DNA from: a virus
DNA length: 35,881 bases
Strand: one strand, 5' to 3'
IMG/VR virus record: IMGVR_UViG_3300027980_000072
Location: 1 to 35,881 of that record
Shown: positions 1 to 35,881 of the stretch, piece after piece
Numbering within the stretch: the stretch's first letter is position 1
Layout of the letters: the number at the start of each line of letters is the position of its first letter
Position numbers and translations under genes: made by a program
The notes under the pieces: generated by a model
What the model was told of the DNA's origin: nothing
Databases searched by the model: none
Seen by the model: only the letters and a program-made list of their open reading frames with translations

Positions 1-689
1 GACCAATTGAGTATGTCTTTTTTATGTTGTTTAATATCCATTTTATCTTCATATCCATGACCTTCTTCATCAAAGGCATATTTCTCATAGAATGACTTAG
101 ATAAGCACTGCGATAGAGTTTGTACAGTAGCAACAGTGATATCTTGTAGATTAACAATGCCACCGCCAATCTGTCCAATTTCAATCCCAAATGCGGCATG
201 CAGTGTATCCATTACCTGCTTAAGTAAATCTAATGTATGAACTATAACTACGGCTCTACAGCCAATAGATTCTATAATACCAGCCATCATTACGGTCTTG
301 CCCGAGCCAGTAGCAGATTGAATTATTCCACTTTTAGCAAATGTTGCCTTAATAATTGTTTCATTTTGATAGTCTCTAAATTGGAAGTTACATCTAGGAT
401 AAGATACTGGAGTACCATTTGAATATTGAAATACATACTCGTATTTATACTCATATCTAGTCAATAAACCAGATACTATATCCAATATGCCAGTTGGGAA
501 TGATTTTGTGTTAATATTAAATAGATGCTTACGACCATCCCATTTACCACATTTGCCACCCTTCTTCATAAAATGTTGTCCTTGAATCTCATATGAACAT
601 ACTTCTTGAATTTTACTTAATGTGGCAGGGTCTATATGGCCTTCAATTATACAAACTGTATTACTTACATTAATCTTGACTAATTGCAT
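1..689 (-). CDS. UvsW-like superfamily 2 DNA helicase (3' end outside window)
   Basis: This is the N-terminal 229 residues of a DEAD/DEAH-type helicase; the gene runs off the left edge. The start ATG at 689 follows GGAAGTGAAAGAGA and lies inside the end of the upstream nuclease gene (20-base overlap), which implies translational coupling. An N-terminal domain with the motif GKWDGRKH is followed by a Q-motif-like RDYQ and then the Walker A motif ATGSGKT, with VVIVHT (motif Ia) next. T4 UvsW and related phage helicases share this order and act in branch migration and recombination-dependent replication. The neighbouring resolvase-like nuclease and single-strand binding protein fit a recombination/replication module. 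Family assignment is good. The exact UvsW role is inferred, because the C-terminal helicase domain is not visible. Confidence 0.82.
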   Translation of the reverse strand, partial: MQLVKINVSNTVCIIEGHIDPATLSKIQEVCSYEIQGQHFMKKGGKCGKWDGRKHLFNINTKSFPTGILDIVSGLLTRYEYKYEYVFQYSNGTPVSYPRCNFQFRDYQNETIIKATFAKSGIIQSATGSGKTVMMAGIIESIGCRAVVIVHTLDLLKQVMDTLHAAFGIEIGQIGGGIVNLQDITVATVQTLSQCLSKSFYEKYAFDEEGHGYEDKMDIKQHKKDILNW

Positions 690-1299
690 TCTCTTTCACT
701 TCCTTCCATCTATCCTTATTGATACTATGGATAGCGGTAGTGAATTGCTTAAGTGTCATAATGACATAAACTTTGCCTTTGAATTTAAAATAGACACAAC
801 ATTTTGGTTGCTTATAAAAATTCTTGATGTTTAGTCTATCAGCCATTTCGATTTCTGAAATATAAAGGTTCTTTATCTTGTTATTCATCTGGATTTCTAA
901 CATCAATGGCAGTGTTGCGTCTGCATGGATCATCTTGAGCATAGTTGTATTATTAATCATAACAAATCCAAATGGTACCTTTGGTCTAGAGAATGCAAAG
1001 AACCATTCTGCTCCATAGATTTCACATTCATCTTCAATTTGTTCTATATCTTCGATTGGTATTTTGTGTCTAGGTTTAAGCTCTGATGGAACAATTCTCT
1101 TTTTTGCCTCACCTAGCCAATTACAGGGACCAGTGCCCTCATTGTCTCTAATATCTCCCCATCCAAACCTTGAATTTGAACCGGAATATGGTACTACATA
1201 CATATTAAGGGACTTAGCTATCTTCTTTTCGAAAGCCTTGCCCCTCTTGCGATTATTGGCATTTTTCCGTGCCAATGGACTCTTTTTCTTCTTTGCCAT
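670..1299 (-). CDS. PD-(D/E)XK nuclease, Holliday-junction-resolvase-like
   Basis: 209 residues. The N-terminal half carries a recognisable PD-(D/E)XK core: E24 in the first helix (KRGKAFEKKIA), D49 in GWGDIRD, and E64-x-K66 in WLGEAKKR. Archaeal Hjc-type resolvases and many phage recombination nucleases have this spacing. The N-terminus is very basic (KKKK, RKNANNRKR), as expected for DNA binding. The C-terminal half (residues 90-209) is unrecognised. The start is set by AGGAGGCAATAAA before the ATG. The gene lies between the single-strand binding protein and the helicase on the same strand, so processing of recombination or replication intermediates is the likely role. Junction specificity is inferred from family resemblance only. 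Confidence 0.7.
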   Translation of the reverse strand: MAKKKKSPLARKNANNRKRGKAFEKKIAKSLNMYVVPYSGSNSRFGWGDIRDNEGTGPCNWLGEAKKRIVPSELKPRHKIPIEDIEQIEDECEIYGAEWFFAFSRPKVPFGFVMINNTTMLKMIHADATLPLMLEIQMNNKIKNLYISEIEMADRLNIKNFYKQPKCCVYFKFKGKVYVIMTLKQFTTAIHSINKDRWKEVKENAISQD

Positions 1300-1321
1300 T
1301 TTATTGCCTCCTAGATAAGGA

Positions 1322-1340
1322 GGGTGCCACTAGGGCACCC
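1322..1340 (-). terminator. Intergenic hairpin, possible weak terminator or mRNA processing site
   Basis: A perfect 7-bp stem GGGTGCC/GGCACCC closes a 5-base loop, a few bases after the stop codon of the single-strand binding protein gene. No U-run follows on the minus strand (TCCTTATC follows), so full termination is doubtful. It may stop transcription partially or protect the 3' end of the very likely abundant upstream message. Hairpins with the same GGGTGC/GCACCC core occur at about 15.69 and 28.70 kb. Confidence 0.4.
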
Positions 1341-1346
1341 ATTAGA

Positions 1347-2552
1347 TTATTCAATACCTAAGAATGTTGTTAGATGTTGTAACTGCTCATCTGTCATAGC
1401 ATAGATATTAGTTACACCATTACATTCTCTTGCTAGTAGATCGATTACTGCTTGATATCCTTTGCCTGATACCTCAGGATGTGATTGAATTGACACGTTT
1501 ATCTTTTGAATCACTTGGTTCTTATCAAACGCCGTATCCGGTTGTCCAACCTGTGTTTGTGGTTGAGCCGTAGCCGCTGGTGCTGTCTGCTGTGGCTGTG
1601 TTGGCGGTGTTTGAGTTGCTACAGTACCAGTTGGTTGTGGTGTAATTGGTTGACTAGGAACTGTTGCTGTTGGCGCTTGCTGTACTGGAGTTCCTTGTTG
1701 CGGGTTATTGAAATTTGGTACTCCATCAATCATAACACCACGTAGATTTACCATAATAATTTGTGCACACGCTTTAGTTTCATTTTGACGTTTAGATGTT
1801 GACAGCCAATCTATAAAACTAGGATCTTGTGCATTAATTTGTTCAAGTGTTGCACCTTTATGCTTAGTATTTGGCATTACATGTGCTAATGCTTCTTTTA
1901 GAGATTTTGGATATTCTAGTTCTAGAGGTTTAATGAATTCTTCCCAATTCAATCCAACTTCTAATACTTTAGCTTGCATTGTTTCTACAGTGTCTGGTGC
2001 ATAAACTTCTGCTAAAATAGGCAATTGTGGTTGTAGTGAGTCATAACCTGGATAAACATCAGTAGGTTGTGGCATCGCTGATGATCCAATGTATTCCGTA
2101 CTGAACATATCACCCTTAGTACCTGTCTTGGTTGCTATAAAATTCATTGCTTCAATATTCTGTTTCGCTTTTGCAAGTGGTGACAGTGATTTAAATAGAT
2201 CTGTACCTGATTTTAAAATTCGAACTGATTGTGTAGAATAATCCCAAACTGGCATTGCCATACGTAATCTGCTTGCATGTTTGCCACCTGTTTTACAAAC
2301 TGGACAATTTTCCATGCCTGGGCAGATTATTTCTCTATAAAATGCACCGCCATTAGGGTCATTTTTGCGTGCTTCATTTTGTATTGGATGACTATAGAAC
2401 CCATGAGGCTGTTCTCCTAAATCCGTTCTAAGTAATGGTCGTACAATTTTTGGTTCATTGTACTCAAGTTTGATCTCTTGACCAGAACCCCCACCACCGT
2501 TTGACATCTTACCAGTACCATCAATTACATCCCAAGTATTAATTCCTGACAT
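1347..2552 (-). CDS. Single-stranded DNA-binding protein, gp32-like
   Basis: 401 residues. After a Gly/Ser-rich segment (residues 16-24) there is a region typical of T4 gp32-type proteins: FYREIICPGMENCPVCK supplies zinc ligands C77, C83 and C86, with H92 or an upstream His as the fourth. It is followed by MPVWDYSTQSVRILKSG, which resembles the core OB-fold strand pattern of phage single-strand binding proteins. Residues about 285-345 form a Pro/Gln/Thr/Ala-rich flexible linker, and a small C-terminal domain ends in LTTFLGIE. The ATG follows GAGGAGGAATTTAGA. Its position directly upstream of a nuclease and a helicase supports a role in coating single strands during replication and recombination. 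No homologue search was possible, so the gp32 assignment rests on the zinc motif, composition and context. Confidence 0.6.
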   Translation of the reverse strand: MSGINTWDVIDGTGKMSNGGGGSGQEIKLEYNEPKIVRPLLRTDLGEQPHGFYSHPIQNEARKNDPNGGAFYREIICPGMENCPVCKTGGKHASRLRMAMPVWDYSTQSVRILKSGTDLFKSLSPLAKAKQNIEAMNFIATKTGTKGDMFSTEYIGSSAMPQPTDVYPGYDSLQPQLPILAEVYAPDTVETMQAKVLEVGLNWEEFIKPLELEYPKSLKEALAHVMPNTKHKGATLEQINAQDPSFIDWLSTSKRQNETKACAQIIMVNLRGVMIDGVPNFNNPQQGTPVQQAPTATVPSQPITPQPTGTVATQTPPTQPQQTAPAATAQPQTQVGQPDTAFDKNQVIQKINVSIQSHPEVSGKGYQAVIDLLARECNGVTNIYAMTDEQLQHLTTFLGIE

Positions 2553-2570
2553 TCTAAATTCCTCCTCTTA

Positions 2571-2798
2571 TTAATTAAATATAAACATCACGTCATAGAC
2601 ATAGATGTCATCGCTATATTTGTGTTCCATCTTTTCATCATATGTATTTAACATATAATCCATCTTCTGATCTAAATTTTGAGTATTTGTAATTAACTCA
2701 ATACCTGATGGTAGCATTACTGCCACTACCATATAGACCATATTAACACCTGATTCCATCTTTGCCTTTGCATCTTCAAATTTCTTTCTAATATGCAT
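2571..2798 (-). CDS. Small protein of unknown function
   Basis: 75 residues, not recognised. A charged N-terminal helix (HIRKKFEDAKAKME) is followed by a hydrophobic strand-like stretch (VNMVYMVVAVMLP) and an acidic C-terminus. The start is well supported by AAGGAGGAAGATTA before the ATG. It lies 18 bases upstream of the single-strand binding protein gene on the same strand, so the two are probably co-transcribed. No catalytic or metal-binding motif is visible. Confidence 0.7.
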   Translation of the reverse strand: MHIRKKFEDAKAKMESGVNMVYMVVAVMLPSGIELITNTQNLDQKMDYMLNTYDEKMEHKYSDDIYVYDVMFIFN

Positions 2799-2843
2799 TA
2801 ATCTTCCTCCTTACAGTTTGATCCTGCAACGTACTTATACGCT

Positions 2844-2871
2844 AAAGGAGAGACCCTTATTAAGTCCCTCC
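2844..2871 (-). terminator. Possible rho-independent terminator
   Basis: On the minus strand GGAGGGAC and GTCTCTCC pair as an 8-bp stem with one G-U pair around an AU-rich loop, followed immediately by UUU. It sits just after the stop codon of the 2890-3942 gene and before the 75-residue gene. The U-run is short, so termination may be partial. Confidence 0.4.
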
Positions 2872-2889
2872 CTCGCTGTTATTTCTAAC

Positions 2890-3942
2890 TTATGCTAGTT
2901 GGTTCTTCCATTTAACGTATATGTTTATGTGACCAGATAATTCGCTTGGCTTAACTCTGATCTCATTAACTCCCGCTCCGACACTTTTGAAGATATCTTT
3001 ATGTTTGTTAGCAATATATTTGTTTGATACACATGCCACATAAAGTCTAAATCCATCCTCTAAAATTTCTAATGGATCGAAAAATTTTGGATCTGTACAT
3101 TCATTATCAATATAAGATTCTTGGATGTTGTATTTACCAGTATTTTCACCAATACACTTATATCTGATAATGCCAGTAGCCATGAATTCAAAATCAACAA
3201 CTTCCATATACATCTTATGGTCTATACTAAAGAAGATATGCCCATTCTGATATTTAACTTCGACTTGATCTAAATATTCCTGTACCAGACCTTTGTGCAC
3301 TAACATTGGCTGTCGAGAATCACTATAGACTAGAATATGTGTGCCCTCATCTTTGATGAATTCATATCTACTGCCTTTGGACAATGGCCCAAATCCCTTA
3401 TGCATTGTCACATATTCTAGACCATCATTGGTAATATTTGCCATTGCATCAATTTCAACTTGATTACCTGATCTATGTGACATTCTTTGATTGACATCAG
3501 CTTTGAGCTTACTGTACATTTCTGCGGTCTTTTTTGATGGACCACAATCTCTACCACGTCCTAATAATTGGATTAGATAACTTACATCCAACAATAATTG
3601 CTCACCAAGGTCATATTGCATAATCTGCGCTAATAATCCCTTTGAAGCTTTGTACATACCTTCTCGTTGTTTACTAGTAAATACCAGATTTGTCTCTATG
3701 TTCATCTTATTGTCCTCCTGATTTTTATTTGTGGTTTCAGCATAATATTCATCCTCTGTTATGCAGTCATGTGATTCTAGATTATCACTATGTTCGCAAC
3801 CATTGCTAGTCTCAGTCCAAGCACTACCACTACCTCTATGGTGCCCAAGCCAGTCTATACCATCTTCATAACAATGTCTGAATTCATATTTGTGTCCACA
3901 ATGTGGACATCTGGCATATTTCCATTCACCACGTGTCTCCAT
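2890..3942 (-). CDS. Unknown protein with N-terminal zinc ribbon and an internal in-frame start
   Basis: 350 residues, function not recognised. Residues 11-30 carry CPHCGHKYEFRHC, probably a zinc ribbon, followed by an acidic, low-complexity segment. A second, perfectly placed ribosome binding site (AGGAGG, 8 bases from the ATG at 3705) lies inside the frame, so a 271-residue protein starting at M80 (MNIETNLVF) is probably also made or may be the main product. The region after M80 looks like one globular domain with no known motif. The outer ATG at 3942 follows GGAGGACAATA and its first bases overlap the stop of the upstream gene (TAATG). This may be two ancestral genes that fused when the separating stop was lost. 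Confidence 0.65.
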   Translation of the reverse strand: METRGEWKYARCPHCGHKYEFRHCYEDGIDWLGHHRGSGSAWTETSNGCEHSDNLESHDCITEDEYYAETTNKNQEDNKMNIETNLVFTSKQREGMYKASKGLLAQIMQYDLGEQLLLDVSYLIQLLGRGRDCGPSKKTAEMYSKLKADVNQRMSHRSGNQVEIDAMANITNDGLEYVTMHKGFGPLSKGSRYEFIKDEGTHILVYSDSRQPMLVHKGLVQEYLDQVEVKYQNGHIFFSIDHKMYMEVVDFEFMATGIIRYKCIGENTGKYNIQESYIDNECTDPKFFDPLEILEDGFRLYVACVSNKYIANKHKDIFKSVGAGVNEIRVKPSELSGHINIYVKWKNQLA

Positions 3943-4124
3943 TATTGTCCTCCTAATTTTATTTTTACAAATTTATCTTTTACTGGCTTGAATGCTTCCT
4001 TTAGATCTTCTTCAAATTCGGTCATAATTTCTCTGCCTTTAATATCATTAGCTGAATGATATAACTTACATCTACATTCTTCACCATCGCAGATTCCCGT
4101 CATACCCCAAACACAATCATTCAT
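3942..4124 (-). CDS. Small cysteine-rich protein of unknown function
   Basis: 60 residues. The N-terminal 20 residues hold four cysteines (CVWGMTGICDGEECRC) that could bind one zinc ion; the rest is a charged helix (EFEEDLKEAFKPVKDKF). The ATG follows GGAGGACAATAAT. Its stop overlaps the next start as TAATG, and its last codons (GGA GGA CAA) double as the ribosome binding site of the next gene. It lies immediately downstream of purZ in the same transcript, but nothing in the sequence ties it to nucleotide metabolism. Confidence 0.6.
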   Translation of the reverse strand: MNDCVWGMTGICDGEECRCKLYHSANDIKGREIMTEFEEDLKEAFKPVKDKFVKIKLGGQ

Positions 4125-4136
4125 ATTATTGTCCTC

Positions 4137-5297
4137 CTAAATCATAGCTTTCTCGTCCGTCACTATCATATCTTGTCTTTCTGCTCCAGTACCAAGTCCT
4201 ATCACAGGACAACCTGTAATATTTGTCACTGTTTTCATGAACTGAGCAGTTTTGCCTGTGATTTCTTCTACTCTACCGAGCATCTTCCAATCAATATATT
4301 GGGCGAAGTTGATGAATATACCAGTTGGTCGGTTGAGCTTGGCTACATAATCCAGTCTGTTCCAATTCATTTCAAATACTCTGCGAGTCTTCTTAGTTAC
4401 TGTTGTTTGCTCACCAAACTCCACTTCATCAGGTGCACCACACTCTGCCTTAACTTGATCCCAGCTTATTTCATTGGAACCATCATAATCGCCTGAGTAC
4501 CGTTCATCACCGAGATTGGTCGAGCTACTAATTCTGATTGGATAAGGTCGCATTACCATATAAACTTCAATATTTGGGTATGTTGGTGATATGCCACAAT
4601 CAGCCAATAATTGACCTGCATGGCATTGTCTAGATGTAGTATGTGGGTAATTCAACCCATAGTTAATATCTAGGTCTGTACCTTGACTGCCCTCAATGAT
4701 CACATCTGTGCCAATATCTAATGATGCGTTGATATGGTCCATATAGTCCTGTATTATTATATTTTCTAGTAATGCCCGACCCTGTTCTATAGACAATCCA
4801 TATAGCCCATGCTCTGGATCTTTCCTATATATGTGTAACTCTTCCATCATGTCTAGGAATAATATTGCTTGTCGCATAGCTTTCTCTGCCAATGCCGCAC
4901 CACATCCTTTGAATGTAGATCCTGACTTCAATTTCTTTTTCTCATAATCGCGATGATGGTCAAGTATAACTGCCGCTCTAGGATGTATATGTACCTTACG
5001 GTCACCCAAGATATCTTTATACTTGATAATCTCATCTGCCAGAATTGATGGTGTAATTGCCGCCCCTGGACCAATTACCAATATTGCATTTGGATTGAGA
5101 ATTGATGTAGGTAGATGCTGTACCATTGTTGTCTCACCATCAACAACTGTGGTATGTCCTGCATTTGACATGAAATTATTGATTGCAATGAATGGTCGAT
5201 TATATTGTGATGCGAACCAATCTACTACCTTACCTTTCCCACATGATCCGGCTTGGGAATCCATTATTATACGCACTGTACCTAGTTTAGAAATCAT
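4137..5297 (-). CDS. purZ: PurZ: N6-succino-2-amino-deoxyadenylate synthase (adenylosuccinate synthetase homologue)
   Basis: 386 residues, clearly of the adenylosuccinate synthetase fold but shorter than bacterial PurA (about 430). Family landmarks are present: the phosphate loop DSQAGSCGKGK (residues 13-23), NAGHT with H48, EGSQGTDLDINYG (PurA EGAQGTLLDIDHG), and a C-terminal TGCPVIGLGTG (PurA TGVPIDIISTG). In the loop, PurA has GDEGKG with a catalytic Asp; here that residue is Ser18 (GSCGKG). Asp-to-Ser at this site is the known mark of phage PurZ, which condenses dGMP with aspartate on the way to 2-aminoadenine (Z) deoxynucleotides. The start follows GGAGGTATAAT, embedded in the last codons of the upstream kinase-like gene, so the two are translationally coupled. 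PurA-type activity on IMP is the alternative; the Ser makes it less likely. Confidence 0.8.
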   Translation of the reverse strand: MISKLGTVRIIMDSQAGSCGKGKVVDWFASQYNRPFIAINNFMSNAGHTTVVDGETTMVQHLPTSILNPNAILVIGPGAAITPSILADEIIKYKDILGDRKVHIHPRAAVILDHHRDYEKKKLKSGSTFKGCGAALAEKAMRQAILFLDMMEELHIYRKDPEHGLYGLSIEQGRALLENIIIQDYMDHINASLDIGTDVIIEGSQGTDLDINYGLNYPHTTSRQCHAGQLLADCGISPTYPNIEVYMVMRPYPIRISSSTNLGDERYSGDYDGSNEISWDQVKAECGAPDEVEFGEQTTVTKKTRRVFEMNWNRLDYVAKLNRPTGIFINFAQYIDWKMLGRVEEITGKTAQFMKTVTNITGCPVIGLGTGAERQDMIVTDEKAMI

Positions 5298-5298
5298 A

Positions 5299-6039
5299 TT
5301 ATACCTCCAAGTGTTTATCTAGATAATTTTTAACCGACGATTGTATTGACTCTGCATTAGTGTGATTACCCACCATTATGGTGCACCATTTAATATTGTC
5401 TAAGAAATTCAATTTGATTTCAGCTTGTCTCATGAGTCTCTCATACATATCTTGCTGTGCTATTGATGTCTCTACACCATATTTGACATCTTGATAGTCT
5501 GGTTTATTGCGTTTTAAAGATTTTTCAAAGAAATCTTCTGTTCCTTTTAGATTAATAATAAGGATGTTAACATCTTGTCTTGTAGCGATATCTCCAAGTA
5601 TTTGACAATAGTTCATTAGTCCATCAAATGGATTATAACCCTTATATAGTACTGCATAAACAGCTTCACTAAAATAACTGCGATCCATGATTACATTGAA
5701 ACAACCCATTGCTACTAAATTCTCGCATCGTTCTAGCGCACCTATATGATATTCAAGCCCAACTTTTTCATGTAGTTCTTTCGATATTGGTGCACTGCCA
5801 GTTAGTCTCATCAGTTCACAATATTTATAGTTATCACGCAACCAATTAGTAAGTGTCGTTTTGCCTACACCCTGAGGTCCCTCTACTATTATAATAAATG
5901 GTTTATGATCCATATTCATCATCTCCTTAAATTGTGCACTGCCTCCAATTCTTCGGCAGATCGGGCATTGTAATAAATTCATATTCAGGGCATTAATCCA
6001 CATTGGCCTAGTGTCACAGGTACTACATATTAGATCCAT
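5299..6039 (-). CDS. P-loop deoxynucleoside/deoxynucleotide kinase-like protein with N-terminal zinc-ribbon extension
   Basis: 246 residues. The kinase core starts at M43 (ATG at 5913), which has its own ribosome binding site (AAGGAG, 9 bases away). Walker A is EGPQGVGKTT, and DRSYFSE later resembles the DRS/DRY motif of thymidylate and deoxynucleoside kinases. The first 42 residues form a separate Cys-x2-Cys pair arrangement (C5, C8, C25, C28), probably a zinc ribbon; their outer ATG at 6039 overlaps the end of thyX and has only a weak binding site. Both start points may be used. Lying between thyX and purZ, it could phosphorylate dTMP and/or dZMP on the way to triphosphates. That substrate is inferred from context. 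Confidence 0.72.
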   Translation of the reverse strand: MDLICSTCDTRPMWINALNMNLLQCPICRRIGGSAQFKEMMNMDHKPFIIIVEGPQGVGKTTLTNWLRDNYKYCELMRLTGSAPISKELHEKVGLEYHIGALERCENLVAMGCFNVIMDRSYFSEAVYAVLYKGYNPFDGLMNYCQILGDIATRQDVNILIINLKGTEDFFEKSLKRNKPDYQDVKYGVETSIAQQDMYERLMRQAEIKLNFLDNIKWCTIMVGNHTNAESIQSSVKNYLDKHLEV

Positions 6040-6727
6040 ATTCTGTCACCACCCACATTGGTAATTGATTGACAAGATCTAAGAAGATCTCTGGTAGATA
6101 TTCATTAACTTCCAGTAGAGCAGGGATCATTACCTCTCTAATCTGTGGATGAGCAAATTCACTAACTGCTCGTTGGCTGAATATTTCTCGCCATTCACGC
6201 ATATTGGCTGTAATTACAATACTAGCTTTAGTTGCATTTGGTAATACCCCACGCGCATACTCTGGTGGTATACCATGATCTATCATCTTATTGTAAATGA
6301 GTTCACTCTGTTCCAGTGCTACATTTAATAGGTGTCTATAATGTTGCATGTCTGTCTCTGTTAATTTATTCATCTTAGGTGAGAGTTCAATTGATGTGCA
6401 TGGGTCTATCACATTGATTTCATTTCCAAATCTGTCACCACCATAGTTACAGAATCTAGTTGATTCCTGACTAAATGATGCTAATCTATGGCGTACCATT
6501 TCATGTGTGATACCTCTGTCAACAATAAATTTAATACTCATGCTACAATGTTCAATTACTGAGTGATGACCCCTCTGCATAATCATTTGCACAAATCCAG
6601 ATGCTGAACCATCCTTAACTAAATGTGTTGATTGATAACACTGTCTACCACAATTCTCAATGTGATTGAGTATCTTGTTACGATCTAACTCAGTTAATAT
6701 CTCATGTGAAGCTGTGATTACTTTCAT
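6023..6727 (-). CDS. thyX: Flavin-dependent thymidylate synthase ThyX
   Basis: 234 residues, a normal length for ThyX. The diagnostic motif RHRx7S is intact: R79-H80-R81 then S89 in RHRLASFSQES. It is preceded by RGHHSVIEH, another conserved FAD-binding element. The enzyme makes dTMP from dUMP with FAD and methylene-tetrahydrofolate. The ATG follows AGGAGGGAATTGAT. The 3' end overlaps the start of the kinase-like gene by 17 bases. With purZ and the kinase it forms a small deoxynucleotide operon, which suggests the phage replaces or reinforces host supply of both bases of the A(Z):T pair. Confidence 0.95.
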   Translation of the reverse strand: MKVITASHEILTELDRNKILNHIENCGRQCYQSTHLVKDGSASGFVQMIMQRGHHSVIEHCSMSIKFIVDRGITHEMVRHRLASFSQESTRFCNYGGDRFGNEINVIDPCTSIELSPKMNKLTETDMQHYRHLLNVALEQSELIYNKMIDHGIPPEYARGVLPNATKASIVITANMREWREIFSQRAVSEFAHPQIREVMIPALLEVNEYLPEIFLDLVNQLPMWVVTEYGSNM

Positions 6728-6728
6728 A

Positions 6729-6800
6729 TCAATTCCCTCCTATACAACATCCCAATAGTCCACCAAATACTACAATTCCAGCTATTACAATAAATAGCAT
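6729..6800 (-). CDS. Membrane microprotein (23 residues)
   Basis: A very short frame of 23 codons starting with ATG at 6800, preceded by AAGGAGGAAATAGA, a full ribosome binding site at normal spacing. The product is almost entirely hydrophobic (MLFIVIAGIVVFGG then LLGCCIGGN), a single membrane-spanning helix with two adjacent cysteines. Its stop lies directly before the thyX start, and its last codons (ATA GGA GGG AAT) supply the thyX ribosome binding site. The gene could work as a small membrane peptide or mainly couple translation to thyX. The strong binding site argues that it is translated. Confidence 0.55.
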   Translation of the reverse strand: MLFIVIAGIVVFGGLLGCCIGGN

Positions 6801-6812
6801 TCTATTTCCTCC

Positions 6813-7097
6813 TTATCTTCTCTCTACCTTGATTTTCAGACATTTAGTACATTTATATGTGTATTGTGTGTCTGTATTACCAGCATAATGATCTGGATTA
6901 AGCTGTTTATCGATCATCACATAGTCATGATCTCCTTCACATATCTTCCATCTGAGTTCCTTTAAATCTCTCATAGCATTGTGTTGCCACATGTCAATTT
7001 TTGGTGACCTATATCTACGTGTAACTAATAATATAGTCAAGAAACATATTAAGATTGTCATTAATGCTAATACAGATATGAATTTACTAATATCCAT
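6813..7097 (-). CDS. Single-span membrane protein with cytoplasmic Cys/His tail
   Basis: 94 residues, not recognised. Residues 7-25 (ISVLALMTILICFLTILLV) form one transmembrane helix, followed by a basic TRRYRSPK stop-transfer sequence. The tail contains H57 and C-x2-C near the end (YKCTKCLK), which could bind metal. The ATG follows AAGGAGGAAGTAAA. It is the second of two membrane genes directly upstream of thyX. No function can be assigned. Confidence 0.65.
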   Translation of the reverse strand: MDISKFISVLALMTILICFLTILLVTRRYRSPKIDMWQHNAMRDLKELRWKICEGDHDYVMIDKQLNPDHYAGNTDTQYTYKCTKCLKIKVERR

Positions 7098-7098
7098 T

Positions 7099-7509
7099 TT
7101 ACTTCCTCCTTATTATTATATCTAATTCATCTCTTAGAAACTTGAGATATGTTAGCTCATCTTGTGTTGGTTGATACCCTTTTGTATTTAGCTGTCTATA
7201 ATGCCATACAAGTTCTGTTAGATCAGTATTGTTGTTAATTTTGTCGGCTGTTCTAAAATCTACCTTTATGCGCAGTAGTCTTGGTATTGCCATCGTTCTA
7301 TTACGTGCTATTGATTGCCGCGATACGTTCTGTTTAACTGCCGCCTCTGCACATGTCATTCCTTGTGTATAGTCAACAATATCGCGTCTCTCAGCTCTAG
7401 TAAATTGATCATACTGCTGTTGTACAGACAGAGAGCCATAGGCTTTCGCCACATGACTCCTCTCTTTTGGGCTATCGAATCTCTCTTTGCGTCCAGGCTT
7501 CTTGCACAT
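7099..7509 (-). CDS. Helix-turn-helix DNA-binding protein
   Basis: 136 residues. After a basic N-terminus (KKPGRKER), residues about 40-72 read as a helix-turn-helix: TRAERRDIVDYTQG then MTCAEAAVKQNVSRQSIARN, where a turn precedes a probable recognition helix. This resembles phage regulatory proteins and sigma region 4-like folds. It is probably a transcriptional regulator acting on phage promoters. The target cannot be read from the sequence. The ATG follows AGGAGGTAATT, and the stop lies beside the next gene, so it is within the long leftward transcript. Confidence 0.6.
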   Translation of the reverse strand: MCKKPGRKERFDSPKERSHVAKAYGSLSVQQQYDQFTRAERRDIVDYTQGMTCAEAAVKQNVSRQSIARNRTMAIPRLLRIKVDFRTADKINNNTDLTELVWHYRQLNTKGYQPTQDELTYLKFLRDELDIIIRRK

Positions 7510-7518
7510 AATTACCTC

Positions 7519-8178
7519 CTATAGCTCATAACATCCAAGGTCAATATCGTTCTCGGGATTATATCTACCCATAATATAATCTGGTCTGCGCTGATCAGGT
7601 TGCGGGCATACTGCCAATATACGCCATCCTTGATTCATTAATCCCTGTAAATCTTGGGTGCATACATCTGTTTTAAATCCTACTTGATTTATGTTTAACA
7701 TACCGAAGTTCGGCACGTGTACTTCACATTTTTGATTGAATTCCACACTCTTATCAAATTTCCGCATAACCGATTGCATTTCGTCAAATTGGCTTTTTAA
7801 TTTATCTGCAATATCAGTGAATGCCGCAACTCGCATATCTATTGCTTTTTCGCTAGTCATTGGCAATCCTCGCATTGAGAATTTGATTTCTGGATATACT
7901 GTCATCAATACTTGTGGATCTGCGATATACTCATTTCCTGATTTAATTAGATATGAATCGCAGTATCGTGCTAATTTCTTATCCTTTTCAGGATCATTAG
8001 CAATAGCCTCATCTAACGTGGCACTCCAGCTGTAAAATTGTTGGGGTTTGCTCCATTCTCCATCTTCAAATACCTGTACTCGTTGTTCACTATCTATGCT
8101 TTCGCCTACTATTTTTGATAGCTCATCTAATTTCTCTTTACTAACTGATGTCTCACTAAATGTAATTCTTGCTAACAT
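7519..8178 (-). CDS. Unknown protein, 219 residues
   Basis: The frame is open from 8211, but the ATG at 8178 is preferred because GAGGAGGAGAATT sits right before it and the upstream codons encode that binding site. The product (starting MLARITFSETSVS) has no motif I recognise. A predicted helical segment at about residues 115-150 (SEKAIDMRVAAFTDIADKLK) is followed by a C-terminal part with scattered cysteines and WRILAVCPQPDQRRPDY. It lies between the HTH gene and the secreted hydrolase in the same orientation. Confidence 0.7.
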   Translation of the reverse strand: MLARITFSETSVSKEKLDELSKIVGESIDSEQRVQVFEDGEWSKPQQFYSWSATLDEAIANDPEKDKKLARYCDSYLIKSGNEYIADPQVLMTVYPEIKFSMRGLPMTSEKAIDMRVAAFTDIADKLKSQFDEMQSVMRKFDKSVEFNQKCEVHVPNFGMLNINQVGFKTDVCTQDLQGLMNQGWRILAVCPQPDQRRPDYIMGRYNPENDIDLGCYEL

Positions 8179-8233
8179 AATTCTCCTCCTCGATTTATAA
8201 GAATGACACACCCAATGTCATCTTATTTGTTAA

Positions 8234-9040
8234 TTATTGCTTAATCCAATTCATTTCATCTACTAGTAAATCATGATTTGATTCAAGTTGATAGAAGTAA
8301 TGTGGATTATTGCCTAAATCATTTGGCGTCCCAATTTTTGAGTTAGTTGACAATCCAATCTTTGAATTCTGCATTGCTACCCACATTCCATCAAATGGTT
8401 CCATTCCTAAACTAACTGGTGCATACAGTATAGATACTGGATTTGATCCGAAGCCATCATATTCTTGTGCTCTTTTAAATGATGATCTAATTTCGTCCCA
8501 ATCACCTTCTGCTGTAAATTGTCCAGTATACATTGCTACAAAATCAGGGGCTACTACCTCAAACATCGGAATAAATGCATCATTCTGGTATGGATGCGAT
8601 GTTTCTACCATTAAGGCACCATCAAATAGTTCAGGATAAAACTCTTCATATGATTGAACTATAATACCGCCGATGCTGTGTGCAAAGAAATAATTCTCTT
8701 CAACACCAATCTCTAGTACTAATTTATGTAGTGCTCTTGCTTGTCTCTGACAAGTGAGTGGTTGATCACCCAATGTAGAATCACCAAGTCCACGTCTGTC
8801 ATAGGTTACTACTACAGTATCTGCTGTTACAAACTTGGCTGGTAATTCTCCTAATGCTTCATCAGCATCTCCATAGCCCGTTACCATGAAAATTGCTTTA
8901 GTCGCACTCTCAAGACTTCCATAGACCTTGTAGCTCAGCTCTGCATTGCCATACTCGAATGTTGACTCTGTGGCAAAGCTACCCATTGACATACTGAACA
9001 TTAATACCATAATCATTAATAATGCTAACTTTCTTTTCAT
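8234..9040 (-). CDS. Secreted alpha/beta hydrolase
   Basis: 268 residues from the ATG at 9040, chosen because AAGGAG lies 8 bases upstream and it gives a textbook signal peptide: MKRK, then LALLMIMVLMFSMSMG, with likely cleavage after SFA. The frame continues upstream to 9088, but that start would bury the signal. The mature part is an alpha/beta hydrolase: oxyanion region VTGYGD, DRRGLGDS, nucleophile elbow AHSIGG (S122; the first Gly of GxSxG is Ala-His here), and NHD near the end with H256 as catalytic base. It is probably an esterase or lipase-like enzyme exported by the host Sec pathway. A secreted hydrolase is unusual cargo in a phage replication region. The substrate is unknown. Confidence 0.8.
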   Translation of the reverse strand: MKRKLALLMIMVLMFSMSMGSFATESTFEYGNAELSYKVYGSLESATKAIFMVTGYGDADEALGELPAKFVTADTVVVTYDRRGLGDSTLGDQPLTCQRQARALHKLVLEIGVEENYFFAHSIGGIIVQSYEEFYPELFDGALMVETSHPYQNDAFIPMFEVVAPDFVAMYTGQFTAEGDWDEIRSSFKRAQEYDGFGSNPVSILYAPVSLGMEPFDGMWVAMQNSKIGLSTNSKIGTPNDLGNNPHYFYQLESNHDLLVDEMNWIKQ

Positions 9041-9071
9041 AACTGCATCTCCTTTTGTTTTCAAGTTTAAT

Positions 9072-9350
9072 TTATTTGGGTGTGTCATTGTTATCCTCCT
9101 TCATAGTCCTAAAATGCTTGCGCAATGCCATGCCCATTTGTGCTGGCCCAACTTTAGGTCTATAAATCTTACTAATAAGATCGACAAGTTCAATTGCTGT
9201 AACACCTGTAACAATTGCTACGGGCATAATTGCTTTACATATACTTATTGCCTGATCTTCATCATACATCGATGAATTTATAATCAAATTCACGTCCGCA
9301 TTGCTATATCCTAAATGTTCTGCATATTCATATAATTCTTCTCTAGTCAT
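9072..9350 (-). CDS. Unknown small protein with UBA-like N-terminal helices
   Basis: 92 residues starting MTREELYEYAEHLG. The N-terminal 40 residues look like a small three-helix bundle (helix, GYS turn, helix, SMYDEDQAISICKAI). A hydrophobic helix follows (MPVAIVTGVTAIELVDLI) and then a basic tail with KHFRTMKED. No family is recognised. The ATG follows AGGAGGATAACA. The same GGAGGATAACAATG string recurs at this gene's 3' end, so a short alternative start for the next gene overlaps here. Confidence 0.6.
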   Translation of the reverse strand: MTREELYEYAEHLGYSNADVNLIINSSMYDEDQAISICKAIMPVAIVTGVTAIELVDLISKIYRPKVGPAQMGMALRKHFRTMKEDNNDTPK

Positions 9351-9360
9351 TGTTATCCTC

Positions 9361-9579
9361 CTATAAATATATATTAAATTTAATAATTATTCCATATGCT
9401 AATATTCTATTATCATTTATCCAATTTATAAACTCATTATAGTCAGTCTCTGACTTATATGATGCTAGGACAATCGTTACTATATGATTAACATAGTCTT
9501 CATGGGCTTCAATGAATTCTATATCTAATTTTCTACATTTCTTCTTAATATTATCAAGTGTAATTGCATTCTTATTCAA
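9361..9579 (-). CDS. Small protein of unknown function, TTG start
   Basis: 72 residues. The only start consistent with the ribosome binding site is TTG at 9579, 9 bases after GGAGG, which itself lies inside the final codons of the 3D-domain frame (ATG GAG GTA). The product is rich in Asn, Ile and Asp, with a charged helix (LDNIKKKCRKLDIEFIEAHEDY) and a strand-like C-terminus. It is not recognised. The low-strength start and overlap suggest coupled, low-level translation. Confidence 0.55.
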   Translation of the reverse strand: MNKNAITLDNIKKKCRKLDIEFIEAHEDYVNHIVTIVLASYKSETDYNEFINWINDNRILAYGIIIKFNIYL

Positions 9580-9874
9580 TAATATATACCTCCATCTTAT
9601 CGGACCAATACATCTTTAATTGGTTGCCGCCTACGTAAACATCTATATCACTATTATCAATTGCACCGCCTCTATCATGACACTCGAATATGCCTGTTCC
9701 GTTTAGCCAAGCTAAGTTCGGTATCCATACCATTGTACCAAATGGAAAGGAAGGACCCATAGCGATAGTCCTTCCATCTTCTACATATCTACCGCTGGCG
9801 GTTATACCATATACTGGGTGATCTGGATATTTTTCACACGATTCATATGATAGGTCGTACGCGGTGACATGCAT
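9572..9874 (-). CDS. 3D-domain cell-wall protein, probably made as a -1 frameshift extension of the upstream membrane protein
   Basis: 100 codons encoding almost exactly one 3D (Asp-Asp-Asp) domain, the double-psi beta-barrel related to MltA/RlpA peptidoglycan-acting enzymes. Family hallmarks: VTAYDLSYESCEKYPDHP, YGITASGRYVEDG, PFGTMVWIP, and CHDRGGAIDNSDIDVYVGG with D67, D76 and D78. It has no signal peptide and no ribosome binding site before its ATG (AAAAAAGTA precedes it), unlike nearly every neighbour. Its frame is -1 relative to the upstream coiled-coil gene, which ends in A_AAA_AAG TAA exactly at this ATG. A -1 shift gives ...NATKK-V-MHVTAYDLS..., recreating the membrane anchor-coiled coil-3D layout of chromosomal proteins. 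Independent start by TAATG coupling is the alternative. Confidence 0.8.
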   Translation of the reverse strand: MHVTAYDLSYESCEKYPDHPVYGITASGRYVEDGRTIAMGPSFPFGTMVWIPNLAWLNGTGIFECHDRGGAIDNSDIDVYVGGNQLKMYWSDKMEVYIIE

Positions 9875-10380
9875 TACTTTTTTGTAGCATTTTTAAATAA
9901 ATTTAATGTTTCAGTCCAGTCATTCATGATTTTCTGTTGTGTTTCAATTTTGGTTTCAGCCAATTTTAAATCTAGTTTTAGATCCTTTATTTGCTCCTGT
10001 GATTCTATAACCTCACCCTCATGTTGAGTGATCATTTGGTCAATTATATTCTGATAGGCAATTTCCTGAATTTCTATTCGCTGATCTTTTATATATACTG
10101 AGAATAACAATAATATAATAATTAATGCCATCATAATCGTAATTGGGTCGATTATCCATCGCTTCTTTCTTTTGAATGGAATAGGTCTGATCCAGTCATG
10201 GAGTGTATCATAATTGAAGTATACTTTGCCATCTGTACATTGCACAAATAACTTCCTACCAGCATCATCAAATCCAGTTATTTCGCCCTGTTCGCCAGCA
10301 TAGTCACCCTGTAGAACCCATACTTTCTGAAATAGATTCAGATCACGACTTGCATTAATCTTCTTCGGCTTGCGTTTCAT
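9874..10380 (-). CDS. KOW-like/membrane/coiled-coil protein; 0-frame product of the 3D-domain frameshift pair
   Basis: 168 residues from ATG 10380 (GAGGAGGATTACT just upstream; the frame is open further but the upstream codons encode the binding site). Residues about 18-50 (VWVLQGDYAGEQGEITGFDD) resemble a KOW/SH3-like barrel. Residues 77-97 form one transmembrane helix (IIDPITIMMALIIILLLFSV), preceded by RKKR. Residues 99-155 are a strong coiled coil. The N-terminus is probably inside and the coiled coil outside the membrane. The frame stops at TAA directly after A_AAA_AAG, where a -1 shift would add the 3D domain and give a 269-residue surface-anchored cell-wall enzyme. It probably remodels peptidoglycan during infection or lysis. 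An internal KOW-like domain on such a protein is unusual. Confidence 0.72.
   Translation of the reverse strand: MKRKPKKINASRDLNLFQKVWVLQGDYAGEQGEITGFDDAGRKLFVQCTDGKVYFNYDTLHDWIRPIPFKRKKRWIIDPITIMMALIIILLLFSVYIKDQRIEIQEIAYQNIIDQMITQHEGEVIESQEQIKDLKLDLKLAETKIETQQKIMNDWTETLNLFKNATKK
9877..9883 (-). other. Slippery heptamer A_AAA_AAG for programmed -1 ribosomal frameshifting
   Basis: Read on the minus strand in the frame of the 168-residue membrane protein: ACA AAA AAG TAA TGC ATG. The heptamer A AAA AAG has the correct phase (X XXY YYZ), is the same one used in E. coli dnaX and several IS elements, and is followed directly by the stop codon. Slipping back one base puts ribosomes in the frame of the 3D domain. 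I see no strong upstream Shine-Dalgarno stimulator; a downstream structure could form around GCATG and CGTACG but is not obvious. Confidence 0.65.
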
Positions 10381-10549
10381 AGTAATCCTCCTCATTGAGT
10401 TCACCCTCTGTAATCTCCTCAATTATTCTAGTTGTCATCTCAGCGCAGTAGCTACCCTCACATAAATTATGAGGTCCAGTATTGAATTTAGTGTCGTAAT
10501 GATTCTGACAGTACTCGCATACTGCCTCATCTATTAGTATTTTAGCCAT
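10355..10549 (-). CDS. Small zinc-binding protein, unknown function
   Basis: 64 residues from ATG 10549 (AAGGAGG about 10 bases upstream; the frame is open further upstream without a good start). It contains CEYCQNHYDTKF and LCEGSYC, that is two cysteine pairs about 20 residues apart, which could bind one zinc ion in a treble-clef or ribbon-like fold. A long acidic tail follows (EEITEGELNEEDYYETQ). The 3' end overlaps the next gene by 26 bases. No function is recognised. Confidence 0.6.
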   Translation of the reverse strand: MAKILIDEAVCEYCQNHYDTKFNTGPHNLCEGSYCAEMTTRIIEEITEGELNEEDYYETQAEED

Positions 10550-10862
10550 CCTTATTATGCCTCCTTCTATTAAACCCGACAATTCTATCAATTATTGTCT
10601 CGATACTTAACTCAATTTTAAAGAAATGATCTTCCCTTAATAGCGAACCACATTTTGATGTCTGAGTTATATTAATACTAGATGGATGCATAAAAATAAT
10701 CTCGAATTCTTCTGTATTTGGATATATTTTACACATTAACATTTGTCCATTGTCCATTATTCTACCCCAAGTTTCGGTGACATGATCTGCGCTGTAATTA
10801 TACAAACTATAATCTCTTGATTTCATTATGTCTTGAATATGGTGTAATTGTATCTCGGTCAT
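10542..10862 (-). CDS. Unknown small protein
   Basis: 106 residues starting MTEIQLHHIQDIM; the ATG follows GGGAGGTGTAGAT. It has a mixed alpha/beta-looking sequence with CKIYPNTEEFEIIFMHP in the middle and a basic end (GFNRRRHNKDG). I recognise no family. It lies directly downstream of the large Fe-S nuclease gene, 2 bases away, and its 3' end overlaps the next gene, so it belongs to the same transcript. Confidence 0.6.
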   Translation of the reverse strand: MTEIQLHHIQDIMKSRDYSLYNYSADHVTETWGRIMDNGQMLMCKIYPNTEEFEIIFMHPSSINITQTSKCGSLLREDHFFKIELSIETIIDRIVGFNRRRHNKDG

Positions 10863-10864
10863 AT

Positions 10865-12592
10865 CTACACCTCCCTAATTTGTGGTGCATTATATCGCTT
10901 CTTCTTAGCATGCATTACATTAAATTTGAATTCAGGATTCTTATCAAGATATTGTTCTACTTTATTACGTTTTATTGTAACCATATTTTTCATCGCTGTT
11001 ACTTCGCCAGCTAAGAAGAATGCATCAAATAATTTATATGAGTCATATCCATCTGTATGTGGTGATTCTAATATTAATTGCTTACCATCTTCTAGCACAG
11101 TTGGTTTTCCAGCTATCGTATTTTGCTCAATTGCCGCTCTAACTGCATCATTTGCCTGTTTTCTAATATCACCAGCAATTCTTTCGACTGTAGCCGCCAT
11201 ATTCTTTGCACTATAGAGTGTGTCTATATCAGATGCATCTAAGTTTATTGATTGTAGATATAGTGTTGGATTTGCAAGTACGCTATTGTATTTTCTACAT
11301 TTAGCCTTACCTGAGCACCACGGGCAAAGATTATTGAGTGTTGCTGGGAATGTCTGTGCATTTTTAATCATATGCCACATACTGCTTATATAATCTAACA
11401 CATTCTGTATATCCACATCATCATTAACTCTGCAAGGTTGCCATCCAAATCTAAACATTTCATATCCTGTACGCCATTCATCAACCTCAGGATACCAAAT
11501 TCTACATATCGCTTCATATGCTTTCATCTGTAATGAATTATCTAGTTGTGATCTGGTAAATGCCTGTCTGTTTGATTTATAATCCTTAATTAAACCAACG
11601 GTCTTACCATCGATCTTTTCCTTATAAATGGCAATAAGGTCAATTTTGGCCCCAAAGTGTGCATCACCTAATTTTCCACGGAACTCAGGTTCAACTGCTA
11701 TCACTCTGTATGGTCTATTTTGATTAATTGGATTACGTCTAAAGTGGTCTTTTACTAAATTTAGTCCTTCTTCATATTTTTCTAATCCTAGGTCGGTCTC
11801 AGGTGGGCAATATTTAGCATATATCTCTTTATATGTTTTCTCAAGGCACATAATCATGCCAGTCTTCATGAACATATCTTCCATTGCTTCACAGGTATCA
11901 TGACATATCGTACCCAGCCAACTATATTGGTTGTCGTCGCCTTCTGATGGGTCAGTGACTAGCATATAATCATTAAGTAAAGCACTCAAACATTGATTTG
12001 CTTTTTTGATCTTAGATACTGATAGGTAATCTAGATCGAAATTTATCGGTTTCCACATTGCTGGTATTCGCTCAATTGTTCCAGTTGGTGTTATGATCGT
12101 AGCTTCAAGCTCTCCTCGGTTATACCTCAATGAAACCCGAACTGGATCGAAAGGGGCGGCACCGTCTGGTATTGCTAATATCGGCAAAAAGCGGTTCACA
12201 TCGGGTTCGAAGCCATCAACAAATTCTTTTAGCTGTTTTATATGGTCATCTATAAGAATGTAATCTGACATGTCAATTTTTGGTTGCTCACCGCGATTAA
12301 GTAAAAACTTATCGTATTCATCATGTAATAGATCATCATCATGACTTATTGAATCTATCTTACTCCAATTATCTATAGCCTCTTGCCCAGTAGATGTTGA
12401 TATTATCCCAGTCTGTGTATCTTCTGTTGTTATTCTTTTAATTTTAGCTGGTGAGATTTTAAGTCCTGGGTCTGCCTTCTTCTTACATTCTAAGCACATT
12501 TGATTATTGCCAGCATATGCTGATACTTCCATAACTGCGCCACAGGTATTACAGTTAATATTCTTCTTCTTACCCTTTACTGCTGTTCCCAT
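10865..12592 (-). CDS. RecB/AddB/Cas4-type PD-(D/E)XK exonuclease with predicted Fe-S cluster and N-terminal zinc ribbon
   Basis: 575 residues from ATG 12592, directly after AGGAGGAATATA; the frame is open to 12613, but those codons encode the binding site. An N-terminal zinc ribbon (C14, C17, C33, C36) comes first. The nuclease domain has GTICHDTCE (His of motif I), AKIDLIAI (D318), LIKDYKSN (D337, K339) and QMKAYEAI (Gln-Tyr motif). One cysteine before the nuclease (NQCLSALL) and three after it (CPWCSGKAKC) match the four ligands of the 4Fe-4S cluster in Cas4 and AddB nucleases. It probably trims DNA ends during recombination or host DNA breakdown. No helicase domain is fused. A link to CRISPR is not suggested by the context. 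Confidence 0.78.
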   Translation of the reverse strand: MGTAVKGKKKNINCNTCGAVMEVSAYAGNNQMCLECKKKADPGLKISPAKIKRITTEDTQTGIISTSTGQEAIDNWSKIDSISHDDDLLHDEYDKFLLNRGEQPKIDMSDYILIDDHIKQLKEFVDGFEPDVNRFLPILAIPDGAAPFDPVRVSLRYNRGELEATIITPTGTIERIPAMWKPINFDLDYLSVSKIKKANQCLSALLNDYMLVTDPSEGDDNQYSWLGTICHDTCEAMEDMFMKTGMIMCLEKTYKEIYAKYCPPETDLGLEKYEEGLNLVKDHFRRNPINQNRPYRVIAVEPEFRGKLGDAHFGAKIDLIAIYKEKIDGKTVGLIKDYKSNRQAFTRSQLDNSLQMKAYEAICRIWYPEVDEWRTGYEMFRFGWQPCRVNDDVDIQNVLDYISSMWHMIKNAQTFPATLNNLCPWCSGKAKCRKYNSVLANPTLYLQSINLDASDIDTLYSAKNMAATVERIAGDIRKQANDAVRAAIEQNTIAGKPTVLEDGKQLILESPHTDGYDSYKLFDAFFLAGEVTAMKNMVTIKRNKVEQYLDKNPEFKFNVMHAKKKRYNAPQIREV

Positions 12593-12605
12593 TATATTCC
12601 TCCTA

Positions 12606-12878
12606 TTATTCAATAAATTGTATTAAGATGAATTTATCAATTGGTACATCAATTACTTGATTTATGTTATTATAAACTCTTATGATTCCATCAACTCTAT
12701 ATCGATCCGGTGTCTTAATAATCTTTGATATCTCAGATTTAATAAATGGCGATTCAGTAGGATCCTCAATAAACTCAAAATTTAACATAAAGTCTATTAT
12801 TTTATATCCAATCATTTTTGTTATACCTAATTGATCATCTGTGACATTTGCTACTGCCATTGATTTTGTACTATCCAT
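12606..12878 (-). CDS. Unknown small protein, tandem paralogue of the next gene upstream
   Basis: 90 residues. Near the N-terminus it reads MAVANVTDDQLGITK, closely matching FAVALTTDLRLGITK in the adjacent upstream gene at 12888-13133. The rest is strand-rich, with FIKSEISKIIKTPDRYRVDG, and has no catalytic motif. The ATG follows ATAGGAGGTAAAC. The stop lies inside the ribosome binding site of the Fe-S nuclease gene, so translation is probably coupled. Confidence 0.6.
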   Translation of the reverse strand: MDSTKSMAVANVTDDQLGITKMIGYKIIDFMLNFEFIEDPTESPFIKSEISKIIKTPDRYRVDGIIRVYNNINQVIDVPIDKFILIQFIE

Positions 12879-12887
12879 GTTTACCTC

Positions 12888-13133
12888 CTATATTGACATT
12901 ATATCAAATAATGATACTGTTAACCTAATCCTAGTACCACGGTCACATATTATTTCTATTGATTCTGGTATACTACCCACTCCATTAACGACCCCTGTCA
13001 TATATCCAACACTATTGATTATATTATTATAAATTGCAAAGATTGGATATGTCTCGTCCTTTGTAATACCCAATCGTAAATCTGTTGTCAATGCTACTGC
13101 AAATAATCCATCAATTCTAGAATGTTGTGGCAT
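12888..13133 (-). CDS. Unknown small protein, tandem paralogue of the next gene downstream
   Basis: 81 residues. Shares the motif FAVALTTDLRLGITK with the downstream gene, pointing to an old tandem duplication; the remaining residues (IYNNIINSVGYMTG, CDRGTRIRLTVSLFD) look like beta strands. The ATG follows GGAGGCACATAAAG and lies within the last codons of the zinc-ribbon gene (17-base overlap). A related string, TNKELGIS, occurs near the N-terminus of the 15050-15610 product. Function unknown. Confidence 0.6.
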   Translation of the reverse strand: MPQHSRIDGLFAVALTTDLRLGITKDETYPIFAIYNNIINSVGYMTGVVNGVGSIPESIEIICDRGTRIRLTVSLFDIMSI

Positions 13134-14004
13134 CTTTATGTGCCTCCTTTGTCTCCTGTAATTCTTCTTCTATATCTTTAATCTTTTGTTGTAATTCTAG
13201 ATTGAGTGTTTGTTGATCAGTAATTCCTATATCCTCACCTTTTCTTTTAAGATGTAAGTCAAAATCTATTTTACGATACCACTTCGGAAGAACCGCCTCC
13301 GGTACTTCTATATTGTTGTCATCTAATAAATCAAGTAGTATGCCTATACAATTTTCTTCGATCGTTTCCTTTTTATTGGAAATACCACGCATAGCTTCAC
13401 CTGTATATGTGAATGACAGATTAGCATTAGTAGGTTTAATTAAATGTTTGGTCTGTTCTGATAGACTCATAGTAATCAAACAATGAGGACATTGTAATTG
13501 CATTACACATCCATACTTGTTTGTATCCATAATAGTAAGTGGTGTCATTTTCTTCTGACAGTTTGGACATTGAATATACTGCAGATTAGGATTTGCTATG
13601 ATTACAGGATTGATTGCAAAATCCTCAATTGGGATCATCTTTTTCGATAGTCTATTTATATCTACTTTGACTTTAATGCTGGAGGTCTTAGCTTCGCTTG
13701 TTGGTCTGCATTTAGGACATAATGCACCCTGTACCTTACCAAATCTATGTGTTAAGAACTTTTCTCCACACTCTGAGCATTCTACTTCCTTAGATCCACT
13801 AGTTGGATTAACTGGTGCTTTGGATCTTTTCTTCTTCTCAGATGCTTTCTTTTCTGCCTCAGCCAATCTCTCCGGGTCGGCTGGTATATCATGAGATTTA
13901 CAATGATCACATCGTACTTTTAGACCTGACATAAATAGACTGACTGTTACCTCCTTGCCACATGATAAACAGGGTTCTATTTTTGTTTTCCCTTTAGTAC
14001 TCAT
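13117..14004 (-). CDS. Triple zinc-ribbon protein with C-terminal coiled coil
   Basis: 295 residues. Three four-cysteine zinc ribbons are visible: C12-C15-C32-C35, C76-C79-C96-C99, and C146-C149-C172-C175. A basic Lys/Ala-rich linker (EKKASEKKKRSKAP) separates the first two. Residues 265-295 form a charged coiled coil. Such arrays usually bind nucleic acid or RNA polymerase. With the sigma-like gene just upstream in the same transcript, a transcription role is plausible, but that is inference. The ATG follows AGGAGGCGGCAAATA, and the start overlaps the stop of the upstream gene. Confidence 0.7.
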   Translation of the reverse strand: MSTKGKTKIEPCLSCGKEVTVSLFMSGLKVRCDHCKSHDIPADPERLAEAEKKASEKKKRSKAPVNPTSGSKEVECSECGEKFLTHRFGKVQGALCPKCRPTSEAKTSSIKVKVDINRLSKKMIPIEDFAINPVIIANPNLQYIQCPNCQKKMTPLTIMDTNKYGCVMQLQCPHCLITMSLSEQTKHLIKPTNANLSFTYTGEAMRGISNKKETIEENCIGILLDLLDDNNIEVPEAVLPKWYRKIDFDLHLKRKGEDIGITDQQTLNLELQQKIKDIEEELQETKEAHKDATTF

Positions 14005-14212
14005 TATTTGCCGCCTCCTGTATTTTGATATATTTCGTTATAGCCGCATCACAAGACCAATTATATAAATTAATATATTCACCACTTAGACATTTTCTTC
14101 CAGACAATGGACATTCTGAGCATTTAAGTAATTGAGTTATTGAATTATTAAAATTATTCGACTTTATGCTGTATTGTAACATTTTCTTTAGCTCGTCTAC
14201 TGTCTTTTTCAT
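13994..14212 (-). CDS. Small cysteine-containing protein of unknown function
   Basis: 72 residues beginning MKKTVDELKKMLQ. A central CSECPLSGRKC plus a later WSCDAA gives four cysteines that could bind metal. The ATG follows GGAGGCGGCAA, which also encodes the GGGK C-terminus of the upstream sigma-like protein, so start and stop overlap (ATGA). Its own 3' end encodes a near-identical GGAGGCGGCAAATAATG junction for the next gene. Function unknown. Confidence 0.58.
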   Translation of the reverse strand: MKKTVDELKKMLQYSIKSNNFNNSITQLLKCSECPLSGRKCLSGEYINLYNWSCDAAITKYIKIQEAANNEY

Positions 14213-15045
14213 TTGCCGCCTCCTATTATATTATCTATGAAAGTAAATTTCTTGTCTGCTGAAATTGTTTTTGATATTAAAGTATCATCTATTTGTTCAA
14301 TATCATCTAGATATTTTCTAAATCTTTTTCGTAATTTAGTTAAATTGAAATTTACATTTACTGCAGATGTATCCCATTCCTTTGCAATTTGCTTCAAGTA
14401 ATTCTCTACATCTGGGTTAGTCGTATTTATATCTCTGCGGATCATTGCATCAAATAATCTCGTTACGTTTGTTCCCTCTTTAAGTAAATCCTCAAATCCT
14501 ACAATCAATGCCTCAACTGTATCATCAAGAATCATTGTGTTGAGATCATCATATTCATCTACTAAGTTATCAAATGTGATTTCATTCTTGTCTGAAACCA
14601 TATCTGTAGCTACATCTGTACTACCGCATTTCTTACATACATAATTATTATCTACTATGTTTAATCTTGATTTATTTCCACATGTTCTACATGTTTGCAT
14701 TGTACCTTGATTAATATGTTTCTTTACATATCTTTGCGTTTGCCATGTACCAGATTGCAAAATAAACAGGAATGGTTCTCCGACATCTAATTTTGCTTTG
14801 GTAAGTCCAATTGCACAGCCAATCATGAATTCTTGTCTGATATCATCGTCTTCTAATAGACAATTCTTACTAGTAAATCTACTAATTCTACGTCTCATAT
14901 GGTGTTGCTTTATTTCTTCTAATAGAATATCTGTTGCGATCGTGTTATCATTCTGCGCATTAAATATTAATACATTTAATAATTCACTATATTTTGCTTT
15001 ATCTGTTGTTCTGAACTCATCCAATTGTTTTCTCGTATTTGTCAC
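14209..15045 (-). CDS. Divergent sigma-70-like factor with inserted zinc ribbon
   Basis: 278 residues from GTG 15045, set by GGAGGTATAATTAA. Residues about 50-112 resemble sigma region 2: a basic helix, LLEDDDIRQEFMIGCAIGLT (like DLxQEGxIGLxxA of sigma-70), then FLFILQSGTWQTQRYVKKHI, matching the -10-reading helix. A four-cysteine zinc ribbon (C119, C122, C137, C140) follows, which ordinary sigma factors lack. Residues about 212-246 (VENYLKQIAKEWDTSAVNVN) resemble region 4. It probably redirects host RNA polymerase to middle or late promoters, such as those before the plus-strand head genes, whose upstream region lacks a good vegetative promoter. Similarity is weak and read by eye. Confidence 0.58.
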   Translation of the reverse strand: MTNTRKQLDEFRTTDKAKYSELLNVLIFNAQNDNTIATDILLEEIKQHHMRRRISRFTSKNCLLEDDDIRQEFMIGCAIGLTKAKLDVGEPFLFILQSGTWQTQRYVKKHINQGTMQTCRTCGNKSRLNIVDNNYVCKKCGSTDVATDMVSDKNEITFDNLVDEYDDLNTMILDDTVEALIVGFEDLLKEGTNVTRLFDAMIRRDINTTNPDVENYLKQIAKEWDTSAVNVNFNLTKLRKRFRKYLDDIEQIDDTLISKTISADKKFTFIDNIIGGGK

Positions 15046-15049
15046 TTAA

Positions 15050-15610
15050 TTATACCTCCAGTATCTTATTAAAGTTTGTCTTATTGAATTTTCTAACTCC
15101 ACTGTCAGTTCGTATTTCCTTTAAATTGGTCATCTGTGAGGATCTAATAAAAGCGACTAATGTAATTTGTCCTGTAATTCTTACTCGACATTCAGCAGAT
15201 TTAATACTTCCGTTTTTCGCGGCTGATTGTACATCAACTATCTTATATTCAATTTTCAAGTCGTCTCTGTCTTTTATCAATTCTTCTACTAATGCCACTG
15301 TGTGTTCTTCAAACACTTGCGATGTCTTCTTCTGTGTTGGTTTCTTTTTACCATCTGAACTACCATCAAATTCAAGCTCTAATCCATCATCTGATGTTAC
15401 TAGTTTATCTATTAATGCTACTCTAGCTACAGACTTGCAGTACTCACAATATTGACTGCTAGTCAGTTCTGTTGTTAAACAATCTAGATTGCTAATACCT
15501 AATTCTTTATTAGTAATTGTTGTTACTCTCACTGCTGATCTATAGAATGATATGTAACATGTATTGTCTTCAACTCTTCCTGTTATCTTGTTTACTATAA
15601 TAGAATCCAT
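15050..15610 (-). CDS. Unknown protein, most divergent member (D) of the SGQ gene family
   Basis: 186 residues. The C-terminal half matches the layout of three other early proteins (genes at 15733, 18624 and 21669): a helix, then strands (ECRVRITGQITLVAF), then IRSSQMTNLKEI in place of the [KV]SGQx[STK]KP signature. Residues 55-58 hold CEYC. An N-terminal AVRVTTITNKELGIS resembles the LGITK motif of the genes at 12606 and 12888. The ATG follows TTGGAGATGCA. Family membership is by eye. Function unknown. Confidence 0.6.
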   Translation of the reverse strand: MDSIIVNKITGRVEDNTCYISFYRSAVRVTTITNKELGISNLDCLTTELTSSQYCEYCKSVARVALIDKLVTSDDGLELEFDGSSDGKKKPTQKKTSQVFEEHTVALVEELIKDRDDLKIEYKIVDVQSAAKNGSIKSAECRVRITGQITLVAFIRSSQMTNLKEIRTDSGVRKFNKTNFNKILEV

Positions 15611-15685
15611 TGCATCTCCAATCTCTTAATTCAACCTTATTGTAATATCTAAAAGTTTAACTTGTAAATCTACGGAAATCAATTT

Positions 15686-15712
15686 TTTGGGCACACACTA
15701 GGTGCACCCAAA
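15686..15712 (-). terminator. Intergenic hairpin, weak terminator or processing signal
   Basis: In the gap between the SGQ family genes A and D, UUUGGGUGCAC pairs with GUGUGCCCAAA over 11 bp with two G-U pairs and a short CUA loop. It is followed by AAAAUUG rather than a U-run on the minus strand, so it is more likely a 3' end stabiliser or weak terminator than a strong stop. Its core resembles the hairpin at 1322-1340. Confidence 0.45.
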
Positions 15713-15732
15713 TTTAATGGTTATTGACTTAC

Positions 15733-16539
15733 TTATTCTGTTACTGGTGCCTCAGCAGTTCCAACTTCTGGATCTGTAGCTTCAACAGCTTCATCTTCCT
15801 TAACAGGCTTAACTTTTACAGGTTTCTTTGGAAGTACTTCAAGATGAGTCATTTCTTTAAGAAGTTCTGTAGCTGTGAATGCAATGTCTTCACGTAATTT
15901 TCTTGGTTTAGACATTTGACCCGATTTTAATGCCACTTCAATTACTAAATCTGCCATCTTGTCGCCAACACCTACTGAGAATTGAACCTTGGCTGTAGCC
16001 GCTTTGATATTACCATTACCATAATTTTCGATAATATCAACAACAACCTGATCTTCTTCGCAAATTGAATAAACAATCTCTGAACCTTCTGGCAATAATT
16101 CTTTTGAAACGTAACTAGCCGATTCTTTTTCAAATCTTTCATCAAATGAATGTAACTTTTGACGTAACATTGTAATAGCAGTACCTGCTACTAATGCAAC
16201 TGAGTCGTATTTTGCAGGAAATTTATTTTCTTCCTTGCGGCGATCAGTTGGATCAAATACATAACCAAATTTAGCGATATTAATGATCATGAAACTTTTA
16301 AATGCTTCTTTGCGATCTGTCGCTGAGTATGATTTTGCTTCAATACCCTTTTCTTCGTCCTTCTTGATGTCTATTGGCATTGCGAATCCCAATTCTACAA
16401 CCATTTCATCATCAGATTGAACCTCAAGTAATTTTGTGTTTGTACGGAATAAACTTGCAATAGCAACGCCATCGCCAATCATTCTAACTGTGACTTTGTT
16501 ACAACGTGCTAAATCTTTCATTGCGTCATTTGCGTTCAT
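15733..16539 (-). CDS. Unknown early protein, SGQ family member A
   Basis: 268 residues from ATG 16539, preceded by AAGGAGGAATCACC; the open frame extends to 16569 but without a binding site. The signature KSGQMSKP (residues 205-212) lies after the strand ADLVIEVAL and before a helix ATELLKEM. The same layout occurs in the products at 18624, 21669 and, weakly, 15050. A long helix follows TAITMLRQKLHSFDERFE, and the C-terminus is acidic and Pro-rich (VKEDEAVEATDPEVG). The gene has a strongly structured leader (16581-16715), which suggests post-transcriptional control. It has no recognised enzyme motif. Multiplicity and early position hint at a host-takeover or DNA-binding role, but that is a guess. 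Confidence 0.72.
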   Translation of the reverse strand: MNANDAMKDLARCNKVTVRMIGDGVAIASLFRTNTKLLEVQSDDEMVVELGFAMPIDIKKDEEKGIEAKSYSATDRKEAFKSFMIINIAKFGYVFDPTDRRKEENKFPAKYDSVALVAGTAITMLRQKLHSFDERFEKESASYVSKELLPEGSEIVYSICEEDQVVVDIIENYGNGNIKAATAKVQFSVGVGDKMADLVIEVALKSGQMSKPRKLREDIAFTATELLKEMTHLEVLPKKPVKVKPVKEDEAVEATDPEVGTAEAPVTE

Positions 16540-16580
16540 GGTGATTCCTCCTTTTATTTTTAAGACCATTTGCCTTATCA

Positions 16581-16715
16581 GGACCCACTACCACACGACT
16601 AGTAATGAGTCCGGTAAAACAAATCGACGAGAAGAACTCCTGGATCTAAGAGTTCATCGAAATTCAAGAAATAGCGTTTCGGCAACCTGCCAGTAAGAGC
16701 GTTATTTCTTGAATT
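16581..16715 (-). promoter_or_regulatory. Structured 5' leader of SGQ gene A: three consecutive stem-loops
   Basis: On the minus strand, before the ribosome binding site of gene A, three hairpins follow each other. H1 (16715-16661): 16-bp arms AATTCAAGAAATARCG with one wobble or mismatch, and a loop holding a second GGCA/TGCC hairpin. H2 (16660-16624): TCGA/TCGA plus GAACTC/GAGTTC. H3 (16612-16581): GGAC, CA and TAC helices separated by single mismatches. Such a compact array could act as a cis-regulator, a protein-binding site or the 3' part of a larger RNA. No known riboswitch class is recognised. Confidence 0.5.
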
Positions 16716-16751
16716 TTATCAAATCTTAGAATATTGGGTTTGTGTGATCTG

Positions 16752-16949
16752 TCAGAAGAAAATATAGTCAGTCGGTACTAATTCAAAAGTACTCCAAACG
16801 AAGCTTGTTTGGCACTTTAAAATATACCATAGGCTAAACCCTAAGCCGATATAAGTTAAATCTGTGCAAATATTAATCCGTGTAATTGTAGCGTTTAATG
16901 GTAATCCTAGTATAGCTACGACTAATAACAGAACAAAAATCCGTTTAAT
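16752..16949 (-). CDS. Probable small membrane protein with AUU start codon
   Basis: 65 codons, with no ATG, GTG or TTG in frame between the preceding stop and a hydrophobic N-terminus. A full ribosome binding site, AGGAGG, lies 7 bases before ATT at 16949, and the frame then encodes KRIFVLLLVVAILGLPLN, a classic membrane or signal helix, then a second hydrophobic stretch (YIGLGFSLWYIL) and an end at DYIFF. Correct spacing plus a coherent membrane protein argue for AUU initiation (as in infC). A sequencing error that destroyed an ATG, or a decayed gene, would look the same. An out-of-frame ATG three bases earlier reaches a stop after only ten codons. Confidence 0.5.
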   Translation of the reverse strand: MKRIFVLLLVVAILGLPLNATITRINICTDLTYIGLGFSLWYILKCQTSFVWSTFELVPTDYIFF

Positions 16950-16984
16950 GACATCACCTCCTAACTGCTCGTTTGTGTGTTAAC

Positions 16985-17585
16985 ATGTTTTTTATAATGA
17001 GGCTCCGTCCGTAGATAAATCCAGTATTATCAGGACTACCTCGATTATGTCTTTTAATAAATGCCGAAGCCAAAATTATGATTTCACAACCATTGTCGTT
17101 TTGTGTTTTCTGAGGCAACCAAGAAGCCACTAATTTAGGCTATACTTGTTATTGCCTTGATGCGGTCTTCCGCTTTGTCTACCGATCTTGGCGACCGTTC
17201 CATCATTAACTTAACACTGATAAGTATCATGACCAATTAATATAGCAAGCGCATCTTTCTTCGTTTTCTGAGCGTCTATCATTGAACAGGGTCGAGAATG
17301 AAAGAGCGGTTGAACTATTGAGCAACCAATTTAATGATCTGGTGTTCTGCCAGTTGGCTTTAAACATAAGATCAAGGTCAAGGGAACCCACGCCAGATCA
17401 ATTGCAACGACAAGTCGTTACAGATCTAGGCCACCTTCGGTGAAATAGGAAACAAGAGCCACAAGATCAAATCAAGATCTTGAAAATAACATTCCTTACA
17501 TTCTTCAAAACAAAGGCAAGAACTATCTATTAATTTAAACTATTTAATCTAGTCATTTTCTTCAATAATATGTCTTACCTAGAGG
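16985..17585 (-). ncRNA. Gene-free 600-base block dense in nested hairpins; candidate large structured RNA (R1)
   Basis: No credible coding frame is visible on either strand. Instead there are many nested inverted repeats: a compound stem at 17392-17431 (GCCAGATC with GATCTaGGC enclosing AACGAC/GTCGTT), another at 17113-17157 (AGGCAA/TTGCCT enclosing CAAG/CTTG enclosing AGCC/GGCT), GCGG-AAGA-CCGC at 17162-17173, and a 12-base palindrome at 17472-17483. Lying inside the leftward early transcript, it is probably read on the minus strand. Large ornate phage RNAs such as GOLLD and ROOL are established classes of similar size; membership cannot be judged by eye. A 14-base string is shared with block R3. 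Confidence 0.45.
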
Positions 17586-17783
17586 CTACTTCTTCCAAAG
17601 CTTGGTTGCTTCGGAACCCTTACGGCCTAGCATTCCAAATAGTATTGTTACTATTATAAGTACACTAATATCATGGAGTATCATTTTAAGAATCCCATAA
17701 GTTACCCAAAGTACAGCACCAATAGCAATTCCTCCCAGAACTCGGGTGGCTGATACGTTGAATACCCCTATTCGTCTTTTCAT
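17586..17783 (-). CDS. Small two-span membrane protein
   Basis: 65 residues from ATG 17783 (GAGAGGGTGACAGAT upstream; a GTG three codons earlier is too close to the binding site). Two hydrophobic helices (VLGGIAIGAVLWVTYGIL and ISVLIIVTILFGML) are separated by a short polar turn, with a basic C-terminus (RKGSEATKLWKK). The shape would suit a holin-like or membrane-perturbing early protein. There is no specific family match. It is the last recognised gene before the R1 block in its transcript. Confidence 0.65.
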   Translation of the reverse strand: MKRRIGVFNVSATRVLGGIAIGAVLWVTYGILKMILHDISVLIIVTILFGMLGRKGSEATKLWKK

Positions 17784-17813
17784 ATCTGTCACCCTCTCTT
17801 TTTGTTAATACGT

Positions 17814-18134
17814 CTACAGTAGCATCATTACTAGTAGGCTATTTAGGATAATAGCAAACACTATATAACCCAGTGAAGGTATACCTTCTTGGAATCTGTC
17901 GCCCTTTATAGCCGATCTCATTCCAAAAAGGATCACTCCCATGATTATCGCCGTTAATGTTGGCGCTAGGATTAAGACTCCCATAATCATTAAGTGTAAT
18001 ATCTGAGCTGGGTTATCGTGTTTCACTTTAATCCTCTGATCTTTGACAGTCGCCGCATCCTTGACACGGTCGACTTGGTGTACATTTACATCTTCGTTTT
18101 GTGTCGACTGGATAGAGCGGTTTGGTAATTTCAT
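17814..18134 (-). CDS. Two-span membrane protein with charged N-terminal domain
   Basis: 106 residues. The first 45 are hydrophilic and charged (DRVKDAATVKDQRIKVKHD). Two membrane segments follow (LHLMIMGVLILAPTLTAIIM and LGYIVFAIILNSLLVMMLL) around a basic loop containing MRSAIKGDRFQ. The ATG follows GGAGGGATATAATGT. It sits with another small membrane gene downstream. No family is recognised. Confidence 0.68.
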   Translation of the reverse strand: MKLPNRSIQSTQNEDVNVHQVDRVKDAATVKDQRIKVKHDNPAQILHLMIMGVLILAPTLTAIIMGVILFGMRSAIKGDRFQEGIPSLGYIVFAIILNSLLVMMLL

Positions 18135-18153
18135 ACATTATATCCCTCCTTCC

Positions 18154-18408
18154 CTAGACCAAGGTCTTACCAGTCATTACCGCGTAACAATATTCACAAA
18201 CGATATGCTCATGAGTATCCTTGTCAGGATCGGTGACTGTAATCTTGGCGAATGCTGGTTCCTGTTCCGAATGAGTTGCTTGCGACATCGCAATCAATTG
18301 ATCATCCGTTTGTTCCTCCGAGTTCTCAAAACTCCTTGAGCTGTACGGGCCGCATGCCGCTAAGTGCATACTACATTTCAGTGTTGCATTTCTGGTTATT
18401 CCTAACAT
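18154..18408 (-). CDS. Small Cys/His-rich protein of unknown function
   Basis: 84 residues. C12, H15 and C19 (KCSMHLAAC) near the N-terminus, and HEHIVCEYC near the C-terminus, provide a plausible zinc site split across the chain. The middle is acidic and low in hydrophobics. The ATG follows GTGGAGGTACACAACC. It lies within the P1 transcript among small genes. No function can be given. Confidence 0.6.
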   Translation of the reverse strand: MLGITRNATLKCSMHLAACGPYSSRSFENSEEQTDDQLIAMSQATHSEQEPAFAKITVTDPDKDTHEHIVCEYCYAVMTGKTLV

Positions 18409-18451
18409 TGGTTGTGTACCTCCACTTTAATATTTATAGAAATCGCTCCTC

Positions 18452-18676
18452 TTACAGACGATTGCTATTTGATTTAAGAAATTCTAGATTTGCTTTCGAC
18501 TTCTTGTCTTTAAAAATATGAGCCGCACAAATAGGGCAAATATAGAATTTAATTTTTGTACCATCACGATACTCAACTGTTGATTTAATCCAATCTTTCG
18601 GTTCCGACATTGTAAATGTTTTATTACTGCATCTCAGACACTTCACCTGATTCATCTTTGTTGTCGCTGTCTTCAC
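18452..18676 (-). CDS. Small zinc-ribbon protein
   Basis: 74 residues from GTG 18676, or 67 from ATG 18655. AGGAG lies about 10 bases before the GTG, and the ATG has no binding site, so GTG is slightly preferred. The protein has a clear four-cysteine zinc ribbon: VKCLRCSNKTF near the N-terminus and YICPICAAHIF about 32 residues later. A basic tail follows (KDKKSKANLEFLKS). The 5' end overlaps the 3' end of SGQ gene B by 53 bases in another frame. It is probably a nucleic-acid or protein adaptor. No known family. Confidence 0.62.
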   Translation of the reverse strand: MKTATTKMNQVKCLRCSNKTFTMSEPKDWIKSTVEYRDGTKIKFYICPICAAHIFKDKKSKANLEFLKSNSNRL

Positions 18677-19556
18677 CTTTTCTCAACTCCTGTTCGTCTT
18701 TTAAAATATTAGTTAGACCGCTGTATGTGAATGATTGTTTACCATTCATCATACTTGGTTTCTTAAATTGACCTGAGACTATTTGTGTCACAATTCTTAA
18801 TTCAACTTCTGAGTTATCTACCCCAACTTCTGATAGAATTACCTTAACTGGACACTGAGCATATGCCCAATTACCACTCTTGTATTTTGGATTGACTGCA
18901 CCACCATTACGTTCGGTTACTGGTAATACCTCGATCGGGATGATGTCACCCAGTATTAACTTAATCTGTTTCTTTTCTTCGACTCGTTCTATCCAGTCAA
19001 TAATCTGCGTTTCAATGTAGTTAACAGATGCTTCCATTACATCCGAGTCTCCCGTGAATTTGCTTGGGATTGCAGATGCTTGTCGATTAATTGGATCGTA
19101 ATTGATGTTATGAGTATTAGCAATACTACAAATATATTGTCTGAACTGCTCACGATCAAGGAGAGCTGTTGCTCCTTCTGGTTTTTCATAGCTGGTCTCA
19201 CTTTCATGAATACGCTTTATGAATTTATGTGTTCTATAGAAGTTGGCGAACCAACCCGATCGGTCTTTATTGATTGTTACACGGTTTGCTCTAACTAGCT
19301 TATTCTTCTTTGCTTCTGGTTTCGGTTCGTTGTCTATTACGACTGTCTCTGATGTGTCTGATGTCGCCTCCGGTGCTTCAAAGGTTAATTTGCCAATTTC
19401 AATATAACCTGCTTTGAGTAACTCTTGCTTACATTCTAAACGGAAATCCATCATATCATCAATTTCGTCCATCTTCTCAGTATATAATCCAAGATCTGTC
19501 ATAATTGTTGTTACTGCTGGCCTACGTTTTCTTTGAATATTAATTGTCATCATCAT
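18624..19556 (-). CDS. Unknown early protein, SGQ family member B
   Basis: 310 residues, starting at one of three consecutive ATGs after AGAGGAGAATA. The signature VSGQFKKP is at residues 260-267, after the strand EVELRIVTQI and before a helix (GLTNILKDEQEL). Upstream, IIDWIERVEEKKQIKLILGD parallels VIDWTDKLSAKM in member C. Residues 60-90 are an acidic, low-complexity linker, and residues 90-180 form a domain not obvious in the other members (GWFANFYRTHKFIKRI). The C-terminus is acidic. Function unknown. Confidence 0.7.
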   Translation of the reverse strand: MMMTINIQRKRRPAVTTIMTDLGLYTEKMDEIDDMMDFRLECKQELLKAGYIEIGKLTFEAPEATSDTSETVVIDNEPKPEAKKNKLVRANRVTINKDRSGWFANFYRTHKFIKRIHESETSYEKPEGATALLDREQFRQYICSIANTHNINYDPINRQASAIPSKFTGDSDVMEASVNYIETQIIDWIERVEEKKQIKLILGDIIPIEVLPVTERNGGAVNPKYKSGNWAYAQCPVKVILSEVGVDNSEVELRIVTQIVSGQFKKPSMMNGKQSFTYSGLTNILKDEQELRKGEDSDNKDESGEVSEMQ

Positions 19557-19743
19557 TATTCTCCTCTCGTTCCTGTCTACGTTCTTCTCGTAGTCGTGCT
19601 TTAGCTTCGGCTTTTAAATATCGTTTGTGTTGATATTCGAGTTCATTTCGCATGAAGATCAAGATTAGGGTGCCAGCGACTACAAGCACTGGACCCCATA
19701 TTGACACTATCTTGACTGCGAACTTCCATAATAGATATACCAT
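19540..19743 (-). CDS. Single-span membrane protein with charged cytoplasmic helix
   Basis: 67 residues from ATG 19743, which has GAGGAAGAATAGT upstream; the longer open frame to 19782 lacks a binding site. Residues 1-30 contain a membrane helix (VSIWGPVLVVAGTLILIFM), followed by a long, strongly charged helix (YLKAEAKARLREERRQERE) and a poly-acidic end. The topology suggests a membrane-tethered coiled coil. The 3' end overlaps the start of SGQ gene B. Not recognised. Confidence 0.6.
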   Translation of the reverse strand: MVYLLWKFAVKIVSIWGPVLVVAGTLILIFMRNELEYQHKRYLKAEAKARLREERRQEREENNDDDN

Positions 19744-19744
19744 A

Positions 19745-20125
19745 CTATTCTTCCTCTTCTGTAGCTGTACGCTCATTCTCATATATCTTATCTAACCACT
19801 GATCTTCGACTCTATTAGCTATCTCCTCAGCAATCTCTATTGCGGCTCTGAGAGTTTGTTGCTTACAATATGCCGCATCAGCTACTATACAATCATCGGT
19901 TCCACAAACTCCAGGACTATCATAAGATTCTTGGATGTATTGCTTTATATCGTCTATTCTTGCTTTCTCTCTTCGCAATTCTGCCATCTTGCGGCGGACT
20001 GCGTTTATATCGCCAGTTTCTTCTGCATTCATCATTCCTTTAATAAACCATGTGCCACCTGATACGTGTGAAATCACTTGGATCATCTGCATGTGTGTTC
20101 TACCTGAATAATCTTGTTTTTTCAT
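19745..20125 (-). CDS. Unknown early protein, first gene behind promoter P1
   Basis: 126 residues. The ATG follows AAAGGAGCAACAC. A helical region AVRRKMAELRREKARIDDIK is followed by CGTDDCIVADAAYC, with three cysteines, and an acidic C-terminus (ENERTATEEEE). SHVSGGTWFIKGMM near the N-terminus echoes NAVGGTWTYQSMSH in the first gene behind P2 (21302-21559), so the two may be distantly related. The leader between P1 and this ATG is about 120 bases and includes a TGGTGG/CCACCA hairpin. Function unknown. Confidence 0.65.
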   Translation of the reverse strand: MKKQDYSGRTHMQMIQVISHVSGGTWFIKGMMNAEETGDINAVRRKMAELRREKARIDDIKQYIQESYDSPGVCGTDDCIVADAAYCKQQTLRAAIEIAEEIANRVEDQWLDKIYENERTATEEEE

Positions 20126-20225
20126 GTGTTGCTCCTTTCATCGTGTGTTCTTCATCGTCTTGGTGGACAGCCCACCAGCCAGTCGACCGCAAGGGAGTAG
20201 CGATCAACTCGAGCTAGGCTATCTC

Positions 20226-20312
20226 AGACAGCGACCGCGCCGCTCTCTAAAACCATTATACCACATCGCGTGGCGTTTGTCAATACTCTAAACACTTTAG
20301 CCTGTGAAAGTG
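20226..20312 (-). promoter_or_regulatory. Early promoter module P1: dyad, TTGACA-N17-TATAAT, 5' stem-loop
   Basis: Read on the minus strand: a 20-bp dyad CACTTTCACAGGCTAAAGTG (20312-20293), 9 bases, then -35 TTGACA (20283-20278), a 17-base GC-rich spacer, and -10 TATAAT (20260-20255). This is a perfect vegetative consensus. The expected transcript start is near 20248, directly followed by a hairpin (20247-20226, AGCG/CGCT core). It would drive the 19745-20125 gene and the long unit behind it. Confidence 0.85.
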
Positions 20313-20377
20313 TGGCTTATTTTTAAAGAAAGAACAACCAAGAAAGAAATTAGTGTATTAAATTGTTGGTTGTTCAT
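20297..20377 (-). CDS. Membrane microprotein (26 residues) overlapping the P1 dyad
   Basis: A 26-codon frame whose ATG at 20377 follows GGAGGCATATT at ideal spacing. The product starts MNNQQFNTLISFLVVLSL and continues to HTFTG, a short single-span peptide. The last codons and the stop lie inside the dyad element upstream of promoter P1, so the gene and the regulatory site share sequence. It lies after a probable terminator (20403-20424), so expression would depend on read-through. Small size limits certainty. Confidence 0.5.
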   Translation of the reverse strand: MNNQQFNTLISFLVVLSLKISHTFTG

Positions 20378-20402
20378 AATATGCCTCCATAAAAGAAAGG
20401 AT

Positions 20403-20424
20403 GGGCGATCGGCGGTGACCGCCC
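20403..20424 (-). terminator. Probable rho-independent terminator after the P2 unit
   Basis: Immediately after the stop of the 20433-20810 gene the minus strand holds GGGCG...CGCCC enclosing GGCGG-TCA-CCGCC (alternative pairings share the arms), followed by AUCCUUUCUUUUAU. GC-rich stem plus U-rich tail fits intrinsic termination of transcripts started at P2, just before the P1 unit. Confidence 0.55.
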
Positions 20425-20432
20425 TATTTATG

Positions 20433-20810
20433 CTAGATTTCTAGCTTGTCAAGCGTTATGAAAATTTCTGGTAGTGTTGCTCTTAGTGATCTGCGCCCAC
20501 CTAATTTGATCATAAGATGCTTGGTTGGCATTTGTTCAGACCTGAGGATGATCATTTTTACTGCCAGTGCAACTTCCGCTCCAATCAATAGGACTGCGAT
20601 TGGTGCTGATTTGTTTGCGATGAAGTATCCATTGGTTGCTCTATAGAGCGCTCGTAAATGTGAATCGCCCATATTATCTCGCAGGTGATTCTCTGCTTCG
20701 GCTTGCATACCTATTATCTGTGCTCTTAGGTTAGCCTTGTCGAGTCCAGCGAACTTGGCTGTGATTTCTTTGTATTCATTCTGGAGTTGTGCTCTCTTTT
20801 GCTCAGTCAC
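20433..20810 (-). CDS. Unknown early protein, GTG start
   Basis: 125 residues starting at GTG 20810, which overlaps the upstream stop (TAGTG); GAGGAG lies about 10 bases upstream. The N-terminal half is a charged helix (KRAQLQNEYKEITAKFAGLD), and there is a hydrophobic stretch at about residues 70-90 (APIAVLLIGAEVALAVKMII) that could be buried or membrane-inserted. The C-terminus is basic (KLGGRRSLRATLPE). Last gene of the P2 unit. Not recognised. Confidence 0.65.
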   Translation of the reverse strand: MTEQKRAQLQNEYKEITAKFAGLDKANLRAQIIGMQAEAENHLRDNMGDSHLRALYRATNGYFIANKSAPIAVLLIGAEVALAVKMIILRSEQMPTKHLMIKLGGRRSLRATLPEIFITLDKLEI

Positions 20811-21220
20811 TATAAGATCACTCCTCTACCTTGTGCATCATATATGTGTAGTGATACCTGCGTGATTCCTATTGCTCCTAGTGTGTTCTGCGATATGAAT
20901 GGCAGTAGTCCTAGGTCCTCAATGATTACCAGCTTCTCTGATGGAGTGAAACTATCAGTATCTAGCATGTCACTACAGTAAATCGTCTTCCTGATTGGCC
21001 CAGTGATTACTCCATTGGTTACCGCATCAATAAACATCTCTGCTTCATCCTTGGCTTCCTGTTCCCATTCTTTCTTGAGATCGTGGTTCATTACTGACCC
21101 AGCAATCTTATTCATTAGTACTGCACAATCTGCCATGAAGAATTTTGTTAGTGGTTTCATTTCCTTTGGTCCTGATTTCTCAAGTACTAGTATTGCATGT
21201 TCTCGCGTGTGTTTGTTCAT
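20810..21220 (-). CDS. Unknown early protein, 136 residues
   Basis: Start at ATG 21220, set by AAGGAGAATTAAA; the frame is open seven codons further but those encode the binding site. The N-terminal half is helical and charged (EWEQEAKDEAEMFIDAV). The C-terminal half contains EKLVIIEDLGLLPFIS and SLHIYDAQGRGV. No family match. Its stop overlaps the GTG of the next gene (TAGTG), indicating coupled translation. Confidence 0.68.
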   Translation of the reverse strand: MNKHTREHAILVLEKSGPKEMKPLTKFFMADCAVLMNKIAGSVMNHDLKKEWEQEAKDEAEMFIDAVTNGVITGPIRKTIYCSDMLDTDSFTPSEKLVIIEDLGLLPFISQNTLGAIGITQVSLHIYDAQGRGVIL

Positions 21221-21301
21221 TTTAATTCTCCTTCTCGTCATTATTGTGGACTATCGTCCTTTCTAGACCTACCATTGGTAGACCCACAAAGGGCGGGCGG
21301 A

Positions 21302-21559
21302 TTATTCCGCCAAAGCCGCCATAAGTGATATCTTTGCTATCTGCATTTCCTGTCCTGTTTCTTCATTCGTGATGAATATTGTCACATCCATATCTTCTAA
21401 ATCGACTGCTACTCTACCTACTACCTCTGCATCACTGCGGTCGTCTTCACCCAAGAATGTTGCTGTAACCCCACATTCGCCATGGCTCATTGATTGGTAT
21501 GTCCATGTGCCGCCTACTGCATTCGTGAATATCTCTGTCATCTTCGCTGTGTTCATCAT
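21302..21559 (-). CDS. Unknown early protein, first gene behind promoter P2
   Basis: 85 residues from ATG 21559 (or the next ATG), preceded by GAGGAGGTTACACG. The sequence looks beta-rich: GVTATFLGEDDRSDAEVVG then VAVDLEDMDVTIFITNEE. The N-terminal NAVGGTWTYQSM resembles SGGTWFIKGMM of the first gene behind P1. The stop codon sits in the loop of a perfect 6-bp hairpin (GGCGGA-ATAA-TCCGCC, 21296-21311), which could slow termination or protect the message. Function unknown. Confidence 0.65.
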   Translation of the reverse strand: MMNTAKMTEIFTNAVGGTWTYQSMSHGECGVTATFLGEDDRSDAEVVGRVAVDLEDMDVTIFITNEETGQEMQIAKISLMAALAE

Positions 21560-21578
21560 CGTGTAACCTCCTCGTCGT

Positions 21579-21666
21579 GGAGCGACACCGCGCCGCTCCT
21601 CTAATTAAATTAAACCATACCGCGCCGCGTCTGTCAATAATTCCTTCACTTTAGCCTGCGAAAGTG
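21579..21666 (-). promoter_or_regulatory. Early promoter module P2: dyad, TTGACA-N17-TTTAAT, 5' stem-loop
   Basis: Minus strand: dyad CACTTTCGCAGGCTAAAGTG (21666-21647), 9 bases, -35 TTGACA (21637-21632), 17-base GC-rich spacer, -10 TTTAAT (21614-21609). The predicted start near 21602 is followed at once by hairpin GGAGCG/CGCTCC (21599-21579). The layout is identical in spacing to P1 and P3. Drives the genes from 21559 to 20433. Confidence 0.82.
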
Positions 21667-21668
21667 GA

Positions 21669-22328
21669 CTATTGAGCTTTTGCAGTCTTTTCAATGTCAA
21701 CTTCAACGATATTGAGTTGCTTCTTACCTTCGATCATCCAGCATGTATAAACTGCTGATGTATGATTGTGTGATACAACTGCCGAGCAATGGCTTAATTC
21801 CACGACTATGCATTCATCCATTTCAAATTCTTCATTGATTGCCGCTAGTAATTCTGGTGATGAAATGTGTTGTTTCTTTGATGTTCTACTCTTTACTGGT
21901 ATTTTAACATCGTCCCAGTCAAGTACCATCTCTTCCATTAGTAGGTCTCTCAGTGATGTCATACACTTAACATTGATCGGTTTTGTTAATTGTCCTGATT
22001 TTAACATCGGTAGCATCACGATATCTGCTATTCCGCTTGGTCCATCTTCATCTTCGCTGTTGATTGCTATCGTTACTAGTACCTCAATGTTTGCCCATAG
22101 CATCTTATCATCTTTCGTCTTTGCAAGTACTGGCTTATCATTGTATTCATCGATTAGGTTGATTTCTTTGAATTCTACATTCGTTACAAATACCGAAGTG
22201 CCTTCTCGCATTTTGGCTGAAAGCTTGTCTGTCCAATCAATCACCAAATCTTTCACTAGTAAAACTGAGTTTTCTGCCAATTCTTTGCCGCCTGCCTCTG
22301 TTCCCATAAAATTAGTCTTCTTGATCAT
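21669..22328 (-). CDS. Unknown early protein, SGQ family member C
   Basis: 219 residues from ATG 22328, set by AAGGAGAATTACA; the open frame reaches 22424 but only the inner ATG has a binding site. Residues 110-117 are KSGQLTKP, after a strand region (ANIEVLVTIAI and IADIVMLPML) and before helix SLRDLLMEEM. VIDWTDKLSAKM earlier matches IIDWIERVEEKK of member B. A C-terminal part with C-rich strands (ECIVVELSHCSAVVSHNH) is special to this member. The stop lies 2 bases from the P2 dyad. Function unknown. Confidence 0.72.
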   Translation of the reverse strand: MIKKTNFMGTEAGGKELAENSVLLVKDLVIDWTDKLSAKMREGTSVFVTNVEFKEINLIDEYNDKPVLAKTKDDKMLWANIEVLVTIAINSEDEDGPSGIADIVMLPMLKSGQLTKPINVKCMTSLRDLLMEEMVLDWDDVKIPVKSRTSKKQHISSPELLAAINEEFEMDECIVVELSHCSAVVSHNHTSAVYTCWMIEGKKQLNIVEVDIEKTAKAQ

Positions 22329-22528
22329 TGTAATTCTCCTTTCGTTCTTATAGTCGATTTGTAGTTGTGATGGTTTGGCCCACCATCCAATACCCAACTG
22401 ATTAGGTACTCGATGGGTTGCCAACCCGCGTTGTCCGTCACCGCAATCTCAATCGGCATTCGCTCCAGTGGTCCCAGTTTCGGTTTCACGATCGTTGCGT
22501 ATTGAGTGCTCTGGCTCTGCACGCTCAT
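22325..22528 (-). CDS. Small early protein, first gene behind promoter P3
   Basis: 67 residues from ATG 22528, ending in an ATGA overlap with SGQ gene C. Codons are coherent and GC-richer than the left half of the window. The product contains PLERMPIEIAVTDNAGWQ and EYLISWVLDGGPNHHN. No strong ribosome binding site precedes it (CACGCAAAAGA). Instead a 7-codon frame (MKRHAKE) ends exactly at its start (ATGA), so it may depend on reinitiation. Not recognised. A non-coding leader is the alternative. Confidence 0.45.
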   Translation of the reverse strand: MSVQSQSTQYATIVKPKLGPLERMPIEIAVTDNAGWQPIEYLISWVLDGGPNHHNYKSTIRTKGELQ

Positions 22529-22574
22529 TCTTTTGCGTGTCTTTTCATTGTCTGCGATTCAGTTGCCAATGTAC

Positions 22575-22674
22575 GATCAACCAAGTCGACGACGCCGCGC
22601 CGCTTGATCTAATTAAATTATACCACATCGCGCCGCGTCTGTCAATATTTCCTTCACTTTAGCCTGTGAAAGTG
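22575..22674 (-). promoter_or_regulatory. Early promoter module P3: dyad, TTGACA-N17-TATAAT, 5' stem-loop
   Basis: Minus strand: dyad CACTTTCACAGGCTAAAGTG (22674-22655), 9 bases, -35 TTGACA (22645-22640), 17-base spacer with GCGGCGCG, -10 TATAAT (22622-22617): perfect consensus. The predicted start near 22610 opens into a stem GATCAA/TTGATC (22609-22575) enclosing a GC-rich stretch. Drives the 67-residue gene and SGQ gene C. Confidence 0.87.
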
Positions 22675-22680
22675 TGGCTT

Positions 22681-23065
22681 AACGATGTCGGACGAACTGT
22701 CCACGCAACGACCGTATTGATTGCAGTCGCTCCATGGGCGGCTCATTACCGCCTATTTCTGGTTTGTCTTTCTCTACGTCATCAAGTTGGTTGCTTGAAC
22801 CAACGATGTATGACGTTAGAGGCTATTTTAGGTTATATTCATTGATGGTTCATTCGTTTGTCATTTGTTCATATTTTCTTATTCATCGTCTATTTCATAG
22901 TGAACGCCCATTTCCGCGACTATTTTAGTCTAATTTAGCAACCAACAGGGTCCGTCTTGAACTTTGCTTATGCTCTATTGTCTATTGGTTGCGAAATTGA
23001 TGAAGACCATCTTTCATTTCAGTTCACTATACTGTCTATTGGTTGATAGTGGATGGGTTTGGGGT
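22681..23065 (-). ncRNA. Gene-free block rich in inverted repeats; candidate structured RNA (R2)
   Basis: No frame with a start and binding site is visible on either strand between the 23099 gene and P3. Structures: a compound hairpin at 22776-22816 (ACGTCAT/ATGACGT enclosing GTTGGTT/AACCAAC), an 8-bp long-range repeat GCAACCAA/TTGGTTGC (22938-22945 with 22985-22992), CACTAT/ATAGTG near 23020-23050, and GGCGG/CCGCC at 22737-22753. It would be read from P4 on the minus strand as the 3' part of that transcript. A degraded gene is the alternative: a 47-codon frame without a start crosses 22683-22826. Confidence 0.4.
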
Positions 23066-23098
23066 ACCGGCTTAAAATTGCGATTCATGTCACCTTGT

Positions 23099-23434
23099 TT
23101 ATTGTATTTCGTTGACGTTGATGACCTCTTCCCCGACTAGTAGTCTATAGTCTTCGAGACCAATTGGCAATTCGTCATTGACTGCCGCCCAGACCGCCCA
23201 GAGCTGAATGATCATCCCAGTTGTTGCTATTTGACCAGTATGTGCTTCCACTATATCAACTGCTGATTGTGCTAGTCCCACTGTTATTGCGGCTGACATT
23301 GCCTTGGTTGTTGCATCCAATAAAGTCTCTATGTTGCTGTATTCCAATGTTGCGTCTATTAGGTACCCGTATTGTTCAACTACTGATGATATTTCGTCAT
23401 TGCCTAGTAACCGCTTCATTTCGCTTATTTTCAT
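23099..23434 (-). CDS. Unknown early protein, 111 residues
   Basis: The ATG follows GAAGGAGAATAGCC. The protein is mainly helical: MKISEMKRLLGNDEISSV, a run of small and hydrophobic residues (TKAMSAAITVGLAQSAVDIV), and IIQLWAVWAAVNDELPIG. It ends in an acidic segment (LLVGEEVINVNE). No family match. It is the second gene behind promoter P4. The 35 bases before its start nearly repeat the leader of SGQ gene C. Confidence 0.65.
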   Translation of the reverse strand: MKISEMKRLLGNDEISSVVEQYGYLIDATLEYSNIETLLDATTKAMSAAITVGLAQSAVDIVEAHTGQIATTGMIIQLWAVWAAVNDELPIGLEDYRLLVGEEVINVNEIQ

Positions 23435-23499
23435 GGCTATTCTCCTTCGTGTTTTGTTCTAGTCGATTTGTTGGTTGCCGATATGTCCCGCTTCTGTTC

Positions 23500-23733
23500 T
23501 TAGTGCATATGATCAATCACTGCTGTTACTAGCTCGAGATTTTGAATTGGTCTGACACCACGGTTCATTGCGTGCTCATCTGCCAGTTCCAGTGCCTCTG
23601 CTATTGCATCTACCATTGCATCTCTTTCATCGTACTCACCTGACTCGATCATCGCTTGGTGAATTGTCTCAGCTGTTAGTCTTGCATTTTCAATTATCGC
23701 GTCTCTTATTTCGCTGTTGTTTGCTCTGGTCAT
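23500..23733 (-). CDS. Small acidic helical protein, first early gene behind P4
   Basis: 77 residues; the ATG follows ACAGGAGGACAA. The sequence is almost all helix and acidic (IRDAIIENARLTAETIHQAM, then ESGEYDERDAMVDAIAEAL). No motif recognised. As the gene nearest the divergent junction and behind a strong vegetative promoter, it is probably among the first expressed. Small acidic early proteins of phages often bind host enzymes, but nothing here shows a target. Confidence 0.68.
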   Translation of the reverse strand: MTRANNSEIRDAIIENARLTAETIHQAMIESGEYDERDAMVDAIAEALELADEHAMNRGVRPIQNLELVTAVIDHMH

Positions 23734-23789
23734 TTGTCCTCCTGTAATCCAGCGGCTCTGCCAGCTGAACTGTCGTGTCCGTCGTCGAC

Positions 23790-23860
23790 GATCATCAGCG
23801 GCAACAACGCCGCGTCATCTGATCTAATTACATTATACCACGCGCGTCGCGTCCTTTCAA
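23790..23860 (-). promoter_or_regulatory. Early promoter module P4: TTGAAA-N17-TATAAT with 5' stem-loop, no dyad
   Basis: Minus strand: -35 TTGAAA (23860-23855), 17-base spacer with CGCGACGCGCG, -10 TATAAT (23837-23832), then the discriminator GTAATTA as in P2/P3. The predicted start near 23825 leads into a compound hairpin (23824-23790): GATCA/TGATC enclosing GCGGC/GCCGC. Unlike P1-P3 the 20-bp dyad is missing, so this promoter may be regulated differently. Drives 23733-23099 and the R2 block. Confidence 0.82.
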
Positions 23861-23937
23861 GCCTTTGTGGTGATATACCCACTTCTACAGGTTTTTGGAG
23901 TCTTTAACGTAAGATTTCATCATCCATGACAATTTAT

Positions 23938-23966
23938 TTGAACTATATTTAATCTATCATTCTATT
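23938..23966 (+). promoter_or_regulatory. Weak candidate promoter for the rightward head-tail transcript
   Basis: TTGAAC, 17 bases, TCTATT lies about 40 bases before the small terminase gene. Both boxes match only 4 of 6 consensus bases, in contrast to the near-perfect early promoters on the other strand. Real late expression may need the phage sigma-like protein encoded at 14209-15045, and its recognition sequence could be anywhere in 23870-23990. Confidence 0.25.
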
Positions 23967-24005
23967 CAAACGATACTTAATGCGGAAGAAAGGAGTGACC
24001 AAATA

Positions 24006-24716
24006 ATGAATAATGTACCAGTACCTAAGGACGTACAAGATAGCACGGGTCGGAAGAATACCGGGGTAGCCCAGAATCAAGTAGCAGGTAGACACCATAA
24101 TAGTATAGAAATATCAGATAATTTAGAAATATCGGTCAAAAGAGGTAAATATGCATTAGCTTGCGAGAAATCTCCATATAAAGTAGACATTGATACTTGG
24201 CTGAACGAAGGGAAATCTTATTCTTGGATTTCTAAACAACTAGAATTACTAGGAGATCCTATTTCGCCTAATTCTGTTTCTAAATACGCCAAACATAGAC
24301 AAGCAATGGTCTCTAAGAAATTAATGGAAGATCCAACATATCAAGATGCAGTAAACCATATTAAGTCTAACATCCAGGATGGAATAACTCAGGTAAAGCA
24401 ACTAGACCTTATGGGACAGTTAGATGATGTAATATCTTCTAATTCTTCATTGATTGCTAGATATGCCCATGATGTTGTAATTGAAACAGCTCAAGACCTG
24501 CGTTATGTCAGTCAATCTGTAATACAGGCTATAGAGGCAAAAGGTAAGCTTGCGTTAATGTCACAGAAACACCAATCTAATGCGAAAGAAATGGAGGAAA
24601 ATAACGGTAAGCTAAGTGCAGGTGGACAAATGAAATCTGTATTGTCAGATATACTTGCGGCGATGACTCCAGAAGAAAGAACTTCATTAATTGATAAAAT
24701 GAGAAATGGACTATAA
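24006..24716 (+). CDS. Terminase small subunit (probable)
   Basis: 236 residues. Residues about 62-98 (DIDTWLNEGKSYSWISKQLE then PNSVSKYAKHR) read as a helix-turn-helix, matching the DNA-recognition domain of small terminase subunits; the rest is helical, with a C-terminal TPEERTSLIDKM. It opens the rightward cluster, one small gene before the large terminase, the usual place for the packaging-site recognition subunit. The ATG follows GAAAGGAGTGACCAAATA. Assignment is by domain type and position. Confidence 0.65.
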   Translation: MNNVPVPKDVQDSTGRKNTGVAQNQVAGRHHNSIEISDNLEISVKRGKYALACEKSPYKVDIDTWLNEGKSYSWISKQLELLGDPISPNSVSKYAKHRQAMVSKKLMEDPTYQDAVNHIKSNIQDGITQVKQLDLMGQLDDVISSNSSLIARYAHDVVIETAQDLRYVSQSVIQAIEAKGKLALMSQKHQSNAKEMEENNGKLSAGGQMKSVLSDILAAMTPEERTSLIDKMRNGL

Positions 24717-24731
24717 ATAAAGGAGGCAAAT

Positions 24732-24929
24732 ATGAGAAACTGGCTATTAAAGAAATTGTTAGAATGGAAGAAGAAACATTATGCGTATCAAATATTATCA
24801 ATTGAACTCGAAATAAAATTTAACCATGAAGATGAAGATGATGTATTAATTGATAAATTCAATGATTATCTGAATATCTGTAAAGCAATTGATACTATGA
24901 TTATAGATATGGAGGCAAATAATGGATAA
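24732..24929 (+). CDS. Small protein between the terminase genes
   Basis: 65 residues starting MRNWLLKKLLEWKKKHYAY. The N-terminus is an amphipathic basic helix; the rest is acidic and helical (FNHEDEDDVLIDKFNDYLN). The ATG follows AAAGGAGGCAAAT. Its 3' end overlaps the large terminase start by 8 bases and contains the binding site for it (ATGGAGGCAAATA). Function unknown; it may be coupled to packaging by position only. Confidence 0.68.
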   Translation: MRNWLLKKLLEWKKKHYAYQILSIELEIKFNHEDEDDVLIDKFNDYLNICKAIDTMIIDMEANNG

Positions 24930-26910
24930 TAATGAAATTGTGGAAGTTGAATCGGAAGATACAATAGAAGCAACCGAAACAGAATCTGAAGTGCAAGAAG
25001 ACCAAAATTATAATGAAATACTTGAAGCAGAATTGAAGGATAATGGAGAAATGATCAAATGGGAAGATATGTCCATGGAAGACATATTCCTAGAGGGACT
25101 CAGTTCATTGGGTGAAGCAGATTATAAAGAAGTTATTTCTGAATTTGACTCAATAGCTTGGATAGAAACTAACCGTACAATTAAGGGTAGACCATTTAGT
25201 TTTGATAAGAGAAATTATCTACTTGATATCTATAGAGATGAATCTAGACACTTGATAATTTATAAGGGTCGACAAGTTGAAATGACTGAGTTTGCAATCA
25301 ATTGGTGTTTATGGAAATTATGGAAACACCCATATACTGCCGCACTTCATACGTTCCCACGTGACAAACAGGTGTTGCGCGTTAGTAAACAAAGGATACA
25401 GCCTGCAATTAAAGATAGTAAAAAATTGACTGCATGGAAGTCACCTGAAAGTGATCAAAGAATGATCAAATTTGAGAAAATGGCTAATCCAGATACAGGA
25501 CTTATTCCTTACAACTTCTTGGTTATGGGAGGTACATGGGAGGGTGCTGGTGGTGAAGCTGGGGATGCCGCTCGTGGACTTACTATAGATTTCACAGTAT
25601 ATGATGAACGTCAGGATCATCCCAATGATGTTGAGGCAGTAGTTGGTGAAGCTATGTCCCATAGTGAATTCAAAAAGTCATTAACATTAGGAACCCCTAA
25701 ATTGCCAGGCACCCAATTTGATGAGGAATGGGAATCTAGTACGAAACAATTCTGGATGAATACTTGTGAACATTGTGGCATGGTACAGACCATGACAATG
25801 GAAAATATACTTAAATGTGATGAACATAAAATAGAATTAATTATTGCAGGTGAGGATCAAGAATACTATTATGGATGTCGTAGATGTTTCAAACCTATTA
25901 ATAGAGTAGATGGATTTTGGAAAGAAACTAATCCTCAACGTAGAGCACCATATAGTGGATATCATATTAGTCAACTTATAGTATCATGGATCAGCGCTCA
26001 AGAGATAATGGATAAATACATATCTGTTAAATATACTAAGCGTAAATTCTTTAATGAGGTTCTTGGGCTTGCATATGGTGGAGATGATATACCTATTACG
26101 CAAGAAGCCATGAATAAACTATACAAGAATGATTATGGATTGTATGATCATGAGAATGAAAAACTCTATGTCGGTATTGACTGGGGTAAAACTTCATGGA
26201 TTTGGGTACAGAAAAAGACTGAAAATGGTATACAGCCAATAATGATTGATTACTGTGATGATAAGAGAACTAATAAACATGCATCTATCTTTGCACAGAA
26301 ATTGAAACCATATGCTCAATACATCAAGTGCGTTGTAAACGATGCTGGACCGGACATTACGAGACATCAAACGTTGGGCGAAGAGCTGGTTAAAATTGGG
26401 ATTCACGCACCTGTATACGCCTGTTACTACGCCCAGCCACCTGCTAAGGTTGATACGAAATTCAACGACAAGGAAGGTATTGTATCTGCAGGTAGATCTG
26501 AGTATATTGAAATGGTATCGAAAGAAATTGAAACGGAACAATTAATACTTCCAGGTAAATTGAAAGATACTCCTATTATGACATTGGTTGATACTCACTT
26601 TACTTGCCTAAGTTCAGAACGTATTAAAAGAGACAATGGACAAGAATTTATTATTTATCATAACTCCGGAGATGATCATTTACTACATGCTAAGATATAT
26701 TGTAATGTAGCTATGATGTCAGATGTGGATTTACAGCATGTCGGTAGTAGTGCTTCTAATTTCCAGAATAATAACAAAGCTAATATTCAAAGTACATCAA
26801 ATAGATCGAAAGATTTATATGGATTATTGAAAACAACTATAAAACCTAAGAAACAGGCCGCAAATTCAGTACAATTTGGCAGGTCTAATAGAAGGAGGGG
26901 TCTACGTTAA
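24922..26910 (+). CDS. terL: Terminase large subunit, GpA-like, with zinc ribbon
   Basis: 662 residues, in the range of lambda GpA-type subunits. After an acidic N-terminus comes the ATPase: Walker A variant YKGRQVEMTE (residues 114-123), Walker B TIDFTVYDE (221-229). A zinc ribbon follows (C282, C285, C319, C322), as in GpA-type enzymes. The nuclease domain shows VGIDWGKTSW (D420), VVNDAGPD (D474) and DDHLLHAK (D584/D585) as the three metal sites. It packages DNA into proheads and cuts genome ends. The ATG follows GGAGGCAAATA. It stops in a one-base overlap with the portal gene (TAATG). Confidence 0.92.
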   Translation: MDNNEIVEVESEDTIEATETESEVQEDQNYNEILEAELKDNGEMIKWEDMSMEDIFLEGLSSLGEADYKEVISEFDSIAWIETNRTIKGRPFSFDKRNYLLDIYRDESRHLIIYKGRQVEMTEFAINWCLWKLWKHPYTAALHTFPRDKQVLRVSKQRIQPAIKDSKKLTAWKSPESDQRMIKFEKMANPDTGLIPYNFLVMGGTWEGAGGEAGDAARGLTIDFTVYDERQDHPNDVEAVVGEAMSHSEFKKSLTLGTPKLPGTQFDEEWESSTKQFWMNTCEHCGMVQTMTMENILKCDEHKIELIIAGEDQEYYYGCRRCFKPINRVDGFWKETNPQRRAPYSGYHISQLIVSWISAQEIMDKYISVKYTKRKFFNEVLGLAYGGDDIPITQEAMNKLYKNDYGLYDHENEKLYVGIDWGKTSWIWVQKKTENGIQPIMIDYCDDKRTNKHASIFAQKLKPYAQYIKCVVNDAGPDITRHQTLGEELVKIGIHAPVYACYYAQPPAKVDTKFNDKEGIVSAGRSEYIEMVSKEIETEQLILPGKLKDTPIMTLVDTHFTCLSSERIKRDNGQEFIIYHNSGDDHLLHAKIYCNVAMMSDVDLQHVGSSASNFQNNNKANIQSTSNRSKDLYGLLKTTIKPKKQAANSVQFGRSNRRRGLR

Positions 26911-28442
26911 TGGGACATCATGTTGAACTTAATGGAACATCGGTCGGGGTATTCGATCCAAGTACAGGAAAGGTCCAATACCACAATGAAATATTTGAAG
27001 AAAAGGTAAGTGAGATCATAGCAGGCCAGAGTGCTGGTCAAGATTTCACTCAAGCATTCGCACGTGTACGTGTAGTATATAAGTGGGATAGAAACAGGGC
27101 TAGAAACAATGATACAATATTTGCTGAATGGAAGGGAAATCCACTTATGGCAAATAGAGTACGCATTCTGAATTCTATGATATTTGGTCGAGGATTTTCA
27201 TACACATATGATAAGACCACAAAGGAAACTATAGATAGGTTCTGGCGAATCAACAAACTATCGAAGAAACTCAACAAATTAGGAGCGGATTCTCAGCTAT
27301 ATGGTGAAGTATTTATGGCACTTACTCCACAGCGTTCTGGAGATGTTTTAGTTACCATCTATGAATCTGGAAATGTCGAAATAGATACTCACCCATCATC
27401 TGTTGATCTTATAAACTTCTATGGAGTAGCTTACAGAGATGAAGAAAAATCAGAAGATGTTTATTTGAAATTCAAACCACTCGACACATATCTTATGGAA
27501 TATGAGATGCAACAATCAGTGGTCGGAAATGCAGTCAGAAAAGTTCGAAGTGCATTAGGATTAGGTTCCGTAAGACTTTCGGGATTTGATGGAATAATGG
27601 TACACCTTCCATTTAATAATTCAAGTGCAGAAGCACATGGTACAAGTGATTTCAGACAAGCTTATCCATATTTAAATGATTATTCAGAATTCTTAAGTGA
27701 TCGCTTAGATATTCATCATAGATATGCTAGTCCAGCTTATGATATCACAATAGATACAGAAGATCCTCAGAAAATACAAGATCGTATCAGCGAATTAGTG
27801 AATTTTAATCATGGAGATAATCCAGTACACAATAATAAGGAAACATGGAAGATGTTAGAATGGTCTGGTAATACTCCAGATTCACAAGAGGATGCTGGAG
27901 AATTAAAGGGCATGATTTGCGCTGGTATGAGTATGCCAGAACATATTCTCTTTTGTAGAAGTGATGGTGATAATGATGATGCAACAGATTATGCACTCAA
28001 TAAGCTGGCAGAGGATAGACAAGATAGCTATGGTGATATGTTTACTGATATCCACAAATTCGTGGGAATTGTTGGAGGAATTGAGCCATCTGCTATAGAT
28101 GCAGGTAGATTGATATTCCCAGAAGTATCAACAATGTCTGAGAAAGTTAAAGCAGAAACTTATGTACTTAAAGTTGGCGCTAAGATTGTATCACGTGAAA
28201 CAGCGGCATATAATTGTGGTCATGATTGGGATCTTGAAAGTGAACGAATACTCGAAGAAATTAGGGTTTTAGGAGATCCGCGTGAGAGTTCAAGCGTACA
28301 GGGTACTCAAGATGGACGTGATAATACGAGACTTAATTCAGGTCAAGATGGTGCCAATACAGATAGTACACCCAACCCAAACACAGTTCAAACAGATTCA
28401 GTAGCTCAGGGATCTGATCGTAGGCAGTCAAGAAGTGAATAG
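26910..28442 (+). CDS. Portal protein
   Basis: 510 residues, a typical size. Features of phage portals: an N-terminal clip/wing region, WKGNPLMANRVRILNSMIFG, LGADSQLYGEVFMAL, YRDEEKSEDVYLKF, a long helix near residues 255-300, and GMSMPEHILFCRSDGDNDDATD, which resembles the tunnel-loop and stem region. A Gln/Asn/Ser-rich tail ends the protein. It forms the dodecameric ring through which DNA enters the head. The ATG follows AAGGAGGGGTCTACGTTA and its first base overlaps the terminase stop. Confidence 0.9.
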   Translation: MGHHVELNGTSVGVFDPSTGKVQYHNEIFEEKVSEIIAGQSAGQDFTQAFARVRVVYKWDRNRARNNDTIFAEWKGNPLMANRVRILNSMIFGRGFSYTYDKTTKETIDRFWRINKLSKKLNKLGADSQLYGEVFMALTPQRSGDVLVTIYESGNVEIDTHPSSVDLINFYGVAYRDEEKSEDVYLKFKPLDTYLMEYEMQQSVVGNAVRKVRSALGLGSVRLSGFDGIMVHLPFNNSSAEAHGTSDFRQAYPYLNDYSEFLSDRLDIHHRYASPAYDITIDTEDPQKIQDRISELVNFNHGDNPVHNNKETWKMLEWSGNTPDSQEDAGELKGMICAGMSMPEHILFCRSDGDNDDATDYALNKLAEDRQDSYGDMFTDIHKFVGIVGGIEPSAIDAGRLIFPEVSTMSEKVKAETYVLKVGAKIVSRETAAYNCGHDWDLESERILEEIRVLGDPRESSSVQGTQDGRDNTRLNSGQDGANTDSTPNPNTVQTDSVAQGSDRRQSRSE

Positions 28443-28452
28443 GAGGCATGGA

Positions 28453-28677
28453 ATGGGAGAACAAGATGGTAAACCGAATATTGAAATTATTGCAGATGAT
28501 CCACAGTTAACATCGTATGTAGTTAAGTCATCAATCAAGTTTCAAGTAGGTGTGACAGTAGCTATTGCAATCGTTGCGGCGATTCTCACCTATAAAACTG
28601 GATCTGCGGACAATGTTGCAGTAGGTTCACTAATCACACTAGCAACTGGACTTGGGATGGAATATAAAACTAAATAG
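28453..28677 (+). CDS. Small membrane protein after the portal
   Basis: 74 residues from ATG 28453, 6 bases after AGGAGG; the open frame begins 18 bases earlier with GTG, but those codons encode the binding site. One clear membrane helix (FQVGVTVAIAIVAAILTYKT) and a second, Gly-rich hydrophobic stretch (AVGSLITLATGLGMEY). Some head clusters carry a small membrane or holin-like protein in this place, but I see no diagnostic motif. It is the last gene before the R3 gap. Confidence 0.65.
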   Translation: MGEQDGKPNIEIIADDPQLTSYVVKSSIKFQVGVTVAIAIVAAILTYKTGSADNVAVGSLITLATGLGMEYKTK

Positions 28678-28692
28678 CACCGAACATAGAAA

Positions 28693-28719
28693 GAGCACCC
28701 TCAATTAAGATGGGTGCTC
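28693..28719 (+). terminator. Hairpin after the packaging genes, possible terminator
   Basis: A perfect 8-bp stem GAGCACCC/GGGTGCTC with an 11-base loop starts 16 bases after the stop of the small membrane gene. It is followed by AATCTGTATTTAT, only mildly U-rich, so termination may be partial. This could set the ratio of packaging to capsid transcripts. Core sequence as in hairpins near 1.33 and 15.70 kb. Confidence 0.5.
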
Positions 28720-29165
28720 AATCTGTATTTATATGAAGATGCAGAACGGGCGCGATAATATTGTTACTCTGGTAACCACCATTCCCTAAGGTAATGTGAC
28801 TATTGGTCCTTTGTGATATTTCTTCTTCTTTTTTTATTTAAGTTACTTGAATTTATTTGGTTTTGATCTTCTTCTGTTGATTAGTCTGTTGCAAGCTTGC
28901 TTGCGAAACAGCGGCGAAAATTTGATTTTCGTTCGACTTTCCCTGTTCCCTTGACCTTATCCTTTGACCCCGTTGCCTTTGACCTTCATGCTTCAAATCG
29001 ATTCTTTATTGTTTGCTTATTCGTTTGAGGGACTGTTAATAATAGGCGATTCGAGAGGCAAGAAAACTGCCGATATTTCTATCATTTTATTGTGTTGGTT
29101 GCGATTACTATAATCTTCGCGTATATTCGCACACATGGTGCGTATGAAAATAAAAAGGAGGGAGG
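28720..29165 (+). ncRNA. Gene-free 450-base block with many hairpins; candidate structured RNA or long leader (R3)
   Basis: No frame with a start and binding site. Structures on the plus strand: CTGTT-GCAAGC-tt-GCTTGC-g-AACAG (28886-28911), CGAAAAT/ATTTTCG (28915-28931), GTTAC/GTAAC near 28760, GGCA/TGCC near 29070, and CGCAC/GTGCG (29128-29142) just before the protease binding site. In between, a C/T-rich part repeats CCTT(T)GACC three times (28949-28984). It shares the 14-mer GTTCCCTTGACCTT with the minus strand of block R1. It could be an abundant non-coding RNA, a regulatory leader of the capsid operon, or carry a late promoter. Confidence 0.42.
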
Positions 29166-29171
29166 CAACTT

Positions 29172-30374
29172 ATGCCAGATGATATTAAAGATCTATTAAG
29201 AATTTCAGAACAACTGGGCATCACGGGTTCAGTTATTGGTATTGAAGATGAACAATCAATAAATATACCAATTGATGAGCGATTAGACATAGACCAAATT
29301 GTTGTAGATGGTGACACTAAGCCAGTATTTGTTATCGTAGAAACAGTAAGATCGGATACAGCATCACGTAACGGTCGATTATTTACTGAACGTTCGGTAA
29401 TGGATATACACAATCAGACTCCTGGAACAATGGGGTATCTTGGACATCCTGATCCATCTAGGGTCGGATTTGAATTTCGTGATCCACAATCTATCTTTGT
29501 AGGTTCGATCTTAGAGACAGAGGGTGGAATTTTACGTGCAATATCTAAGGCCTACATTTTCCCTGAATCGCCGCTGAGGCAATGGGTACCAGCATCAATC
29601 GCCGCTGGAAATCCAATTGGAGTTTCAGTTTTCGGAGATGGTCAAGGTAGACCTGATCCAATCTCGGGTAATGTTATCATTGAGAGGATGCATAACCTAG
29701 AATCAATAGATTGGACCAACCCTGGCACTCAAGGAATGCTAAATTCCGAATCACTAAATGTCGTAAATGAAATGGACCAAAATGGTCAAAATAATCAAGG
29801 AGGTAGTAAGGATATGGAAGTTGGAGTAAAACTCGACACTATTACAATTGCTGAATTAAAGCAAGCTAATCCTACAATCGTTGACAACATTATTGCTAAT
29901 ATCTCGATTGCAGAATTACAGCAACACAATCCAAAAGTTGTAGAGAAAATCCAAGATGAAGTTAAAGTTTCTGAGATTTCACTTACACTTAATGGTGAAG
30001 AAAAGAAAGTATCATTGAAAGATGTACAATCTCATATCGACGCAAGAGATATCGTAATCAAAGAAATGACAAATGATAAGATTGCAACTGAAATGGCAGG
30101 TCTTGTTGAAACTAAGATTACTGAGCTAGTTGAAGAAGATTATCGTGATGCTGTTAAAAATCGCGTAACAAAGAACAATTATGCTGATGAAGCATCTTTA
30201 GTTGCGGCTATTAATGAAGAAGTGACATTTATTGCTGAATTAGCTGGTAATATGGGTCCTGACTTTAAGAAGCCAAAAGGTAATCCACAACGTAAAAATA
30301 CTGGCGACGATGCATCTGCGATTGCTAATGGCATTTTAGCAGGTCTTGGCGTTAAAACAGGTAAGGAGGCATAA
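29172..30374 (+). CDS. Prohead protease with C-terminal scaffold domain
   Basis: 400 residues. The N-terminal half resembles T4 gp21-type prohead serine proteases: MGYLGHPDP (H92), SIFVGSILETEGGILRAISK, and NPIGVSVFGDG with candidate nucleophile S152, then IERMHNLESIDW. After an Asn/Gln-rich linker the C-terminal part (from about residue 215) is charged and helical, as scaffolds are. It would assemble the prohead core and then digest it. The ATG follows AAAAAGGAGGGAGGCAACTT. The internal start at 29814 probably yields the free scaffold. Protease family assignment is by motif spacing. Confidence 0.75.
   Translation: MPDDIKDLLRISEQLGITGSVIGIEDEQSINIPIDERLDIDQIVVDGDTKPVFVIVETVRSDTASRNGRLFTERSVMDIHNQTPGTMGYLGHPDPSRVGFEFRDPQSIFVGSILETEGGILRAISKAYIFPESPLRQWVPASIAAGNPIGVSVFGDGQGRPDPISGNVIIERMHNLESIDWTNPGTQGMLNSESLNVVNEMDQNGQNNQGGSKDMEVGVKLDTITIAELKQANPTIVDNIIANISIAELQQHNPKVVEKIQDEVKVSEISLTLNGEEKKVSLKDVQSHIDARDIVIKEMTNDKIATEMAGLVETKITELVEEDYRDAVKNRVTKNNYADEASLVAAINEEVTFIAELAGNMGPDFKKPKGNPQRKNTGDDASAIANGILAGLGVKTGKEA
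29814..30374 (+). CDS. Nested scaffold protein from an internal in-frame start
   Basis: 186 residues starting at M215 of the protease frame (MEVGVKLDTITIAELKQANP). AAGGAGG lies 10 bases before this ATG, as strong as the sites of ordinary genes here. The product is acidic and helical, with repeated IAELKQANPTIV / IAELQQHNPKVV units, consistent with a scaffold core. Phage lambda makes Nu3 from inside the protease gene C in the same way. Internal initiation is inferred from sequence. Confidence 0.65.
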   Translation: MEVGVKLDTITIAELKQANPTIVDNIIANISIAELQQHNPKVVEKIQDEVKVSEISLTLNGEEKKVSLKDVQSHIDARDIVIKEMTNDKIATEMAGLVETKITELVEEDYRDAVKNRVTKNNYADEASLVAAINEEVTFIAELAGNMGPDFKKPKGNPQRKNTGDDASAIANGILAGLGVKTGKEA

Positions 30375-30377
30375 TTT

Positions 30378-30779
30378 ATGGACAACTATAGATTAGGTGA
30401 AGGTAATTTAGTATCATCAGGTGAGCCAACATTCAACCCAGATGACCAATTCTTTCTAATTGCTAATGGAGCAATCAGTAAAGGAACATTTATCCAACTA
30501 GAAGGTTCAGCAGATGGTGAAGTTGAAACTGCGGCAGACAATGCGGCGGCTCCAATTGGTATTGCATTCTCTGATTATGCAGATAATGAGAGAGTTACTG
30601 CTGATACTAGAGCATATGCTTCTGTTACAGCTGTTGGAGCAGTAACACGTGGTGCTAAATTAGGTGTTGCGGCTGGTGGTCTTGTTAAGACTTATGCATC
30701 AGGTGCATCAGTTGGTACTGCATTAAATACAGCGGCAGACACAGAAGAAGTACGTTTTGTAGTTAACATTCAAGTCTAA
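30378..30779 (+). CDS. Capsid decoration/stabilising protein (probable)
   Basis: 133 residues, beta-rich and Ala/Gly-rich, with the layout of small capsid cement proteins (DUF2190-like): NGAISKGTFIQLEGSADG, APIGIAFSDYADNERV, ASVTAVGAVTRGAKLGVAAG, and a terminal strand VRFVVNIQV. It sits between protease-scaffold and major capsid genes, the usual place for a decoration protein. The ATG follows AAGGAGGCATAATTT, which overlaps the previous stop. Confidence 0.7.
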   Translation: MDNYRLGEGNLVSSGEPTFNPDDQFFLIANGAISKGTFIQLEGSADGEVETAADNAAAPIGIAFSDYADNERVTADTRAYASVTAVGAVTRGAKLGVAAGGLVKTYASGASVGTALNTAADTEEVRFVVNIQV

Positions 30780-30798
30780 TTAATGGAGGTATATGAGC

Positions 30799-31665
30799 AT
30801 GGGTAATCAAGCAATCGATTATAAGAACTTAAGAATTTCTGAATTACACACTCGAGCTGATTTTGCATCTATCATGACTCAAGTAATTAATCCATTACTT
30901 TTGTCTGGTGTAACTGAGGAACCATCGCTTTTTGAGCAAATATTCAGAACATTCCAAGTAGGTAAATCTACTATTCAATTCCCATTCCTAGACGGTTTGG
31001 TAGTTGGTAAAATTACAGAAGGTGAAGAAATTCCATTCACTTATATTGGTTATGGAATCAAGACTATTACTGTAGAAGATTATGGTATTAGAGTTGGTTT
31101 TACACGTCAACAAATCCGTGAGGATGAACTTGATTTAATGAGATATACAGCCGAAGAGGTTGGTCGTGCTCATACTAGAACTAAAAATATGGTTGCATTC
31201 GCGGCTCTTGAAGCTGGTGCAGGTAACTCTGCGGCGGCGGCAACTCCTGGCACATTAGCTCTTGTTGACATTCGTGCGGCTAAATTGGCTGGCTCAAAAT
31301 TCGTAGAAGCTAACACAGGTATCTTCCGTCCAGTACAATTTACACATCTGATTGTAAATCAAGAACAACATGATGATCTATTACCAGTTGACAATAATAC
31401 TATTCCACCAGGAATTGTGTTAAATTTCGAAACTGGTGAAATCAGTGGTGTATTAGGTTTACGTTTAGTAATAACTAACTGGATTACTGCTGGTGTTGCA
31501 TTAATTTTGCGTGCACAGGAGAGACTGTTATATCTTGTACGTGAATCGATCTCAATTGACAATGCTGAAGTTTTTGCAACGGCGGCCGAAGAAATTCGTA
31601 CGATCGAAGCATTTGGTTTTGCAATTCTTGACTCGAATCACGTATATAAAATTACGGGAGCATAG
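30799..31665 (+). CDS. Major capsid protein, HK97 fold
   Basis: 288 residues from ATG 30799, which has GGAGG at 9 bases; the ATG two codons earlier is only 3 bases from it. Capsid-like features: SELHTRADFASIMTQVINP, a long beta-hinge region (STIQFPFLDGLVVGK, GEEIPFTYIGYG, TITVEDYGIRVGFTRQQI), FRPVQFTHLIVNQEQ, and a C-terminal strand set with EIRTIEAFGFAILDS. Position after scaffold and decoration genes supports it. It forms the shell of the head. Confidence 0.88.
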   Translation: MGNQAIDYKNLRISELHTRADFASIMTQVINPLLLSGVTEEPSLFEQIFRTFQVGKSTIQFPFLDGLVVGKITEGEEIPFTYIGYGIKTITVEDYGIRVGFTRQQIREDELDLMRYTAEEVGRAHTRTKNMVAFAALEAGAGNSAAAATPGTLALVDIRAAKLAGSKFVEANTGIFRPVQFTHLIVNQEQHDDLLPVDNNTIPPGIVLNFETGEISGVLGLRLVITNWITAGVALILRAQERLLYLVRESISIDNAEVFATAAEEIRTIEAFGFAILDSNHVYKITGA

Positions 31666-31677
31666 GAGGAATAGAAG

Positions 31678-32049
31678 ATGCCAGAAACTAATAAAGAAAA
31701 AGCAACTACTCCAGCTGAAAAGCCGGAAGTTAAGCCAACTGCTAAACCTACTGCTAAAAATCCAATGGATGAAAAGCAATATTGTCATCTGATTACAATG
31801 GTACGTAGAGGCACATTCACAGACCGTAAAGGTCGTGTATGGCGTGGAGGTTCAAAACCAAAACATGTGCCAGCAATTTACAAAGGCGCACTCAGTGAAC
31901 GCCAAATCCATACGGATTTAAACCAAGAAGCATATCTTGAAAAGAATGATGACATCAGATGGATGGTAGATAACAATGAAATGACAATTTCTACTATCGA
32001 TAAGCAAAAAGGTGAAAAATTCGAGCAACCAAATATCGAAGTTGAGTAA
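31678..32049 (+). CDS. Head-associated protein of unknown function with Lys/Pro/Thr-rich N-terminus
   Basis: 123 residues. The first 30 are repetitive (AEKPEVKPTAKPTAKNP); a compact domain follows with YCHLITMVRRGTFTDRKGRVW and an acidic C-terminus. It lies between the capsid and connector genes, so it is probably a minor head or connector protein. The ATG follows AGGAGGAATAGAAG. Confidence 0.7.
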   Translation: MPETNKEKATTPAEKPEVKPTAKPTAKNPMDEKQYCHLITMVRRGTFTDRKGRVWRGGSKPKHVPAIYKGALSERQIHTDLNQEAYLEKNDDIRWMVDNNEMTISTIDKQKGEKFEQPNIEVE

Positions 32050-32062
32050 GGAGTGATGATTG

Positions 32063-32485
32063 ATGGCTGTTTCATTGGAAGATATTAAAGCCAGAGTACA
32101 GCATTTAGTCGATCGCATGAACAATCTCATAGCCGATGATCAAACAATTGATATCGATATCTGCGTATCACGTGCAATTGCTGATGCGCAGGTCGATATA
32201 TCATCATTAGACCCTGATAGCAAGTTATTTTTAGCACTTGAGATCAGGGTCATGTACTATGTAGTATACGAAGCACGATTTACTATCATGCTAGATTTCC
32301 GCATAGATACAGGTAATGAAGGTCGTGAAATCGATAAGACTAAGAGACTGGATAATCTTAAAAAGACGATGGATGATTTAGATCGTCAGTATAAAGTAGC
32401 AATTAATGCCGCTAGATCAGTATCTGGTATAGTGTCACTTAGTGGGCGTGATACTGTAGATCTAGGAGATATTAGTACAGGATGA
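32063..32485 (+). CDS. Head-tail connector (adaptor) protein
   Basis: 140 residues from ATG 32063, with AAGGAG 9 bases away; a TTG one codon earlier is not needed. The protein is helical (LEDIKARVQHLVDRMNNLI, FLALEIRVMYYVVYEARFTI, LDNLKKTMDDLDRQYK), like adaptor proteins that bind under the portal. Position fits. Its stop overlaps the next start (ATGA). Confidence 0.68.
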   Translation: MAVSLEDIKARVQHLVDRMNNLIADDQTIDIDICVSRAIADAQVDISSLDPDSKLFLALEIRVMYYVVYEARFTIMLDFRIDTGNEGREIDKTKRLDNLKKTMDDLDRQYKVAINAARSVSGIVSLSGRDTVDLGDISTG

Positions 32486-32955
32486 TTCTTAGTACTGCGG
32501 AACGTACTCAACTGGATAGAGATATCAGAGAATCAATCGTTAGTTATGGATATGAAGTCATATTAGTTGATAAAGTTAAACCAACTGATACATCAGCTTC
32601 ATGGAATCCTGTATTTAATGAGGTAATTGGCGATTATCAGTTTAACATACGACAGAATATTCCTGCAGGTCTTTATAATGACACTTATAGAGATCAAACA
32701 CGTGATGTCGAGGTATCTGGATTTGAAAATATGGGTAGGACATTATGTAGTATACCATATAAATACATGTTAAATGATGTACTAACTGATATTCCAGTTG
32801 AATTAACAACTATTGTAATCTTTGAACATGATTTGACAACCCACTATCAGATTACTGATTATAGATTTAACAATGGTGAACATCGTACTAGATTATTAAG
32901 AACAGACGGTGATGACAAGATCATTGATGCTGTAAAGGTGGCGTTAGGGATATGA
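32482..32955 (+). CDS. Head closure/neck protein (probable)
   Basis: 157 residues. The ATG overlaps the preceding stop in ATGA, so it is read by coupled translation. Beta-rich, with NPVFNEVIGDYQFNIRQNIP, PYKYMLNDVLTDIPVELTTI and HYQITDYRFNNGEHR, similar in character to stopper or head-closure proteins. Assignment is by order in the cluster. It overlaps the next gene likewise. Confidence 0.6.
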   Translation: MILSTAERTQLDRDIRESIVSYGYEVILVDKVKPTDTSASWNPVFNEVIGDYQFNIRQNIPAGLYNDTYRDQTRDVEVSGFENMGRTLCSIPYKYMLNDVLTDIPVELTTIVIFEHDLTTHYQITDYRFNNGEHRTRLLRTDGDDKIIDAVKVALGI

Positions 32956-33431
32956 GAATAAACTTTAATACAGGTAGGGTACAATCCCGGGTCCATGGTG
33001 TCGATCGTACTATCCGAAATTTAGCATACAATAATCAGAATGTACTACGCGCGGCACAAGAAGGTTGTGTCATGGCGGCGAGACATTTAAAATTCAAAAT
33101 ACAAGCAAAATTCGGTAAGTATCAACAAGGATGGGCACCACTATCAATAGCTTATAGATTTAGGAAATTAGCCAAATATGGTACCACTGGTAAACCTCTA
33201 ATCGCAGAAGGTAAGATGCAGTCTTCATTTTATATTAGAGAGCCACAGAACAAGCGGATCACTGCATCAGTTGCGTCTGATGATCCAAAACTTAGATTTC
33301 ATGTTAGTCCAGGTACTGGGTCTCCAGTTCCTAAACGTGATCCTGTATTTCCAACAGTTGAGGAAGAAGAAGATGCAATGCATAAGATCATACGGCGTAG
33401 AGTTGGACGCGCTGTGAATGGGAGGGGATAG
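32952..33431 (+). CDS. Virion morphogenesis/tail completion protein, HK97 gp10-like
   Basis: 159 residues, basic. GVDRTIRNLAYNNQNVLRAA, VMAARHLKFKIQAKFG, GWAPLSIAYRFRKLAKYG, PLIAEGKMQSSFYI and PKRDPVFPTVEEEEDAM match the pattern of gp10/virion morphogenesis proteins, including the typical W-x-P-L-S and L-x-x-x-G-x-M-x-x-S elements. It joins head to tail. The ATG overlaps the previous stop (ATGA) with only a weak binding site. Confidence 0.78.
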   Translation: MRINFNTGRVQSRVHGVDRTIRNLAYNNQNVLRAAQEGCVMAARHLKFKIQAKFGKYQQGWAPLSIAYRFRKLAKYGTTGKPLIAEGKMQSSFYIREPQNKRITASVASDDPKLRFHVSPGTGSPVPKRDPVFPTVEEEEDAMHKIIRRRVGRAVNGRG

Positions 33432-33433
33432 AT

Positions 33434-34066
33434 ATGGGAATCGCAGATAAACCTATATTGCCAGCAATTGATTTTAATTTTGAGATGTCTATACTCAAAC
33501 AATTGGGTGACAGATTAAATGATAGTGCGATTGAGGCTCTATATCCTATTCTAGACAGAGATAATCTTGTAATAGCAATTGCATATCCGGAAGATTTTAC
33601 AAAATTCCAAAAACCATCTATCATTCTGCAGAAAATGAATTGCATGATAGATAAAATAGCTCTCGGCAACTTCTTAGGTGTTAGAACAAATGCTAATGAG
33701 GAAGTCGAAGATGTTCACGGTGTGGCCTATAAGATGAATTATCAATTTATAATTAATACACGTAATAATACAGATAAATGTTTATTACATGCACTGGTTC
33801 TCGACCACTTCTTAACGAAGAATAGAATTGATAATACAGGTGATTTTACATTATATGATTTCACTGGAGATGTACATACACCAGTCGAAATAGGTACTAT
33901 CCAATTATTGTCTGGATTTGATGGAGTTTCACTTGCGAGCAATAATAACAATGATTACGCAGGAACGATTTCATTCGATTCTCATGTAATACAAACCGAT
34001 GTTCCCACACAAAGTTTCGTTGATCTTGCGTTGGGGTATGACATCAATTATACTATAACGTTATAA
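33434..34066 (+). CDS. Tail terminator/neck protein (probable)
   Basis: 210 residues, directly before the tail sheath, where contractile phages place the tail terminator. No strong motif: the C-terminal half is beta-rich (YKMNYQFIINTRNN, GDFTLYDFTGDVHTPVEIG, YAGTISFDSHVIQ). The ATG follows GGGAGGGGATAGAT. Confidence 0.58.
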   Translation: MGIADKPILPAIDFNFEMSILKQLGDRLNDSAIEALYPILDRDNLVIAIAYPEDFTKFQKPSIILQKMNCMIDKIALGNFLGVRTNANEEVEDVHGVAYKMNYQFIINTRNNTDKCLLHALVLDHFLTKNRIDNTGDFTLYDFTGDVHTPVEIGTIQLLSGFDGVSLASNNNNDYAGTISFDSHVIQTDVPTQSFVDLALGYDINYTITL

Positions 34067-34078
34067 AGGAGGTAAACA

Positions 34079-35140
34079 ATGCCAAATAAAATTATTGGTT
34101 CGAGTGAGATAGTCTCCGGCGTCATTCAGCCAAGTCCTGGTATTAAAAGAGTTTATATTATTGGTGCCAAAGGTACGGCTGGTTCTATGACAGATCTACA
34201 GTCAGAGCTTACAATCAGCAAGGATGATGCCGAAGCAAAAATCGGTACTGGTACAACGATACCTGATCTCGTGGAAGCTGTTATAAATAATGGTGGTCGT
34301 GAGATATATCTAACCACTATCGACACAGTTGAGGTAGAATTAGATGATAAGTACAATGCGGCACTAGACTTAATCTCAAATGATGATGCTAGACAATCAA
34401 TTATTATACTTGATATTGCGGCTGAGGCTACAGTTACGGTAGCTATTAAAGCATGGCTGTCATTAATGGAGACAGCAAATAGACATCGTTATTATATTCC
34501 AGGAATTGTGGCAGGAGACGATACAATCCCAGAGCACAAGACTGCGGCATTAGCATTTGCTGATAAACGTATTATTTATCCAGGTACTACCACTCTTGAG
34601 GCTGGTGGCGGTGATACATCAGGTACAATTCAAGCCGCTCGATTTGCGGGTATATTCGCATCAGAAACTGCAGATCCAGCATTGCCACTTAATAGTGTAG
34701 TAGTTCAAGGTCCAATTGGTCTCAAGGATGTAATTACTACAGTTGTAGCAGATGATTTGGTTGATAATCAGGTCACAGCGATGATAGCCAATGGTGGTAA
34801 CATTGAAATATACCGTACGGTTACAACATCTACAGATGCTAATTACGAGGCATTCACTACTGTATTGACTGAGGATTATACACTCGATAGAGTATTAACT
34901 AGACTTAAGACTGATTTCAAACGAAATAAGAAATCTGATAGAATACTTAATGCTATTAGAGATTCTGTTATTGATGAACTATTGACTGTTGAAAGCTTAG
35001 AGATAATTGAAGACTTTGATCAAGATTCAGTTGTAGTTAGGGCAGATCCTCAGGATAGCTTCGGCGCACTTGTTGATTATGCAATCAATATTGTTACACC
35101 ACTCTATACGCTTACTGTTAAGCAGAATCTTACAATTTAA
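34079..35140 (+). CDS. Contractile tail sheath protein
   Basis: 353 residues, compact for a sheath. Characteristic regions: N-terminal VYIIGAKGTAGSMTDLQSEL, LVEAVINNGGREIYLTTI, RHRYYIPGIVAGDD, and the C-terminal conserved core VLTEDYTLDRVLTRLKTDFK, with DSVIDELLTVESLEI. The C-terminal LYTLTVKQNLTI fits the strand that links sheath subunits. It contracts at infection and identifies the phage as a myovirus. The ATG follows AAAGGAGGTAAACA. Confidence 0.9.
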   Translation: MPNKIIGSSEIVSGVIQPSPGIKRVYIIGAKGTAGSMTDLQSELTISKDDAEAKIGTGTTIPDLVEAVINNGGREIYLTTIDTVEVELDDKYNAALDLISNDDARQSIIILDIAAEATVTVAIKAWLSLMETANRHRYYIPGIVAGDDTIPEHKTAALAFADKRIIYPGTTTLEAGGGDTSGTIQAARFAGIFASETADPALPLNSVVVQGPIGLKDVITTVVADDLVDNQVTAMIANGGNIEIYRTVTTSTDANYEAFTTVLTEDYTLDRVLTRLKTDFKRNKKSDRILNAIRDSVIDELLTVESLEIIEDFDQDSVVVRADPQDSFGALVDYAINIVTPLYTLTVKQNLTI

Positions 35141-35151
35141 GGAGGTCCAGC

Positions 35152-35580
35152 ATGAAGAAACTTAATATGAATCTCCAGCTATTTGCTGGACAAGGTGTTA
35201 AATTAACAACATCGGATGACATATTTATCGAGGTAAATAACGTCCGAGTTGCTGGTGTACAAAACTACAATGTTGATTTTACATCTAATAATAAACGCCA
35301 TGATGCATTTGGTCAACGCGATGGTATTGGTTGGTCAGAATCTGAGCAAGAATATACTATTACATTGACTAGACTTTATCTAGAAGATACAGCCATCAAT
35401 GATGGTCTTGACTTCTATGATATCGTTAATGAACAATTTAATATTGTTATCGACAAAAATGGCAAACGTACAACTTACTCAACATGTTCAATACAAGGCA
35501 TTAGAGAAGTTGGCGATCTTAAACAATCAGTTATGGAAACATTGACTGTACAAGCACTTACTCGAACAAAAACTAGCTAA
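35152..35580 (+). CDS. Tail tube protein
   Basis: 142 residues following the sheath gene, the size and position of tube proteins of contractile tails. The N-terminus MKKLNMNLQLFAGQ carries the LQLFA sequence often seen at the start of structural proteins of phages from Bacillota. The rest is beta-rich: VKLTTSDDIFIEVNNVRVAG, WSESEQEYTITLTRLYLED, TTYSTCSIQGIREVGDLKQS. The ATG follows AAGGAGGTCCAGC. Confidence 0.88.
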   Translation: MKKLNMNLQLFAGQGVKLTTSDDIFIEVNNVRVAGVQNYNVDFTSNNKRHDAFGQRDGIGWSESEQEYTITLTRLYLEDTAINDGLDFYDIVNEQFNIVIDKNGKRTTYSTCSIQGIREVGDLKQSVMETLTVQALTRTKTS

Positions 35581-35602
35581 TTAAAATGAAGGAGGTACTG
35601 TT

Positions 35603-35881
35603 GTGATTAAACTATCAAGTTTGAGACGTGACGTGCCTCCTCACTCTATGCACGAATTCAAGGATGGGAACGGGAAACCAATTTTTGAATTTGCTATCGT
35701 TCTATTAAATATGGAACAGATTCGTAGATGTGGGGAGCAGGTCGTATTATTTAACAAGAATAATGAGGTTGATGATCCAAATTATAGTGAGGTAATATTT
35801 AATATTAACCTAGTATATCATTGCATGAGACAGCCAGATAATTTAGACATGCATATAGCAAATGGGATTGATGAGATCCAA
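35603..35881 (+). CDS. Probable tail assembly chaperone (3' end outside window)
   Basis: First 93 residues from GTG 35603, 7 bases after AAGGAGG; the frame runs off the right edge. The product is MIKLSSLRRDVPPHS, FKDGNGKPIFEFAIVLLNME and then helix-rich (NLVYHCMRQPDNLDMHI), in the way of XkdN-type chaperones that follow the tube gene. In many phages this gene contains a second, frameshifted product, but that region is not in the window. Confidence 0.55.
   Translation, partial: MIKLSSLRRDVPPHSMHEFKDGNGKPIFEFAIVLLNMEQIRRCGEQVVLFNKNNEVDDPNYSEVIFNINLVYHCMRQPDNLDMHIANGIDEIQ

What the first reader, a model, noticed from the sequence alone, without database searches (positions are those of the whole stretch)
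4137..6727. PurZ-ThyX-kinase operon: this contractile-tailed phage may have a 2-aminoadenine (Z) genome
Seen: an adenylosuccinate synthetase homologue with GSCGKG in place of GDEGKG, so the catalytic Asp of PurA is Ser18, as in phage PurZ enzymes. Directly upstream and translationally coupled are a deoxynucleotide kinase-like protein and ThyX. Established: PurZ plus host PurB converts dGMP to dZMP; companion genes in Z phages are MazZ, DatZ and DpoZ. None of these is in the window, but the left side of the genome is missing. Inference: the operon supplies both members of the Z:T pair. The best-studied Z phages are siphoviruses, so a myovirus with this operon would be worth a look.
Basis: partly seen in the sequence, partly recalled or inferred. 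Interest (0 to 1): 0.88.

Follow-up and report, generated by a model that had tools for sequence, protein, structure and literature searches.

The report
PurZ phage with Pol III-type replicase
A contractile-tailed phage, probably of Gram-positive bacteria, carries the gene that makes the alternative DNA letter Z (2-aminoadenine) but none of the helper genes looked for from other Z-phages, and a cultured relative's DNA was reported to resist enzymes that normally cut at adenine-containing sites.

Summary
In detail: window 4137-5297 (-) encodes a PurZ-type enzyme (GSCGKG, Ser18 for PurA's Asp) beside a P-loop kinase and ThyX. A second contig overlaps both window ends and closes a 67,253-bp map, so the 'missing left side' could be read. 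It holds no DatZ, DUF550/DUF5664 MazZ or PolA-type DpoZ. The only polymerase found is a bacterial-type Pol III alpha (family C), split at the PHP domain, with a dUTPase, an adenylate-kinase-like protein and NrdD/G.

PurZ falls in the phage PurZ clade (100/100), in a branch (98/97) with Bacillus phage vB_BpsS-140, four viral contigs and two clostridial chromosomal genes. The purZ replication module is shared across myo- and siphoviruses; the purZ-kinase-thyX 'operon' is not.

Published digests report BpsS-140 DNA insensitive to DraI, PstI and BamHI despite 21, 4 and 3 sites. In four sequenced phages of that study all five 'insensitive' calls match zero sites, but two 'cut' calls do too. EcoRI was reported to cut.

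A Z-containing genome is likely (0.7): a third Z-phage lineage with another kind of polymerase. dZ is unproven in this group. BpsS-140 is deposited (DSM 29700), so LC-MS can decide.

The parts
4137..5297 (-). purZ: ATP-type succino-amino-deoxyadenylate synthetase (dGMP + Asp -> dSMP, inferred), Ser18, ATP-pocket motif NFAQ (330-333)
   Evidence: PHROG 1211 1.7e-63; tree; residues; model close to 5k7x PurA and 6tnh/7odx PurZ
5299..6039 (-). P-loop nucleotide kinase-like protein next to purZ; no clear relative in the related records compared
   Evidence: PHROG 761 1.3e-15; no hit at 1e-4 in 8 records, best 33 residues in G005 at 0.002
6023..6727 (-). thyX, flavin-dependent thymidylate synthase, motif RHRLASFSQESTR
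   Evidence: PF02511 8.1e-42; motif
1347..2552 (-). ssDNA-binding-like protein, conserved near purZ in the clade
   Evidence: PHROG 14578 2.7e-07; hits in G002-G005 and BpsS-140
670..1299 (-). RusA-like Holliday junction resolvase, part of the shared module
   Evidence: PHROG 244 2.6e-05; hits in G002-G005 and BpsS-140
3..689 (-). UvsW-like helicase, part only (whole gene in G001, L007:6992-8452)
10865..12613 (-). PD-(D/E)XK exonuclease, shared module gene
   Evidence: PF12705 4.3e-08; hits in G002-G005 and BpsS-140
14209..15045 (-). shared module protein; its BpsS-140 counterpart (26% identity) is annotated sigma-70 family factor
24922..26910 (+). terminase large subunit; relatives mainly in Staphylococcus, Bacillus, Enterococcus and Listeria phages (host hint)
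   Evidence: PHROG 675 2.3e-102
34079..35140 (+). tail sheath (contractile tail)
   Evidence: PHROG 165 1.7e-18

Best explanation
The gene is a true phage purZ of a separate, Bacillota-associated branch. The enzyme condenses dGMP with aspartate using ATP or dATP to make dSMP; host PurB and nucleotide kinases (perhaps helped by the phage's adenylate-kinase-like protein) turn it into dZTP; the phage's own Pol III alpha (family C) then builds a genome in which Z replaces adenine wholly or largely. Shown here: gene, clade, active-site residues, closed genome map, gene content, absence of the companions searched for. Inferred: the reactions, the use of dZTP by this polymerase, and how dATP is kept out. 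Candidates for the last are the clade's dUTPase-fold protein acting like DutZ, PurZ's own dATP use, and a HAD-like phosphatase in the myoviruses (my reading of its sequence). That adenine is replaced at all in this group rests on reported restriction data for BpsS-140.
For: Tree: ATP-type PurZ clade 100/100, window branch 98/97, PurZ0 and PurA outside (same placement). PHROG 1211 1.7e-63. Pocket residues S18, N45-A46-G47-H48-T49, S127-T128, R142, Q205, T298-T301 and the ATP-pocket N330-F331-x-Q333 match those described for S-2L PurZ in PMC8342488. purZ sits in a replication module shared by myoviruses G002-G004, by G005 and by the siphovirus BpsS-140. BpsS-140 virion DNA is reported insensitive to DraI, PstI and BamHI though its sequence has 21, 4 and 3 sites; in four other phages of the study, read whole, 5 of 5 'insensitive' calls fit zero sites. 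BpsS-36, same host species and no PurZ, has 10 DraI sites and was cut by DraI. E. coli given the S-2L Z-cluster replaced on average 12.1% of plasmid and 3.9% of chromosomal adenine by Z; E. coli's main replicase is family C (established knowledge).
Against: [quoted passage not shown] The digest report contradicts sequence twice: BpsS-36 'cut' by EcoRI and by PstI with no site for either in its 50,485 bases, so its reliability is limited in both directions. No DatZ, DUF550/DUF5664 or DpoZ. The window PurZ scores 183 bits against NCBI's PurZ model, below its cut-off of 300. S-2L's V241, Y203 and C204 are Ile, His and Thr here. The phage encodes a Dam-family N6-adenine methyltransferase. The branch includes two chromosomal clostridial genes, so its members need not all serve a phage genome. 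BpsS-140 shares only 39.6% PurZ identity with the window, so its DNA speaks for the window phage only by analogy.
Confidence: 0.7

Rival explanations
1. PurZ makes dZTP but substitution is partial: without dATP removal and without a Z-selective polymerase, Z and A mix in the genome, enough to block some restriction sites. (This overlaps the best explanation, which says wholly or largely.)
For: No DatZ or DpoZ; EcoRI reported to cut BpsS-140 while DraI, with three A per strand in its site, did not; E. coli with the Z-cluster reached only 12.1% and 3.9%.
Against: PstI and BamHI, each with one A per strand, were also reported as failing, which low substitution would not give; S-2L has all its adenines replaced while its polymerase takes both A and Z (PMC8065100 abstract).
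Confidence: 0.3
2. The DNA is ordinary ATGC; the PurZ-like enzyme only manipulates nucleotide pools or has another product, as may be so for its cellular Ser-type relatives.
For: Ser-type homologues occur in many bacterial and archaeal genomes (78 of 79 cellular hits), with an ordinary PurA also found in 7 of 12 such genomes searched; the nearest cellular ones sit in chromosomal surroundings.
Against: BpsS-140 DNA is reported to resist three enzymes at existing sites. purZ is fixed inside the replication module of phages with unrelated structural genes.
Confidence: 0.15
3. BpsS-140's restriction resistance comes from another modification (for example a modified thymine or adenine methylation), or from faulty digests, and says nothing about PurZ.
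For: All three uncut sites contain T as well as A; host methylation is possible; the authors themselves name unusual bases or methylation as general explanations for PstI and BamHI resistance; two of 16 checked calls in the report are wrong.
Against: DraI's site has no C or G, so a cytosine or guanine modification would not block it. No Dam-family methyltransferase (PF02086) in BpsS-140. A phage of the same host species was cut by DraI. Both wrong calls are cuts without a site, not failures with sites. No thymine-hypermodification gene is annotated in BpsS-140, but I ran no search for one.
Confidence: 0.12
4. The protein is an ordinary adenylosuccinate synthetase (PurA) boosting AMP supply.
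For: Same fold; the best structural match is Pyrococcus PurA 5k7x, ahead of phage PurZ 6tnh.
Against: The essential Asp is Ser; placement outside PurA; PurA equivalog TIGR00184 138.7 bits against a cut-off of 395.55.
Confidence: 0.04

Closest known systems
Bacillus phage vB_BpsS-140 (MH884512) PurZ and replication module
   Same: 39.6% PurZ identity, same branch; split Pol III alpha (PHP ORF plus polymerase ORF), dUTPase, adenylate-kinase-like protein, primase, UvsW helicase, exonuclease, resolvase; a thyX is annotated but gave no blastp hit or ThyX motif in my scans
   Different: Siphovirus with unrelated structural genes; annotated RecA; no NrdD hit; its PHP and polymerase ORFs adjoin, while the window phage has two small ORFs between them
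PurZ of phiVC8, SH-Ab 15497, cyanophage S-2L
   Same: ATP-type PurZ clade, Ser catalytic position, N-F-x-N/Q ATP pocket, fold
   Different: Of six such phages surveyed, DatZ in 6, PolA-type polymerase in 5 (S-2L uses a PrimPol), DUF550 in 4 (one below cut-off), DUF5664 in 2, family C polymerase in 0
PurZ0 phages (Arthrobacter, Gordonia, Streptomyces)
   Same: Ser at the catalytic position; a dUTPase-fold gene (3 of 3 surveyed)
   Different: Separate clade (100/100); PolA-type polymerase 3 of 3, family C 0 of 3
Jumbo viral contigs with PurZ (G007-G014, 84-408 kb)
   Same: ATP-type PurZ and family C polymerase, 8 of 8
   Different: Own PurZ clade (100/100); family C matches spread over two or more ORFs in an arrangement not worked out; a weak PolA-like ORF of 381-450 aa in 8 of 8 (7 over cut-off); no PHROG 165 sheath

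Membership tests
PurZ (ATP-type) | Ser replacing catalytic Asp13 of E. coli PurA | tested here: met
   GSCGKG, Ser18; necessary but not sufficient, as 78 of 79 cellular hits have Ser too
PurZ (ATP-type) | Groups with characterised phage PurZ | tested here: met
   36-row clade 100/100 (4 of the 36 from prokaryote MAG contigs), window branch 98/97; 61-row clade SH-aLRT 94
PurZ (ATP-type) | N-F-x-N/Q adenine pocket | tested here: met
   N330-F331-A-Q333 as in S-2L N305-F306-x-Q308
PurZ (ATP-type) | Score over NCBIfam NF038379 cut-off (300 bits) | tested here: not met
   183.4 bits, though it is the best NCBIfam hit
PurZ (ATP-type) | dGMP + Asp -> dSMP activity | not testable with these tools
   needs enzyme assay
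PurZ0 | Groups with PurZ0 | tested here: not met
   PurZ0 is a separate 100/100 clade
PurA | Catalytic Asp and grouping with PurA | tested here: not met
Z-cluster (datZ-mazZ-purZ) | DatZ, YfbR-like HD (PF12917) | tested here: not met
   0 in G000 and G001; 6 of 29 records, all known PurZ phages
Z-cluster (datZ-mazZ-purZ) | MazZ types DUF550 (PF04447) and DUF5664 (PF18909) | tested here: not met
   0 in G000 and G001
Z-cluster (datZ-mazZ-purZ) | MazZ-2 (phiVC8-like) | not tested
   no model of its own used; no MazG hit among the 40 ORFs of G000/G001 scanned against Pfam, which are not all ORFs
DpoZ Z-phage | PolA-type polymerase (PF00476) | tested here: not met
   0 in G000-G005 and BpsS-140; 20 of 29 records overall
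Z-genome phage | dZ in virion DNA | not testable with these tools
   indirect only: reported DraI/PstI/BamHI insensitivity of relative BpsS-140
DutZ (dATP/dGTP diphosphatase of PurZ0 phages) | dUTPase fold with DutZ specificity | tested here: inconclusive
   dUTPase in 5 of 7 window-group records, the same 5 that hold the polymerase domain; catalytic motifs kept, alignment does not separate DutZ from dUTPase

The most novel reading that the evidence does not exclude
A third, independently assembled way to a Z genome: PurZ paired with a split bacterial-type Pol III alpha (family C) as the Z-DNA replicase, with no DatZ, DUF550/DUF5664 or DpoZ, in myo- and siphoviruses of Bacillota. If the jumbo-contig clade with PurZ and family C polymerase works alike, Z genomes may reach 400 kb.
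Probability: 0.5. Interest if true: 0.86.

Novelty: new variant of a known kind. Interest (0 to 1): 0.74.

Why it matters
In the papers I looked at, Z-DNA is copied by PolA-type polymerases or, in S-2L, by a PrimPol. [quoted passage not shown] It would also explain a published DraI insensitivity, and a deposited phage exists (DSM 29700) on which the question can be settled.

Tried and rejected
Tried without result: a viral scan with BpsS-140 PurZ alone (24 stretches, none a relative). Kinase relatives at relaxed thresholds: best 33 residues in G005 at E 0.002. DutZ versus dUTPase by alignment: undecided, and two of the four jumbo dUTPase rows were cut to 16 and 30 residues by my frame choice, so they carry no weight. 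Enzyme lists for Z-DNA: the two primary papers are not held, so what cuts Z-DNA rests on a sentence in PMC8342488. The paper search for BpsS-140 was ill-posed: it found nothing although PMC6483233 holds vB_BpsS-140, because the term must start a word.

Considered and rejected: ordinary PurA (clade, Ser18); PurZ0; the whole thyX-kinase-purZ set as a conserved Z operon; reading Ser18 alone as proof of a Z genome; reading polymerase-PurZ co-occurrence as functional proof. One search listed 80 of 301 viral loci with a related family C polymerase; of the 41 on records over 40 kb, 4 records carry PF00709: two of the window group and two with Asp-type PurA, which fits shared ancestry as well as function.

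Rows dropped: one search extracted 180 sequences (22 reference, 79 viral, 79 cellular); one search used 101 and one search used 60, picked by me for spread and run time. The viral and cellular sets are the best 80 and 79 of 506 and 208 relatives found (one of the 80 viral loci, L002, is this phage itself and was left out). The viral set has Ser partly by construction, because one search pattern asked for it; the cellular set does not. For the digest check I took 4 of the other sequenced phages of that study; the rest were not checked.
Full report
1. What is in the window. The 386-aa ORF 4137-5297 (-) carries GSCGKG, with Ser18 where E. coli PurA has Asp13; one nt separates it from the 246-aa kinase-like ORF 5299-6039 (-), which thyX 6023-6727 (-) overlaps by 17 nt. 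PHROG 1211 (PurZ) matches at 1.7e-63, PF00709 at 4.6e-40, ThyX at 8.1e-42; the kinase matches PHROG 761 at 1.3e-15 and no Pfam family over its cut-off. Terminase, portal, major head protein and a tail sheath (1.7e-18) are on the + strand: a myovirus.

2. The missing left side. The window is itself a whole virus record of 35,881 bases. Contig G001 (IMGVR_UViG_3300005589_000047, 47,498 bp) overlaps both its ends: 4,736 bp at the left with one mismatch (window position 4136, one base outside purZ) and 11,390 bp at the right with none, giving a circular map of 67,253 bp. I scanned 40 ORFs of the two records against Pfam and 50 against PHROGs, not every ORF.

3. What the rest of the genome holds. 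DNA ligase, RNase H, Pol III alpha (family C) as a 990-aa polymerase ORF plus a separate 333-aa PHP ORF, a dUTPase-fold protein, anaerobic ribonucleotide reductase NrdD/NrdG, an adenylate-kinase-like protein, a primase-helicase, a Dam-family methyltransferase and a UvsW helicase. The five full polymerase ORFs of the group keep a PD[IV]D[FIV]D motif.

4. Survey of 29 records. Window group, 7 records: G000 and G001 (this phage), G002, G003, G004, G005 and BpsS-140. Family C polymerase (PF07733): 5 of 7; the window fragment G000 lacks that region and G004 holds only the end of the gene. dUTPase: the same 5 of 7. PolA, DatZ, DUF550, DUF5664: 0 of 7. Six known PurZ phages (SH-Ab 15497, S-2L, phiVC8, Bm1, ZP6, PSA28): DatZ 6, PolA 5, DUF550 4 (one below cut-off), DUF5664 2, dUTPase 1, family C 0. 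Three phages of the PurZ0 clade (HunterDalle, Archimedes, Hiyaa): dUTPase 3, PolA 3, DatZ 0, family C 0. Tail sheath PHROG 165: G000-G004 only, 5 of 29. In G003 and G005 the last 40 bases recur near the start, so they too are probably complete.

5. Phylogeny. Quick tree, 101 of 180 sequences: the window in a 9-row set (SH-aLRT 97) inside a 61-row PurZ clade (94). Careful tree, 60 of 180: ATP-type PurZ clade of 36 rows 100/100, of which 4 come from prokaryote MAG contigs (L108, L109, L115, L154); window branch of 8 rows 98/97 (window, BpsS-140, the G002-G005 proteins, two clostridial genes); S-2L, phiVC8 and SH-Ab 15497 in the sister group of 28 rows (99/97); PurZ0 in its own 100/100 clade; E. 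coli PurA and a PurA from a Listeria phage record as outgroup. Pocket residues described for S-2L PurZ (section part read) are largely kept, with V241 replaced by Ile256, Y203 by His219 and C204 by Thr220. The AlphaFold model (pLDDT 88.4, pTM 0.89) matches PurA 5k7x first (2.6e-30) and PurZ 6tnh (1.9e-28) and 7odx (8.7e-28) next, so fold alone does not tell PurA from PurZ.

6. A conserved module, not a conserved operon. Exonuclease, purZ, SSB-like, resolvase, UvsW helicase, primase-helicase, polymerase and PHP have hits in G002, G003, G005 and BpsS-140 (G004, a fragment, holds part); dUTPase and adenylate-kinase-like in G002, G003, G005 and BpsS-140; NrdD in G002, G003 and G005. Structural genes have hits only in G002-G004 (one G001 gene of that region, 13957-14772, also in BpsS-140's cwlK endolysin). 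The kinase next to the window's purZ has no hit there; thyX is present in G002, G003 and G005 but away from purZ. The PurZ-less BpsS-36 has thyX and a dNMP kinase side by side.

7. Physical evidence in print. PMC6483233 (section 25 read in full; other passages) digested DNA of Lake Elmenteita phages: EcoRI cut all, DraI all but vB_BpsS-140; PstI failed on all but three (not BpsS-140), BamHI on all but BpsM-61. In the passages I saw the authors name site loss, unusual bases or methylation in general and do not mention PurZ; PMC6375668 does not use the word adenylosuccinate in its main text. BpsS-140 has 21 DraI, 4 PstI, 3 BamHI and 24 EcoRI sites; DraI is not depleted (Markov expectation 21.1). 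I checked the report against the whole sequences of four other phages (BpsS-36, BboS-125, EalM-132, BpsM-61; none has a PurZ/PurA hit): 14 of 16 calls fit; the two misfits are BpsS-36 'cut' by EcoRI and by PstI with no site for either; all 5 'insensitive' calls fit zero sites (first counted on partial sequences). Thus among these five BpsS-140 is the only one with sites present and no cutting, for three enzymes, all with A in their sites. The EcoRI result speaks against full substitution, but EcoRI is also one of the two misfits. PMC6375668 (passages) had already listed BpsS-140's polymerase as Pol III alpha in separate ORFs, though the GenBank record leaves that stretch without those genes.

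8. Can a family C polymerase do it? E. coli with the S-2L Z-cluster replaced on average 12.1% of plasmid and 3.9% of chromosomal adenine by Z (PMC8342488, section read), so host replication, whose main enzyme is family C, accepts dZTP. S-2L's own PrimPol takes both A and Z (PMC8065100 abstract and passages). Selection against A may therefore lie in the pools.

9. Prior knowledge. PMC12884076 (introduction, first of three parts of the results, three further sections and the discussion read) describes PurZ and PurZ0 lineages, DutZ, DmtZ and two DpoZ groups in a tree with 147 phage sequences; myovir-, Bacillota, Firmicutes, DNA polymerase III and jumbo do not occur in its main text. PMC8342488 found ten phages with datZ and purZ, all sipho- or podoviruses. 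A search for 2-aminoadenine with bacteriophage and polymerase III gave no paper; 2-aminoadenine with myovirus gave four, of which I saw passages of two, neither on a myovirus Z genome; purZ with phage gave 47, 40 listed, of which I looked into a few; a two-of-three search on purZ, DNA polymerase III and Bacillus phage listed 8 of 41, none with purZ among the 8. Within these searches of an open-access library I found no report of a Z-phage with a family C replicase; papers outside it were not searched.

10. Host. Terminase relatives are mostly in Staphylococcus, Bacillus, Enterococcus and Listeria phages (567 of 614 records); the nearest PurZ in the phage collection is from a Bacillus phage and the nearest cellular ones are clostridial: Bacillota is the likely host phylum, by inference.

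11. Verdict. PurZ enzyme: very likely (about 0.85). Z wholly or largely in this group's genomes: about 0.7, resting on a relative. The composition of the window phage itself is untested.

Noticed in passing
L108:5448-6524, L109:9977-11071, L110:10001-11323: PurZ-like genes on clostridial MAG contigs in chromosomal surroundings (L109: ABC transporter and coaBC-like neighbours; L110: rpsU- and rplS-like neighbours; all named by eye). The genome of L109 also has a normal PurA. In L108 a NUDIX-like gene ends 14 nt upstream. Cellular PurZ of unknown role.
   Followed up: partly
L114, L116, L134, L142, L147, L166, L170, L174, L176, L180 and others: Ser-type PurA-like domain in long ORFs: 16 of 79 cellular hits exceed 480 aa and 14 of these show a GxxxxGK[ST] P-loop in the first 60 residues, in bacteria and archaea. 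Function unknown; parallels the window's kinase-purZ gene pair.
   Followed up: partly
G007-G014 (L033-L044), contigs of 84-408 kb: Large viral contigs carry ATP-type PurZ plus family C polymerase matches lying in two or more ORFs in 8 of 8 records.
   Followed up: partly
L007:5353-6420 (-): Dam-family N6-adenine methyltransferase in the window phage, not found in its relatives (3 of 29 records): odd for a genome thought to lack adenine.
   Followed up: partly
L006:6388-6894 (-): HAD-like phosphatase by eye (DFDG..., VDDR), named 'phosphoheptose isomerase' by PHROG 1238, kept in the four myoviruses; could act on dAMP.
   Followed up: no
L026:480-1750 (NC_067270, Mycobacterium phage I3): RefSeq names this '2-aminooxy adenylosuccinate synthetase', but it has GDAGKG, the PurA-like Asp, so the PurZ-type name looks wrong there.
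   Followed up: no
L004:31831-35434 (MH884512 48892-52495): The GenBank record of BpsS-140 shows no gene over most of a 3.6-kb stretch that encodes PHP and polymerase parts of Pol III alpha.
   Followed up: yes
window 8234-9088 (-): Alpha/beta hydrolase (PF12146 2.1e-06) with no hit in the related records compared.
   Followed up: no

What the first reader, a model, noticed from the sequence alone, without database searches (positions are those of the whole stretch)
9572..10380. A_AAA_AAG -1 frameshift site joining a membrane coiled-coil protein to a 3D-domain cell-wall enzyme
Seen: the upstream frame ends ACA AAA AAG TAA, with the slippery heptamer in correct phase and the stop right behind it. 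The 3D-domain frame is exactly -1, starts at the overlapping ATG, lacks a ribosome binding site and has no signal peptide. A shift yields a 269-residue membrane-coiled coil-3D protein, the layout of known chromosomal 3D-domain proteins, while non-shifted ribosomes make the anchor alone. Programmed frameshifting in a phage cell-wall enzyme would be unusual; in phages it is known mainly from tail chaperones.
Basis: partly seen in the sequence, partly recalled or inferred. Interest (0 to 1): 0.8.

Follow-up and report, generated by a model that had tools for sequence, protein, structure and literature searches.

The report
Possible frameshifted phage cell-wall enzyme
A phage gene for a membrane-anchored cell-wall-cutting enzyme is split into two reading frames exactly at a known ribosome slip sequence, so the enzyme is probably made only when ribosomes slip, although every known relative keeps it in one unbroken frame and a damaged gene is not excluded.

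Summary
On the minus strand a membrane/coiled-coil ORF (10380-9874) ends ACA AAA AAG TAA, and a 3D-domain ORF (9874-9572) starts in the -1 frame at the overlapping ATG. The two frames share only about 18 bases, which hold an in-phase A_AAA_AAG.

New evidence:
(1) All 120 distinct homologues examined encode the 3D domain and its upstream segment in one frame.
(2) The 'start' ATG is an inherited internal Met: the closest phage relatives read M-K/R-V-T-A-Y-D-L-S-Y-E-S-C without interruption. Separate initiation was therefore not the ancestral design.
(3) Its ATG has no Shine-Dalgarno (SD) sequence, unlike the other 53 ORFs.
(4) In-phase A_AAA_AAG occurs at 3 of 10,565 codons; one is here.
(5) A 13-bp stem begins 3 nt downstream, stronger than synonymous shuffles (z -2.8; about 1% of windows).
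(6) The same phage has A_AAA_AAG in the frame overlap before its tape-measure gene.

A canonical -1 programmed frameshift making a membrane-tethered MltA/YuiC-type muralytic enzyme is the best explanation (about 0.6). It is not conserved: the relatives are unsplit, and no second genome covers the junction. A one-base loss in the A-run, real or an assembly error, remains the main rival (about 0.25).

The parts
10387..10393 (-). Shine-Dalgarno GAGGAGG of the anchor ORF
   Evidence: anti-SD pairing -11.5 kcal/mol at ATG 10380
9874..10380 (-). 0-frame anchor ORF, 168 aa: cytoplasmic KOW-like segment, basic stretch, membrane segment, coiled coil, ends NATKK*
   Evidence: KOW only below cut-off, E 0.04; the longer ORF call to 10422 starts at a TTG without a clear SD
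10090..10146 (-). membrane segment (PITIMMALIIILLLFSVYI) preceded by FKRKKR, so N-in/C-out by the positive-inside rule
   Evidence: sequence; no topology predictor was run; homologues also carry a hydrophobic segment upstream of 3D in the same frame
9877..9883 (-). slippery heptamer A_AAA_AAG, in phase, directly before the stop
9872..9876 (-). TAATG: 0-frame stop TAA (9876-9874) overlapping the ATG (9874-9872) of the -1 frame; the ATG matches an internal Met of single-frame homologues
9782..9873 (-). predicted extended stem-loop starting 3 nt after the heptamer (13 bp with one bulge; arms 9873-9861 and 9795-9782)
   Evidence: -27.4 kcal/mol; synonymous-shuffle z -2.7 to -2.85; 5th of 388 windows
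9572..9874 (-). -1 frame ORF, 100 aa, 3D (MltA/YuiC-like) domain; putative catalytic Asp at ORF residue 78, second Asp at 67, orienting Thr at 4; the third '3D' Asp is Gly40
   Evidence: residue roles from the YuiC structure paper PMC4499186

Best explanation
Ribosomes translate the anchor ORF from ATG 10380. Most stop at TAA 9876-9874 and release a membrane/coiled-coil protein without an enzyme. A fraction slip -1 on A_AAA_AAG, helped by the stem that begins 3 nt downstream, and read on through GTA-ATG-CAT... to make a 269-residue protein. Its 3D domain then lies outside the membrane, tethered by the coiled coil, where it can cut peptidoglycan glycan strands. Shown: the anatomy, the homology to single-frame fusions, the missing SD, the unusual heptamer and the stem prediction. 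Inferred: that slippage happens and how often, the membrane topology, the enzymatic activity, and that the enzyme-free anchor dilutes the enzyme in mixed coiled-coil assemblies.
For: All 116 distinct homologues scored, and four more, have the upstream segment and 3D in one frame (one, L107, is cut by its contig end); 110 of the 116 have a hydrophobic stretch upstream by a simple cut-off. The three closest phage relatives (50-55% identity, L142-L144) are unbroken membrane-3D proteins reading CKMKVTAYDLSYESC or ITMRVTAYDLSYESC. Met sits at the 'start' position in 23 of 26 YD-type homologues and in 33 of 116 overall. The 3D ATG has no SD (+1.4 kcal/mol), while every other ORF has a start with an SD-like pairing of -5.9 kcal/mol or better. 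In-phase A_AAA_AAG is rare (3 per 10,565 codons). Only 0.4% of simulated random one-base deletions in this phage's genes leave A_AAA_AAG in the overlap, and 0.005% leave it flush with the stop. The downstream structure exceeds synonymous shuffles, p 0.006-0.024 depending on window length, and is 5th of 388 windows. Near-identical contigs of the same phage carry an in-phase A_AAA_AAG in the -1 overlap before the tape-measure gene, the usual site of tail-chaperone frameshifting. A_AAA_AAG is among the three most efficient motifs with stimulators in E. coli (PMC4066793), and was tentatively named as the tail slip site in Paenibacillus larvae phages (PMC6003738).
Against: No relative has the split, so there is no conservation of the heptamer or the stem. 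Only one assembly covers the junction. No upstream SD-like stimulator was seen. The stem starts 3 nt after the heptamer, whereas 5-8 nt is usual (PMC4066793). The stem's 100-nt window was chosen after seeing the fold; by plain energy it is only at the 6-7th percentile of windows and dinucleotide-shuffle z -1.2 to -1.8. Slippage in the true host is unknown.
Confidence: 0.6

Rival explanations
1. The gene is an ordinary single-frame membrane-3D gene with a small indel in or near the A-run: a real loss-of-function mutation in this phage population, or an assembly error. The heptamer is the footprint of the indel-prone homopolymer.
For: All relatives are single-frame. The break lies in one of the longer A-runs of the window (nine 6-base and one 7-base A/T runs). 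Only one assembly covers it.
Against: No indel in about 16 kb compared with contig G001 or in about 11 kb compared with G002, and no other conserved gene of the window appears broken. Runs of seven A or T are very rare here (one). A random one-base deletion seldom gives this exact geometry, and it would not explain the downstream stem.
Confidence: 0.25
2. Two separately translated genes: the 3D ORF is started by termination-reinitiation at TAATG, giving a 100-residue soluble 3D domain.
For: Stop and start overlap by one base, a classic coupling arrangement, and GeneTack work found that coupling and frameshifting can both occur at such junctions (PMC3711429). The 100-aa ORF alone models as a complete 3D fold (pLDDT 90).
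Against: The ATG is an inherited internal Met. The ORF has no SD, whereas the other one-base overlaps in this phage have one. The product would lack any export signal for a wall enzyme. The start codon is partly inside the predicted stem.
Confidence: 0.12
3. Polymerase slippage on the A-run produces mixed transcripts, some in the fused frame.
For: Slippage at long poly(A) runs is known in AT-rich endosymbionts (PMC5009743).
Against: The run is only six A; efficient slippage usually needs longer runs (general knowledge).
Confidence: 0.03

Closest known systems
Sps/3D (MltA-fold) proteins: YuiC, YocH, YorM of Bacillus; 3D proteins of Listeria phage LIS04, Bacillus phage SP-15, Geobacillus virus E3; IMG/VR loci L142-L144
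   Same: Same catalytic domain (YuiC by sequence and fold) and the same layout of membrane or signal segment, linker or coiled coil, then 3D
   Different: All are in one reading frame; here the domain is in the -1 frame. One of the three name-giving aspartates (YuiC D129) is Gly, a position also changed in several phage homologues. An extra KOW-like N-terminal segment is present.
dnaX and IS3-type -1 frameshift signals with A_AAA_AAG (E. coli)
   Same: Same heptamer in phase, stop close behind, downstream stem
   Different: No upstream SD-like stimulator seen; not conserved; here the shifted product is the longer, enzyme-bearing one, unlike dnaX; untested
Phage tail assembly chaperone G/GT frameshift
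   Same: Short and long products from a -1 shift near the end of ORF1; this phage's own candidate pair also holds A_AAA_AAG
   Different: Different protein, in the early or nucleotide-metabolism region
[quoted passage not shown] CTP1L-type endolysins with a secondary translation product
   Same: A phage wall enzyme made through a non-standard two-ORF or two-product arrangement
   Different: CTP1L uses an internal start; mechanism details of the 1994 case were not readable here; different domains

Membership tests
-1 programmed ribosomal frameshift gene | X_XXY_YYZ heptamer in phase inside the overlap of the 0 and -1 frames | tested here: met
   A_AAA_AAG 9883-9877
-1 programmed ribosomal frameshift gene | Downstream stimulatory structure | tested here: inconclusive
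   13-bp stem, synonymous-shuffle p 0.006-0.024, but 3-nt spacer and only the 6-7th percentile by raw energy
-1 programmed ribosomal frameshift gene | Site conserved in related genes | tested here: not met
   All homologues single-frame; no other IMG/VR contig has the junction pattern
-1 programmed ribosomal frameshift gene | Trans-frame protein produced | not testable with these tools
   needs a reporter assay or mass spectrometry
3D (PF06725) / Sps muralytic protein | 3D domain above the curated cut-off | tested here: met
   26.8 bits against 23.8; YuiC fold match
3D (PF06725) / Sps muralytic protein | Three conserved aspartates | tested here: not met
   Two of three: D67 and D78 match YuiC D151 and catalytic D162; the D129 position is Gly40. 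Phage members LIS04, SP-15 and KLEB27-1 also lack it
3D (PF06725) / Sps muralytic protein | Export signal or membrane anchor in the same polypeptide | tested here: inconclusive
   Only if the -1 shift occurs
Translationally coupled gene pair | Downstream start that is a start codon in its own right, usually with at least a weak SD | tested here: not met
   No SD; the ATG is an inherited internal Met. Reinitiation without an SD cannot be excluded.

The most novel reading that the evidence does not exclude
A phage lineage has put a membrane-tethered MltA/3D muralytic enzyme under -1 ribosomal frameshift control, so that each enzyme-bearing chain is made together with an excess of enzyme-free anchor chains of the same coiled coil, fixing a low dose of wall-cutting activity during early infection.
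Probability: 0.45. Interest if true: 0.6.

Novelty: new member of a known kind. Interest (0 to 1): 0.42.

Why it matters
If true, it extends phage ribosomal frameshifting from tail and capsid genes to an anchored cell-wall enzyme, and gives a simple way to set the dose of a potentially self-lethal hydrolase. The anatomy makes it directly testable with one reporter construct and one peptide. It also shows that an overlapping ATG can be an inherited internal methionine, so stop/start overlap alone should not be read as translational coupling.

Tried and rejected
Nothing was found for: near-identical relatives of the 3D ORF, the anchor ORF or the adjacent nuclease in IMG/VR; the 3D or anchor gene in the two near-identical contigs (they do not cover window 4737-24491); the exact junction motif across IMG/VR; anchor-ORF relatives among phages; megablast relatives. 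Rejected: 'the ATG is evidence of a separate gene', because Met is the commonest residue there in fused homologues. Rejected: gross assembly inaccuracy, because there were no indels in about 16 kb of overlap. Considered: an upstream SD stimulator; none was seen by eye. The host tRNA check was only indicative: one tRNA-Lys (UUU) was found in Sedimentibacter saalensis, a guessed host relative; the search was not exhaustive.

Full report
OBSERVATION. Everything lies on the minus strand. The anchor ORF starts at ATG 10380 behind GAGGAGG and ends ...AAT GCT ACA AAA AAG TAA (stop 9876-9874). The 3D ORF runs 9874-9572 in the -1 frame and its ATG overlaps the stop by one base. The -1 frame is closed by a stop at 9895-9893, so a shift is only possible within about 18 bases; four in-phase heptamer positions exist there and one is A_AAA_AAG. 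In-phase A_AAA_AAG occurs 3 times in 10,565 codons, all X_XXY_YYZ heptamers 35 times. The expected number here is therefore 0.0008 and 0.013; after allowing for about ten -1 junctions in the window it is still unusual for A_AAA_AAG.

WHAT THE PROTEINS ARE. The 100-residue ORF holds a 3D domain (PF06725, 26.8 bits against a 23.8 cut-off) and is related to B. subtilis YuiC by sequence (E 1.5e-7). A model of the ORF (pLDDT 90) finds YuiC first and E. coli MltA next in the PDB. Using the YuiC paper (PMC4499186), YuiC T91, D151 and catalytic D162 correspond to ORF residues T4, D67 and D78; the D129 position is Gly40, and it is also changed in several phage members. The anchor ORF has a KOW-like segment (below cut-off), a basic stretch, one hydrophobic segment and a coiled-coil-like tail. 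By the positive-inside rule its C-terminus lies outside, the right side for a wall enzyme (inference; no topology predictor was run).

HOMOLOGUES. Searches with 3D alignments gave 38 viral and 80 genomic loci and four more viral ones, three of them closer. All 116 distinct sequences scored have the upstream segment in the same open frame (one is cut by its contig end), and 110 pass a simple hydrophobicity cut-off there. The three nearest (L142-L144, 50-55% identity) are unbroken membrane-3D proteins. At the position of the window's 'start' Met, single-frame homologues have Met in 33 of 116 overall and in 23 of 26 of the YD-type subfamily; L142-L144 read CKMKVTAYDLSYESC or ITMRVTAYDLSYESC. The ATG is thus best explained as an inherited internal codon of a once-continuous gene.

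INITIATION. Allowing each ORF its best start, 52 of the other 53 ORFs pair with the anti-SD at -6 kcal/mol or better and the remaining one at -5.9; the median is -10.7. For the 3D ORF such a value (-6.0) comes only from an ATG inside the domain. Its own ATG scores +1.4. The other one-base overlaps in this phage do carry SDs. Separate initiation is therefore unlikely to be efficient, though reinitiation without an SD cannot be excluded.

STRUCTURE. A rod-like stem (13 bp with one bulge, then an inner 9-bp helix) begins 3 nt after the heptamer. Its 98-115 nt energy exceeds synonymous-codon shuffles with p 0.006-0.024. Among 388 windows of 35 genes tested the same way it ranks 5th. By raw energy it is only in the 6-7th percentile. 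The window length was chosen after seeing the fold, and the spacer is shorter than the usual 5-8 nt (PMC4066793), so this is moderate support.

SAME PHAGE, KNOWN SITE. Two near-identical IMG/VR contigs extend the window past its right end. Just before the tape-measure gene they hold a 162-aa ORF and a -1 ORF of 79 aa, whose frame is open from L133:410. The overlap contains an in-phase A_AAA_AAG at L133:425, plus T_TTA_AAG (482) and T_TTA_AAA (509). By position this is the tail-chaperone pair; PHROGs do not name it. Which heptamer is used is unknown, but it suggests that this phage's host can slip on A_AAA_AAG.

RIVALS. A lost base in the A-run of an ordinary gene would give the same picture. 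Against it: no indel in about 16 kb of overlap with another assembly, no other broken gene seen, and random one-base deletions leave A_AAA_AAG in the overlap in 0.4% and flush with the stop in 0.005% of cases. Homopolymer-biased indels would raise those figures, and no other contig covers the junction, so this rival keeps about 0.25. Translational coupling keeps about 0.12.

PLACE AMONG KNOWN THINGS. The mechanism would be canonical -1 frameshifting: C_CCA_AAG, G_GGA_AAG and A_AAA_AAG are the strongest motifs in E. coli with stimulators (PMC4066793). In 3,679 annotated phages, 2,397 of 2,476 joined frameshift genes are tail chaperones (PMC10885494). A two-ORF phage lysin was reported before (Shearman 1994, via PMC10885494, PMC3111421 and PMC4777826). 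So the kind is known; the gene would be new.

VERDICT. Observation confirmed; one protein from two frames strongly supported; programmed frameshifting likely but unproven and not conserved.

Noticed in passing
window 4137-5297 (-), with 5299-6039 and 6023-6727: PurZ-like adenylosuccinate synthetase (phrog_1211, E 1.7e-63; nearest Bacillus phage vB_BpsS-140, 39.6%) beside a thymidylate-kinase-like protein and ThyX: possibly a 2-aminoadenine (Z) genome.
   Followed up: partly
L133 33-757 (contig G001, just past the window's right end): Probable tail-chaperone -1 pair before the tape measure, with three in-phase heptamers including A_AAA_AAG in the overlap.
   Followed up: partly
window 8234-9088 (-): Alpha/beta hydrolase with an apparent signal peptide (PF12146), a secreted lipase/esterase-like phage protein three ORFs downstream of the 3D ORF.
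   Followed up: no
L004, L006, L007, L016, L039: In other phages the 3D gene also sits next to thyX or DNA polymerase genes, not in a lysis cassette, hinting at an early-infection role.
   Followed up: no
window 1-4736 and 24492-35881: Contig IMGVR_UViG_3300005589_000047 matches both stretches (one mismatch, no gaps) and the two records together imply a circular map of about 67 kb.
   Followed up: partly
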